From: Glutinoglossum americanum
Lineage: Eukaryota; Ascomycota; Geoglossomycetes; Geoglossales; Geoglossaceae
DNA length: 64,000 nucleotides
NCBI GenBank assembly: GCA_020080175.1
Contig: JAGHQL010000108.1
Coordinates: 1-64,000, forward strand
Direction: 5' to 3'
The notes under the pieces are model-generated. The model did not search any database, was not told where the DNA came from, and saw only the letters and a program-made list of their open reading frames with translations. Shown here one piece after another: positions 1 through 64,000 of this stretch. Each line of letters starts with the position of its first letter. Positions within the stretch are counted from its first letter, which is position 1. The translations under genes and the position numbers were made by a program.

Positions 1-2644
1 CTCTTATATAGAGCAGAGTCTGGCCGAGCGCCATGGCTTGCCGGCTATTCCTAAACAGGAAGGTAGGAACATTGGGGTAGAAAACTTTTACATACTAAAC
101 GTAATGGTCCTGAGGCCAAGACCACCTCCTTAATCTGAGGCGGGTAGGGCACCAAAAACAACAGTATCCGCGGTGTAAATTACAGGATCCTGTGGAGCTT
201 CGAGCTTGCTTAAGATGAAGAAAAATGATCCTTAAGCTTTGTGGAGTATCGCCGCTTTTATTGCGGCCTAGAAGAGTGCGGCAAGGTTTTGGCGATGGCG
301 TGGGGTTTTGCCTATTATAGGTTAATTTAGCCTAGGTGTTGGCTCGGTTTAACCCGAATAGTTTGGCGATGGCCGCCGTTCTAGCATCCTTGGAATACAT
401 CTCAACGGGAAGTTTAGGATAGCGACGCAACACCCTTTGTGTAGAGGTAGCATGCCAATGGGTACACCAGAAATATAATCCCCCACAATTTAGAACGCGA
501 ATCATCCCTCGTGCCTGCCACTGGTTTAAAACACATCGGCCAAGAGACCCCCTCTCCACTGCCTACATGGTGAAAAAGGAAGACTGGTGGTATTGCTGTC
601 GTTGGTGTCCTTACGGAAAGGGGCATGGCTCCGCCATATCTAGTTACGGTCTTTTAAGCAAGATTGTAGCTACGTCGGATTAAGTATCGATACGTATCGT
701 TATACGGCCATCACGTGGTGTTACATGACGCTAATTGGCAAGCTAATTTCGCGTCATAATGCAATAGGTAAGCGCGGCGGAGTACGTGCGATCGCGCTAC
801 TCCACCCGCATTGCCCTAGGTAATGGGCAGTCTTGCAGACTAGGAGTGTTGCTCATGCATATGCGGGATGGTGCAGGATCCAGAAAGAGAAATGAGGTAT
901 GGACTTAACAACATATTTACTCGCATCCTTTACACTACTCTCCCCACCGAAGAATCCTTCTTATTGCTTTTACCCTCGCCACACGCTCATAGCTCCTCCG
1001 GCTAATTATTCAGCTCCACAGCTGCGGGGTCACAGGTTAGGGTCTGTTAAGAGATAGTTGTGGCAAGGGAGTCGGCAAGTCCACACCCCGTTTCCACGTG
1101 TCCACACTTGTGCGCGTTTTTAGGATCCTTGATGGACCCGGCACACCCCTCTATCCTGCATCCCGTATACCCACACACTCATGCCCCGTGTTTACTATAG
1201 TTCACAGTGTCCCCAGATCTCGTGTCGGCTACTGCGGGTGCGGGGTTGTAATCTCACATGTAGTCTACTGCCATGTGTTACTTCATGTTGAAAGGGGGGT
1301 GAGAATGGAGAGAATGGAGAGAATGGGGCGTAATAACTAATTAATCAATTACCCAATTACTAGGCAGCGTTAGGTCGTATTTAAAACAGATATGAGGGGA
1401 ATGAGCGTGCTCTGGGAGCATATGGAACTGGTAGGTGCCTAAGGTGAGATAACATTTCCGGTGCCTTAGAGGGAATTTACGGGATATACATAGTGGACAA
1501 ATTGTGATATTATAAAAAATCCGGAAGAGAGGCTTCCTGGGAGACCGCGACTCATGAAACTAAGAGACTCGCCATTTCATATAAACATTTGGGGCAACAT
1601 GCACTAAGGCAGATACACGTGCTGCAAGAGGAAAGCAGACCTGGCGGAAAGTCTGCATCGACATTCCGTGAACCTAGGGACGCACGTGTGCCGCGCATGT
1701 ACTCTTAAAAAATTGTACAGACGCCTAAAAAATAGATATCACCAACTCTCTTTAGTTACCCACCCGACCTTGATCCACAAACCCCACCCACACCATCAAA
1801 CCACATCCCCATACCTAACAACAACCCCACCAACCGCCGAATAGCCCAACCAAACACACCTCACCTCCACCAGCCCCCCGGCCATGGATTTTGATTCCCA
1901 CCGCCCCTAGGATACCCACTCAACTTTTGCATGAAGCCCCATTAGTTAGCCTGTCGTTGTAGAGGTGTGTGAATGCACGTGGCTGTCCACTTACCGGTGG
2001 AGGCCCTCGCCCCAACCCTTGTTTTCCCCACTCACGCTACGCACATATTGCCCCTGCCAACGAGGATATGCAGGTTGTCGATCTTGGAGCGCATGATATA
2101 GTCGGCTTGGGAGAGGAGGGTGGTTATCTTTGCGCTAGGTGCGGTTTCTACGTTTAGCATGATAATGGTAGTTCGAGATCGGTGGGTTGGTTTACTCGAT
2201 GAGGGCGAATTGGGTGTAAGTAAGCATTCTGTGTGGGTGGGTTTGAGATGGGTGCTGTCCCGATCCTGTTGATAGATGCATTGGAACTAAATAGACAGAT
2301 GGCTAAGCGCCCGAGCATGTATTTTCTCGATAGGAAGGGGGTTTGTTCTGTAGATGGTTGCTAGTGGATTTAGCTCCCCACAGGGCTCAGACGCCAGTGA
2401 TAGCGTGGGTAGAGAGTGCGAAACTCTTATGTTAACCAGTTAACTAATTACCTAGCAAGCTTGGGCCCCTACTATATACTAGAGATCTGTGCCTGTTCCT
2501 TCTCAGTCTGAAATTTCCTGTCACACGCCTACCTAGAGATAGGATCCCAATCGATTAACTAAAAGGGGAACCCGATAATTCGTTAGTCCGTTTAATAGCT
2601 ACTCGCCCTCCCATCGTTAATCCGATCCCCTAACGTCCCCTGCT
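1..2644. other. Gene-free, decayed stretch
   Basis: I see no coding region that I can support here. Open frames are short and lack recognisable motifs or coherent splice sites. A small imperfect 9-bp tandem repeat (GAGAATGGA-like) lies near 1303-1330, and a C/A-rich stretch lies near 1750-1880. The sequence looks like neutral intergenic or old, unrecognisable remnant DNA. Confidence 0.5.
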
Positions 2645-3004
2645 TTACCCATGCGCGGCGAGCTCTGGGTTGGCCGTAAACCCACTCGGATCGAAATCCG
2701 TGTCGGGCAACTGCCGATATCCATATCTCTCCTCAAACTTTAGTTTATGATGTTGAGGCTTATCCCACGCCCTGACCGGATCCCTCCAAAACAACCTCAT
2801 GATATGCCTACCGGTCCCCGCAGCGAATGCTTCCCTGGAATGCAGAATTGACAAGTTGTTGATGAACTGAACATCCCCGTCTTCGCGGTCAAGAGTGATA
2901 GAGTCGTGTAAGGCCTTGGCCTGGAGGGTATCAAGGGCGGCTTTTTGGCTGTCGGTGAGTGGTGTAGGGGATGCAGGGCGGGCTGAGGAGGGGGATAGTG
3001 GCAT
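2645..3004 (-). pseudogene. C-terminal fragment of a TauD/TfdA-like dioxygenase
   Basis: The 119-codon reading frame matches only the C-terminal part of fungal TauD/TfdA-type Fe(II)/2-oxoglutarate dioxygenases. The visible segment contains the region around QFINNLSILHSREAF, which carries the distal iron-binding histidine of that fold, followed by an RHIMRLFWRD stretch that in the family holds the 2-oxoglutarate-binding arginine. The N-terminal part with the HxD iron ligands is not present upstream (about 3005-3120 on the same strand gives no matching sequence). Family members are usually 350-400 residues, so this is about a third of a gene. It is most likely a truncated remnant rather than a working enzyme. 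An alternative is the last exon of a gene whose upstream exons I failed to recognise. Confidence 0.6.
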
Positions 3005-6000
3005 GTTGGATTTCCACGATCACTGGCTTTGCCAGGGAAGTGGTGGGGATGGGGAAAATTATGGGTATGTTGACGGTATTTGGTTCACTGGATGACCTAC
3101 GTGTGTAGGTTAGTTTTTAGTTTTCAACTTCGCATGAATTTCTAGAATAAGGGCGTACGGATCAATCTCCTCCTGGGGCTAGTCATTAGTCAATAACTTT
3201 AGAATATTGGCTCCATCCGGGTTGTCAGCAGTCGATGTCTCGTCGCCATTTTTGGAATCTGTGGCAAAACTGTTACAGAACCCCCAGAAGCTGCATAGAT
3301 TCTGGTTGCCGTCTTTATCGCTGCCCTTGCATTTAGGGTAGAGGGAGAGTGCACGTTTAAGGGGCTAGTGAGACAAGTGAAGCTGAGTTCTGGTAGGGCC
3401 ACGAGGAAACGTTTAACTTGCAGTAACTACTGCAATATTAAATTGAAAGTCCCTGAATAATTTTGGCTGGCAAGAGAATTAGAAGGACGAACTGATTGGA
3501 ATTGAGCATCTTCAACCTCACCATCGCGGAAGCTCATCGGTATGCCCACCGCCGCAACTCCCCCGCCCTTTCCCGAGCCCTTAAACTCTGCACCGGAGTT
3601 TTCCGAATTGCTACCGCCCTCTCCATGCACGGTGATGAAGACCTCGGAATTCTGGCGCTTCTCCCCTGCCACGACAATGGAAATAGGCCTAGCTACTTTA
3701 AGAGCGCGCCTAAACCTACACTTCTTGATTATCAACTAGACACCTTAGCTGTGATGCTAATGTCGCAGCAACAAAGCCACATTCATAATGCGATTACGAA
3801 GTTAATATTTGGAGGGAACCCAGTAATTATATGGTTTGAAGTGTTCTTGCTGGTATTTTTGCTATTGAGCACGCTGGAGATGGTGTATCAGAAGCAGCAA
3901 ACCTATATAAAATTTCATGAAGGTGTAGTATGTATACTGTCCACTTCCCCTACTCATTCCTTAAGCCTATAATGGACTAATAACATTTTTTTTTATCGTT
4001 AATTAAGAGCAATGACACCCATTGCCGCGTAAAATGCCTCACGAATATCATGTGCGAAGAGTGGAAATACTCGGCTCAGATCCTGATCAATCACTTCCGG
4101 TGCATGATGAGGGGCCAAGTCTCCTTCTCGCAGCCATGGGAAGAATTAGAAGGGAACCTGGCGCGAGTGAATCTTGACGATGAGTCGATGGAGTACTTAA
4201 GGGGGTTGGGGGGCAGCTTCCGGGGAGGAGTAAGTTATTGATCGACTTATCCGCTGTGCTAGCGACAGATATGGCGGGGCTGATGCTAGGACTTTAGGAG
4301 AGGAATTTGAAAGTTTGAGAAGAAATAAGAAAATCGATTGCCCCTTTGGGTGGCTGTCGGAACTCTTTCTACAAGGCTAGAGCAGACTGGCAGCCTGACA
4401 GTCAATAGTCTTGGTCCAAGCCTGCTTTATATTTCGTGTTTGGAGCTCACTCCCTCCTCGGCCGGCTACAAATCGCGGGAGCGGGCTATTGATGCGGCTA
4501 CCATGGGAACTATCGCGGTTTTGGCGCCGGCACGGAGCATATTAGATGTTTCACACCACCACCAATGAATCCTAGTGATGGCCGCACGGGAATACCATCA
4601 GCGGAGTGTGGTTTTCTACTTTCGTCGTATTGGGTTCTTGGGTCTTTCTACGCTGCTCACAATAAATCTCGTCGTTTCGCGTCAACCGGCAAAAATACAC
4701 AAAAGCGGGTGTTTGGCAATCATTCGATAAGAGGGTGTGCCACATGTCTGCTCTCACTATGCAGATCACACTATAGGCGTTTTTTCATATTCACATAGGG
4801 GCCGGGGCTCTGGCTGTCCTATGAAGAGTCGTGACGTCTTCTGTTTCTAAGATGGTTGGGTATAGAATCTGCGATTTAGCTACTTATTGCAGCTATTTTC
4901 CATGTGTTCGGACGGACGAAGGGTCGGGTCTATTCTAGCTATCCAACATTCTCCACGTCAGTTGCAATTAGAGGGATGATTGATTGCAAAGTGAGAATTG
5001 TTGAAAATAGCTCTCAGCTCAGCTACTCGTATTCGTATTTCCACGGGAAGTACCTCGGGTTTGCCCATTAGGAGACCTCCAGCTCTTAAAATCTGTACAG
5101 TCTAGCTAGCTACCTATATATTTAAGCAAGCAATGCAGTCGCTCGGTTAATTTGCAGTAAGAACTAGTTAGATGGTGGTGTTGGGATCACAGAATGGTGC
5201 TCATGCTCTTCCTGGTTTTACTACATCTAATTAGATGTGTACAAAAGCAAGTCAAGGATCTTTTCCGAAAGAATACTCTGGCTTCTGCGGCGCGAATAGG
5301 AAGAGCGATGCACGGATCTGCACGAGTGAGAATTGTTAGAATGGACGCATTGGAATAGGCATCCTGATGCTTGAATGACGGCATCCGCGGCCGCAAGCAT
5401 GCAGACCTATTACCAAGGCGGAGCGACACTACGTTCATTCTTCTATTACTTTGCCATTTGCGTCCCCAATTCGTGCATAGGAACCTCCGGGACCGCTCAG
5501 TTTTGTAATAATTTAATCAAGGGATATTTGCTCAGATGCCACTAGTATCATTACCCGGCTAGACCACAATAAGAATAGCCTCAGAATATTTTGAAGCCCT
5601 CGGCCACGCCTATCGGTTGGCCCTGCGCAGCCGAGCTAATGACGATCGCACGATAACGCCTGCTAAACACTTGCCAGAATCTCTCGCCGCTGGGCAAAAA
5701 TCGCGCAAGCCTTACGGAGGCTGCCGAGGACGGGCCGGGCCCAGCGGTTCAGCCAGCCCTAACGCAGATCATCGACCCCGCCACGGATCTAGAACGCGGA
5801 GGTGGCTGGCTGCGTAGTGTCTTGAGACTCTTTGCCACTGGGCGTTGCAACCATCATCACAGGGCTGAAATTGCTATAGGCCGGAAATCACATGTGTACA
5901 TGCATATAACCACAGCTTCCCGGCAGCATGGCGCGACCTCAGCCAGCCAAGATGGGCACCAACCCCACACTCCATCATATCAAAGATTTATCGGGCAAGC

Positions 6001-6175
6001 TAAATTGATGCGGCTATTGATGGGCGCAAGCTGAAAGGGTCTGGGCAAAGGTCAACTCGGACATAAATATCCCAATAACCTCCACAGATCGGTGTATCTT
6101 AGCTAACCACAAATCTCCCTCTTCTATTCTTCTATTCAACACCGCATCTTGAGCACCGCTTAGAACGCTATAAGA
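3005..6175. other. Intergenic stretch with only weak open frames
   Basis: No recognisable gene. The longest open frame (3496-3972, plus) is listed separately. Other short frames at 4050-4241 and 4338-4568 (plus) look slightly protein-like but have no motif I can name. Around 5650-5820 the DNA is GC-rich, and two overlapping frames are open without a recognisable product. The last 100 bp or so before 6176 should contain the tyrosinase promoter, but no clear TATA element stands out. Confidence 0.4.
3496..3972 (+). CDS. Hypothetical ORF with one hydrophobic segment
   Basis: This is an open frame of 158 codons. The only visible feature is a hydrophobic stretch, roughly residues 110-128 (around VIIWFEVFLLVFLLLSTL), which could be a membrane helix. 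The first half is not recognisable, and the opposite strand is also open across 3427-3735, so the coding strand is uncertain. There are no convincing flanking introns and no family match I can recall. It could equally be chance or a worn remnant. Confidence 0.15.
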   Translation: MELSIFNLTIAEAHRYAHRRNSPALSRALKLCTGVFRIATALSMHGDEDLGILALLPCHDNGNRPSYFKSAPKPTLLDYQLDTLAVMLMSQQQSHIHNAITKLIFGGNPVIIWFEVFLLVFLLLSTLEMVYQKQQTYIKFHEGVVCILSTSPTHSLSL

Positions 6176-8755
6176 ATGGCTGCCCCGATTGGGATCAAAG
6201 AGGCTCAGGAACATAACTGGGTCGCACAGGTGGTTCCAACTGCCGCTCGTGCTAGAGTAGAGATCGATGAATTCCTCGGTGACAATGATATGACAAATCT
6301 TTACCTACTGGCCCTGGAGGCTATGCAGAAAGAGGATCCAACTAAATCTGTCGCCAACGGGAACGAGGATTGGTGGACTTTTTACAGTATTTCAGGTGGG
6401 CGATATTCTGAGTGACTATTATATGTCCTTGACTGACGGAAGGAGGTATTCACGGCTCTCCACCTGAAGACTGGGATGGCATCCCGAAGGATCTTGATGC
6501 GGTGGGCTATTGCACTCATGGGGCCCTAGTGTTCCCAACATGGCACCGAGTTTATATCGCAATGTTCGAAGTAATTATGTGTGTCCTGCCTTACATGCGG
6601 GTCCAACTTGGCTTACCATTGAGCTCCTCTAGCAAGCGATGACAAACAAAGTGCAGGATATTGCCGATCAGTACACTAGCGAACCGGAGAGGACCATCTA
6701 CAAGAATGCTGCAAGCAGATTCCGCCTGCCATTCTGGGACCCATTCCTGCCTCGGAATCGGGTGAATCCGTCCCCTGTACTGAATGCGGGTATCTGGGGA
6801 GTGCCCAAGATCCTAGCTGCAAAGACCGTATATGTCAAGCGCCCCAATAGTTCAACCCTTGATCCGATTTCGAATCCTCTCTATCAATTCGAATTTCCAG
6901 CGCAGGATGTACTCCGAGAAAAGGACAGGGAACCAGTCGACTGGAGCAGAACTAGACTGGTAAGTCGGTTCTTAGTCTAGCCAGTAGCTCAAGGCGATAT
7001 ATCTTAACATGGATTATAGGCACCCCAGGGCCATGAACACACGATCCGGAGTCCCTCTAGTAACGGAAGTACCAACGTAAATGAATTCAACCTCAGAATC
7101 CAGCGAGAAGGCCAAAGCACTAGTACCAAGCTCTGGAAGCTACTGAGTAGATACAACACTGACAACAGCTCAAGGACGTGGGAGGCGTTTTCTACTCATT
7201 GGCTGCTCGACCACCCGTCCCTGACTCCAACAATAGACCCGCGTACCCGCAGACCGATCTTTAGAGACACCAGCATTTCCTTGGAAAGCTGGCACGACGA
7301 TATCCATGTGCTTGTCGGAAGTGGAGCTAGATTTGAAGGGCATATGGCCAACCCCACTGTCGCAGGAGTATGGACATGCCAACATCCAAGATCTGACGCA
7401 ATATTTACTGACCATTACCGTACAGTTTGACCCAATTTTCTGGTTACATCATTGGTAAATGGGGAAGATATACCGCGAAAATATAACGAAATCTAACGCT
7501 GACGGGGAGATTAGCAACATTGACAGATTACTCGCCATCTACCAAGCATTGTACCCCGACAAATGGGTTCCAGCAACTGAATTGCAGAATGACAAAACGC
7601 CGCTCATCCCATTCCGCAAAACTGATGACGGCATGTGGGACTCGAATGACGTTCGGGACTGGAAGACACTTGGGTTTGCCGTCCCAGGTAGCCAGAATCT
7701 TGATTCCGAGGGGATCACAAAGCTAGAGACATTCCTCAACGAGTATTACTCCTGGTAAGTGCCGACCGAAAATCAAACACCACGCATAATAATTTCTGAC
7801 AGACCATATATAACCACAGGGCCACAGAGGGCTCATTCCCTCCCCCTTCCGTAGCCGAGAAATGGCCCAGGGACCTTTCTCACTCGGTGGCGTTATATGG
7901 CGACAAAGCAACGCCTGCTGCAAAGCCTCGCGTGCGATTCGACGCACTGGAGAAATCAGGACTCGTCACTCGGACCGTCACCGTATCAACAGCGGGGCAA
8001 GATCCTAAAATCGAAGTCCAAGATCAACCAAAACAGGTTGTGGTCCAAGATGCCGCCACCAACAACCCATCACTCTATCCCCCAGGCACAATCCAAGATG
8101 GTACCCTACCAACATGGAACGCGAGTATCCGGATTCTCAAGTAAGTCTCACATTCATAACCCTCTCGAGATCTAGTCATTACGCGGAGCGCGTATAATTA
8201 ACACTCATCCCCCTCGCCCCTCCCAGGTTCGCCTTCGAGGGCTCCTTCAGCATCCATCTCTTCATCGGCGAAATCGACGACGACCAATCCTCCAGCTACA
8301 TGACCAGAACAAACGAAGTCGGCTTCTCCGGCATCTTCGCCTCCCCCCCGGACGCCCCCTGCGCCGGGTGCGCCGCGCAGCGCGAAAGCGGCCTAATCTA
8401 CGAGGACTCGATCCCAATAACCCCCTCCCTATTCGCGTACCTGTGCAGCAACGACTCGGCCGACGGCCCTCCGGTTGAACTCCGCACCTTGGAGAGCTTC
8501 GCACCGGAGCACGTGGTGCCGTTTTTGAAGGAGCATTTGGACTGGAGGCTGGTGGATGCGGCGAGTAATTCGATTGACGGTGAGGAGAGGTTGACTGAGA
8601 GTAGATTGGAGATTGCGGTTAGTGTTAGAGACTTTCAGATGCCGACGCAGGGGGCGCCCATGGGGGTTTATGGCCCCGCGGTGACTTATAGGGAGGTTAC
8701 GGAGGGGAGGATAGGTGGGTATGGGCATACCCCGGCGGCGGCATCGTCGGCATGA
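6176..8755 (+). CDS. Tyrosinase (type-3 copper monophenol monooxygenase)
   Basis: Eight exons give an uninterrupted 713-residue protein: 6176-6395, 6443-6570, 6633-6959, 7020-7367, 7426-7454, 7515-7754, 7820-8140, 8227-8755. All introns are GT-AG, 47-86 nt. Copper-A ligands are His77 (GGIHG), His99 (CTHG, with the adjacent Cys97 known in the family to form a thioether) and His108 (FPTWH). Copper-B ligands are His317 and His321 (WHDDIH) and a histidine in FDPIFWLHHCNID (349/350). The C-terminal region has a CAGC motif (583-586), like the CxxC of fungal pro-tyrosinase lid domains thought to help copper loading. There is no signal peptide, so it is likely intracellular and made as a proenzyme. 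The family oxidises phenols to o-quinones for melanin-type pigments. No polyketide synthase or other pigment gene lies beside it. All six copper ligands are present, so it is probably functional. Confidence 0.92.
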
Positions 8756-9618
8756 TGGTAGGTTCGAGTGCGTAGTTGTGAGTGCTCCGGTCCAACACCG
8801 CAGCACTGTTTTTCTGGGCGAGTTTTTCCGCCCGCCGGGTGCCTTAGGAGACTTTTTCAACTATGCTTTTTGAAGGCTCCGGTTTATGACTAGAGGATTC
8901 TTTGTCTAGTTATCAGTTGTTCTGGTTTTCTAGCTTACGGTCATGAGTATACAAATGAAATGTTTCGAGCTCCATTCGTATAGGTATTCTGTCCCAGTTA
9001 CTTCTGCCTGCTCTCAGGCTGCGACTCTATATACCATCCATGCAACTTTTATTGAGGGTACACCGTTGAGGCTAGCACCGGATGCAAACAACATAGCAGC
9101 CTGGAATACTGACTAGAAGTTCGCGGAGTGGGATCTCAGGGTCAGCTCTTTATTCCCTCTGAATGTGCATTGCGTCGTAGCCTGTGTGAGAGATCTGCCG
9201 TATTCTCTTTGGGGGTACAGGGGGGTGCAGAAAGTTTGCTATCCCCTAAAACACACCACGAAATCGCAAAGCAAGCTCTAAAATTTCCAAAATCATACCA
9301 AAAAATGCCCCGAGTCAGCAGCGACGAACACGTAGCCTTTAAGAACACAACATTTGGTTGAGGTTATGTTATCGTACACAGGAGGCACATTTTAAGGCCC
9401 ACTTTTGCCGCGAAAAGGTGCCTGCCTGGCGAGTTACTGCCCATTGGGCGGGGTGGCGGGATCGGAGCGGATAAACCTTTATTTGGTGCATCAGGTGACG
9501 TGGTGCTCAGCCCCACTACAATTAATTAGGCAGCACAAAGTGGAGGCGGAGATCGCAAAGATGCACCATTAGCCGCTTCCGCGACTTTGGAACTCCTGTT
9601 TGCTAAAGATAAGCCGTA
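8756..9618. other. Tyrosinase 3' flank and intergenic
   Basis: No gene recognised. The short plus-strand frame at 9128-9361 and its antisense partner have no family features. Confidence 0.4.
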
Positions 9619-12600
9619 ATGGGACCACGGAATACAGGAGAAAGATTGAAGCGATTGAAGCGGATCGTCCTCGGGCCCGGCACAGACAAGGCCACCAAAC
9701 CAAAACTGACTCTCAGCACATCGACTCCTTTGACAGCGGAGTCCCCTGTGACCGGTGAACAGGGCTATGGTGAAGTCCGAGATTTCGGTGCTGATATCCT
9801 GCAATCCAACTCATCTTTTCAAGCTTACTTGGATTCAAACCCTGGTATTGTGACTAAGCCGGCCGATCAGATAGCAGAGTCACCTCCCCCGGCTGTCAAA
9901 CGAGACCAAATTGTTCAAGCTAGAAATCTCTGGGCCGATGCCCTGGAGACCCTTTCAGATCAGGACAAGGCGGCAATTCTCCAGCCTAGTTTAGCTTTTC
10001 AAGCTCACTCGGGTTCGGGCCTAGACATGTTTCAACATTTGTGCACCATCGCTGAACAGAAGCGAGATGACTGCGAAAAACGAGGATGGAAATTCAAGCT
10101 CAACGGCCGACAAATAATTCTCCGTGACCTAGCACAGAAGATTATTGTCTGGGTGGAGAAAGTCAACAGATGGGAGCCCTGCTTGTTGGCGTCGAGAAAG
10201 TGGCACATCTGACCAATCGGTGCCAGATATATGAAATCCTCTACCTTCACGACAAGCAATCCGGGCAAGTAGTGGAGGACTTGGAACTGGTAGATGCGAG
10301 CCAGGAACCGATAGTGAGAGACCCAGAATCGGCAGTAACGAACCCGGAACTAGCGGTGGCGAACCTGAAATCGGCATTGGTAGCGCTGTATGCTGCTATG
10401 CTGCGTTTCCTCTCTACGGCAAATCGACTATACGATAAAGGTTTCGGTGCCCGAACTGTCCATGGTATCCTAAGCCCCGGTGAGCTTGTCAGCTTTGTCG
10501 ATGAGTGCCAGAGGTTGGAAACGCGGGTGGATATTGAGGCCAGCAACTGTGAACGCACATACAGTCATTTGGCATATGCGAAGTTGGGCGAATGTGGTGA
10601 GAGGCTCAAACGGTTGCTGGCGGGTTTACGGGAACCCGTTATGCGCGTCGACTCTAGAGTGGCTGCTTTGCATGACCGATTGGACGAATCTGAGCAAATT
10701 GAGATCCTGACTTGGGTTTCAGATATTCCATATGAAAGTAATCACTACACAGCACGTAGAGAACGCACAGGCGGGACCGGCGAGTGGTTGCTGAGGCATG
10801 AGCGGTATCGAGAGTGGCGGAAATCCAGCGCGTCGACAATACTATGGTTGCACGGAATTCGTAGGTGTTTTGCATACATCCACTTCTACTTATAATCCTT
10901 ACTGACAAGGCCTATTAGCTGGAGCTGGAAAAACCAAACTTGTCTCTACAGTTGTCGATGATCTACTTGGTAGCTTTGGGCAACATCCGAACGATGAAGC
11001 GTTAGCTTATTTCTACTGCGACCGCAATGAATCTGTTCGTCAGGATCCGGAATTAATATTGAGAAGTTTTGCCAGGCAACTGTCCGTGTCTCGAAATAGC
11101 GATGCGATCCAACACTCGCTTGTTCAGCTGTATTACCAGAAACGAAAAAACGGGTTTGCTTCAGGCAAACTAAAGATTGAGGAAAGTCGAGATGTACTTC
11201 TTCAACTAGTCCGAATTTACCCACAGACCACGCTGGTCCTAGATGCGCTGGATGAATGCCACAAAGAGACTCGGGCACAACTTGTGGATATACTTGACAT
11301 GCTAATTACCCAGTCGCCTAAACCTGTGAAAATTTTCATCTCAAGCCGGCCTGATCGAGACATTAAACATCGTTTTGAGTGCGGGCCAAACGTGCATATT
11401 AAAGCGACAGACAACCATGATGACATAGCTAAATTTGTGGATGATAGGCTCAACAATAGCCCGGAGGACTGGCGAAACTCAATTAGTCCTGATCTGAAAA
11501 GGGAAATCCGTGAAGTACTTGTGGACAAGAGTGAAGGAATGTGAGTAGCCTCCTACCATCGGCATTTTGCCTCACTCCCTTCTAAGCAAGTAAAATTTTA
11601 GGTTCCAATGGGCGTCATTACAGATCATTCAGCTGCGTGGATTATTGCCGCGGGAACGTGATATTCGGGAACGCCTAGGAAAACTCCCAAAAACCCTTGA
11701 CAAAGCATATGACGAAATATACGCACAAATCCAGACTCAAGAGGGAAGCGCACCAGAAATTGCGAATCGAGCATTTCAATGGGTTATGTGCTCTTGTACT
11801 CCGTTATTATCGGCGGAATTGGTTGCTGCGGTATGCCAAGATCCTGAGACGGATGAAATCGATCATGTGGATATCGATATAAGTATTGTCCTCGCTGCTT
11901 GCTGCAACTTGTTAGTGGTCGACCAGGAGTTAAGGGTTTGCCGATTTTCGCATCTGTCAGTCCAAGAATATTTTGAAAAGCACCACTGGAACCAGAGCCA
12001 GGCAAATGGACTTGTAGCGAAGGTGTGCCTTTCGATGCTGAATGATCCCATTCAACAAAATCTGGGTCCAGAGGCACATGGACAAGACGGAAACGACGGT
12101 ATCAGAGGTGTTGTGCAATATGCAAGAATTCACTGGGCAACCCACGTCCAAGGACACGGCGAAGAAGCAATCGACGATCGTTTGGCCATAATTCTAAAAC
12201 GGTTCCTCGGATCCATGGATGAAAGTGGGCCCTCCTATAGAAACTGGCTCAGGATGATCTCCAATTTCCGTTTTCCAGAACAGAGATATCGCGGTGCTCA
12301 GATATATAGAATATATGAACGGCTCACACCGCCTTCTCTCGCTTCGTTCACAATATGTACATTTGGTTTTCATAAGATTCTGTCGAGCTGGTGGGTATTC
12401 GGTCCGGCGAATGTTGATCAGAAGAATCACAGAGGTTACTCGCTACTAGGACTTGCGGCCCTAGAGGGCTTTGATTCTATTACTGAAGAGCTCCTGGCAA
12501 AGGGTGCCGATGTCAACGCGCAGGGTGGACATTACGGCGATGCGCTGCAGGCTGCTTCGTATGGAGGCCACAACCAAGTCATCCAGCGGCTGCTCGAGAA

Positions 12601-13705
12601 GGGTGCCGATGTCAACGCGCAGGGTGGACGCTACGGCAATGCACTGCAGGCTGCTTCGTATGATGGCCACGACCTAGTCATCCAGCGGCTGCTCGAGAAG
12701 GGTGCCGATGTCAACGCGCAGGGTGGACTCTACGGAAATGCACTGCAGGCTGCTTCGTATAGGGGCCACGACCTGGTCACCCAGCGGCTGCTCGAGAAGG
12801 GTGCCGATGTCAACGCGCAGGGTGGACGCTACGGCAATGCACTGCAGGCCGCTTCGTCTGGGGGCCACGACCAGGCCATCCAGCGGCTGCTCGAGAAGGG
12901 TGCCGATGTCAACGCGCAGGGTGGACGCTACGGCAATGCACTGCAGGCCGCTTCGTCTGGGGGCCACGACCAGGCCATCCAGCGGCTGCTCGAGAAGGGT
13001 GCCGATGTCAACGCGCAGGGTGGACGCTACGGCAATGCACTGCAGGCCGCTTCGTCTGGGGGCCACGACCAGGCCATCCAGCGGCTGCTCGAGAAGGGTG
13101 CCGATGTCAACGCGCAGGGTGGACGCTACGGCAATGCACTGCAGGCTGCTTCGTATGATGGCCACGACCTAGTCATCCAGCGGCTGCTCGAGAAGGGTGC
13201 CGATGTCAATGCGCAGGGTGGACCCTACGGCAATGCACTGCAGGCTGCTTCGTCTGGGGGCCACGACCTGGTCATCCAGCGGCTGCTCGAGAAGGGTGCC
13301 GATGTCAACGCGCAGGGTGGATACTACGGCAATGCACTGCAGGCTGCTTCGTCTGGGGGCCACGACCTGGTCATCCAGCGGCTGCTCGAGAAGGGTGCCG
13401 ATGTCAACGCGCAGGGTGGATACTACGGCAATGCACTGCAGGCTGCTTCGTCTGGGGGCCACGACCTGGTCATCCAGCGGCTGCTCGAGAAGGGTGCCGA
13501 TGTCAACGCGCAGGGTGGAGTCTACGGCAATGCACTGCAGGCCGCTTCATCTGGGGGCCACGACCAGGTCATCCAGCGACTGCTCAAGAAGGGTGCCGAT
13601 GTCAACGCGCAAGGTGGATACTACGGCAATGCGCTGCAGGCTGCCTCGTCTGGAGGCCACGACAAGGTCGTCCAGCGGCTCAAATCGGCTGCACAATCCC
13701 GATAG
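9619..13705 (+). CDS. NACHT-ankyrin STAND (NLR-like) protein, frame broken in its N-terminal domain
   Basis: This is an NLR-like protein of the type linked to non-self recognition and heterokaryon incompatibility in fungi. The first segment (9619-about 10165) matches the first half of the fungal NACHT N-terminal domain (PF17100-like: KRDDCEKRGWKFKLNGRQI, then RDLAQKIIVWVEK). The rest of that domain continues in another frame from 10170 (GALLVGVEKVAHLTN). Comparison with the family from memory suggests a few tens of residues are missing at the junction, and no plausible intron bridges it. From 10170, exons 10170-10860, 10919-11540 and 11602-13705 give a clean 1,138-residue product. Walker A, GIPGAGKT, is completed exactly across the first intron. 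Walker B is LVLDALDEC. Twelve ankyrin repeats end the protein. Either the gene is damaged, or translation starts internally at 10170. NACHT domains oligomerise on ligand binding by the repeats. Confidence 0.8.
12506..13693 (+). repeat. Twelve 99-bp tandem ankyrin repeats
   Basis: A 99-bp unit (33 codons) recurs twelve times at exact 99-bp spacing, each with a GADVNAQGG turn and, in eleven units, YGNALQAAS (YGDALQAAS in the first). Units 4, 5 and 6 appear identical in DNA, as do units 9 and 10, so homogenisation is recent. Differences concentrate in three places: the residue before YGNA (H, R, L, P, Y, V), the pair after QAAS (YG, YD, YR, SG), and the residues after GH (NQV, DLV, DQA, DQV, DKV). 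The 99-bp period opens long spurious frames on both strands. Confidence 0.97.
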
Positions 13706-14620
13706 TACCTACAGCCGGTTATCCCGCCCGCCACCATGGCATTCGCAAGCATCATATATTATTTTCCACTATTCTTTCGGTTTCTAAAATCCTTGTCTAT
13801 TGCTATTCATATTTGCCCCTGTTGCTCGAATATGGCCTCTATGCCTGCCTCTAGAAGATCCCGGTGAGATAGTGGCTTAGTGAGTCATGATCTACGGCAC
13901 TGTGGAGGCATATGTTCAACTAGTGGGTAGAAGGGTGGTTGGATTAAGCAGGTCGTGGGTGCGGTAGGTAAGCTACCCCCTGCCAGGAGAATAACTAATA
14001 ACTAACTAATAAAACTACCACTTCCGCAGCATAGAAATCACCTCTACAGTACCAGGCCATAAGCAGCCCTCACATATCACCCCGTTCTTAGAGGTCACCA
14101 CGAGGAGAATGGGTATTGTTGAAGATTGCAAGACTATTAATATATACCGTATTCTTACACATAAGACTAAAGCGTAGTTCGAAGAGAAACTCATCAAGTG
14201 GGAACTACCTTAGTAGAACTTGACATACGACTTGAAATCAGTCATTTAATTAATGCTGATTGCTATATAGAGGACCTAGTAGAACTCTAGAGGTCCGACA
14301 GCCTTGTGAATAATTAATTTTTAAGAATTACAATGATTTCGGCATCACCGTAGTAGTTGGAAGCGAATGCACCCTATGTTCCATGGATATTCCCTCCGAA
14401 CCCATGTATAACTCCAACCCCCAGACTAGACCCTAATATGGTCTCCGGTCACGGTCCGCAAACTCCGCTAGGTTCAAGGGAAATAAAACGTATGGCGACT
14501 GACCAAAACACTCACACAGCCCGGCCCATATCTTCCGATGAAAGGCTTTCATCTGAAGCCATCCTCTCGCCCGCCTCTAGAAACTCCTGAGTTTCGCCTG
14601 TCTCATCAACAACCCAGCCC
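13706..14620. other. Intergenic, nothing recognised
   Basis: Contains AT-rich patches (for example around 13990-14010 and 14310-14330) and short open frames without motifs. No gene supported. Confidence 0.45.
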
Positions 14621-15762
14621 TTACCTCCGCCCGTTCTTCGCCGCAGGCCATATCGATATCTTTTTCCCAGCTGCAAGATGTTCTTGTGATGCTGGCTGAC
14701 AGAAACCTGCCCCAAGCCCTACGTTCATCTTGCTATCACACACGTATGTCATCGCCGCCGCAACTGAGTCTGGTTTGCGGGGCAGGTGCGGCAGGAAACG
14801 GCGCCAGATGTCAAGACCGCCGAGCTCCGCGAGCATAATACTTAAGACCCTGAGGCTCGCGATGGCGCAAAAGAGAAACTCTTCCCGGAGCTGGCCGGGA
14901 CGGTAGGGTAGGCCGGAAAGAGCGACGACAAGGAATTCGGAGAGTAGGGCGGTAAATGCAATGGTAGCGGCGGTAAAGTGCCGGTTATGCAGCATAGGGA
15001 GAAGCGATGTTAGCGGTAGGGTACGTTTCCTTAGAAGAATGGTTGGGCGGGGATGGGCATCGGGTTGGTTAAGGCGTATATATGGCAACAAGGTTCGCGA
15101 CTCTGAGAGGAAATGCTTTAGTAACTTTCTCCTCGCACGTGGTCCATTTATTGTGCGTACCTCTTTCAAGATGGGTCCGTTCGATGAAGCCAAGCAACAA
15201 AGAACCGCAAATAGTAACCGCCGCCCAACTGAACGGCCCTTGAAGAACTTGGTGAGCCTTGAATTGTTGACATCCCTGAAATGCGCGATCGTAGCGACGA
15301 GAGTACCCAGTAAAAGCAAAAGAAGATCCCGTCGGTATACATCGCGAGATTCTCTCATCCACTCACAAATCTGAATCTGAATCTCACCCGTGCGGCTGAC
15401 GAGTCCAGGTCGATTTCCCGTGGAGTGAGTCCTACTTCTTGCGTCACACCGCCATCCGCAGACGCAGGGATAACACCATAGCGTTCTCTCCCGGTAGTGT
15501 TGTGGTACATGCCGAGCTTGTATTTCTTTTCTTCGAAATACTCATTGAGCTCTTTCGCCGATATCTCGGCGCCCGAACCCCGGAAGTCATTCTCTACCTC
15601 TGGATGGCCCATAATAGATGCTATCGTAGTAATGGAAGTAGATTCCCTAGAACAGCCTGATGGCTTACGGAACCATAATACTGCGATGAGTAGTACTATT
15701 AGGGTGGTTACGATTGATAGAAGAACTTGCAGAGTGCGGATGATTGGTGTGAGCACCACCAA
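14621..15762 (-). pseudogene. Remnant of a DUF3433-type fungal membrane protein
   Basis: Two adjoining minus-strand frames, 15762-15355 and 15358-14621, both look like one DUF3433 repeat of large fungal membrane proteins. The first has a membrane helix (LLSIVTTLIVLLIAVLWF) followed by SITTIASIMGHPEVENDF, a hallmark of this family. The second has FTAATIAFTALLSEFLVVAL, LPYRPGQLREEFLFCAIASL, and then FLPHLPRKPDSVAAAMTYVC. Intact members are around 1,000 residues or more with two such repeats; here only about one is left. The two parts are out of frame with each other, and the middle (around 15100-15250) reads poorly, suggesting further indels. No continuation is seen downstream. It is a decayed gene with no evidence for expression. 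Confidence 0.65.
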
Positions 15763-16347
15763 ATGTCAGTATGGCGGTGCTCAACACTGGACGTTTTAAA
15801 AGCGCGGCTAGAATTAGTTGTTCAGAAAGAAGTCCGAGGACAGGGTCCTTAACAAAGAGCTTGACAGAGTTTTGGCTAGGTAGCTAGACCCTATTCAAGC
15901 TAAACCCCGAACTCTCAGCACGGACCCATGCCACCCGGGAGAGGCTGCTTTAACCCCTCAACCCCGCACTGCTAGAACAGCCCGGCCAAATCCGTAATTA
16001 TTCATCACAAACAGTGCTAAAGCCATTATTGCTTTTGCGGGCCTCGCATGCGGCTGCCACAGCTAATACCGACAAGCCGTTGTCCGGCATGTTACACTGG
16101 GGGGGGAGTGTGGTTTGACCAAACGGCGTGGTGTAGAGGCGCTAAAAAGGTGCATGCAGCGCCGATACCTTATGGTTGCCTAATTAATCTCCTGTACTTA
16201 GACAGGCCTCTCACATTTTAGTTCATCAATCGGCCATTCGTGGCAACCTACCGCCATGGAGGGCAGGCGATATATACGTATGTGTAAACCAATCATATCC
16301 TTCAACATTAGCGAGGGTAACTACCAGCTGATTTCAAGGACGTATGC
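15763..16347. other. Intergenic between two decayed genes
   Basis: No gene supported. A short run of nine G lies near 16099-16107. The DNA is otherwise unremarkable. Confidence 0.4.
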
Positions 16348-17764
16348 CATGCAATCTACTCGACCCCACTCCGCTCGAATCACCACCAGCGAAGCTGACC
16401 GAACTGAAGTCAACATAGAATCTATGGTTCTCCGTCTTTCACCGTTTGAGCACGAGCCATTACCCTCTGAAACCTCAATCTGTCTACTCGAGATAGAGAT
16501 ACACGATTAGTTGGGTGGCACCATCTCATGCCCGTTGCATACCACAGACTTGGCTAATGCACCCCCATACGACTCACTATCTTACATGTGGGGGAATCCG
16601 CAATCACCGTACTCGGTATCATACTTGGAATCACCCACCCATAGAACTCCCAGCATTTCCGTTATTTGTAATGGTAGAGCTTTTCTGGTATCGCCCAACT
16701 TGAGGGATGCTCTTCATATGCTCCTTAGGGCCGACTATGATCGGTTTGGTGTCTCCGGGCAGATGTATGTCTGGATTGATGCTTTATGCATTGATCAATC
16801 AAATCACTCAGAGCGCAATACGCAAGTATCACTTATGGGCGACTTTTTCGAGGATCCCGGACTGTCATTGCGTGGCTGGGGCAAGAAGATGGGTTTACAC
16901 CGGATGCTTTCACTGCCATAGAGAGACCCCCTACCATACCCAGTGATCGTTATAGGATCGTAGACGCGGACGACTTTCTGATCCCATGATATATCCTTCC
17001 AAACTTGGCATATCGCCACTTGCTCATTCTCACTAGCTGGGGCTCGTCGCATTTTTGCACTGGACTTACTTCGAGAGGGCTTGGGTTGTCCAGGAGGTAG
17101 CTGCTGCCAAGTCGGCCGTTATCTTATGTGGCTCGGCGGTATTCCCTTAGGAAAAGTTGTCATACTCAGGCCAACGCCCGGCGCCACTGGAATGCAGGGA
17201 ACAATTTATCAACCATGTGAGCGCTCTCACTGTCCTGATTTTACACAACAAGAGACCACCAAATCGCGATTCAACAGGCACCGGTGGCCGGCTATGGCGA
17301 AGGATCTCAGACCGCCTCCACAACTTCTATGCAGACTTGACGGTTCGTGCCCACAAAAAACTGAACACGAAGCCATGGATCAACCTTACTTCCTCGGAAC
17401 CAAGCAGCTCCCCTTTCAACGAAAACATTTTCATGAAAAAGACTCAAAGCATTAGTGGAACGGTCGAACAGTCCTTAGATCGGCACTAGAGTTTTCTCGC
17501 CCCTTTGCACAATTTCGGCGCGAAATGGATCTCACAGTCGGTTTTAGGCGCGTGGTGAGGACCAACGGCGGCCTTTTAGGAATCGGCCCTGCAGCGCTCT
17601 GTGAGGGGGACTAGATTTTGGTTTTAACTATCACAAAGACTCCTTCCGTACGGCAGCGCGTGGATGGGAATTATGAGCTAGTAGGAGAGGCCTATATGCA
17701 CGGGATCATGCATGTGGAGGCGATGGATGTGAACCTGGACCTTGTCGATGTTACGCTTGCATGA
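16348..17764 (+). pseudogene. Decayed HET-domain (heterokaryon incompatibility) gene
   Basis: HET-domain landmarks occur in order but in different frames. These are SPFEHEPLPSETSICLLEIE (about 16440-16500), YDSLSYMWGNPQ, NLRDALHMLLR and WIDALCIDQSNHSERNTQV (16570-16830). They are followed, after a frame change near 16855, by IAWLGQEDGFTPDAFTAIE. Next come RAWVVQEVAAAKSAVILCG near 17090-17145 and a C-terminal GNYELVGEAYMHGIM motif ending at 17764, which in the family is the conserved tail. An in-frame TAG lies at 16508-16510, and several stops interrupt 17210-17640. HET proteins trigger regulated cell death after fusion of unlike strains. This copy cannot make a full protein. The preserved order from N to C terminus argues for one gene that decayed in place. 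Confidence 0.8.
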
Positions 17765-19812
17765 TTACGGTCGGCATAGCTGTTTGAATGTCTCTGAGCC
17801 CCTAATTTTTCAAGCTTATACATAATAATTTGAACGGATAACTACTCGGATACCACAATTTTGGTTTTTATTGCTATAATCCCATGACTCCAGCAAATAG
17901 CTGCTGGCGTACCAACCCCAACGCCCCTTTTTCGAGGAATATAATTAATTTGCAGATGGCCGGAGCTTTCATTCATGAGGTATGATGTCAGTGTCGAGAC
18001 CAGCTATGTTGTCACCATGCAAGTTAATATCGGGCCGGGGCACCTATTTCTTGCAGGATTATCTAGGGAGTACGCACCGGAGTATGCTATGTCCATTACA
18101 GCGCTAGGTCATGAGTCTTGGTGCGGGGATTTGATAGTGTCACTTCACCTATAGATTACCCCGTGCGAGCAACGGACGCGCTTGCCTGTGCCACAACCAA
18201 AATCGGCCACTCCAGCACATTCAAGGTTCTAGAAAGCGTGCCTACCATCAACCTGGTTCACCAGCACCCAGACCCCTCGACATGTGCTCCGCGAACACAT
18301 GAAATATCAGCTACAATATGTTCTACCCAAGGGCGGGTTGGAGAATCCTCGCTTCCTTCACGCCCACTCGTACCGAGTTAGATTAATGATGGTTCCGGGC
18401 CACCCCAAAACTTCATGTAGCCGAGTCCGGATAAAAGAGGTGCAGAAGGGATTGAAGGATGAAGGGTTAACTCGCCTGTCTATCCTCGTACATGGTGCCT
18501 ACGGTTGATATTGCGGATAATAGCCTGCTAGGATGCAGCGAGCGTGGGGGCGGGACTGGGACAGGAGTTACTTGACAAACTTGGGGGTGGTTGGCTACTG
18601 TCCTAGCTTCCGCCTAGTACTTTTGCAGTGCCGATTTCCCCTTGTTCTAGGCTTCTCCTGTACTCGCCGTCTCCTTTGGGTTCGCCACCGCCTACTCCCC
18701 TCCAGTAATCCACTTTCTCGACCATCAAAACATGTTAGCATTTTCCAACAACCACAGCTAGCGAAATCGATCTCTTTGTTGTTGCCATAACAATAGAGTT
18801 CATATGTGCATGACGGCAGAGGAGCGCACACCAGGAGAACTACCGATTAGTTCTATAGACTCGGATGCAAGCGGATAGCTAGGCTGACCCAGTTATCGAT
18901 GGAAATCCGTCTACAGCATCGGCAGCGCCCTCAACCTACTCGCAACACTCCCATCTCTAGAAGGGTGGATCCAAGCCCGAGACACCTCATAGCACATCAG
19001 GAGAAGCTCGTAGGGTTTAATTTACCCCAAGAAGTAATTTGTGAGTTCTACATCTTCAAAATCCATAGTTATACAAATTGAAGCTCACCCACAAAGAAGG
19101 GGGCGAAACTACATCGGAAAGCTAAACTGGGGGCCAACTTCCACAGACCGATCGGCATGTCCCGGCCTAGGAGCTTGCCCTACCAATGCAGAGGTATTTA
19201 GCAAAGTATACGGATGTAAAACTCAAACAAACCCCGATAACCCCCGCCACGCCAGCCAACTTTCCAGTGTTTAAGGTAATTGACTATTTGAAACGCCAGG
19301 ATACGTATATATAGGATCCTGCAAAGACGCGGGTTGTTTCAAATTAGTGACACAATCCACAAGGACGAAAATATTCGTCCCAGCCTGATTTCCGTTGTTA
19401 TCCAAAAACGGCTAATTCAATAAGGGTTAGCCCACGGAAGATTCTAGTCTGGGGGGCGTGGGGAACAACATACCGTAGTTTGGCAGTAATTTTCTGTGTT
19501 CTCCGCACTGTCCTTGTTGCAGCCAACGGCAGAACGGTGGTTGTCAAGCCTTCCAGAGAAAGTGTTTAGAGTTGGCGACGTGGTCATTGAACCGCAAGAG
19601 GTCCAGAATATGGGAACACTAATATTTTTGGTACATGATTAACTCCGGGTCTGGAGTAAAGGAGATGGAGCAGGGGGCTTACAAGGTCCAGTATCCGCAG
19701 TACTGGTCTTTGTCAGCCGGTCTGTTAACAGTGATACCTATTGACGTGGATTTTGCTTCAGAATAGCTATAAGACGCTCCCTATAACGCCCGATCAGCAG
19801 AGGTGATAACTA
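17765..19812. other. Intergenic, nothing recognised
   Basis: Several open frames of 60-90 codons on both strands (for example 18118-18381, 18284-18508 and 18533-18790) show no family motif, and overlapping frames look equally open. I find no supported gene. Confidence 0.4.
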
Positions 19813-20415
19813 CTAACGTTTAGAAGTACCTAAGAGAGTGCTTACAAGGTTAAAAGCGAATTTCAAGACACTTGCCGGATCATCCCGCTTAGATAGAGGC
19901 GATGGATCCGACCTTGACGATATCCCCGCGCCAACATTAAACGTATATGTTTGTGTGATGGTTAAGGCCTTGTGGATGTAAACGAACATGGGGAATTCGC
20001 TCGACACGGGCCAAATTCGGTGTACACCACTTCGTTACCGTAGGTAAAGTATTCCCTGACCTCGCAATAGGCAGAGCAGTGGAGAGCCTGGCCATCCGGA
20101 TACGACAAGTGGCTCTTGCAGCTGCGGTCGTCGCCAGGGGCATTGACAACAGGACACCCGCCCGGTTGGCCATTATAATAGCTCTAGAGCGTACAAATAT
20201 GGGTTAGAGAATAGTCGATAATTGTATTTACAGATAGATGGGGTTTGTAGCAGGAGCTACGACGCCGACAGTGGAACCCCTAGGGGCTCAACGCCATTAG
20301 GGCAACCGGAACTTCTCGGAGAAACCTTGGGTTGATCCCAGGGGAGGGCGAGCGCTTGAGAACCGACAGTGAAGCCCAAAGATAGCAGAGAGGCGAGTAT
20401 GACTGATCTGGCCAT
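19813..20415 (-). pseudogene. Fossil of a small secreted cysteine-rich protein gene
   Basis: On the minus strand a start at 20415 opens a convincing signal peptide (MARSVILASLLSLGF, then an ALA cleavage-type site). Downstream is a block with regularly placed cysteines, including CPVVNAPGDDRSCKSH and HCSAYCEVREYF, and a tail (ITQTYTFNVGAGIS) typical of small secreted fungal proteins of unknown role. The parts lie in order on one strand, and an intron probably separates the signal-peptide part from the cysteine-rich part. The remainder cannot be read as a single protein, so I treat it as a fossil with about one or two breaks. The family is not named with confidence; such proteins can be effectors or toxin-like. 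Confidence 0.45.
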
Positions 20416-23129
20416 TTTGACGGCTAGAGATTCGAGAATGAGTTTAAGTGATAGTTGGTAGTGCTGAGAGATATCGGAATCAGCACTAGACTATATGTAA
20501 ACCCACCTTCTAGAGCCATGCCTATTATTTAGTTGTGCCGCAGCCCCAAATGTCGCCTGGGCGGTCCCTCAATTTCCGCAAAAACTCACAAGGACATCCA
20601 AGGCGCGACAACACCCTCTACTAGTATCCCTACCCATCCAACAGTTTATCCTGAAACTGCCTCTCCGCAAGTACACAGGTATTTTTGTTGTTACTTCGTG
20701 TCAGCACTCATTTCGTACATCATAGTTGTAAACTTAGCAGGCTCGTCCGATGTGAGTTGTCTGGAGATTTTGCGAGGGACCCTGCCCATGCTGAGTGACG
20801 TGAGCAGTTGATTTCGACAGCCACGCGTATCTTGAAACCACAACGAGGCCCTTTCTCTGGCCAAGCAATTTCCAAAGCTGGCTGAGGTGGCTTTACCAAC
20901 AAGATCGAGTTAGAGTTATCTAACAACGGGGAAATGTTCTGCGTGAGCCACAGTGTGGGGCGAAGTAAGGTCAAGAAATTGATGATACCCTAGAGGCGCA
21001 GAATTACAGCTACCGGATGAAACACGAGTGAGGGGCCATGTAGGGTTTAGTTGGCGATCAGCGCAAGGGCCAGGAAATGGCGTGTGCTCAGATATAGCGT
21101 GAAAACCCGGACAATGAGCGCAAGGAACCGAATAAATCCATCCCTCCATTAGGTAGGGGCTCAAAGGTAGCCGTCAGCGAGACGTTTAGATTATCCCTAT
21201 CACCTATGCCGACCAACGGGACGCAGGGAGTATTCAGACGAACCGCTAACAGATGTTAAGCTTGTTTTTCTAAGTGTGCCTAGACCATCCGTCTGGTAAG
21301 CTACATGTAATCTTCTCCATGCGAACGGACATTGGTCACTAGCGATGGGAGCTTAGCCTGCAATAGTGCTTGTATGTATAAACCCATTCGCCTTTCGGCG
21401 GCCAACCGAAGAGTTAGCGACTCTTAATGACCGGACCACGGGTACTTGGCTATCTTGTTATCAACAAACACAGTAGCCTATGCCGTGGGTCACGTGTGTA
21501 CCGTTGGCGTAGACGAGATCCCAACGGTCTTTTCCCCTTAGATTTTGTATCCATGCATGCTTACGCATAGTCATCCTAATCCTATTAATTAGGCTGTCGC
21601 AGTAGGCCTTATGTGTCGCTCGCGCGCACACGCGCGAAAAGCTTAAACTGAGATGTCAGGCGTGAAGACAACCAAAGCGGGGGGGTATGTGGCGAAATGA
21701 GTATGTTTCAACGCTCGGTCCTTCCAGCTTACGAATAAATATCTCCGTAAGCTTTATTATCGCTCCCCTAGCACTAACTTCTTCGCACATCCAGCGCAAG
21801 CGCATGTGGAAAAGCCCACAATCTGAACTGAAGAAGGAGATACCTCCAGCCCGGCTTCTCTATTTTCCGTATCTCCGCATAGGCATGCCTCCCGTAGGCA
21901 AAACTACATGCGGTTTTGTTGGTATTTTGGACAAAGGTCCAGGACTGGGAATATGTGGCTGAGGATCGGGATCCTTGCAGGTTCGAAGATTTTTCTTGAT
22001 ATGCGAGAGACGTGGCAAGGTGAGGTGAAGCATTTAGCTGGTTAATTTCCCGAGTTGAAGGATCCGGCACCCGCCCCCGCACTGACATAGGCACTCCCAC
22101 CGTCGCGTTGTTGGATCCCCAGCTATACATAATTGTGTCAAGTACAGCCAGGGCTCATACTATATATCATATGTTTGTACGTGCGCATAGCGTACATGGA
22201 GTATCAGGTCATACGTTTCCCCAGCACCTCCGCGAAAATTTTGCTGGAATTCTTTGCGGGGGTGGGGCCTCGACGCCATATAATACAAACCCCCGCAACC
22301 AGAGGCAGTTGTGTACCTTTGATAAACGGTAGTGGCGCTTGTGTGCCTCATATTCTATAAAAATATGCTTGCAAGACAGAACCCAGATGCCCGACGCCCA
22401 TAGAGAGAGTGAAGTACCCCAGAGCCCTAAAAAGGCAGGAAGCAAATCAGAAAAGATATTCGTATAAAGGAAGGCCCAGCGCGTGTGAACGAATTTAGGA
22501 CTACAGACCAACAGCCATCACCAACCAGAGATGTGACCGCCTAGGACGTTCCAACTACACATGTTAGCATGATTCATTGGTGGCGTACTATCCGCATCAC
22601 CGTAGTCCCAATCCGCTGTGCGAACCTCCTAGTTAGCTAACGTCCAAAACCGATCCGAATGTGAGGCAGGGAGATTGTCGCACGGGGGTTAAACATACGT
22701 GAAATCTCGGTCCAAAGGTGGATATCAGAACTCCGGGGAAGCCTCCACCAATCGCTAGAGCGATATTCGAATTGGGCATCGCCTTATCACACGGAGGCGT
22801 TAGAATCGGTTAGAGGATAGATGCGTGGGGCTGCTGCGGCGATTAATTCTCAAGAACTTACCCTTTCCGGAGTTGACCAGGCTGGCGCAGCCCACGTCGC
22901 ATTTTCTGCGGAATGCGGAGTGCGAATACAAGCCGACGTAGACCTTTGGATGCTTCCTCATGTTTTGGAAGCCCTCATTTCTGATATCGGTGGAACCGGG
23001 AACATCGCTTCGAATAAAAGTTAGCGGCCAACCATTAGCTAAAGAAGGCGTGAGTAGCGACCTACACGTCGACGGTTATTAAGTCTTTCCAGTCATATCG
23101 GTCGTGATCCCCATGTCTATTGTATATAG
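20416..23129. other. Long gene-free stretch
   Basis: No supported gene in about 2.7 kb. Frames at 21687-21962 (plus) and 21774-22130 (minus) overlap each other and show no motifs. A short CG-rich near-palindrome (CGCGCGCACACGCGCG) lies near 21621-21636. Base composition is not strongly AT-biased, so heavy RIP is not obvious by eye. Confidence 0.4.
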
Positions 23130-24025
23130 CAGCCTATGGGAATTAGCTTCACGCTCCAGAAAGGGGTATCTGGATGCTCACGCTTGCGATCCACCAGTCA
23201 TCACCGCTGGCCAATAGTTAACGCCCAATCTTTAGTCAATATCAGGGCAGGCAGAATATACTTAGCACCGGGGTCTCTAGTGAAGATAATCGAAATTCCC
23301 TCCCAATCGTGTCTATGCCCAGCTGCTAAATTGCCATCATGCCTATTGGTTGTTAGCAAGAGCCCTCAACAAGAAAAGACTTTCCTTACACGTAGTAAAC
23401 ATCAAAGTTAAGCCTCCATTCGCTACCGCACAAAGTGGCACCAACGTAGATTGGGAATGCGTTACCCGGAGTATAGTCTGGAATATGTCAAAATCTCCGT
23501 TGAGCTCCGTGAGATGGCAGGTCCTACCTCCATGATAATCCCCAGGATCTGTGCAATCCTCACCAGGATTGATGCTCAGGGGTTTGTTGGTTCCTGGGTT
23601 TGGCCTTGGGGGATTGCTGCCGAGCACAACCGCGCTTTCTGGATAACATGGCTCCTAGACAGCATCAGCGCCTCTGTGAAATGATGGTAAAAAGGCGGTA
23701 ATCTATGTCGGCGACTGACTTGTCCACGGTCTACCCTCCCAAAGAGCCATACAGGGGTGTGCACAACAGCTGGATTCCTGCCATCATCGGCAAATCCGTA
23801 CTTTCGCGCGATCTCATCAAAGAAGCTAAACCTGCTCCCATGGAACGCTCTCTGGCTAACGCCAGGAGGCCGGTTAGGAATCGGCGGAATCTGTCTGTCC
23901 TGCCTGTTGTTGAAAATGCCACGGTTAAGAGAGAGACCCGGAGGAGTTCCGGGCAGCGCTCTCGGAAGCGCATTGATAGTAGACAAGAATATAAGAAAGG
24001 ACAAAAGAAGTCTAAACGAGGGCAT
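23130..24025 (-). pseudogene. Fossil of an NPP1-like (Nep1-like) secreted protein gene
   Basis: A minus-strand start at 24025 gives a clear signal peptide (MPSFRLLLSFLIFLSTINAL). Near the other end, around 23310-23290, the sequence GHRHDWEGISIIFTRD occurs. GHRHDWE is the hallmark heptapeptide of NPP1/Nep1-like proteins, which in working copies are secreted and in many cases cytolytic to plants. The sequence between these two landmarks and after the heptapeptide is poorly conserved and broken in several places. Span and order fit one old, decayed gene. Age cannot be estimated without homologues. Confidence 0.55.
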
Positions 24026-24616
24026 TGCTGAAGCAGATGAACGAGAGACAAGTTATGAACAGGTTACAAGGAAATATAGTTGGGATCGAGTGATGAAGGC
24101 TAGGCTGGGTCGAGTCTTATACCAACTCTGCTCTTGGCCTTCCATGGGAGATGGCGGTAATTTGGTCATAGGGCCTATTCCATCAGAAATTGGATCCATC
24201 ATCCAAGGCGAAGTGGGTGGGGCGCATCCAGAAGCGCTGCGAGCAAAGAGTAGAGCTGTAGACCAAAGAAATTTTGTGGTAATTTTGTTTCAGACATCTG
24301 GGGCTGGTGCGGCATGACGATTGTTTGTTTGTTGGCTGGTAGCGTTAAATTTGTTGGGTAGTTATTTAGTTGATTAATCAGTTGGTTGGATGGGAGTCGC
24401 CCGCCGCGCTCGGGCCACATCCTGCCAAGCGATCCGCGAGTCGAACATGAAACGCCAACTCTTGGTGGCGACGTTGCGATTTTAAATACCAAGGCATCAC
24501 CCATTTCCATGAGCAACCTCAGAGGTGCCAACTACCGCGACAGCTAAAACTGCTACTAATATAGGGTCAGCCTTCTTTCTGCATCGCGATTGCGAACTTC
24601 GTTCCGCATATTCAAT
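24026..24616. other. Upstream flank of the membrane-protein gene
   Basis: No gene recognised. The region lies between the NPP1-like fossil and the next gene, which point in opposite directions, so it would be the shared upstream region. Confidence 0.4.
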
Positions 24617-25412
24617 ATGACCTCCACAACGTCTTTCTATTGCCATGCGACATCAATTGAAGCCAGCGCAATGGTTTTGGCTATCGTGACACTCGGCCTG
24701 GCCTCAGCGTACGGGGTACAGCTTTCCAAAGCTCCTTTAAATGTCCGGCCCAATGGAGAAATCCGAGGCTTCCACTGGTCAACAGCGTTAGTTCGAAATC
24801 CAGTTCCCAATACTCTTTCCTAGTCACTTCTAAATGGCTAACATTTGGACTTACACAGCTGGGCCGTCTTCTTATACGGGACCACCCCCGTCGCGACTAT
24901 CTTTGCCGCTTCCGCCGGTATTCTCCTCTATCACTTCCGTAAAGCCACTCCGCTCTATGGTGTGATCGTCTCGGCTATTTTCCTCCTTGGCTGGATCATT
25001 ACCGTGTCACTGTGGAGCAACTGCCACTATTGGAACCGGGATGTCGAGTCCTCAGACTGTGCGCCTCTTCCACATTCCATATCCATTGGTTGATATTACA
25101 AACCTGACAATATATATATAGTCTGTTACCAAAAGAGCCTACTGGTCAATGGGAGCTATGTCGGCCTTTCTGAGGGCTTGGCTATTCCGATGACTGTCTT
25201 CTCAGTTTTCTCGATGATCACGTATGTTCACTTTCAGCCACGTACTCATGCAAGGCCGTACGTCGCTAACGTACATCAGGTACCTTTTCTACATGATTTA
25301 CGCCAGCATTACTCTCCACAAGATACGTAAGGCTGAACCCGCATGCGCCACGGACCATGAGGTTATTAGTCGCAAGTCGGCTGGCTCGACAAGCGTAGCC
25401 TCTGGTCGCTAA
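24617..25412 (+). CDS. Four-helix integral membrane protein, MARVEL-like
   Basis: Four exons (24617-24786, 24859-25088, 25122-25221, 25280-25412) with GT-AG introns of 72, 33 and 58 nt join into an uninterrupted 210-residue protein. Four membrane helices are visible: about 17-35, 56-81, 89-110 and 152-180. A conserved-looking loop with Cys112 and Cys124 sits between helices 3 and 4. The short cytosolic tail is basic then serine-rich. Size and topology fit MARVEL-like or other small tetraspan proteins of fungi, which shape or sort membranes. I cannot name the family with certainty. The start was chosen at the first ATG in frame after an upstream non-ATG stretch. The 33-nt second intron is very short and should be checked. 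Function unknown. Confidence 0.75.
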
Positions 25413-27615
25413 ACCCTCCAACCTTGCGAAACCCTCAATCGAGCCAGATGCCCCGGGAAGTGCCCCGGGTTTGGGAAAGATATTATGATAAACGATGGTT
25501 CTTTGGCTTATCGGCAGCGATATTGCCGCAAGACCAGCGGGGAGGGAACCAACTAAATACTTCCTGGGGAAGCTTCCCCAAGGCTCTAGAAGCACGCTTC
25601 AGAAGCGCTTTCCTCAGGACTCGTTAGCCCCGGGGAATCGTCCGTGCGCCCCTCGACAACTCCTTCGCCGAAGGCACACCATAAGGCACCAATATGAAAT
25701 CGGCCCACTACGCTGTGTCCTACTCAACCAAGCGAGCACCCCCCAACCAGCGATGGCAAATCCCACACACGAAATGGAATAAGACATGATATGTATACCC
25801 ACGAATAAAACAGAATTTGCAAACTCCAATCATGCTACCAAAAACACGTGACCCAAAAAAAAAGCTGCGCCCTGATAAATGTAGGCCGGACGGCAGTTCT
25901 CCCTTCACAGGTTAGCCTACAGCGACAATAGCACCCCGTTATGGGGACCCTGAAGCCTAGCGTAAGTGTTTTGGGGGGAGGCAGGCCCATTGGAGGTCTC
26001 CTGCCATCCCATCATGCCACTAGAAAACTAAAATCCAGTCTAGGTTTAGATTGTCTGTTGGCCATTTCAACGTCTAGCCATATGGGTGGTTTCGTACAAT
26101 CGTATTACTGAGGTTTGCAATGTGCAGGGTTGACTGCTAATTGCCCCAACCTCCTACTCTCTCCTATCACAACTAAGGGAGGCAGTTTCGCTTCACGAAT
26201 AAGGAGATTAATTACTCGCTGGAGCTTGATATTCTCGCCTAATAGTTAGCTAGAAGATATATGCTTCACCAACCCTTGAGGAATCATAGTAGGGAACTCC
26301 AGACCTCAGGTTTAGATTTCTCCAGAAGTCTGGGGCTGTCAGGAGTAGATTCTGGGAGACTAGTTCCACCTTTTTTTTAGTACCTAGTTGCGATTTGCCG
26401 AAATCCTTCTCGTGCGAGATCCCCTCAATGACTCGCAGGCCTAATATCCGGTTCGCCCCGTAGAATTCTCTTAGAGCAATTAGTCTCGAGTCGCACCTTT
26501 TAACGATAAGGCAAACCATATAAGGGTGTTTTATCAGAAAAGGCGATCTCTTTCCCTGGATAAATTCAAACAATAAATAGCTTAGCTTGTAGGGAGGCGA
26601 TGTCTATATAGAAAATCAAGGCAGTGGGGCTGTAACAGCGTTGAAGATCATTTTTCCTGCATTACGGTCGCACAAACCAACAGATCGCACACCGACGCGA
26701 CGCGATCTTTCGAACATCTAGGGGTAAGATGGCAGGCCGGCTGGTCTCTGGTGTTTTTGGGTCGAAAAAGCAAGGCAGCAGTAAGGTTGTGTTGTGTTGG
26801 TACCAACCACCAACGATAACTTCCGTGTATTTGAAAAATAGCATTCTACTACCCGCAAAGAACCATAGCCTTATTAGGTGGTAGCCTGCCAAGAGCATAT
26901 TCAATGGTTATCTTTAAAAAAGCCTTTCCGCCTAAAGCAAGGGGAAGAGAGCCACTTCAGGCTGAAACTACCATCGCGAACCCACCCTTCGCTTCTGATT
27001 TGAAAAGGGATGAGAGAAAAACAAAGTTCTTTCACCCCGCGCTGTCTTACCCGCTGTCTTATGACGGCTGCATTTCCCGTTTTATCTCAATATCCGGTTA
27101 TTGCTGGTGGAATATTGATTTGTTAGGCTAAATATGTTGCAGACGGGTGCATAGACAACTTAAGATATGGACTTATTACTTCGGCTACTTCCTTGCGACG
27201 AACAGTCTGTCTCCTTTTAGCCGAAATACGGGCTTATATTGGAAATCCGCCATGAATCATGGAACACATACTGAGGTTAGCAAGGCCGACTTGCTGCGGG
27301 CAGGAATATGCGGGAATACGTGGGGTGTACTCTTTGTTCTATTTCGCGATCCTATGTTCCCCATCGATTACGCTAACGGCTATCCTTCAGACAACCTCCT
27401 TGATTTATCAACCCTAGACATATGGAGAGAGAGAGAGAGTGGAGGCTAGTCGTGGTATTTTCGATATGGAGTCACATGACGCAAAAATAAATGTAAAAAA
27501 GGAATCGAAGAGGGGAAGGGGAAAGAACTAAGTCCAATATGCCGAGGCTGGGAGACTAGCTCAACCTGAAGGCGAAACAAGATAGAAGAAAGAGCCTTTC
27601 TCGCTACCCGACCAA
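25413..27615. other. Intergenic, nothing recognised
   Basis: No supported gene. The minus-strand frame at 26250-26573 (107 codons) is the longest but lacks motifs and a credible start context. A short GA dinucleotide run lies near 27426-27438. Confidence 0.4.
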
Positions 27616-29094
27616 CTAGTATCCCCGCTTTGCGAACTCAACCTCCGATGATGTATGAGAGCTCTTATCGTTATCCATAGGCTTTCGACCGCGACTTTCC
27701 TCGCCGGGCCAAGCGTCACTGATGTCGTCTCCTTCGTAACGCGAGCGTGGGGTTTGAGTGGCGTTACGGTCAGTGGTGCTGACAACCACCTCCGTGGTCT
27801 TGACCACCTGGCTATTGTTACGGCCTAGTTTAAATTGAGAAGGCTTGGTTGTCCCTGCGGAGAAGCTATAGCCTAGTCCGTTCTCGTTCGTGCTGTCGGG
27901 GGCCTCCCTGCCGTTGCGGGAACCTGTACCGTCGAAGCTCTTGAGGCCGATTTCGCCGCCACCCGTACGTTTAGTCTCGTTCGCACCGTGTGAAAGCCAA
28001 TACACGTCTTTGGAGTTCTTGGCAGTCTGACCGTCGCCGCCAGCGAGTTTAATAAGCTCATTTAGGATAGCAAATTCAATAGTTAGTTTGATACTGTACA
28101 CGGCGCCCTTGAAGGTGACCTGGATATCGAAGAGATTGGCATATGCGGTGATTAACACAACGATGTCCAGTACGATAATGAGGAGGTTGATATAGATTAA
28201 GTGTCTCATGACACGCCGGATTTTTTCTTTTCGAAATGACCCGGCCGGTCCGAGGAGCTTACGGGTCTCAAATATGTAGAGGCCAGAGATGATGACTTCT
28301 TGAAGGAAAAAGCCAGAAACTTGGATTTTCTCCATGATGTTGAACTCTGTTATGTATCTGCTCGGGTTGGTGGTAACCTGCCCCACAAGCAAAAGGCATT
28401 GGTAAGTAAAAGCTCTTTTCCGTTGCTCTAAGGGCAGGGAGGGGCCTTACGAGGTAGTCAAGTATCGTGTTTGGGACATGAAAAAGAAAAAAGTCAATGA
28501 TAATCATGTAGAGAACCCATCTGATCTTCCGGTGGTCCCTGACGACAAGGTGAAGTCTGGAATAGAGCACGAGGGATTGACCTGTCACCTGTCGTATGTG
28601 GACTAAATGTCAGAACTGCGGAACATCGAGTGATGTTGGTGGGAATCATAAAAAGTCGCGATTGTGATTCTGTACCAAGTCCGAGACTTAAGGGGGAGTA
28701 GGATTTACCATGAAATACCACCCAAGATTGACAACAGCCTCCGAAATATAGTCATTCTTCCAGATCTCAAAGAACCTCATTATGTATCCGAGTTGGTGGA
28801 AGACGATTCCCCATGACGCACCAAGCAAGCTGTAAAAGTACAGCCCCCGACGATTTTTAAAGGTCAACCAGATAATAACATTCAGCTGCAGGACGTTGTA
28901 CCAAGAAACCGCCGTGAAGGCGCTGATGGACGTCGTCACCGATAACTTTCTGTGTAGCGCTGCGCATTGCGGGGTACAAGATCAGCATTTCTTCAAGACA
29001 CCGGGAAGAAGGAAGGGACATGATAGCAAAGCTAATTGAGACACCTACCACCGCCAGTGACGCCATTAGTCGAAGTGCCGTTGCTCTGGGACAT
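27616..29094 (-). CDS. Fungal multi-pass membrane protein, DUF7703-like
   Basis: Four exons on the minus strand (29094-29049, 28959-28709, 28588-28451, 28377-27616) give a 398-residue protein with no internal stop. It starts MSQSNGTSTNGVTGG and has roughly seven hydrophobic segments within residues 20-240, including WYNVLQLNVIIWLTF and WVLYMIIIDFFLFHVP. The best recognised landmark is EFNIMEKIQVSGFFLQEVII, then SGLYIFET, followed by YANLFDIQVTFKGAVYSIKL. This pattern is shared by a large, uncharacterised family of filamentous-fungal 7TM proteins. The C-terminal 150 residues are polar, serine/threonine-rich and probably cytosolic. Plausible roles are receptor-like or scaffold, but none is established that I know of. 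The first exon boundary is the least certain: two nearby donor GT sites give the same frame. Confidence 0.82.
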
Positions 29095-32000
29095 CACAAA
29101 TTCAGCCTGCGCGAATCACCACGCCGAGTACCGCCCAACGGGTATTGATTGAGAACAGCAGTTTAATTTTGTCGATCTGGAAGAGGAGGAGTCGTTACGG
29201 TAGAGGGTAATGATGGGCGATGGACAACGAACGATCCGGTAGCGCGTGCGTAATCCGGGTGTTTGGAATAAACAAGGGATCTGGATGTCAGGCTGGTCGT
29301 CTGCGGGTTGTGCAAGGAGGGATATGGGGACCACCCATGCCTTTAAGATGAGCATGATCATGGAGGCCATAGGGGGGACTAAGGAGGAGGGATCGGTGAG
29401 CTACCCCTACAGCCGGTGGATCAGCGGGGGAGGGGATGAGTGGATCTCGACCGTTCGGTAAGCGTGTCTGCGTTTCTAATAAGTTGGAAATGCATCGCAT
29501 GGGGCCATCGAGATCGTGGCTGCCGAAGGGGTCCGGGGGTGTCAGCGACTTTTATTGGCTAAACGCGCGCTGGGACCGGGCGGTATTTGGCATGAGCGCA
29601 ACGACAGCGACATCGATTTTCCATGTCATTTCCATGCCATCTTTTATTCCCATGGAAGCTTACACTCACCAAAACCGCATTTAAGAACCCCGATCCCCTC
29701 GCCGGTTGGACCAGCTCTTTCAGCTTGTCCGGTTGGTGGCGACATAATTACCTTCCACCTCCGACGTCGCAAGGCGTGTTGTCCTATTTCCGAATAGTCC
29801 CCACGGGTGTATTTATATCTACCTGCGCACGTACGTGCATGGGTTTTGAATTAGGAGAATCATCGCTTCGTTTCTACGCCTGTCAACCAGCACATGCATT
29901 AATACCTCGGTAGGGGCTATGACCTGACCGTTCTGAAACCCATGTAATGTACACAAGCGCAACAGGGAATGTTTTTGTCGGCGAGTGGTTACAGCCAGCC
30001 TCGCGAAATACCAACGGCTGAACCAACCCATTTTCGATTTTTCTAGCGAAAAGCGGGAAGGTGTTAGAGATGATTTCCATTATACGCCCGTGGACTTTTG
30101 GGAATATCTGATGTGTTGTGGCTGGGCGGTGCTGTGTGGGTGCGATCTCGGAAGTTTCCGACATGCCGGGGAAAACCTTTCCCTTGTTGTAACAAGTACA
30201 TGGAATACGGAGTATCTCAAGGGCTCCCCAGGTCAAGATCCCCGAACACGCCTTGATGAGAATCTATATTTCGAAAACATGTTTCCTGCACCATGTCACT
30301 AGGAGCAATAGTGTGGGTAAAGGTCAACCCCAAATCGTCACACTACGGCCTGCATTTCAAGTGCCTACACATAAACATATCCTCGCGATTACGTTCGCGA
30401 CCTACGATTACTTCAATTGGTTCAAACCGCTGCCTTACTCCGCGATCCCTCATTCGTGCACCGATCAACATATGCCACCATCAGACCCGATCCCCCGCCA
30501 AAGCGCATGAGGGCCATAATTCTGGAGGCCATGCGGTTCGGTGGAAAGGGTTATTGCTCATAGAACGTGTTAATGATGTTTTAAAAGAACTACATTAAAG
30601 GGGATTTTTGGGGGCCGCCTTATAGTCCTCGAATATGAAATCCACATATAGAAAGCGGATTGATTGTAGAATCGAGCTCAGGGCTGCGCCCGAGCTACAG
30701 CAGAAAGGAGTAAACAAACGAAAAGTATGGCGATGGTGTGCCGGTTATTGGTGATCCGTAAGATTAGCGGGTCAGCATATAAGCCGTCAAATCAAAACTC
30801 CGCGGATTCCCGCGTTGACATATGTGTTGGAAGTCTAGCATCCCTGCTAGCTCGTAGGGCTTGCCATAGCATAGACCGGCGGAGCGGAATAGCCAACATG
30901 GCAAGATGACTAATTCTTATTAGCTAGAGCGGCTTTTTTCAAGCCTTCGTGCTTGCCTCAAGGACATAGGCCATGGCCGAGAACACCTCCACTAGGGGGC
31001 CCAATCCATCCAATCTCCCAGCTATGGCAGATATCTCTTCTCGGTTAGGGAGGTGGTCAGCAACCCTTTACCTCGGCACCTTGCACGCATTGGCAGCATC
31101 TCTGCTCTTGAGGTAGGGCATGTACTCGACGCTATTCCAACTAACGCCTTTGTCAGGTGGGCTGGCTTCTGCCCATAGACCCGGATAATGTTTCTCTAAG
31201 TTATTGTCAATGCGTTAGGCGGATAGGCCTTTCGACTTACGATTGGTCATGCTCTCTGAATACTGTGGAGGCAATTCTAAGCCTGCTTATTAGTAATAGC
31301 CTTGGCAGGGGGAGACTCATTCACAGCTCCGCCGCTTATTAGAATCGATCATCCTTCTGCCCACCGGTTGAACTTTTGCCTCCACGATACTCCCACCTCG
31401 CAGCACCATTCCAAGCATCTGGCCATGTAGCATATCCTCGGTATCCCGCAACATCATCACACCCATGCTTTTGAACCGCTTTCTTGATTGCGACGAGATG
31501 TTTCCGAAGGTGATGAAAAGTAATGAGGATGGTTGAAACTGGTGATTATACCGAATTAGGAATTAATCGGAGGTTGTTGAAAGCAAGCCGATACAACTTC
31601 GGCATTCATGATGTTATAGGGTTGACACGCTGGTCTTGCTCCGGTGTCACTTAGCTTCCTCTCTCTTCCTTTTGTAATCTTGAAAGTGACGGCCGTGGCG
31701 GTTATGCTTGTGATACAAGCCTACGGGACGTCGGCGCATCTAACCTTCAGTTGTATTCTATGCGTTACGGCCGATAGAGAGATCTAGGGTTCGGAATGGC
31801 TGAGCTTCTCCACTCTTGAGACGAGGCTGTATGCATCGAGGTGGCGACCATAGCCTGTTGTGTCGTGCACGGGTGCATCCAGCGAATAAAACAAAGTGAC
31901 GAGAAGTGGAGCCGCCTCTCCTGAAACGGGCTTAGGTGGCTAGATAAGCCGTATCATTGACTTTCGAGCAAAAAACAAAAACAATGCGCATTAGCGAAGG

Positions 32001-32690
32001 GCCCCTAAAACCTGAGGGTTTTGGTGCCTCTTTCCGGATGTCCTTTCCATGGTGAACGATTCCCGCTTACCACACCTCGCCTACTGCGGAGCAGGAACTG
32101 ATCGCCTTGCCATCTGCCAGTATTAGTGGTGAATGCAGTAGGCAGGACACGGCGTCCGAAGGAAGAGAACCAGTGTCTCAGTGCGGAAGGCTGTGAATAG
32201 CCGTGTGCGCGTGGGACTCGTTTCGAATCCGGTCCGGCTCGAGGATCCATGAATCGGACTTGGTAAATCCTGAAGGGAGTCACTAACAAAAGGGATACAG
32301 ATGCGACTGACTAGTAATAATTAGACGTTGGAGAGTATTGTATGTACTCTGCCTCACTCAAAGGCCACTTGCCGCCTCGTCGCTAACGAAGCCACACAGG
32401 GATTTGGAGATCCAGCAATAACTAGCGATTACTATTAGAGGGCGGATGAAATGTACGCGTATGAAGGCGCAGATATGTGGGGCAGCTCGTGCGGCGGCTA
32501 GCCATCCAACCAAATACTCGAAACGGATAACTACACCCCAGCGTGATGAGCGGTCGGGACACCAATCGCCAGTCCAACAACTCCTAACCGCTGCTTAATA
32601 AGCACCCGCCACAGCCACCGCCGCGAACCCCGCTCAAGCTATGTACTCTCCCCCACCTCTCCCGCTCCAACGCTGATGCAATAACCAGCG
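29095..32690. other. Long gene-poor stretch
   Basis: About 3.6 kb without a supported gene. At 30973-31113 a plus-strand frame (MAENTSTRGPNPSNLPAMA, then a hydrophobic leucine-rich stretch) looks like the start of a small membrane protein but stops quickly and has no recognisable continuation. Other frames (29436-29913, 29985-30598, 32005-32289 minus) show no motifs. The stretch is probably old decayed DNA. Confidence 0.4.
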
Positions 32691-33667
32691 ATGCCTCGCA
32701 CGCGGGCAAGAGCACCTTCGTCCTCCGCACGCCAGGCAGCGGTGGTGCATCGCAAGGTCCAAACCGGGTGTATCCTATGGCTGCCCGCTAAGGAAGACTG
32801 CCTTGGCGGCGGAGCGCGGGATCTGGACGAGGGATGCTACGCCCACCCGGTGGTGGTGCTGTGGGCCGACGCGAAGGAGGCAATCATATTGATAGTGAGG
32901 GCCCCTTAATTATTCCTAAAAAAAAAAAATAATCACGCAGCTAACCCCTCCCGCAGATAACGTCCTTCGACTCCCGCGACCTCGCTGACCGCCACCCCTC
33001 CAACCGCCAAGTCCGCGCCCTCCACCTCCCCATCCGCCCCAGCGCGCCGCACCCCGACACCGGCCACCAGCTCGCGCTGCGCGCCGGCGCCGTGCTGCGC
33101 AAGAACTCGTACGTCAAAACCAAGCGCCAGTTTCGCGTACGGCTAGAGATGCTCTGCCCATACGAGAGGGACAGCGCGCGGGAGTACAGGCTCCGCCAGA
33201 AGTCGTGGGACGTGCTTGTGGAGTATATTAAGTTCACGCCTCCGGCCCCAACGACGGCGATGATGGCGGCGCCGGGACATGCGGGCGTGCGGCGGGGTGC
33301 CACGGTGGGGCACCCGCCTAGGCCAGCGTTGTTCCCGCCTGCGCCTGCTCCGGGGCCTGCTTGGGTGCCGCCGCCGCCGCCACCGCGTCGCACGCGTGCG
33401 TATCCTGAGTACGCCACGACGCCCGCTTCGCTCCTCTTGCCGGCGCCTTATGGTGCGGGTGAAGAGCGGAGGGCTCAGGATCGGGGGATGTGGAATGGTT
33501 TTCCGCGTGATGAGCGGAGGCCACTACTCCCTAACAATGTCCCGGAGCCAGAGGATAGTCCGCCTCCCACTACTTGCGAGGCACTCGTGGTTTTGGTGGT
33601 TGGTATTCTAGGCGTCACGCTACTCGGTGCTGGCCTTTTCTATGTTAGGAAGACACTTGGTGCTTAG
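32691..33667 (+). CDS. Conserved hypothetical fungal protein with C-terminal membrane anchor
   Basis: Two exons (32691-32894, 32957-33667) with a 62-nt intron containing a run of A give a 304-residue protein. The N-terminal half has a recurring fungal pattern: QTGCILWLPAKED, YAHPVVVLWADAKEAIILIITSF (spanning the splice), HPDTG and LRKNSYVKTKRQFRV, ending near residue 180. Next is a proline-rich, low-complexity segment (PPPPPPRRTRAYPEY). Finally there is a single hydrophobic helix (about 274-296) close to the C-terminus, so the protein is probably tail-anchored with the globular domain in the cytosol. I recognise the family only as uncharacterised. The reading frame is maintained across the intron and no residue looks damaged. 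Confidence 0.75.
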
Positions 33668-35017
33668 CTTTTCCAGGTTGGGAAGATGGCTTGGGAGGCG
33701 GTGAAAGGGTGGTGGAATGGTTTGTTTGGAGCCGTTAGCCGAATCGTGCCTAAGATGGGAGAGTGGATGTTTTGGCGTTTTTTGGCAGCTTGCTATGTTA
33801 CGTTTGGTTGGACAGAGAGCATTTTAGCCGAAAGCTGGGGGTTCTTTCTCTTGCGTTTCTGGATTTTCATGGTTATTTTAGGATGCGACAGTCTGCAGGT
33901 TGTTCTTCCCTTTTGGTATTATCTGGAGCAGAACCGGTTGATCAGCTGCAGTTGGGTAAATTAATAGAAATACTTTTACACTTGGGATTTGCTACTCGAT
34001 TATGCAATAGCGGCGGTGGCGTTTTGATCAGGGAGTCAGACTTGATAATGAGTGTTTGAGGGTATAGCTTGGCCTCGGTTTCGAAGGAGGTGCTCAGATC
34101 TCTGAGAGGTTGGCTTTCAGCCTTGAACTCTCTCCTATAGTCGCTGGCTTCTACCGAATAGCGAAAACTAAGCTAATTGCTTTTAGAGGTCGATCAGATG
34201 CCTTTAATCTGACTTTGAATGTGGACACGTGCATCTTTCTGGACAAGCAATCTATAAATTTGTGCCGGTAGAGGAGATCGGCAGTATAGTCAAATCCTTT
34301 GATAGTGATATTGCCCTATGCAGATGTTCCTAGAAGCGGAAAAATCATTAGAACATCACCTCCACTGCGAAGTAGCCATGCAATGAAGATCTCAGGGAGC
34401 CGCAGTTACTGCACCTCCGCTAACAGGGTGCGTTGAGGCTCCACGCGTCCATATTCAGAAGGTTTGAGATATCATCTACCACTCCCCTTCGAACCCGATC
34501 TTACGTTGATGGGGCAGCGACGTTCTACGGACGGATTTGGTGAGCAATCGATCACAGGAGGGAGTATCCACCTCCCCTTTGCTATGGGTTAGGAAAACTT
34601 AGGAAAAACCACGGTTATTCGGAAAAATGCCCTTGGGAGCGTAAAACCGGACTTCTGCTTTACAGAGGTGACAGGCTGTTCATCTATACTGCGCTATGTC
34701 GATCTATCCAAAATCGCCGGCCCGGCCTCGTCGGTGGTCTCGCTCTTGTTTTTGGGAGGCAGTTTCTTCATTGGCCTAAAGCTCTTTGTTAGATGCTGTA
34801 TGCTAGGTGGGACTGGTCGTAGTAAGAGCCTTGGAGTCTGTGCTTGCGGTGAGTTGGGTCGGTGGGCCTACGTCGAGAGAACATAGTCGTCAATTTGTTT
34901 CATTCATCATGGCTAGAGTGGATAAAACAAGCTAAATACAGAAGAGACGCATGATTGACAAATCGTGAATATCCCTCCCTCCCTCCCTTCCTCCCCACTG
35001 GGACCAAAACCAAAATC
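33668..35017. other. 3' flank and intergenic region
   Basis: The frames at 33686-33964 and 33763-34059 overlap in different phases and are probably untranslated downstream sequence. The frame at 34668-34886 has a hydrophobic run but no partner exon. The DNA near 34975-35010 is C/T-rich. No gene supported. Confidence 0.4.
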
Positions 35018-38000
35018 TCAAGCCATCACCACCCCCAACCTCGGGGCCTCCAAGTAAAAATCATCAAACCCCTCCATCAACCCCCCAGGACACCCCGCCT
35101 CCAGCCTCTCTCCCTCCCCAAGATCCCACCCAGCCCCCCACGTCTTCTGCCACAAATCCACCGCCTTCTGCGCGACACCCGCCCCCATCAGCGGATTCTG
35201 CCACCTCTCGACGACTTCCTCGAACCTATTCCCCTCGTTACCCATAATAGGCGCCCAAGCCGGATCGCTCGCTTTCGGGACGGTGGTGGGGAAGGGAGGA
35301 GCCGGGGAGAGCGCGTCGGCGGCCATGGCGGCGCGGACGTTGAAGGATTCGATGAGATCTGGGGATTCGAGGGGTACCGGGGAGTAGATCGTTAGGCCCA
35401 TCATCAGGTTTGTGGTGTTGTCGGAGGTGCCGTTTAGGGCGGAGGAGTTTTTGTTGGCGGAAGGGGAGAGGGTGGGGTCTTCGGATGGTTTGTCTGCGCG
35501 GGTCGGGTGTTAGTACGTGTCTTATACCCTGGGAAAGGGGGGTGGTGCTTACAAAGCCCCCAAAGCGCGTTTGGCACAGCCTTTATAATTGACTCCGCCT
35601 GGTTCCAAACCGGCACGTTAGGTTTCTCCTCGATCTCCACCCCATTCAACATCAACTTCTTCGGCTCTGGCGGCAAATCCTGCGTGATCGTCACCGTCAC
35701 CGCCGACGTCAGTGGTGTCGTTAGCCGCATCGGCTTCGCGTAGATCGAGCCGCCCGTGCCGGGGACCACCGTCGGCGGTGGCGGATCATCTCCATGCACA
35801 CCCGTCACCAATGTTGCCTGGTTGATCGCGAACTTGGTGGCTAGCGAGAACGAAAATACCGCGCCGCGCACGTTCCATGGCTGCCCGCTAGGCGTGGACT
35901 CCTGTTTTCCATTGGGTATAAGCCCGCTCTGCACCGTAAACACATGTGGCGACGTGGTCGCGGGTTCCCCCTCCGTCGTCGCCTCCTCACTACCCGACGC
36001 CAACAACAACGCTAGCTTCCCTGGCTTGTCCGAATCCTGCATAACCATCTTGAAGAAATCCCCCAGCGACACCGCGGCTATCGGCCCCGCGGAAGCGCCG
36101 AAGTTGATGTCGAACCCGAACACCCAGAAATCGACGTGCACCGTCCCGCCGAAAGGCGGGCCCTGGATGTACAGCGTCGCGCCAATTTCGACGCTAATGC
36201 GGATGGTCACAATCCAGAGGTCAAGCGTGAAGGCCACACCTACGGACAGCCCTCCCTCCGCCTGGAAGAAGAATGGCTTGTAGTTGATCAAAAAGTCCGC
36301 ATAGGCGTTGAACCACGCGCTCAGCGGACCTAACGCTAGCGAGACATCGAGCCTGCCACCGCCCATACACATCTTCGGCGTGATGGCAAAGTACGCCTGT
36401 CCCGTGATGCTGATATTCCCGTTGAAGTTCCAGCTGATGGCTAGTCTCGGCGGGTTCGGGTACTGTGGCGGCGGCCTAAACGCCGAATGGTAGCCCCCGA
36501 TCGTGAAGACCCACTGCCCCTGCAACTCCGGGTCCCGGCTGCCGAACCAGGAGTACAGAGCGAACCCACCCGTGAGATGGCAGTTCCGATCTATAATGTA
36601 CGACGCGGGGGTCAGCTGCCCTTCGATCTTCATGATGCCCGCCGCGAAGTCCACCGTCGCCACGACGCCGAGCTGCACATGCGCGAACTTAGGGACGCCC
36701 TTGCCTGGAGGGATGTCCGCCGTTGCGACGCCAAAGAGGCCGAGTTTGACCTTGGGGTCCCACTCGATGACTACGACAGCCTGCACGGTGAGGATCTCCA
36801 TCGCGTCGACTGTCAGCCCCGCGGCGAGCCAAAAAGAGCCGTTCTTGGGCGCGAACCAACCCCCGCGCAGGAGGTTCGCCAGAGTGTCCTTGGCCGTCGC
36901 GCCATCGGGCCCCGGGGTGGATCCGCCCATCGGGATGAGGAACGGGAATTTAAGCACGTTCTCCACAGTCGGGAACGCCAAGCTCGTATTATACCCAAAC
37001 CCGCCCGTGATCCCTGAGATCTGCGCAAACTCCAGAGTGATCAGCGGGCCATTCAGTCGCGCGAACGCGAAGAAGCTCTTGAACGCCTCCTGGTCCGGCG
37101 GGGTCGTCTCTCCATAATACCCCGCTGCCTGGAACAGCCACGGCATGTAGCTCACGATCAACGCGCCTTGGTAATACTCGGTATCCTTTGAGAAGCCGTG
37201 CTCGAAGAGGCCGGCAAGAAGGATTGGGGGCCTGTCAAAGGCGGCGCTCATGCCTGAGAGGGCGAATTTAGGCTCAGGTAAGTTCTGGAGCGAGTTCTTG
37301 GAGGTGAACGGGAGGGTGATAGAGAAGCCGAGGAGGGAGAAGGTGATCGGGCCGAGGGTTATGGAAGCGTCGAGGAGAATGCCGATGGAGGACTCGTCGC
37401 CATTGGTACTGAACTTGAGGCCCATATTTTGGATGGAGAGCGGGCCGATGGTCTTGGAGTAGCTGCCCATGGCAGAGCCCGAGTCTGTGGTGTCATCGTC
37501 TGTGCGAATATCGATAACGTCGCTATCTTCCACGACTTCCGTAACAGCTGTCCTCGCGGCGATTGCCTTGGGCGGTTTCGTCTTCTTCTTAGACGCAAAT
37601 TGATAATCCAGCGCTACCTTCGCCACTCCCTTTGCATCATTTAGCACAAGCATGAAATGGCTCCCAGCCTGCACTAGCACATCCCCGTCGCCCTGCTTGT
37701 CTTTCGCCTTCGTGAACTTGAATGGTAGAGGCTTTTGTTCCAGGTCTTCCAGCTTCGCATTGATGTATTTTAGGTCCGCGTAAGTTAGCCCCAATACTGG
37801 GGGATCATCGGTATTGCTCTTGCCGTCACTACCTTTCTGTTTAGGCGCCGGCTGCACCCACATGTAGAGCATCTCGTCGAACGGTTGCGTAACATCTCCT
37901 ACGAGCGGAATTACTACGCTTGGTAGCTGGTGTATGCTTGCCACGAAAACCCTTCTCACGGGGCCAAGCGTAGGCTTGTCCCCAATGTTAATCCGACTTT

Positions 38001-40663
38001 GAATAAACTGGAACTTGAAACCCTCGATGTCAACATATGCTGTGAAGAACGTGTTCCGCTGCTTCTGACCTTCCTCCAGCGAGTCCGCAACGATCTCCAG
38101 GCCGATATCGTTCTTCGCTTTGGGCGGCTTGACGCTGATATTGGCTACGAAAGGCGGAAGTGGTGTATCTAGCTCCCCAAGAATACTCTCGACGATCTTG
38201 CCGACAGTCGTAGAGGGGATATCCGGAATGTCTGGAATAGCCTTTGCATTGAAGGTCCAACCCTTGTCTTTATACTTGAACGTCAGATCTAGCTCATGTG
38301 TGCCCAGCATAAGGATACCATTGAAAGTGAAGCCTGGTGAGCCGCCCTTGCTGGCATAAGTATACTCGATATCCAATTTCTTGATAAACAGACTTTCAAT
38401 GACGCTCAGCACGCCGTCTCGAGATGAGGCCCCAAAATAATCAATAATCGTCGACCCAAACAAGTTCTCAACCCCTGCCTTGAGCACCCAGCCATCTTTG
38501 TCCTTGACTATAGAACCGGACACCTCGATCGGGGACCCGTACTTGGAGTTCGCGGGCGGCATGAATATCGCTGTCATCGCCAAGGACACTTCGAACTTCG
38601 TCTCAGCTCCCCAGGCGTACGACGCCGCCAATTCGATCTTGCCCAGCGGGATCTCGGGAGCTTTGTCATCGGTTTTCTCTGGCTCCTTGCAGAGCATATT
38701 GCCCGAGAAGGAGATCCCATCAGACCCGATCTTGATGCCCGCCTGCGCGATCTGGGTGGGGATCTGCTCGGGGAGACCTTCCCAGCCGGCGAGGGCGGTG
38801 AGGTCAAGGGTCGGACCTAGATCGCTGGGAAGGATCGTGACGGGGCTGAGCTCCATGTAACTTTCGTACCCGGGGAGCAGGGGCATAATGGTGGTCTTGG
38901 CGTCTCCAATGGGCGGTGCTGTTGGGGTCGCGTTAATACAGATTAAGGCTTTGGAAAGGGGGAAAGAAGTATAAGGAATGAAGGAACTCACCTGTCCAAA
39001 GATCGGCACTCAAGGCACCCCCAGTTCCCCCAGCCCAATTGAACGACACCAAAAATAGTGCCGTCTTCGTGCCCCCAAAATTTAATTTAACTTCCATTTC
39101 TACACCAAACTCCTCCAGCGTTCCGTTCGCTTTATTACCTGGCGCATCCTCTAGGCCAAACACCATCACTACCCTCCTCAGACACACCTGTGCGAAATTC
39201 ACCTTACCCGCAGCCTTCTTCAACCAGCCCTGGAAATCAAACTGGCCCGCGAGTCCGACCTTACTGGCGAGCCACTCAAGGATGGTCTCGAGCGCGCCGC
39301 TGATGTCGGATTTGAGGGTGAGCTGGAGCCTTATGGCGGAGGGGAGCGGCTCGATTATGGCTTCAAAAGGGATTTTGGAGAGAACCGTCATCTCGAGGCC
39401 GAAGGCTATGGAGCCATCTTGCACGACCGCGACGGATTTGGCAGAGGTACTCCACATCGCCGTCCGGCGTCCGATCACGAAGCCCTTGTCCAGCTTGATA
39501 TCAGCGCCGATCTGCGAGAGTAAACCCGAAGTGATGAAAAGCGTCGTGTTGTCGATGTCGTACTGCAACCTCAGCGTCGTCTTGTACCCATTAGACGGCT
39601 CAAACCACACCGCATTGCGGTTCCCCTTCACCGCCGCCGGGCCACTGAGTTTGAGCTTCAGATCACCGAGCGCCGCCATGGTGAGTGAGCCCACTTGCTC
39701 TTGTAGGCCGAGGTAGTCTACTAGGTCCGAGAGCACAATGTCAGGTGGTGGGGGGGGTCTGGTGTCAAGGCCAAAGACGATGGTGTCGCTATCTTCAAGG
39801 TAGCCCATGTCCGGCACGTCCACGGTGAATGCATCCGAGGCGGCAGCGGTGGAGAAGATGAGGACTTGCCCCTCGCTGCCCTCCTTGATCTCCACACCAA
39901 ACTCGAACCCGCTAACCGCCCCCGCACCGGAATTCGTGACAGCAACGTCCCTAGCGCCGATCGCGTCCATCAGCCAAGCACCCATCTCATCGCTCTCAAG
40001 GAGCAGGGTGGTGGCCGGATCGGTGCCGGAAGGGGGAGCCGCAGCCAGGCAGACGACGCCATAGTGCAGGGCGCCAACGAAGCCATCGAGCGGAGTCCCT
40101 TCTTTAACCTTAACATAGGAGTCGGTTCCAACCCCGATCTTTTTCGTGGGAATCCGATTGGAGTACAGAAAGAACCCCTTCTCAGGAACTGGGGCTTTTC
40201 TCGGGGATAACGTTGGTGGAGCTAGGGCTGGGGGCATGGTAACAGCACGGGCTCTCGATTTTCCCCCTTTCCCCAAATTGTCCCTTTCATTTGGGTCTGT
40301 GCCGGGGGGCGAAGAAAAAGAAGAATTGACAATCACCCCAGACGTCCTCCTTCCCAACCCCACCTTCGCACGAGGACCTTTCCCTCCAACAAGTGCCAAT
40401 TTGTCATCAGGTTTTTTGGGTTTGCCGCCCAGGGGCGGGCCGGTCAAGGGGAAGCCACCGGCCGCGGAGTGAGCCACCGTGGGGTTTTCTACGCACTTGG
40501 TCGAATTTTCAGCGACCTTGGCGCCAGGGCGTGCAAAGCGGTGGAGGGTGCTGAGACCCAGGTGTTTGTAGGCAACACCGCCATCTGTAGCATCATCGTC
40601 CCTGCTTTCGATCAGAAGGCAGTCGACTGCGTTGTTGGCATCGACCTGGGCTTGGCTAGGCAT
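35018..40663 (-). CDS. Giant beta-rich DUF6603-like protein
   Basis: Three exons (40663-38992, 38918-35553, 35493-35018; introns 73 and 59 nt) give 1,837 residues without a stop. Residues 1-160 are low complexity. From about 165 to 1,650 the protein is built from many short segments of alternating hydrophobic and polar residues, glycine- and aromatic-rich (for example GGSPGFTFNGILMLGTHELD, AWFNAYADFLINYKPFFFQ, VHVDFWVFGFDINFGA), as expected for long beta sheets, a beta-solenoid or a barrel. There is no signal peptide and no catalytic motif I can name. The style, size and PFFF/VDFWVFGFDINFG block resemble DUF6603 proteins known from bacteria and fungi; function unknown. An upstream ATG in frame at 40822 would overlap the neighbouring gene's coding end, so I chose the ATG at 40663. 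The last exon (158 codons) holds ATG-rich, alanine-rich sequence. It probably acts with the hydrolase encoded 68 bp upstream. Confidence 0.8.
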
Positions 40664-40731
40664 GACGTGACCAGCGCCGGTGGAGGGGTGGGCTTCCTCT
40701 CCAGGGAAACCTAAGCATTTCTGTGTATCTA

Positions 40732-42241
40732 TTAGCAAGCCCAGTAGAACAACCATAATAGCGAAGAGATTGCGCTGTGGATTCTGCGTACCCAGCGAGC
40801 ATCGACCTGATCTAGAAGCCATTCGGTCTTATCTTGATTTTTTAGTTCGGTATATGCCGTATACTCCGTGATTAGTTTCTGGGAGGGGTCTCGGATTTTG
40901 TTTATCTTCGCGTAGAAGTCGTCCATGGCCTTGCGGAAGGGCTTGTCTGCCTCGGGATCGTCGAAGCTGCTCGTGTCGATCTCCCCACTGAATGTGTAGC
41001 CACCCTCCTTGCTAAGGGCCAGGTACCACGGGAACTTCAATGCGAAGATCCGGGTTTTGTAGTCGTTGGAGATGGCCCAGCCATGGAGGCAGAGCATGAT
41101 TTCCCAGGCTAGGGAAATTTGAATTGCCTCACGTTAGCTTGTGTATCCGCGTGTTGGACGTTCGTATTCTCTTGCTATAACTCAAGCTGGCGGTGCCATG
41201 GAAGACAGGTCGAAACTTACAAGGATGCACATAGCTCCCATCTGGGTTCGAGATAAACACATTCAATGGCCTAAACGCATCCAACATACTCGGCTCCAGC
41301 GGCGTCGAGTTCTTCGACCCATGGTGGCTCAGCTTCATGCTTGTCACCTTTCCATCCCCGGGTTTCTTGCTTAGCCACCCCACTACAAGTTGCTCTGTGG
41401 CCTGATCTGCGTCCCCCCCAAAGTAATGGGATATTCGCCCACTCTCCCATTGTATGATCGCCACGATAGAGTACTGGGACGTCTTCGCTACGGACTCACT
41501 CGCGGTTTTCGCCGGCTTACCCATAATTTCTCCCATGCAGGCTATGCAAGACATAGTTGGAAGGTCGCTGTTGGAGTTGCTAGCACGAAGCTCAGCGGGG
41601 GAGCCCGAAAGGTGGGCTGTAGTGGGTTTGGTGGCTGGCTCGAAGAAGTTGGCACCGAGGACGTCTGAGAGTTTCCCACCAATATTCTCGTCGGCAGTTT
41701 TGAGGAGACCAAAGGCAATCCAGTCTTTATCGTCTTTAGGAGCTGTCGACTCTGCACTAGACCACAGGCGATTGATGAACGCCTTTCCCGCATCCTGTTT
41801 CAGTAAATTCGTAGGTGCGCCATCTAAAACCCATTTATTCTCCTCCTTCTTCCCGTCCCAATTCGGGCAGAACATCACCGTCTCTGGGTCTCCTCCGCTG
41901 CTGTACTTCAACCACGGGACCTCCTTCCTATCCTTCGCATATTTAAGAATTGCGTCGAACACACCGCCATAGTGATCTTTGTTCCAGTGCGTGATGACGA
42001 TGGTATCGAACTGGATCAGCTTATTCTGCGTCTTTATCTCGTATCGTTTCGAGAGCCATTCCACCAAGCGAATGATGGGGTTCTCGTCGCTTGATCCGCG
42101 CGGGGAGGGCCCGCCATCAACTAGGACGGCGCGGAGAACCTCACTCTTCTTGTTGGGATTTAGCTGGACGAGGAGGTGAATGGCACAGTCGCCGACTTTG
42201 ACGTTGACGTGGTAGGAATCGACGCCAGTGTTGTTGGGCAT
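40732..42241 (-). CDS. ComEC-like metallo-beta-lactamase-fold hydrolase
   Basis: Two exons (42241-41221, 41108-40732; intron 112 nt) give 465 residues. Metallo-beta-lactamase-fold landmarks are VLVDGGPSP (39-47), THWNKDHYGG (84-93; metal-binding H85, D89, H90, i.e. HxxxDH rather than HxHxDH), a later GGDAD (275-279) supplying a metal aspartate, and KLSHHGSKNS (303-312), the SHHGS signature of ComEC/Rec2-type hydrolase domains. There are no membrane helices, so this is a stand-alone, soluble version of that nuclease/hydrolase module. The C-terminal 125 residues are a separate alpha-rich-looking part that follows the intron and ends with a hydrophobic IHSAISSLLWLFYWAC. Substrate unknown; the family includes DNases and phosphodiesterases. 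It lies 68 bp upstream of the DUF6603-like start on the same strand, so co-transcription or an unspliced/fused arrangement is possible. Confidence 0.85.
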
Positions 42242-44461
42242 TGTGAGGGTATTTGGAGGGACGAGATGCACAGAGGTTGATGCTAGCTAGCTTCAAGAAC
42301 GCAAGTGCCTAGAGATTAAAACTCTCTTGGGATCTCATCCTCCTTAGGGTATCCGCCTTGAAGTCAATAGTTTCACCAAGGCAATAGCAAGAGCCAAGAG
42401 TCCTCCTCCACGATGGGGGTTGGGCTTGTTCAACCGAAGCAATGCAGAAAACAACCAGAGTACACAAAAGCCCTTACCCGATCTTCGACTCTGGTAGAGA
42501 AGAGTTGTCCTCCAAAGCTGGTAATGCTTTCTTCGTCACCCGCAAGCAAACAAGGTAGCAGTTGGAGGATCGAGGGGACGGGCTTATCCCCCTCACCGAC
42601 AGCCATGAATTTCCGCCAGAGCCCCCCCGCGGCGGCCGGAAGACTCAAATGCATGCAGTCGATGTTCTTGATCTAGGCCCGAGTGGAAGCCCATCTCCTT
42701 CTTCCGCAGGACACTATAGACGCAGTGCTTCACCACGAATGGCATTGAGTACGCATAGGCCATGCAGGCCGTGCAAGTTGGCATCTTCTTCGCAGAAACT
42801 CCATCCCAGTAGCGACATCGGAGCCCCACATGGATCGACGAGGCGTGCGTGTTTCGCTGGCCTTCGCGTGCAGTTGCCAGAATGTGAAGTGGGGATTCCG
42901 GTGCGTGAGATGCAGTTCGAGAGTCACCTTTCACAGCTCGCCGTAGTGTTTCGGCGAGCAGATGTGAGTTCCAAGAATGTACGTGCGATGTGCGATGTGC
43001 GATGTGCGATGTGCGATGTGTGATGGTGATGGTGGTGGTGATGGTATGTGGTGGATGTGGTGGGTTCGGGCCAAAAGTCAGCGAAGTGGATAAGCGAATT
43101 CCCCGTGAGGCTTCTGAACGGATCTGTTTTACTATTTGAAAAGACCAATGAATGTGTCTGTAATGTGTCACGCCGGCCTTGGTAATCCTCCGGCCCGGCC
43201 CGACCCTTTCTTCAGCCAGCCGCAGCGCCCAGGACGGGAAGCAGGCACTGCTCCCCGACTTTGACAGGACGTGATGCACAGCCCAACTAGTGATGTGTGA
43301 TGTGGCGTTGTGCGTTGCATCTGAAACTGATCCCGACCCTGAATCGCCGCTGGTCAGTCTACGCGCGTAGTGTTTAAAGTTTGTTTCCTGCGGGTGACTT
43401 GACGTGCAGTTAAGCCGCAGTTAAATAAGTATCCTGATAGGGATATGCCCCGCTTTTGGTACGAATACGGAACGGGTGCTCCTCATAACTATAGTTAGTC
43501 GCTGTTACCTAGTGTCGTGTGCACCACAAAGATTTTTCAAACCATTCGTAATTGAGATTTTCGTGCGTGAATCTTTGGAATTCGGTACAAGTGCCCAGGC
43601 ACTGACAACACCAAGGGCCTAGTACTGTACGGAGGATCGCGCCACGGTCGTCTCTCCCAGCTGAAATGCAGTGAACACGGCTTTGGCCGTGTGTCACACG
43701 TCCATGTAGAGTACAGCACTGGGTCAAAAGTGTTAGAGCACTTTACGCATTGGCTCGGCGCTGCCAGATCCACCACTAGAATGGTGATCGAAGGTCCCAC
43801 CGTGTGGGCATAGCCGAATCTATTGGGCTTTGAGTACATTTCTGTTTGTGCGGAAAATTGAGTTTGTATGCTAGTGCGAAGCAGTTGTGAGGCTATCGTT
43901 GCGTTTTCGCTACGCATTCTAGTTGTCTGTTGTGCTTGGCTGCGGGTCTCATTGCCTCATTGTGCGTGGAGACTTAGCTGCTACCATGGGTCATGCTGAC
44001 CCCGCCAGATCTTGCGAGCGCGCACGCCAGAGATACGGTAGAGGTGGGCATGGCCCGGCAAGAGGTTGATGCTAGGCGGCCTTAGGTTGTGTTAGGCTGG
44101 GCGTTACTTCTGCTCGCGAACCTCTGGGTCCCCGGCAAGTCCCTTGAGGCCGGGGCAGTCGCTAACTAGTCCCTAGTTAAACATCCTGTCAACTTAGGGC
44201 CCCGCTTTAACTAGAATCTAGTTGACTATCATGAAGCTATAGTTAGGTGACTAATGTGTCCTGATGTCTATGTCCTAGCGCTGTAGAACAGCTAATGGTG
44301 GATATCCGCATGCTCCACGCCTCACTCGTGCGTAAATCGCAATTCTATGGGCAGCTTGAGCAGGAAATTTGACATTGGACTTGCATTCACGATACGGAAA
44401 TCATCGAATAGGCATAACTAGGCTGGCCAACTTCAGGGAACCTAGCACCCCTTTCCCCATC
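42242..44461. other. Gap inside the large-protein cluster
   Basis: No firm gene in 2.2 kb. One minus-strand segment, 42654-42487, reads like an exon (LPAAAGGLWRKFMAVGEGD, then a donor-like GTAAGG at about 42482), but I cannot link it in frame to the hydrolase gene. A 228-codon minus-strand frame (43279-42593) runs through a microsatellite and is rejected. CTAGTT-like words recur around 44165-44250. Confidence 0.35.
42984..43018. repeat. Heptanucleotide microsatellite (TGCGATG)5
   Basis: Five perfect head-to-tail copies of TGCGATG, then a TGTGATG variant and a GGTGAT/GGT-rich trinucleotide tract to about 43043. It lies in the gap upstream of the hydrolase gene. Confidence 0.95.
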
Positions 44462-47400
44462 TCAAGACTTTGGTCCATCCCCAGTGATCGCAGTCTTCAT
44501 CTGTAAATACCCCTCTAGAGCTGTGTACGGCCCCTTCTCAAACTTCGGCCTATTATCCACCTTCCCCAGCCCCAGCGCCATAAACGCCGATCCCCCTTTC
44601 CCACCTTCCTCCTCCGCTCCCCTATTATCGCCCTCCTTCTCACCCTCCCCGCCCACCCAGTAGGGCTGCAGCCAGCACCAGTCCGCCACCGGCAACGCCG
44701 GCATCCCGACCTCTGATCCCTCGACCGTTTGATCCTTTGCTGGCGGTACGAATCCGTAGTTTGATTTTAGCCTATTCTTCTCCTCGAACCTGGGAACGTC
44801 GGTGGGTACGATGAGTGGGCCCATGTGGAAAAAGGCTGTCATTCGGTTGAGCGCGCTCTCCCAGGTCCAGCTGGGTAAAGAGAGGGACTTAATCGGCAGG
44901 ATACCTGAGTAGGCGCTCAGCGGCAGGAAGGGGTCCATGATCGTACCAAAAACTGACCACTGAGAGTTGCGGATTAGGGCGTAGTTGGCCGGATCTTTGT
45001 CATCGGGGGGGGTGTAGAAGGGCCAGAGGATGGGATAAGGGGGCTTATCGATGAGGTGAATGGGGTTTTTGGGGCCAGGCGGGGGGCCGCTGGGCGTATG
45101 GAAATAAGTGTAGAGGGTATCGAGGTTAAGTTCGTTCCCCGGAGCCGGACTGGGGAGCGCGTCGAAGTAGCCAACGAGCCCGTCACTAGTGCGCTGTTCG
45201 TCGCCCAGCTTGACGGAGAAGAAGTACTGCTTGTCCCTATCCTTCGGGTTGGTCGGTTCGGGGCCATTGTAGAGAATGCTCCGATCGGGATCCCTGCCCT
45301 TCTGGCCCTCTTGGGATGATTGGTTGACCTTGGCGTCCGCCGCCAACTCTAACGAGAATCCTGCGTTAACTAGTGCCAGCGGCTTCCCGACAAGTGAACT
45401 GACGAACTTCGAGTATGCGCTGGGCGCAGATGGCGCGCGATCCAGAGCGTTGATGATCATATCAAGGAAAGCTAGGAGGTATGTCTCATCCTCCTTGTTC
45501 GTCAACTTTTCGAGCAGGCGATCCAGTTGGCCCGTATTGGTCGGACCCTTAGGCGGACCAAACGGTAACCAATTCGGCGAAGCAGCCACATGAGCTGAAG
45601 AGTTCGGTGCGGCGAGACGGACCTCACGGTAGAACGTCCCATCGGGCAGGAAGATCTGGATACCATAATCCACGTAATTGACCACAAGCCAACCCCAGAT
45701 TGGGTTCTCCCATTCCGTCGCAGGCCTCCAGTAGACAGCGCTAGTAGACTCCTCATTGCGTACCACGAATGCCGAGTTCAAGCGTGTGGGCTGGTTAATC
45801 TGTGGTGGCACCTGCATGAACTCACAGAATCCATCAGCTTCTCGAGGGCCCACAATTTTCGGCTGACCAGCATCACGATGGCCAGGTGGGTACACCTGGG
45901 GCTCGTAGTATTCGCTGATGCATGGGTAGACTGCCTGGGGGCCTGTGGGATGGTATGATGGATCAATAGCATGAACGGCTTGACCGAATTTGTCGATGAT
46001 GTTGAGCTTTGTGAATCGAAATTGACCGTGCGTTACGGGTTTAAAAGCAGAGTAATCCTCGCCGAGGAAGCTAACCATGAACCCGTAGGGGGTTAGATCA
46101 GATTCTTTATCAATCCACTGTAGCTGATCTTCTTTCATCCCACCTTCGCTTGAGGCCTTAACTGCGTCGGGTATGGGTTGCAGAGCCTGCTTGCGCATTC
46201 TCGCATTTGGCTTGATGTGGCTGCCATGAGAGACCGTCAAAAGGTGGTCTGTAAATCCATCAAGGGGAGATGAGAGGAAGTGGAGCGTATGGAGATCAGC
46301 TAACAGCTCCTTCTGCTTTTCAGGCGGAAGAGCGCTATTAAGGAGGTCCTCTGGAGTGGTGCTAAATAGTCTTGTGATCTGCGCCTGCAAATCGAAGATG
46401 GGCTGAGGAAGGATGAGAATCCTCCCTGAGGCGATACGAATATCTTTAATGGTCACTGGAGGGGGACCTGGATCGTAGATGGTTTTATCTTCGAGTATCC
46501 CATATCTGTACTTGGGGTGTTCAAATAGACGAGCTGTGTGCTGATTAACATCCCAATAATCGAAAGGAATATGGGTATATTCGGCTTCCCACTCCAAAAA
46601 CAGCGGGAACCAGGGTTGTGTACTCTCCCACCGGTCTCTCCAGGGGTCCTCAGGCTTCGGGTTATTGGCTGGATCTCCTTGGTCGTGGTACAATGGATAA
46701 AATTGCGTCGGCTGAATTTCCAGAGACGTTCCCGGCCTGAGAGCCATAAACTCCCCCACGAGCGAGGCGCCAGCATCTCGCAACGCTGCAGGAAGGCAGC
46801 CGACACCAAATAACGGGTCGGTGCTAGTAGTCTTAGAGATGATCTGCGAGTCCAGTCGGACCTTGAGTAGCTCCAAGAAGTCCCAGGGCCATCCGGCATT
46901 AACCCCTGCAACAAGCAAGGTGGGATCTCGTTGCTGGAAGAACTCCGGCCGGACGGCCTGAGTGGGGGTTCTCCTGAAGCTTCCACCCTCTTTGAGGGCC
47001 TTGATTTTGTCCCATTGATTAGTAGCTAAACTATTTAGCTTCTGTAGGCGGGTTGTTAGAGCGCTCGAGTCAATGTTGGAGATTGCATTTGAGTGGTTCA
47101 CGTCACTGACATACTTCCACCACAATGAGAACATATTCCACCGAAGCTGTTGTAGCATGCGCATTGTGCCATCCAGAAGATCCTGAGCCTGATTAAGATT
47201 CTTTAGAGCCAGAGCTTCAGCTTCTGAAGGAGGCACTATATTCTTATCACCTGGATCGGCCGGGATATGCCAGTAAGTACCACCGCTAGCTCTAGAGAAA
47301 TTCCAATTTTGCACCTCATCGGCGGCGGCCCGTTGTGCTTCAACGCCATCATCTTGGGCGCGTAAGAGTACACGGAGTTTGTATAAGTCTTCCTCAAGTT

Positions 47401-48598
47401 CACTGCCGCCCTGACGGTGAGCTTCGATATATGCTAATAGAGAGTCCATTGATGTTGTACCGACTGCGACTGGCATCCCCTTGTTCAACATGTGCGAGCA
47501 TTCGTCGGCCGGCATCTTCTTCGGTTTTTGTTCGGCGTTCCACTCGACGTTATACATTGCTCCGTGACAAAGGGCCTGCGTAGATTCGGATGCGTTGAGC
47601 CAGGCAGTGACATCAGGAGGCGGCTCCTTCTGAGCGTTCAATGTCATATTTAGATCTTTGAGCCGTTGTTCATGTGTCGTGCCGTCCCCGGTGAAAAACG
47701 GGTCGTCATTAGCATCCGAGTGCCATCCAATTACATAATAGCTTGCGACAGCAGCTGTCAGATGGTTTTCTTCGTTTAGGCCATAGCCGAACGTATCAAG
47801 GGTAGAAAAGACATTGCCGCAATGGGGTTGGAAGTCGGCAAACAGCTGATTAGAACTGTTCAAGAGACTGAGATCCGCTCTTTTAGCTCCAGGGATTTCG
47901 TCCCCGACTTTGCCCTCCTTCCATGTCCTCGCATCTTCTCTATACCCAATGAAGATCTCTGCTTGCTGTTCGATACTAATACCATCACTGCCAGTGACAC
48001 CCTGAGAGGTGAGGAACGGCGATACGTCCACCTGAAGATCAACGGAGACATCAAGGTCATCAATACTGCGCATTAAATCACTTTCAATAACCCAAGCTTT
48101 AATACTTTCGATCCCAGATTGGGCAGGTTTAGTGGTAGGCGCATTGGGGTCGAGAATCCGGATTACCAACCACCTATTGGGAACCCTTCTGAATCGAGGT
48201 GCCGTAAGGTCTTCTTTCCCGGGATCCAGATTCTTGCCGGGGGGCTGCGTTGCCGAAGGACTATCGGCCACTCCGCTTCTATAAAATCGAGGAATCATCC
48301 AGTGGAGATAGACTCCCAGGCGGTTGATTCGGGTGGTTGCCTTTCCAAGGTCTCTAAGACGTGGGTTGTTCTCCGCCGGTGCAGCATTATGGAGATCAAT
48401 GTGTTCCTGAATATCGTTCTGCACGAGGAAGTCTTTAAGCCGGAGGAAGGTGTAGTTCGGTTGAGTTATGGGAGCGATTTTGGCGTCTGGTAGGACGGTT
48501 TCCAAGGTTTGAGCATCGGGGGTTTCGCCGCATACCGCCGGGTTGAAAACGAAGGCGTCTAGCTTGAGCGGAACTGAGACTTTGCTTGATGTCGGCAT
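44462..48598 (-). CDS. Large single-exon protein with LHW motif, family uncharacterised
   Basis: One uninterrupted frame of 1,378 residues from the ATG at 48598 (MPTSSKVSVPLKLDAFVFN); frames upstream of this are open but start without homology-like sequence. Visible landmarks are LGVYLHWMIPRFY (LHW at 98-100), FRRVPNRWLVIRILD (around 140), KAWVIESDLM (around 168), an IFIGYRED strand, ALCHGAMYNVEW (around 340), and an amphipathic helical region with RWNMFSLWWKYV (486-497). The C-terminal half has many aromatic and proline residues, RILILPQPIFDLQAQI, and WGWLVVNYVDYGIQIFLPDG. No signal peptide, transmembrane helix or known catalytic motif is seen. I recall uncharacterised bacterial proteins with the same run of LHW, PNRWLV and W(V/I)ESD motifs, but cannot check this. 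The lack of introns across 4.1 kb contrasts with most genes nearby and fits a bacterial origin. Confidence 0.8.
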   Translation of the reverse strand: MPTSSKVSVPLKLDAFVFNPAVCGETPDAQTLETVLPDAKIAPITQPNYTFLRLKDFLVQNDIQEHIDLHNAAPAENNPRLRDLGKATTRINRLGVYLHWMIPRFYRSGVADSPSATQPPGKNLDPGKEDLTAPRFRRVPNRWLVIRILDPNAPTTKPAQSGIESIKAWVIESDLMRSIDDLDVSVDLQVDVSPFLTSQGVTGSDGISIEQQAEIFIGYREDARTWKEGKVGDEIPGAKRADLSLLNSSNQLFADFQPHCGNVFSTLDTFGYGLNEENHLTAAVASYYVIGWHSDANDDPFFTGDGTTHEQRLKDLNMTLNAQKEPPPDVTAWLNASESTQALCHGAMYNVEWNAEQKPKKMPADECSHMLNKGMPVAVGTTSMDSLLAYIEAHRQGGSELEEDLYKLRVLLRAQDDGVEAQRAAADEVQNWNFSRASGGTYWHIPADPGDKNIVPPSEAEALALKNLNQAQDLLDGTMRMLQQLRWNMFSLWWKYVSDVNHSNAISNIDSSALTTRLQKLNSLATNQWDKIKALKEGGSFRRTPTQAVRPEFFQQRDPTLLVAGVNAGWPWDFLELLKVRLDSQIISKTTSTDPLFGVGCLPAALRDAGASLVGEFMALRPGTSLEIQPTQFYPLYHDQGDPANNPKPEDPWRDRWESTQPWFPLFLEWEAEYTHIPFDYWDVNQHTARLFEHPKYRYGILEDKTIYDPGPPPVTIKDIRIASGRILILPQPIFDLQAQITRLFSTTPEDLLNSALPPEKQKELLADLHTLHFLSSPLDGFTDHLLTVSHGSHIKPNARMRKQALQPIPDAVKASSEGGMKEDQLQWIDKESDLTPYGFMVSFLGEDYSAFKPVTHGQFRFTKLNIIDKFGQAVHAIDPSYHPTGPQAVYPCISEYYEPQVYPPGHRDAGQPKIVGPREADGFCEFMQVPPQINQPTRLNSAFVVRNEESTSAVYWRPATEWENPIWGWLVVNYVDYGIQIFLPDGTFYREVRLAAPNSSAHVAASPNWLPFGPPKGPTNTGQLDRLLEKLTNKEDETYLLAFLDMIINALDRAPSAPSAYSKFVSSLVGKPLALVNAGFSLELAADAKVNQSSQEGQKGRDPDRSILYNGPEPTNPKDRDKQYFFSVKLGDEQRTSDGLVGYFDALPSPAPGNELNLDTLYTYFHTPSGPPPGPKNPIHLIDKPPYPILWPFYTPPDDKDPANYALIRNSQWSVFGTIMDPFLPLSAYSGILPIKSLSLPSWTWESALNRMTAFFHMGPLIVPTDVPRFEEKNRLKSNYGFVPPAKDQTVEGSEVGMPALPVADWCWLQPYWVGGEGEKEGDNRGAEEEGGKGGSAFMALGLGKVDNRPKFEKGPYTALEGYLQMKTAITGDGPKS

Positions 48599-49699
48599 TT
48601 CTATTGTCTGTGCCTGTAGAGTCTTCAGATGCTGGAAAAATGGCAAAGGATGTAAGCTTACTGATGGAAGTCGGAGTAGAGATTTTCCTACGGAGATTTG
48701 GCGAGAGGGCACCCTCAGTCTCAGTGAAAAACCAGTCAGTCGCAGTTAGTAAGGCTACGCCATCGTGCAAGATAGAAGATTATGGGAGATCCTCCGGTCC
48801 AAGCATCAAGGCGAACAGGTGCAACCTGAGCCCCGAACCTCACACCAGAGGGCAGCTATGCTCTGTCTACAAACAGCAAGTCTGCGGGTGAACATCCCGT
48901 CGATCGCTCTAGACGTCGCTCTGGACGTCGTTCTGGGCGTCCTTGCAGCTGCTGAAGCTGCAAAGCATAGGATGCAGTCGGTCAGTCCGCATGAAGATTT
49001 GACTACCCGCATTACAGCGTGGAGGATCTTACAGCGCTGGATGCGGCATTCCAAGTCGCATTGATGCGGAGGGTCACGTCGTGAGATGGTGATAGCTCTG
49101 AGTCAAGATGATGTCGTGGTCAACTTAAAGCTGCACCGGCTCGGCAACTTTTACCGAAGCCAACCCTAAAATGGCCCCGACGCACCCAATAAAGCGATGC
49201 GCTATACGACACTGCACATGTATTATAAGTGATTCCAAAAGTGACCATGCAAGAACGAGCGGGGCGCTCGAGGAGCTGCAATGGTCATAGCGCCGGAGCT
49301 GAAAATCTCAGTGACCCGCACAACATGCAGTAGGGCCCTGAAAAGCACAATAATTAATTAGGCCTAGCTTAGTGGTTGCGTCTATGTCTCTGCAGCGCGC
49401 GAAGTGTGCAGGAACCGTAGCAAGGCTCGATACTGCCTCGCGTCCTGCCTTCCCCGAACCATTTTGGGGTGCCAGCATGTTTGCGTAACATACTGAGACG
49501 CTAGCTTCTATGCTTTTGGTTCTTGTTTTGGTTTACAACATAATCACAGCCACGGGCGGGACAAAATAATCCGCAATTAATTGCCCAAAATAATTGACCA
49601 AGTTACATCATCAGATTCTCAATTTGGTAGTGCTTGTTTACTAACTACTTCCCGACCCTAGCTACATGTCAGAACATAGGTGGGTCACTATTTCGCCTC
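48599..49699. other. Promoter side of the LHW gene
   Basis: No gene supported. Overlapping frames at 48543-49064 are open on both strands. An imperfect 12-bp repeat (CGCTCTAGACGT-like, three units) lies near 48905-48940. The region between the LHW gene and the end of the lectin-like gene should hold the former's promoter. Confidence 0.4.
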
Positions 49700-50734
49700 T
49701 TACGGCTCTCTCGTGTCGAGGGTATCCTCGACTATGTTGAACCCATCGCCACCATCTTGCTGGTAGACCACGTAGTTTATGGTCCCAGAGTTCGTAACTG
49801 AGAGACATGTACCCTGCGCAAGGTGGATTGAGCCTGGAACCTGGAACGGTTTTTGCCACCCATCCTTCGTCAATGCTACCTTTGTGAGATAGCGACCGGA
49901 GGATCCGTAGTAGAGGTAAATGTTCTCCAGTACAGCCACCATGGCAAGTGGTGTTCCAGGGGGAAGACCATCAGTATTTTGGATCCTCGTTGCTGGACGA
50001 ATTAGTCAAAGCCCTCAGCTAAACTGCATCTCTGGGTCTTACAAGCTTCTTGGTCTGTGTCGTATGAGAAAAGGGAATTGTTGGATTCCAATGCTTGATA
50101 GGCGATGAGCCGAGATTGGGCCCTGTTACAAGCTGCAATGCTAGTGTTGGGATGCGGAAAGGTCTGCGGGAGTACAGAGAGGTTGCCGGCGTCATTGTTG
50201 GTCAACGAATATTCAACTATCTTCGGTGCTGCGAGGTCGCCCCTAGACGCAGTTATTGAATGTTTCCATCCGAGTTTGGAGTAATCAGGCCAGCATACTG
50301 CAGATAGTAGACGCGAGACCTGTTTGCCTGCTCGTTTGTGGTAGCGAGGCCAGGGAACATTGTAAAGCTGGGTTTGCCGATGGCAATAGGGTTGTAAATA
50401 GGGCTCAGTTGGGAGATCACGTTAGGACTGCCCGCAGGTGCGCCCTTCTGTGCAGTAATGCCATATACGGTGACCTAGCAAACCCCATGAGCGAAGCCGT
50501 ACAACCTACGGGTTAAGCAGTTGTCGGCAACATTACCATGTTGGCACGAAGACAGACTGCCATGGACCCAGGGTTCTTGATGACACCCTGCACAGTGCCT
50601 TTGTCAACATAGGCAGGCCCGGAGCCGCTCAGAAGCTTGCGCTCGAGGCCGAGCTGGGCCGATTGCGTCAAGAAAAATATCAAGATCTGATCCGCCTTGA
50701 GGGGATTCAATAGAGTAGCGACGGGGCTGGCCAT
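49700..50734 (-). CDS. Propeller/lectin-like protein
   Basis: Four exons on the minus strand (50734-50537, 50474-50299, 50242-50043, 49992-49700; GT-AG introns 62, 56 and 50 nt) give a clean 288-residue protein. It has repeating short modules with a strand-turn-strand look: SRVYYLQGDLAAPKIVEYSL, SRLIAYQALESNNSLFSYD, NIYLYYGSSGRYLTKVALTK (then DGWQKP) and GTINYVVYQQDGGDG. Such Y/W-rich modules are typical of fucose-specific-lectin-type and other small beta-propellers of fungi. The assignment rests on pattern only, not on conserved sugar-binding residues. The first 60 residues form a different, alanine/leucine-rich part (MASPVATLLNPLKADQILIF). There is no signal peptide. It is placed head to head with the WQLG-protein gene and shares its promoter region, suggesting co-regulation and perhaps a recognition role in the same system. 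Confidence 0.68.
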
Positions 50735-51399
50735 AGTTACTAAGTCTTAGGATCTGCTGTTTGCAAGTTTATGCTCGAGGTAGGGAATATTTTGTGATGT
50801 CTAGGATTTCTGGGATGGGCGGGGCAATATATCTCCCACCCAGGTCGGAGAAAACCGACCCGGGTCCCAAAAAGAGGCAAGAGAGTGCGTGGCTCGCACC
50901 ACCAAGGTAAGCAAGCTAAGACTCGTCGTCAGCCAGCCACGTACATAAGAGACATGTCGTAGTTAGACACAAAGAGAGTATCGGCGTGGGGCCTTGATTA
51001 CACGTCGACTAGGTGACAGTCGGCAGGGCGGAGGAGAGTTAGCGGCATGGGGTCGACGTCCGAGTTCGCAGCTGTTACCCTGTCGGCTGTGTGCTCTCGG
51101 TAAAAAGACGTGCAGCCAGCCACCAAGGTGACGGCCGAGTACATGATACATTAACTTCCGATCAGTCACCCTCACCTGTAATATCTGTTCTACACTAGAG
51201 TCGAGACCATCCACGAGCGGGGTCAACCAACAAAAGCAATATAGGCAGGATGACCTGGATGCGCTCGGGGTGCGCTCGCCGCAACCCACGTAAGGAATTC
51301 GCCCATTTCACTAGCCCCCCTCTCGAAAATTGTTGCTGTTAAAGTGCATCCTCCATTTCCCTCGAAAGACCAAGTCAGTACTCTGCACTGATAGTCGTC
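50735..51399. promoter_or_regulatory. 665-bp divergent intergenic (bidirectional promoter candidate)
   Basis: Separates the start of the lectin-like gene (minus) from that of the WQLG gene (plus). It contains a CAATATAT stretch at 50825-50832 and the CGG-N6-CCG palindrome listed separately. Short open frames inside it have no motifs. Confidence 0.55.
50843..50860. promoter_or_regulatory. Candidate Zn2Cys6 factor site, GGTCGG-N6-CCGACC
   Basis: This is a perfect 6+6 bp inverted repeat around AGAAAA. The core TCGG-N6-CCGA equals the half-site spacing used by some fungal binuclear zinc-cluster proteins (Ppr1 in yeast; UaY in Aspergillus). It sits 109 bp upstream of the lectin-like ATG and about 540 bp upstream of the WQLG gene. 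The sequence match is certain; the binding protein is inference. Confidence 0.5.
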
Positions 51400-54300
51400 A
51401 TGCCCTCGCACCGCAATCGTCCTTCCAAGTTCATCGACTCGCCGCGTCATCTTGTTCTCCGCCATGGCCACCGTCTGATACAGCGCATAAACAAATTGGA
51501 CGAAGGTGGCCCCACACTGCCTCCGGGGTACGAAAAGTTACACTCGTTCTTTGTACCTGGTCTGGAGGCCGGATTACATACAATCGGCGTTGAGCAAGTG
51601 ATCACTGTCCCTGGCGACCCTTCGTCCCCCTTGAAGAAACAGAATTTCCAGAAATTCAACGTTGTTGCACCCCGTTTCACCCTGCCAGACAATACAGTCT
51701 ACTCTGTCTATCCACCTCAAGGACATGCAGATAGAGCAGAAGTACTGCCGCACGTCGTCTTAACTGACCCAACTTTGCCTTGGGAAAGAATCGGGAGCTG
51801 GGAGGCAGAGAGAAAAAAGCATCCTCCCGAGGATATAGATTATAGAAAGAATCGTGTGCCATGGCTTGCGGTCTTATCATTCACCGAGGAAGAGCTTCGA
51901 CTTGCTCCCTCAGATCTTGCTGGAGATACAAGCCTCTTCAAGGGGACGGTCAATTTCAAGGATAAAGCTCAACAGAGCACGACATTGTCCATCAACATGC
52001 CGGTGACAGATCTGCGCCTGGTCGACACCAGTAGGGTAGCCACGCCCGTAACCTATGACCCGAATGTGGACGCAAATCCGGACGGGTCGACTCCTTCAAC
52101 TGACGCGATATTCGTGCCAACCAAGCTATTCAGGAGCTTCTTCGCCTCCCACAATGCAAACGGGGTACCCGAGCCAGCATCTCTAGACGTTTCCCGCTAC
52201 AGATTTCTTGCACACCTCCGTAACCTCAATCCGACAGGAATGGCGGAGGCGGATACGACAGATGGTGACCGCGCTTTCTCAATCGTGGTCGGACATCGGG
52301 CAGGACCACTTGATATCACGAAGCCGACGACCGTTGTTGTCCACCTCGTCTCAATTGAGGGCGTGGAACGAATGGATCCCAATGCCGTGCCACAGTTTGT
52401 TTCTCTATCCTCTCTATATAGCTGGACTTATTCTTGTCTTCCGCCAAACTCGCTCAACGTCAGCGATGCATTCGCTGGGCTGGGAAAGACCCTCAAGATG
52501 CTTAGACCTAGCCTCACCGACAAACAAATTGCGAGTATTGAGGCTGAGGAGCCAGCGGGTGGCCGAGTCGCCCGAAGGATGCTAGATGGCTACTCGATAA
52601 CTCGATACCGCGCGCAGACTGGCGAACCTACCGCTGCTTTCATCAGAGGCCCATTCACGCCTACAGAAGTTCCATCTCCTCTTACCGAGACTTGGACAGC
52701 CCTCTCGACTTCTGGCGCCGACCTACAAATCTTAGACCAGGAGCTCGGTATCATGGACCTAACGTATTCCGCCGCCTGGCAATTGGGAAAGACGCTCGCC
52801 TTAGCCGACCCCGCGTTTACAACCGCTCTCACGAGTGTCCGAAAGCAGATCTTTGACCTTGCAACAAGCGAGGCGCAGGCAGAGGCTCTACGGAAGAATG
52901 GGGCCCACAAGTCCCGCGTGGAGATCCTCAAGTCAATTGGCCAATCAGTAAAGCAACTTCGAGATCTCCCAACGAGTCCGCAATCGCAAGGGGTGGGAAT
53001 CATGTCGCATCGCTGGCGACGAATGGCAGTTCTCCCTCTCGATTTATCTTACCATAGTGATTCGGTCGACCCCGATATTGAAAAGCATCTAAACGAAGCG
53101 GCGATGATCATCTCCAGTAGTGTGGACGACGATGGTAAACCGACCGAACACCCGTACGACGAACACAATACCCCATATTCGACTGACTGGATGGTTGTTC
53201 TGCGTTGGATCCTAGACAGGGCCTTTCTCGTCAATGTACCCGCACATTACTTCATCACTGACCCAATACATCTCCCCATGGAAAGTCTCCGGTTCTTCCA
53301 CATTGATGCCAATTGGACCGAGGCGTTCATCGACGGTGGTCTCAGTCTCGCCAATCATCTCGATCGTGAAGACGACAAGATTCGTTTAGCAATCAAGAAT
53401 GCCTACAACCGCTACATTCACACTCCCAACTCCCAGCTCGGTTATGCTCCCCCTATCCCTCGTTATGGGTTCCTTCTTCGCTCGGTGCTTGTTACCCAGT
53501 TCCCCGATCTAGTGGTGAAGACCTTCCCGGAATTGAATTCGACGAGCCCTCCAGTTATCTTGCGCCACGAGAACATCGACAAAGGTGTCATGCTCTGTTT
53601 GTTCGCCGAGGCTCCTTCCGCGAATACCTTCGAGTCCCTCACCCTCGCACAGCCGCCCCACCAGCAGTTTTTTACTATTGCTGACGAGTTAACCGTAAAA
53701 TATATTGAAATGACTTACAAGAAAATATATACCGTCAAAGAACCCAACGACCCAAAGCGAAGAGAGGGACTAGAACGGCCTAAATGGAAAAGGGGTGAAG
53801 TGACGCCTCGTAAACCAGTGTTCCTCTGGGGCGACAACGAGGATGCGCCGGAAATCCGAACATTGCTTTTCGACAACTTCGCGAACGACCTCTTCAACTC
53901 ATTGGTGGATGGGATGAATACCAAAGAGCACTGGTTTGACGAGAAGTGCGCAACCGCAGCGATGGTTGGGATCCAGCTCAACGACCCCAATTGGCAGCTC
54001 ACAATCGATCTCAAGGACCCCGCAGCAGTCGCAGATCTCTCCATACCAGCAACGGGACCAAAACCACGAGCGCTAACGATCAAAAAGCGGAAGGTGCGCC
54101 CAAAAATGCCTATTAAGACACTTCAGCAAGTCGAAACCCGGAGCGCACCTCATCCCACCTTCCAAGAACGGACCCGCGTCCACCCCCTCATTCTCGCCCA
54201 CCCGCCACCACACTTCCGCATCCCCGCATCACGCTCCGTCGTCGAAATCCAACGCGGCAGCGACGACCCAGCCGGCGCCCCCAAATACATCTATTCCGCC

Positions 54301-54768
54301 TACCCGTCCGACCAGCTCCAATCCCCCACAATCCCCATGGCCAAGATCCAAGACCTCGTCTTCTCCATCGTTTACAAGGAAGGCGCGCAGGACTTCAAGA
54401 TCGTGAAGGTTACGCTGGCGATCAGGCTAGGCAATCCGGCGGGGCCGGGCGACGTTAGAGGGCCCATGATGTCTACCTATGCGGGGTCGGGCGCGACGAT
54501 GCTGTCGAATCTCAGGCTGAACGTGATACCATTGTTCGAGACGAGGAGTGATAGGAGCAACTGGCTGGTGCTGACGCTGATGCCGAGGAGTACGAGGGGG
54601 TGGATCGAGGCGGAGCTGGTGAAGGAGATGAGTTTTCTGTTGAGCGGGGTCAGCGTGAACGTCTCGCCGGACGCTGTGAAGTCCACGGTGATCATCAGGG
54701 AGTATTACCAATTCGGTCAAGTTTTTGAATATTCGTTCGAGGTTAATCTCGCACCGTTGCCGTCATGA
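51400..54768 (+). CDS. Large single-exon protein with WQLG motif, family uncharacterised
   Basis: One uninterrupted frame of 1,122 residues. Landmarks are LPPGYEKLHSFFVPGLEAG (around 40-58), NRVPWLAVLSFTEEEL (151-166), YRFLAHLRNLN (around 266), FSIVVGHRAGPLD, VVVHLVSIEGVERM (around 311), FVSLSSLYSWTYSCLP, AFIRGPFTP, and TYSAAWQLGKTLALADPAF (about 454-472). The second half has W/D-rich stretches (WILDRAFLVNVPAHYFITDP) and a basic region near residues 890-905. No signal peptide, membrane helix or catalytic triad is evident. The order VPWLA, VHLVS, RGP, WQLG matches, from memory, large uncharacterised bacterial proteins that occur near LHW-type proteins; not verifiable here. It is divergent from the lectin-like gene, and intronless over 3.4 kb like the LHW gene. 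Confidence 0.82.
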   Translation: MPSHRNRPSKFIDSPRHLVLRHGHRLIQRINKLDEGGPTLPPGYEKLHSFFVPGLEAGLHTIGVEQVITVPGDPSSPLKKQNFQKFNVVAPRFTLPDNTVYSVYPPQGHADRAEVLPHVVLTDPTLPWERIGSWEAERKKHPPEDIDYRKNRVPWLAVLSFTEEELRLAPSDLAGDTSLFKGTVNFKDKAQQSTTLSINMPVTDLRLVDTSRVATPVTYDPNVDANPDGSTPSTDAIFVPTKLFRSFFASHNANGVPEPASLDVSRYRFLAHLRNLNPTGMAEADTTDGDRAFSIVVGHRAGPLDITKPTTVVVHLVSIEGVERMDPNAVPQFVSLSSLYSWTYSCLPPNSLNVSDAFAGLGKTLKMLRPSLTDKQIASIEAEEPAGGRVARRMLDGYSITRYRAQTGEPTAAFIRGPFTPTEVPSPLTETWTALSTSGADLQILDQELGIMDLTYSAAWQLGKTLALADPAFTTALTSVRKQIFDLATSEAQAEALRKNGAHKSRVEILKSIGQSVKQLRDLPTSPQSQGVGIMSHRWRRMAVLPLDLSYHSDSVDPDIEKHLNEAAMIISSSVDDDGKPTEHPYDEHNTPYSTDWMVVLRWILDRAFLVNVPAHYFITDPIHLPMESLRFFHIDANWTEAFIDGGLSLANHLDREDDKIRLAIKNAYNRYIHTPNSQLGYAPPIPRYGFLLRSVLVTQFPDLVVKTFPELNSTSPPVILRHENIDKGVMLCLFAEAPSANTFESLTLAQPPHQQFFTIADELTVKYIEMTYKKIYTVKEPNDPKRREGLERPKWKRGEVTPRKPVFLWGDNEDAPEIRTLLFDNFANDLFNSLVDGMNTKEHWFDEKCATAAMVGIQLNDPNWQLTIDLKDPAAVADLSIPATGPKPRALTIKKRKVRPKMPIKTLQQVETRSAPHPTFQERTRVHPLILAHPPPHFRIPASRSVVEIQRGSDDPAGAPKYIYSAYPSDQLQSPTIPMAKIQDLVFSIVYKEGAQDFKIVKVTLAIRLGNPAGPGDVRGPMMSTYAGSGATMLSNLRLNVIPLFETRSDRSNWLVLTLMPRSTRGWIEAELVKEMSFLLSGVSVNVSPDAVKSTVIIREYYQFGQVFEYSFEVNLAPLPS

Positions 54769-56239
54769 TTCAGGTGTAGGTCCGGTGATGGATTTTAGGA
54801 AGGGGGATTTTCGGGTTTTTCATCTTCACGTATCTAGCAGAACTGTCCAAAGAGTTTATCTTAGGGAATAAACGTCGTAGCATCGCAGAAACGTATAACT
54901 CGCAAGTGGAACCAGTAAGCTTTCTAGCTCGTTAATAGCCTCGTCATCTTCCATATACACGTCCTCTTCTTGGTCCCAAGCCTAGACTTTCACTACATCG
55001 TCCTCCTTCCCCTCCTCTATCTATGATGGATTGAAGCCTTAAAGATCACCACCAAGATAGACAGAATGCGAAGTCCCAAAACAGCCATTCTCCTCCCCGT
55101 CCATCTTTAAGGGAGTCAAGTAAGCCTCTGCAAAATCCAGGACGAATCTCTACCGGTAGCGCTTCACGAGGTAGTCGGTTCCAGCCGATGTGGATCTGTC
55201 GAGCAACTGCTTGCTATTGTTAAACCAGCTCCCCACACCTCCTAAGGACATAGTGCACGGTAGACCTGTAATTAATGGCTGATAGGGATCCCGAGGGTGT
55301 TCTTCCATAATTGACGTAGTTCGTGTTTAGATCAGGCGAGCTCGCTGCTTAGTCGCACAAAATTGTGCGGATTGGTGACTAAGCGACCTAGTCATTGATT
55401 CGCCGTTGCACTCGACTCAACAGCACCCGTCCAAAAACAACCCCCGCCCCCATTGACCGCACCCCTGTACCGAATTCACCGTTTTACACAAGCGATAACC
55501 AGATATGGGTGGTATGTATCCTGTGATTGCCGCGTCTAACGTTCTGGGAGGAACAGCTCCGGAGTGAAATTGCCACGATCGAGTAAGTTACTGAACTCCC
55601 ACAAATCAACCTGCCAAAACTCTTCTACCTCTATTAGTCAACACTTTTTGTATATAGATACCACATACACTTATCACTACACGCCTCCCCTAGTCCGTCC
55701 TAGCTTGCTAATAGCTTACACCCCCAGCACGCCTCCAATCGTACCGTGACACGCTTATCCCATCCATACGCGAAACCCCGTACCACTCAAAATTCCCTCG
55801 AGCGCCCCCGACCTACCCTACATCCCCACACAAACCTAGTGATAGGATAGCGAGAGCCAATTGCGGGCTGAGGCTGAAGATTTTCGGCGGGGCCCATCGG
55901 AAGGGGTGCGGTTGGGTCGGAATATGTGGATATCTGAACATGCCCGATTAAAAAGAAATATTAGTTACCAGGGTGGATATTCCAGAAATTGCCCGATTTC
56001 AGAGCCTCTGCGAGTTTAGCTAGCCGTCTACTAGTCGTCACCGAGGAGGCAAAAGTTCAACCCGATGGGTAGAAGGATGCTGAATTAAAACGGGGCAAAC
56101 CCCGTTTATAAGGCTACCTCTGCCAAGCTAATGACTAATAATCGGCCAGTATTAATATTACACAATAGTGTAAATGTGGTAACAAAACTATCCTCCACAG
56201 CAGAGCGAATAAATCCGCTAACATCGATACAAGAACCAC
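54769..56239. other. Intergenic, right border of the cluster
   Basis: No gene supported. It contains a nested inverted repeat at 55347-55384. The region is otherwise short frames only. Confidence 0.4.
55347..55384. repeat. Nested inverted repeat (hairpin)
   Basis: Outer arms are GCTTAGTC (55347-55354) and GACTAAGC (55377-55384). Inner arms are CGCACAA (55354-55360) and TTGTGCG (55363-55369), with a 2-base loop. It could be a stem-loop of a terminator, a transposon end or chance. No related copy is seen in the window. Confidence 0.6.
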
Positions 56240-57193
56240 TCAGCTCTCACTGGTGACCATAGCAGTATCTACAGCAACCTCCCAACCCGTCCTCTCCCTT
56301 AAAAACTCCACCAAATCCCTCAACATTTCCCTCGAATACCAGTGGCCCAGCCCCTCATACTCCCTCCAGTGTACATCCACGCCTAGGGCACTGAGACAGC
56401 TCGACGCCCCCCGCCCGAGTTGCACAGAGACCCTCTCGTCCTCAACGCCATGACCTAGGAAGAGCGCGGTAGACCGGGGCGGTAATAGCTGCGCCGGAGG
56501 CGCCATTTCCAGCTCCTCGCGCAGGAATGAAATTGCTTGCGTTGGTAGGTCAGGCGTCGGCTCTGCATGCTCACTCTCATTGGACAAGCCTTCTCCGGCC
56601 TCATCGAGCCTTATGAATAGATCGTCGCCGTCGTCTCCCGCCCCTATATTCCGCACAATATCTTCCATATGCGCACGATAGGGCAACCACCCGCACATCC
56701 CCACAGCCGCAGCCAGCGGCTCCCCATCCCACATCAGCAATCCCACCAGACTCGCGGCGCACCCCTGACTCAGTCCTCCAAGAACGACGTTTCGCCCACC
56801 AACAAGCTCGGTCTCTCGCCTCAACAAGCCGTGGATAAATGCGCTGCTCTCTCTCAAGCCTTCGATCTGCAACTCCTCTCTCTCGTTAGGAGAGCTGAGA
56901 TCCCAGCTGTCGAACCACTGGTTTATATAGATGCGCTTGTACATCGTCGCACGGCGTTTGGATGCGGTGGGGAATACAAATTTCGCATGCGGGAAGGCGG
57001 TGGCAAGATTAGTAAACTCCGGAATTTCCGCCTCAAGTAGAGCTGGGCCAAACCTTTCGGCGGACGATCCCCGACCGTGTAAGATAATTATCGTGTGTTT
57101 GTGCTCGAGAGTGGGGGGCATCACGAGGGGTTCGGGGTACTCGCTTGAGTCGAACCGCTTGTGCGGGTTCGAAGTGGTCGATGCAGATGACAT
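56240..57193 (-). CDS. Acyl-protein-thioesterase / phospholipase-carboxylesterase-like alpha/beta hydrolase
   Basis: One exon of 317 residues. The alpha/beta-hydrolase landmarks of the APT1/LYPLA type are all visible: oxyanion-loop IIILHGRGSSAE (35-46), nucleophile GLSQG with Ser142 (139-143), a catalytic aspartate in HGVEDERV (Asp252) and catalytic histidine in GLGHWYS (His284). Between about residues 180 and 240 is an acidic, variable insert (AGDDGDDLFIRLDEAGEGL) longer than in the small 230-residue APTs, typical of the filamentous-fungal paralogues. It has no signal peptide, so it is probably cytosolic, cleaving thioester- or ester-linked acyl groups. The substrate is not predictable. No neighbours suggest a pathway. 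The catalytic triad is complete, so it is likely active. Confidence 0.9.
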   Translation of the reverse strand: MSSASTTSNPHKRFDSSEYPEPLVMPPTLEHKHTIIILHGRGSSAERFGPALLEAEIPEFTNLATAFPHAKFVFPTASKRRATMYKRIYINQWFDSWDLSSPNEREELQIEGLRESSAFIHGLLRRETELVGGRNVVLGGLSQGCAASLVGLLMWDGEPLAAAVGMCGWLPYRAHMEDIVRNIGAGDDGDDLFIRLDEAGEGLSNESEHAEPTPDLPTQAISFLREELEMAPPAQLLPPRSTALFLGHGVEDERVSVQLGRGASSCLSALGVDVHWREYEGLGHWYSREMLRDLVEFLRERTGWEVAVDTAMVTSES

Positions 57194-58096
57194 ACGGAGG
57201 ACTCGTGAATATTCGGACGATGCCGATGGTGATATGGTGATTCAATAGTGTTCAGCGGGCGCCGGCGATGCTGTTCTTCAGAAACGGGCCCTCCTAAACT
57301 TATAGTCGCCTCAGAATCGCTTGTGTTAGAACGCGAGGCTGAGCTTCCTATTCATCTCCGGTATTTCTCCTGATGCCCGTATATGGAGGCCCTCGAATTT
57401 CTAGGCGGTGCCATTTGTAGAGCCGATATCTTCACGCATACAGATAATGTCTACCCTACCACTCATACCCCCCCGTTCGTTTGGCTCGCATGATTTTGGC
57501 GCCTGGTTTTTCGCAAACTCCACTATTCATTCCGAGGTACCCGCAGGTCCATCGAGAGAACTGCGGAGTAGGTTCGGTGGTTTAGTAAGCACCACACGCC
57601 GGCCTTGCCTCGAACAGATGTACCCGACCCCGTCGTAAGTCACGCGGTGGCAGGGCGAGGCTGCATTGCCCAGCCTTGGAATTTCGCCGCTTTTATGAGT
57701 CAACCTGGGCTCAAAGCCTCGATACCAGGGACGCTTGCTAACCCAATCTAGGCAATTAGTGATAATTTCACGCCCATCATGGTTTAGTCTGGAAGTTTGA
57801 ACAGCCTCAGCGAAAATTCTCACGCCAGCAACCCACCAAACCTTTGGAACCTAGCACTTCGGCGCGCGGTCTCGCCGAAGAAACGAGGCGCTCAGCCTCG
57901 CATGTTGGGCAAGCCCACCACCCCACTCCCCCTCCAGTCTATTACCTATGGAATGAATGTGAGCAGATACTCTTATTCGATAGGTCTCTCTACGGTGTAG
58001 CCTCATATAGAGGCCCTCATTCCGTGTGGTAGCCTCGGGATTTAACGAACAGACTATTCGTGCAACCAGGTATATAGGATCGCCGAGCAGGAAACC
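57194..58096. other. Intergenic, nothing recognised
   Basis: The frame at 57527-57823 (minus, 98 codons) and overlapping plus-strand frames have no motif I can trust. No gene supported. Confidence 0.4.
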
Positions 58097-59773
58097 ATGG
58101 TCTCCTTTCAGCAGACCGAGAGAGCAAGCCTTGGGTTTATTAACGAGGACAGAGTAACCGAGCCCTGACTACTATCCTTAACCCATACGGCTAGCATATT
58201 TGCCGATAAGACAGAAGCTGAAGCCGGACCCGGTGCCCTTAGTGATCGCAAATGCCTAGTATTCACAAAAGTCCCCGCAGTTGAAGGGTTAGCAATGCTG
58301 ATTGGCGTCTTTAGTCACTGGCATTAGAGAAGGCAAACAGGGGGTCTTACTTGACAACGCCACGAACTGGTCGGACGTGGCCAAAGCCTATAGGGAATCA
58401 CGCGAGCTATTGCAGAACATTTTGACTCGCTGCGCAATCAAAGAGATGATCGCAGAGACGCAAAAGGTTTCGTCCATTACGAGTAGCCTATATGACGGCA
58501 TCGTATCACGACTCTAGAAATGTTCTATCCAGATAAACACATATAAGATCCGGGTCGAGGAACCTGGCTGAATTGGATGTGAAAAAGGCATGCCTATATC
58601 AGGCTTAGTATTTGTGACTTGTAGTGTATGATACGGCTAATTGCTAGGCTAATACCACATAAAACAGGTGGACCTGAATAAGAGAAATAGGAGCTTGGAG
58701 GCATTCCTTGCTGCTTTCAGCGCCAAGGTTAGCCCGCGAAACTCAACTCCAACCGTGTCCAGCCTCGCTACGCATCCGACGTACTTAACCGCTAGATCAA
58801 CGTTGACTAATGAAAGCTTTGACACAGCAGTTGGTGATAGTCTCAAAAGAAGAGACCGAGTTGGAATGGCCTAGACGTTTACAAGCCGAAAGCTCCCTTT
58901 GCCTCCTCCTGAAGAGATTAACTGGTCGGGAAAGGGACAACACGTAGGGTATGAAAGACGACACAGAGGTTCACTGCCTGTCGAGCGGATACTAGAGACC
59001 TCAGGAAATGCCCCAGTTGAAAGTTTCGTGTATCGAAGAGTCCGCCTGGCTCGAAAGCGCACTATTTGTCGTTGTAAAATGAACAAGGAAGACTTTCTGC
59101 TGGAAGCAAAGCGCGTTAACCGACTGCGACACCCACACATTATACAACCCGTTAGCACGTACGTATTAGAACGGCCTATAAATATTCTCTTCTATCCAGC
59201 TATGGATCATGCGTTCAGACATGTTTATAGGGAGCTGTAGTCTTAAACTTATAACAGCCCAAACCAGCAACACTGTGGGATCCGGCTTAGAGGATTTCCC
59301 GAGGTGCTTAGCGCGCGCCGTGAAATACATTCATGGCTTCAACGCCATGCATATGGATATCAAACCAAAGAATATTCTTGTCCGGCATCGCATGCGGAGA
59401 GGGAGCCACTACGGGGTGTACTCTGTATTTAGCAGACTTTGGTATCGTACGCAGCTACTCAGATCCGTCCGCCATAGATACAAACAGGCCGACATCATTC
59501 ACCCGCACATACTACGCACCCGAAGTTGCAAACCAGGACCGTCGCGATATATCAGCAGTCTGGTCGGGCTTACGAGCCTCGCGATGCGCGCCCTACGAGC
59601 GCGTCATGCCTGCGCCCATCTCGCAAATGCTCGCAGTTGATCCGGAGAAGCGTGCAAATCATAACTATCTAGAGTTGCGGTTCATGGAGATACAGGGAGG
59701 CCCATTGGCTTGTTGTTTGGAGCCACCGGAGAAGTATGAGTGTGCGGAGAAGCGGTTTGATGAGGGTATATAA
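58097..59773 (+). pseudogene. Decayed fungal protein-kinase gene
   Basis: Parts of one kinase family appear in order. The N-terminal helical region (ATNWSDVAKAYRESRELLQN, 58350-58400; then TSSLYDGIVSRL to about 58515) is interrupted by a stop before an RVEEPG segment and probably an intron ending near 58668. The linker is SLEAFLAAFSAKVSPRNSTP. The kinase N-lobe (58890-59240) includes VYRRVRLARKRTI and EAKRVNRLRHPHIIQPV. The catalytic loop, HMDIKPKNILV (59350-59385), shows R replaced by M in the HRD motif. LADFGIVRSYS with TRTYYAPEVANQDRRDISA follows in another frame (59430-59560). Much of the C-lobe after that is deleted or in the wrong frame before DPEKRANHNYLEL. At least two frame changes and a stop make it non-functional as a full kinase. 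It is adjacent to, but different in family from, the pseudokinase-ankyrin gene. Confidence 0.72.
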
Positions 59774-60538
59774 GTGGCGTCTGAAAAATGAAGCCACGTG
59801 GTGGATCCTCAGGGTGCTAAACCTTGATTCGAGCGAATAGGTCCAGGAGACCCTCGCTATTTAAAGCTCGCGAACTGTGAGGCGAAAGATTAGTTGTTGG
59901 TAGCGGCGTATGTCTTATTAACAACACCACATACTGATCCCCGAGCAATCCTTTCTTTGCGGCTGCTCTCCATCTTCATGTTTCCGTTGGTCTGTCCTCT
60001 CGAATCCAGAGGCGTCTGGTGTTCCACCAAGTAATGATTCTCTCCTCCTAAACCCATACCATCCCCCCGAATGTGCCTTTAGAAATGGAAGGGCGTCGAA
60101 TATTTATTGAATGTGAGCAGTCTGTCTAACAGCAAATATTCTTGTAGTGTCCATGTTGACCCCATAGAGACCCTGCGGTCGAAAGTAGCCCTTGGCGTCG
60201 GGCGAGTCGGCCTTGCTTCACTTAACCAGCGATGACTATGAGTGGCCAGTTAAGCGAACATCTAAACCAAATATGGAGCGGGGCTGTCGCTAATTGCGCA
60301 AGTGGTTAAATACTTTTGAATTTGGCGCGTACCTCCTTTTAGAGTTACCCCGCACAAGGCTGAATAGGGGCTAACTTGACGAGACCAGTCGCCCGCTTGA
60401 TGACCCTCCGTAGCCTACAAACAAATTCCGTTGTCAGAAGTTATTTTTTACAGATACCCTCCTTAGCAGGGACCGGAACATTCTAGGGTAACCACGGCTC
60501 TTGGAATTCACCGCCGGAACAAACTATAATCAAGAGGT
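59774..60538. other. Intergenic and promoter side of the pseudokinase gene
   Basis: No gene supported. The translation start at 60539 (GGTATGTC context) is preceded by about 750 bp without convincing frames. Confidence 0.4.
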
Positions 60539-63500
60539 ATGTCACCAAACAAGGAACCCGATCTATCCTCATCAGCTCCATCCAGCAATCAACCGGATGG
60601 CCTCTTTGTTGCCGCTACAGCCCTGCCACGCTTCATCAACTTCCTCGCCCATCTTCCCGGCAATTTCATCAACCCACATCTCGAAGCCGTGCAGCATCTT
60701 CCAGTTCTAGGCGATGGATCATTGTTTTCCGTGCGGGACCACATTCGCGCAGACGCCCTGGGCCAAAAGAGGGTCCTCAAAGTGTTCAAGAAAAGTCTTT
60801 CCCCCGGAACCCCGAATCCGGTTAGCGCGGCAGAGTTTCGGTCCCTGCTACAGGAAATCAACATTCTAGGCTTCAGACCTCTCCTTATGCACGAAAACAT
60901 CGTCACCCTGGAGAGCGTTGTGTGGGGCGTGCACTCCCTCGATCCTTCTCTGCAGGTAAGTCCAGCTTTGACCTTGGAACAAGCACCGTTCGGCGACCTG
61001 GACGCATTTCAAGCATCAACCGCCGATGCAGACTGGGCTGCGCGGAAAGCGCTCTGCTATGATGTTGCCAGTGGATTGGACGCGCTACATTCATATGGCA
61101 TTCTACACGGGGATCTGACAGCCCCCCATATCCTCATTTTTGGCCACCCTAAGCGAAAATTCTTGGCTAAAATCTGTGGATTTAGCGGGTCCTCTATTGC
61201 CCCGCCCGGCTGTGAAATACCCATAATTCCACGTGGCAGAATCCCTTGGAGTGCACCAGAGATGGAGTCCGGGTCATTCCGACAAGACCAGGTGCTCAAG
61301 ACCGATGTATTTACTTTTGGTCTTTTGATGTGGAAGATTTTCGTGCATCAGAATCCGTTTTTGACCTTCGATCTGCCACTCGATGAGGCTACCCAGAACG
61401 AGGACATCAAGGATATTCTCCTCCTACCCTATCTCTTCCGATTCATCCCGCTTCTGATTGAACACGAAGTAGGCCTTCTTGGAAATGATGATTTTGATCT
61501 CCTCAACGCCCTCTTTTCCTGTACCGTGCGCCTAGCACCAAGACAGAGAAATCTACGCCAGGCTCTAGAGCTGCTACTTCCTCACAATGGCCGCGAGGAT
61601 GAGTAAGTATTCATATATCATCAACAGAGAGGCAGGGTCTTAGTCAAGCTTTTAGGCCATTACAAACAGCGGCTTCGTCGGCTTTAGCGAGAATCTTAGA
61701 CATACCCATGGACTTCGAGCTAGTCAGTCAGACTGTCCCGACACCCTCGTTTTGTGCTCAGCTGAATACCTTTCCAGATTCGGGCGTCGAGTAACGATCT
61801 TAGAGAGTTGCCTTTCCTCGTCCAAAAGCAGTTGCTCAACTCCCTTCAACACATCTGCAGCTATGGCGATGCCCAACAAACTAGTGAGCCGAATAAGGAA
61901 GCCATATTTGGTCCACGCCTCCTCGACAACGCTGTATGGATAGTGTTTCTTTGTCACCTTCAAGGGTTTAGTATAGCTTCCGATCCGGTGACAGCAATAG
62001 AGACCCTTCGCCGCTCCGGATTGGCCGAGTTCTTGACTCCCACTCTTTGCCAGGCATTCGAGATTGATATCCCAGAAGAACTAGCTGTGGAAACAACAAC
62101 CATGCTCCTCAAGCGCATTAACTCTAGCCGAATGGGTCCATGGATGAAACCTGGATGGGAACCGTCACTGCAAAACCCAGAAGCACATGGGATAGACAAA
62201 GACAAACAGTATGTCTTGGAGATGTGTGCTGGTCAAACTGCCGACGGAGCCGAACCATTGCGACAGAATTCGGAGCTGGCTCAAATTAGGCTTGGAGCCA
62301 ATAACACGTTGCTGCACGCAGCTACCTTCTTTGGACTATCGAAAGAGGTTGAATTCCTCATCGATCGAGTACAGTTCGACATGAACGCAGTCAACGACAA
62401 GCACGAGACTGCGTTGCTTCTCGCATGCCAAACAGGGCAGTGTGACATTGTGGACTTCTTGCTTTCCCGTGGCGCAGATGCGTCAATTGTAAATGAAAGG
62501 GGCGAGAATGGGCTTCACTGGCTATGTTCGTTTCCGGAAGGGTCTGCTGCTTCTCTTGCGCATAGATTGGGACTCCAAGGCGCAAGTCTTGGTTTGACAT
62601 CCCCAGAAGAGGACGGAGGCTTAGAATGGGTTGCAACAACACCGGATATAGATTTCCTCCAAGACGGGAGGCTGGGTGGAAATCCAGGTTTACGAGCTGT
62701 TGGGAATCGAGATCTACCGTCACTGCGCATCCTCTGCGGAATGTACAGAACGATCATTCCGAACTTAAAGCCTGACGCTAAGCTCTTTGTTCTGATACAC
62801 TTCATGTTCTCTCCCCTCTTACGCCGCGCTTGCGAATTGCACCTCCACGACATCCTAGCATATCTTTGTGACGAATTCTCCACGATGCTAGCTGAGTTGC
62901 CTTCGGAGAGCCTCCCAGAGTCATGGCTCCCTATTGTGGCAGACCTGAAGCAAGACCCGCAGCCGTTTGGATCAATGCTCTTCGCATTGACTAAGTCAAC
63001 AACCCTCACCCAAGTTGCCATTGATACGAATTTCCACATCATGCGGCTCTGCTATCACGAGAACACATGGGCTACCGCTTCGCGCAGGACTTTGGAAGTT
63101 CTCACCCAATACGGCATCCTTACGAAGCTAGTGCGTACTAGTAAAGGTCCTCTGCGCACTTTAGCTTATGCAATATGTTGTGGAAATCAAGAGGCTGTAG
63201 CATTCCTGCTCGAACAGGAGACTTTCCGCAACCAAATTGATTTCGCCGACGAACATGGATTTACTCCAGTTCACCACGCCCTTAATAGTCAGCAGTTTAG
63301 AATATTAACCCTTCTGGTCAAGAGCGGGGCCATTATTGACTTGCGCAAGCAGCGAGATCCACGGCATTGCCTGAGCGGAGTTGAAGCGAGCTACATGCAT
63401 GTCATAGCCTCCTTGCGAACTGATAACCTCGCATATGCTCATCTATTGATGGACCATGGTGTCCCAGCTACAATTAAAGACGGACGGGGTCTATCAGCGC

Positions 63501-64000
63501 TCAACTTGGCGCTAAAGCGAGGGGCCTTCAACCTTGCACGAGTCCTGATTGAAAATGGAGCTAGCATAATATCGGAGGGCATATTTGGTTTGACCCCGAT
63601 TGGCGAACTGTTTCTTCCAGGCCAGTCTAACCAACACGATGATCTTTTTGCAACCCTCAAGTAAGTTCAGTGCCTACACTTGCATTCCAATCCTATTCAG
63701 CTCGTCTCAAGCTTTCCTAACTTGTGCCGTGTAGATTCCTACTTTCCTACGATGGTCGCAACGGCAATTCGCTCTTCATCACGAGCCACGAGCTAGGATA
63801 CTCGGTTCTACACACAGCAGCAGCGTACTACTCCCCCAATGCTAGCCACGCGAAACTTCTAGACTCCCTACTGCAGCATTTCGGAATGCCTGAGCACCTA
63901 AACGCAAAAGCATATACTCCCGCGAAATCTACAGCAATACAAATTGCAATATCCTCGCAGAACCCTACAGCTGTTAAGGCATTCGTTAAAGCAGGCGCAC
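60539..64000 (+). CDS. Pseudokinase-ankyrin protein (partial, runs off the right edge)
   Basis: Exons 60539-61602, 61656-61722, 61778-63660 and 63735 to the edge join in frame, with introns of 53, 55 and 74 nt. The kinase-like domain (about 55-350) keeps the ATP-site lysine (VLKVFKK, K81), a glutamate in the next helix (E106) and HGDL (190-193), plus WSAPEME of the activation segment. However, the catalytic-loop Asn is His (HGDLTAPHI) and the DFG aspartate is Cys (CGF, 213-215). Metal binding is therefore expected to fail: a pseudokinase. The second half has ankyrin-type repeats (LLHAATFFGLSKEVEFLID, then ETALLLACQTGQCDIVDFLL, then FTPVHHALNSQQFRILTLLV). The third exon's start depends on a GTCAGT donor at 61723; reading through instead would need a one-base frame change. 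Likely a scaffold or sensor; function unknown. Confidence 0.78.

What the first reader, a model, noticed from the sequence alone, without database searches (positions are those of the whole stretch)
35018..54768. Candidate undescribed multi-gene system: DUF6603-like giant, ComEC-like hydrolase, LHW protein, lectin-like protein and WQLG protein
Five adjacent genes over about 20 kb, four co-oriented and one divergent, stand out from the decayed surroundings by being intact and by encoding very large proteins of unrecognised function (1,837, 1,378 and 1,122 residues) plus a soluble metallo-beta-lactamase-fold hydrolase and a propeller-like protein. From memory, all three giants resemble uncharacterised bacterial proteins. 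Together they could form a defence, recognition or surface-assembly system: a hydrolase effector, a recognition module, and beta-rich scaffolds.
Basis: partly seen in the sequence, partly recalled or inferred. Interest (0 to 1): 0.88.

Follow-up and report, generated by a model that had tools for sequence, protein, structure and literature searches.

The report
Giant-protein cassette shared by fungi, bacteria
A fungal gene cluster for very large proteins of unknown function is a version of a gene set that unrelated bacteria also keep together, so it looks like a real and undescribed working unit whose job is still unknown.

Summary
The window is from the earth-tongue fungus Glutinoglossum americanum. 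The cluster is real but has four genes, not five: the "ComEC-like hydrolase" and the "DUF6603 giant" are one spliced gene of 2,302 residues (database model P0241; all 37 listed homologues of 2,000 residues or more are fused likewise). DUF6603, WQLG and LHW each have hundreds of homologues, often at neighbouring locus tags in fungi. The same three genes form an operon in bacteria: 40 of 45 loci found through LHW have DUF6603-WQLG-LHW in order on one strand, in seven or more phyla. Starting from DUF6603 instead, 22 of 40 Streptomyces loci and 9 of 19 others hold all three. Nine bacterial loci have a ComEC-type hydrolase just upstream of DUF6603, like the fungal fusion. Most of the 45 loci add a tail-fibre-like gene with a variable tip. 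Fungal LHW and WQLG trees share 22 of 26 splits while contradicting taxonomy, so the cassette seems to travel as a unit. DUF6603 models as an amphipathic beta-meander; LHW has no clear PDB match. No paper in the held library names DUF6603. Function is inferred only: possibly a recognition-tipped, membrane-active assembly with a nuclease. The "lectin" has no sequence support.

The parts
35018..42241 (-). MBL::DUF6603 gene, 2,302 aa; exons 42241-41221, 41108-40792, 40720-38992, 38918-35553, 35493-35018
   Evidence: Exons, same protein as P0241; PF20248 E=1.9e-156 at residues 1510-2047; 37 of 37 listed homologues >=2,000 aa carry the MBL
40792..42241 (-). N-terminal MBL (ComEC-type) part of that gene; motifs HWNKDH (relatives mostly HWDxDH), GGD, SHHGS
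   Evidence: PF00753 E=0.012 below cut-off; TIGR00361 E=5.5e-6 below cut-off; PADLOC LmuA E=3.5e-9; motif counts
35554..38916 (-). Exon holding the DUF6603 domain; modelled as amphipathic antiparallel beta-meander
   Evidence: Model m2495f8c3b5fc, pLDDT 81.6, pTM 0.61; strand alternation
44462..48598 (-). LHW gene, 1,378 aa, single exon
   Evidence: bacterial homologues align over most of its length
49700..50734 (-).
   Evidence: Frames; no meaningful Pfam or PDB match
51400..54768 (+). WQLG gene, 1,122 aa, single exon, divergent; bacterial homologues of about 715-810 aa lack its C-terminal extension
   Evidence: alignment

Best explanation
SHOWN: this is the fungal, condensed form of a gene set conserved between bacteria and Ascomycota. 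The core is DUF6603 + WQLG + LHW; a ComEC-type MBL hydrolase gene lies next to DUF6603 in some bacteria and is fused to it in many fungi; most bacterial loci found through LHW also have a tail-fibre-like gene with a conserved Ig-like N-terminal part, often a repeat stalk, and a variable tip. INFERRED: the proteins build a large assembly that works without a classical signal peptide and is aimed at other cells or particles. The variable tip (in fungi perhaps the small gene between LHW and WQLG) recognises the target; LHW and WQLG are scaffold; the amphipathic DUF6603 beta-sheet engages a membrane or lipid; the MBL domain, where present, is a metal-dependent nuclease. Targets and order of events are unknown.
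For: Operon conservation: 40 of 45 LHW loci; 22 of 40 and 9 of 19 DUF6603 loci hold all three genes. MBL just upstream of DUF6603 in nine bacterial loci and fused in fungi. Fibre-like gene in 36 of 45 loci, with differing tips. Patchy occurrence: 34 of 295 Streptomyces, 4 of 244 and 13 of 247 in two other phyla. Genes inherited together across fungal classes. Amphipathic DUF6603 strands with low-scoring matches to membrane and lipid-binding beta-proteins. Few signal-like N-termini.
Against: No experiment bears on function. MBL is absent from most bacterial loci (seen in 3 of 45, 3 of 40, 3 of 19) and from 80 of 120 listed fungal DUF6603 hits; the window's MBL has N where relatives have D. The fibre profile finds nothing in the 360 listed fungal proteins, and its suggested link to the WQLG C-terminus is not significant. 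The small fungal gene is unidentified. LHW is missing from four of the 13 close DUF6603 loci. Fold matches have low TM and high rmsd.
Confidence: 0.4

Rival explanations
1. Intracellular immune system: the giants sense an invader (virus, plasmid, foreign DNA) and the MBL domain is a gated nuclease that destroys DNA, as in Hachiman, AVAST and canu systems.
For: The MBL's closest curated relatives are LmuA, RT-associated MBL and Avs1a; such nucleases usually lie just upstream of their partners and need activation (PMC12799240, abstract and passages), as the MBL does beside DUF6603. Cytosolic-looking proteins, patchy distribution.
Against: No protease, STAND ATPase or SMC partner was seen by Pfam in the cluster's proteins; MBL is missing in most loci; a tail-fibre-like gene fits an internal sensor less well.
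Confidence: 0.25
2. Lipid handling: DUF6603 is a long hydrophobic beta-groove or belt that carries lipid, with LHW and WQLG as partners.
For: Amphipathic strands; LptD and ApoB100 among the Foldseek rows.
Against: Patchy distribution, variable recognition-type tips and a nuclease-type MBL do not fit a housekeeping lipid role. Fold similarity is weak.
Confidence: 0.15
3. Adhesion or surface structure: the genes build an appendage for attachment or kin recognition, without an effector.
For: Tail-fibre-like stalk and F5/8, PLAT or Kelch tips; WD40, hemopexin or Kelch propeller genes beside some distant DUF6603 relatives.
Against: Few signal-like N-termini or hydrophobic anchors in LHW and WQLG by a crude count; does not explain the MBL.
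Confidence: 0.15

Closest known systems
DUF6603 family (PF20248)
   Same: The window protein is a clear member.
   Different: Pfam describes only the domain; the fixed partners, the MBL fusion and the fibre gene are not part of that description.
ComEC/Rec2 MBL domain, a Mn-dependent nuclease (PMC8579336, abstract)
   Same: MBL similarity and HxDxDH ... GD ... HHG motifs in most relatives.
   Different: No ComEC channel; score far below the family cut-off (24.8 against 190 bits); the window copy has HWNKDH.
Gated MBL nucleases of Hachiman, AVAST, Lamassu, DRT and canu (PMC12799240, abstract and passages)
   Same: Same MBL group by profile; gene directly upstream of its partner in bacteria.
   Different: No trypsin-like or caspase partner found in the window cluster; here the partner is DUF6603, to which the MBL is fused in many fungi.
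Phage tail fibres / receptor-binding proteins
   Same: Bacterial fourth gene: Ig-like base, repeated LTVNG-type stalk, exchangeable tip.
   Different: No sheath, tube or baseplate family among the 25 of 54 neighbour families shown; no LHW relative in viral contigs; no PHROGs match for the DUF6603, WQLG and LHW proteins scanned except within the MBL part of P0241, where a 'tail protein' family matches at 2.2e-5.
Outer-membrane beta-barrels, LptD, ApoB100
   Same: Long amphipathic antiparallel strands.
   Different: Model-normalised TM at most 0.16 in the top 18 rows, rmsd of 13 A or more; no signal peptide; also found in fungi and Bacillota.

Membership tests
DUF6603 (PF20248) | profile match over the curated cut-off | tested here: met
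   523.9 bits against 27
ComEC/Rec2 DNA-uptake protein (TIGR00361) | whole-protein profile over cut-off | tested here: not met
   24.8 against 190.05 bits, MBL part only
ComEC-type MBL nuclease domain | HxDxDH, GD and HHG metal motifs | tested here: inconclusive
   34 of 40 fungal MBL-bearing hits have HWDxDH; the window has HWNKDH with GGD and SHHGS present
ComEC-type MBL nuclease domain | metal-dependent nuclease activity | not testable with these tools
   needs biochemistry
Avs1a (NF041809) | whole-protein profile over cut-off | tested here: not met
   17.6 against 420 bits
Gated nuclease-protease defence pairs | partner trypsin-like or caspase protease | tested here: not met
   no protease family in the cluster's MBL::DUF6603, LHW and WQLG proteins; a CHAT and a trypsin-like gene lie near one bacterial operon, link untested
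Contractile or extracellular injection system | sheath, tube and baseplate genes | tested here: inconclusive
   none among the 25 of 54 families shown for 41 neighbouring frames; flanks limited
Fungal fucose-type or other lectin (small gene) | lectin profile match | tested here: inconclusive
   no lectin family at E<=1 for three pieces; pieces are short
Repeating beta-groove lipid-transfer proteins | open hydrophobic beta-groove of the known fold | tested here: inconclusive

The most novel reading that the evidence does not exclude
A previously unrecognised class of molecular machine shared by bacteria and filamentous fungi: a giant, signal-less, beta-rich assembly with an exchangeable recognition tip, a membrane-active DUF6603 sheet and, in several lineages, a ComEC-type nuclease adjacent or fused, passed between kingdoms and between fungal classes as a unit and used in conflict with other organisms or their genetic elements.
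Probability: 0.3. Interest if true: 0.92.

Novelty: categorically new. Interest (0 to 1): 0.77.

Why it matters
Gene sets kept together in both bacteria and eukaryotes are rare. Here three giant protein families without known function are tied to one another, to a nuclease-type enzyme and, in bacteria, to a variable recognition-type gene, which turns an anonymous DUF into a testable system. It occurs in many filamentous Ascomycota and, patchily, in Streptomyces, Nocardia, Paenibacillus, Bacteroidota and cyanobacteria, so a role in competition, immunity or surface biology would be broad.

Tried and rejected

Second DUF6603 type: the other 18 of 40 Streptomyces DUF6603 loci match my DUF6603 profile only weakly or not at all and have no clear WQLG or LHW. 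Nine frames there match WQLG weakly (E 2.5e-6 to 1.1e-3), and a third giant shows no profile link to LHW. Not counted as support.

Rows left out: of 46 Streptomyces places I fetched 40; left out were L009's own place, four fragments and, by oversight, G128:C411. From I left out the places of L037 and L033 and one weak hit. L034 is from the same chromosome record as L027.

Full report
What is there. The window is fungal: the homology search returns its own protein as FGG08_004950 of Glutinoglossum americanum on a 91,295-base contig, and the assembly is 25.8 Mb in 317 contigs. The region 35018-54768 holds four genes. Minus strand: MBL::DUF6603 (42241-35018, five exons, 2,302 aa), LHW (48598-44462, 1,378 aa) and a small spliced gene (about 50734-49700) whose frame changes once. 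Plus strand: WQLG (51400-54768, 1,122 aa). Of the 120 listed DUF6603 homologues, all 37 of 2,000 residues or more match an MBL profile (built from 15 of them), against 3 of 83 shorter ones. DUF6603, LHW and WQLG each give one place in this genome.

Homologues in fungi. LHW, WQLG and DUF6603 have 455, 593 and 401 homologues at E<=1e-3 (about 8,000 candidates scored each, 120 listed). The listed rows that bear an organism name are, as far as I recognise the names, Ascomycota, except one gene set labelled Carpinus fangiana, a plant (probably fungal contamination). Reading locus tags by eye, eight gene sets have all three genes within five numbers (Rhizina undulata 425/426/427, Coccidioides posadasii 7691/7692/7694, Aspergillus hancockii 2380/2379/2377, A. 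alliaceus 7817/7818/7820, A. tanneri 8792/8793/8797, Xylographa pallens 3893/3894/3896, Orbilia ellipsospora 5834/5835/5837, Venustampulla 8820/8822/8823), and 18 further pairs of two of them are as close. In eight sets one tag is skipped between LHW and WQLG, where the window has its small gene.

The same cassette in bacteria. Tblastn with LHW matched eight plasmid records. In Streptomyces sp. NBC_01276 and Paenibacillus polymyxa, LHW follows a DUF6603 gene and a 'hypothetical protein' that aligns with WQLG. A scan of bacterial genomes with the LHW alignment gave 39 loci. With local HMMs (built from fungal and a few of these bacterial sequences), 40 of the 45 bacterial loci (6 plasmid, 39 genomic) have DUF6603-WQLG-LHW in that order on one strand; of the other five, L008, L036, L039 and L044 are cut by contig ends and L003 shows no DUF6603. 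L041's DUF6603 is a weak match at a contig end. Record titles place the loci in Actinomycetota, Bacillota, Bacteroidota, Cyanobacteriota, Gemmatimonadota, Nitrospirota and SAR324. With the DUF6603 family as anchor instead, it occurs in 34 of 295 Streptomyces genomes, 4 of 244 in the phylum of the cyanobacterial locus, 13 of 247 in that of the Bacteroidota locus (12 over the cut-off) and 0 of 14 controls. Of 40 Streptomyces DUF6603 loci fetched, 22 hold all three genes (about five repeat loci). Of 19 regions from other groups, 9 hold all three (in L093 and L103 LHW lies on the other side of DUF6603), four hold DUF6603 and WQLG only, and six have a distant DUF6603 with no clear partner.

The hydrolase belongs to the set. 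An HMM of the fungal MBL domain finds a same-strand gene just upstream of DUF6603 in nine bacterial loci: L005, L006, L029 (L029 weak, E=0.003), L050, L056, L059, L091, L093, L101. In eight it is the next frame; in L006 one frame lies between. L101 matches the fungal domain best (E=5e-29). The six examined carry HxDxDH or HxHxDH and HHG. So the fungal fusion mirrors a bacterial neighbourhood, although most bacterial loci lack the MBL. In fungi 34 of 40 MBL-bearing hits have HWDxDH, one HLDSDH, four none; the window has HWNKDH, so whether its own enzyme is active is open.

A fibre-like fourth gene. In 36 of 45 bacterial loci a gene shares an Ig-like N-terminal part and mostly lies after LHW; it is often followed by 'LTVNG'-type repeats and a tip that differs between loci. 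Of 49 such frames, 3 have F5/8 type C, 1 Kelch, 1 PLAT and 1 a sub-threshold T4 Gp10_C-like domain; most have no named tip. Beside the distant DUF6603 type of Streptomyces, a WD40, a hemopexin and a Kelch propeller gene were identified in the three neighbours tested for them. A recognition-type partner is thus a recurrent theme. The fungal small gene may fill this place, but its pieces match nothing meaningful, and the fibre profile finds nothing in the 360 listed fungal proteins. Among 41 other flanking frames no family recurs beyond three TetR regulators and two hydrolases in the 25 of 54 families shown.

Evolution. In the LHW tree the 40 rows from the fungal homologue list (some from unnamed contigs) form one side of a branch against 20 bacterial rows (SH-aLRT 100, length 2.65; quick search with long branches), consistent with one ancient passage between kingdoms; direction is untested. 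For 29 fungal sets with LHW and WQLG on contigs of equal length, FastTree topologies share 22 of 26 splits. They group across classes: Orbilia ellipsospora (Orbiliomycetes) with Xylographa pallens (Lecanoromycetes) at 74, 73 and 74% identity for LHW, WQLG and MBL::DUF6603, and Apodospora (Sordariomycetes) with Varicellaria (Lecanoromycetes) at 69 and 66%, while the two Xylographa, or O. ellipsospora and Dactylellina, share only about 42 and 34-35% (O. ellipsospora and Arthrobotrys entomopaga 87 and 85%). The genes move, or are kept as ancient copies, together.

Verdict. The system is real and conserved; its function is open. It is not named in the held library as far as searches show; subscription journals are mostly not held.

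Noticed in passing
P0241-P0360: Fungal DUF6603 proteins of 1,600-1,799 aa in the list lack the MBL (39 of 39), so one fungal lineage lost or never gained it.
   Followed up: partly
L064-L067, L069, L070, L076-L087: A second, distant DUF6603 locus type in Streptomyces: DUF6603, a weakly WQLG-like protein and a different giant, in some loci beside WD40, hemopexin or Kelch propeller genes.
   Followed up: partly
window 12500-13680: Tandem array of 99-base units (11.9 copies, 94% matches) in an ankyrin-repeat gene at 11645-13705 with a weak GPIID_WHD match, NLR-like.
   Followed up: no
window 42983-43025: Heptamer array GTGCGAT, 6.1 copies, between the MBL gene start and LHW.
   Followed up: no
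P0036, P0266: LHW and DUF6603 proteins deposited as hornbeam Carpinus fangiana with neighbouring tags, probably a fungal contaminant.
   Followed up: no
L002:1-1581 and L002:26351-27171: A CHAT-domain gene and a trypsin-like peptidase gene flank the Streptomyces plasmid operon at about 5 and 8 kb; relevant if the MBL class is protease-gated, but may be chance.
   Followed up: no
L045:7874-9931: In the Desulfosporosinus locus about 3.6 kb with another frame separates WQLG from LHW.
   Followed up: no
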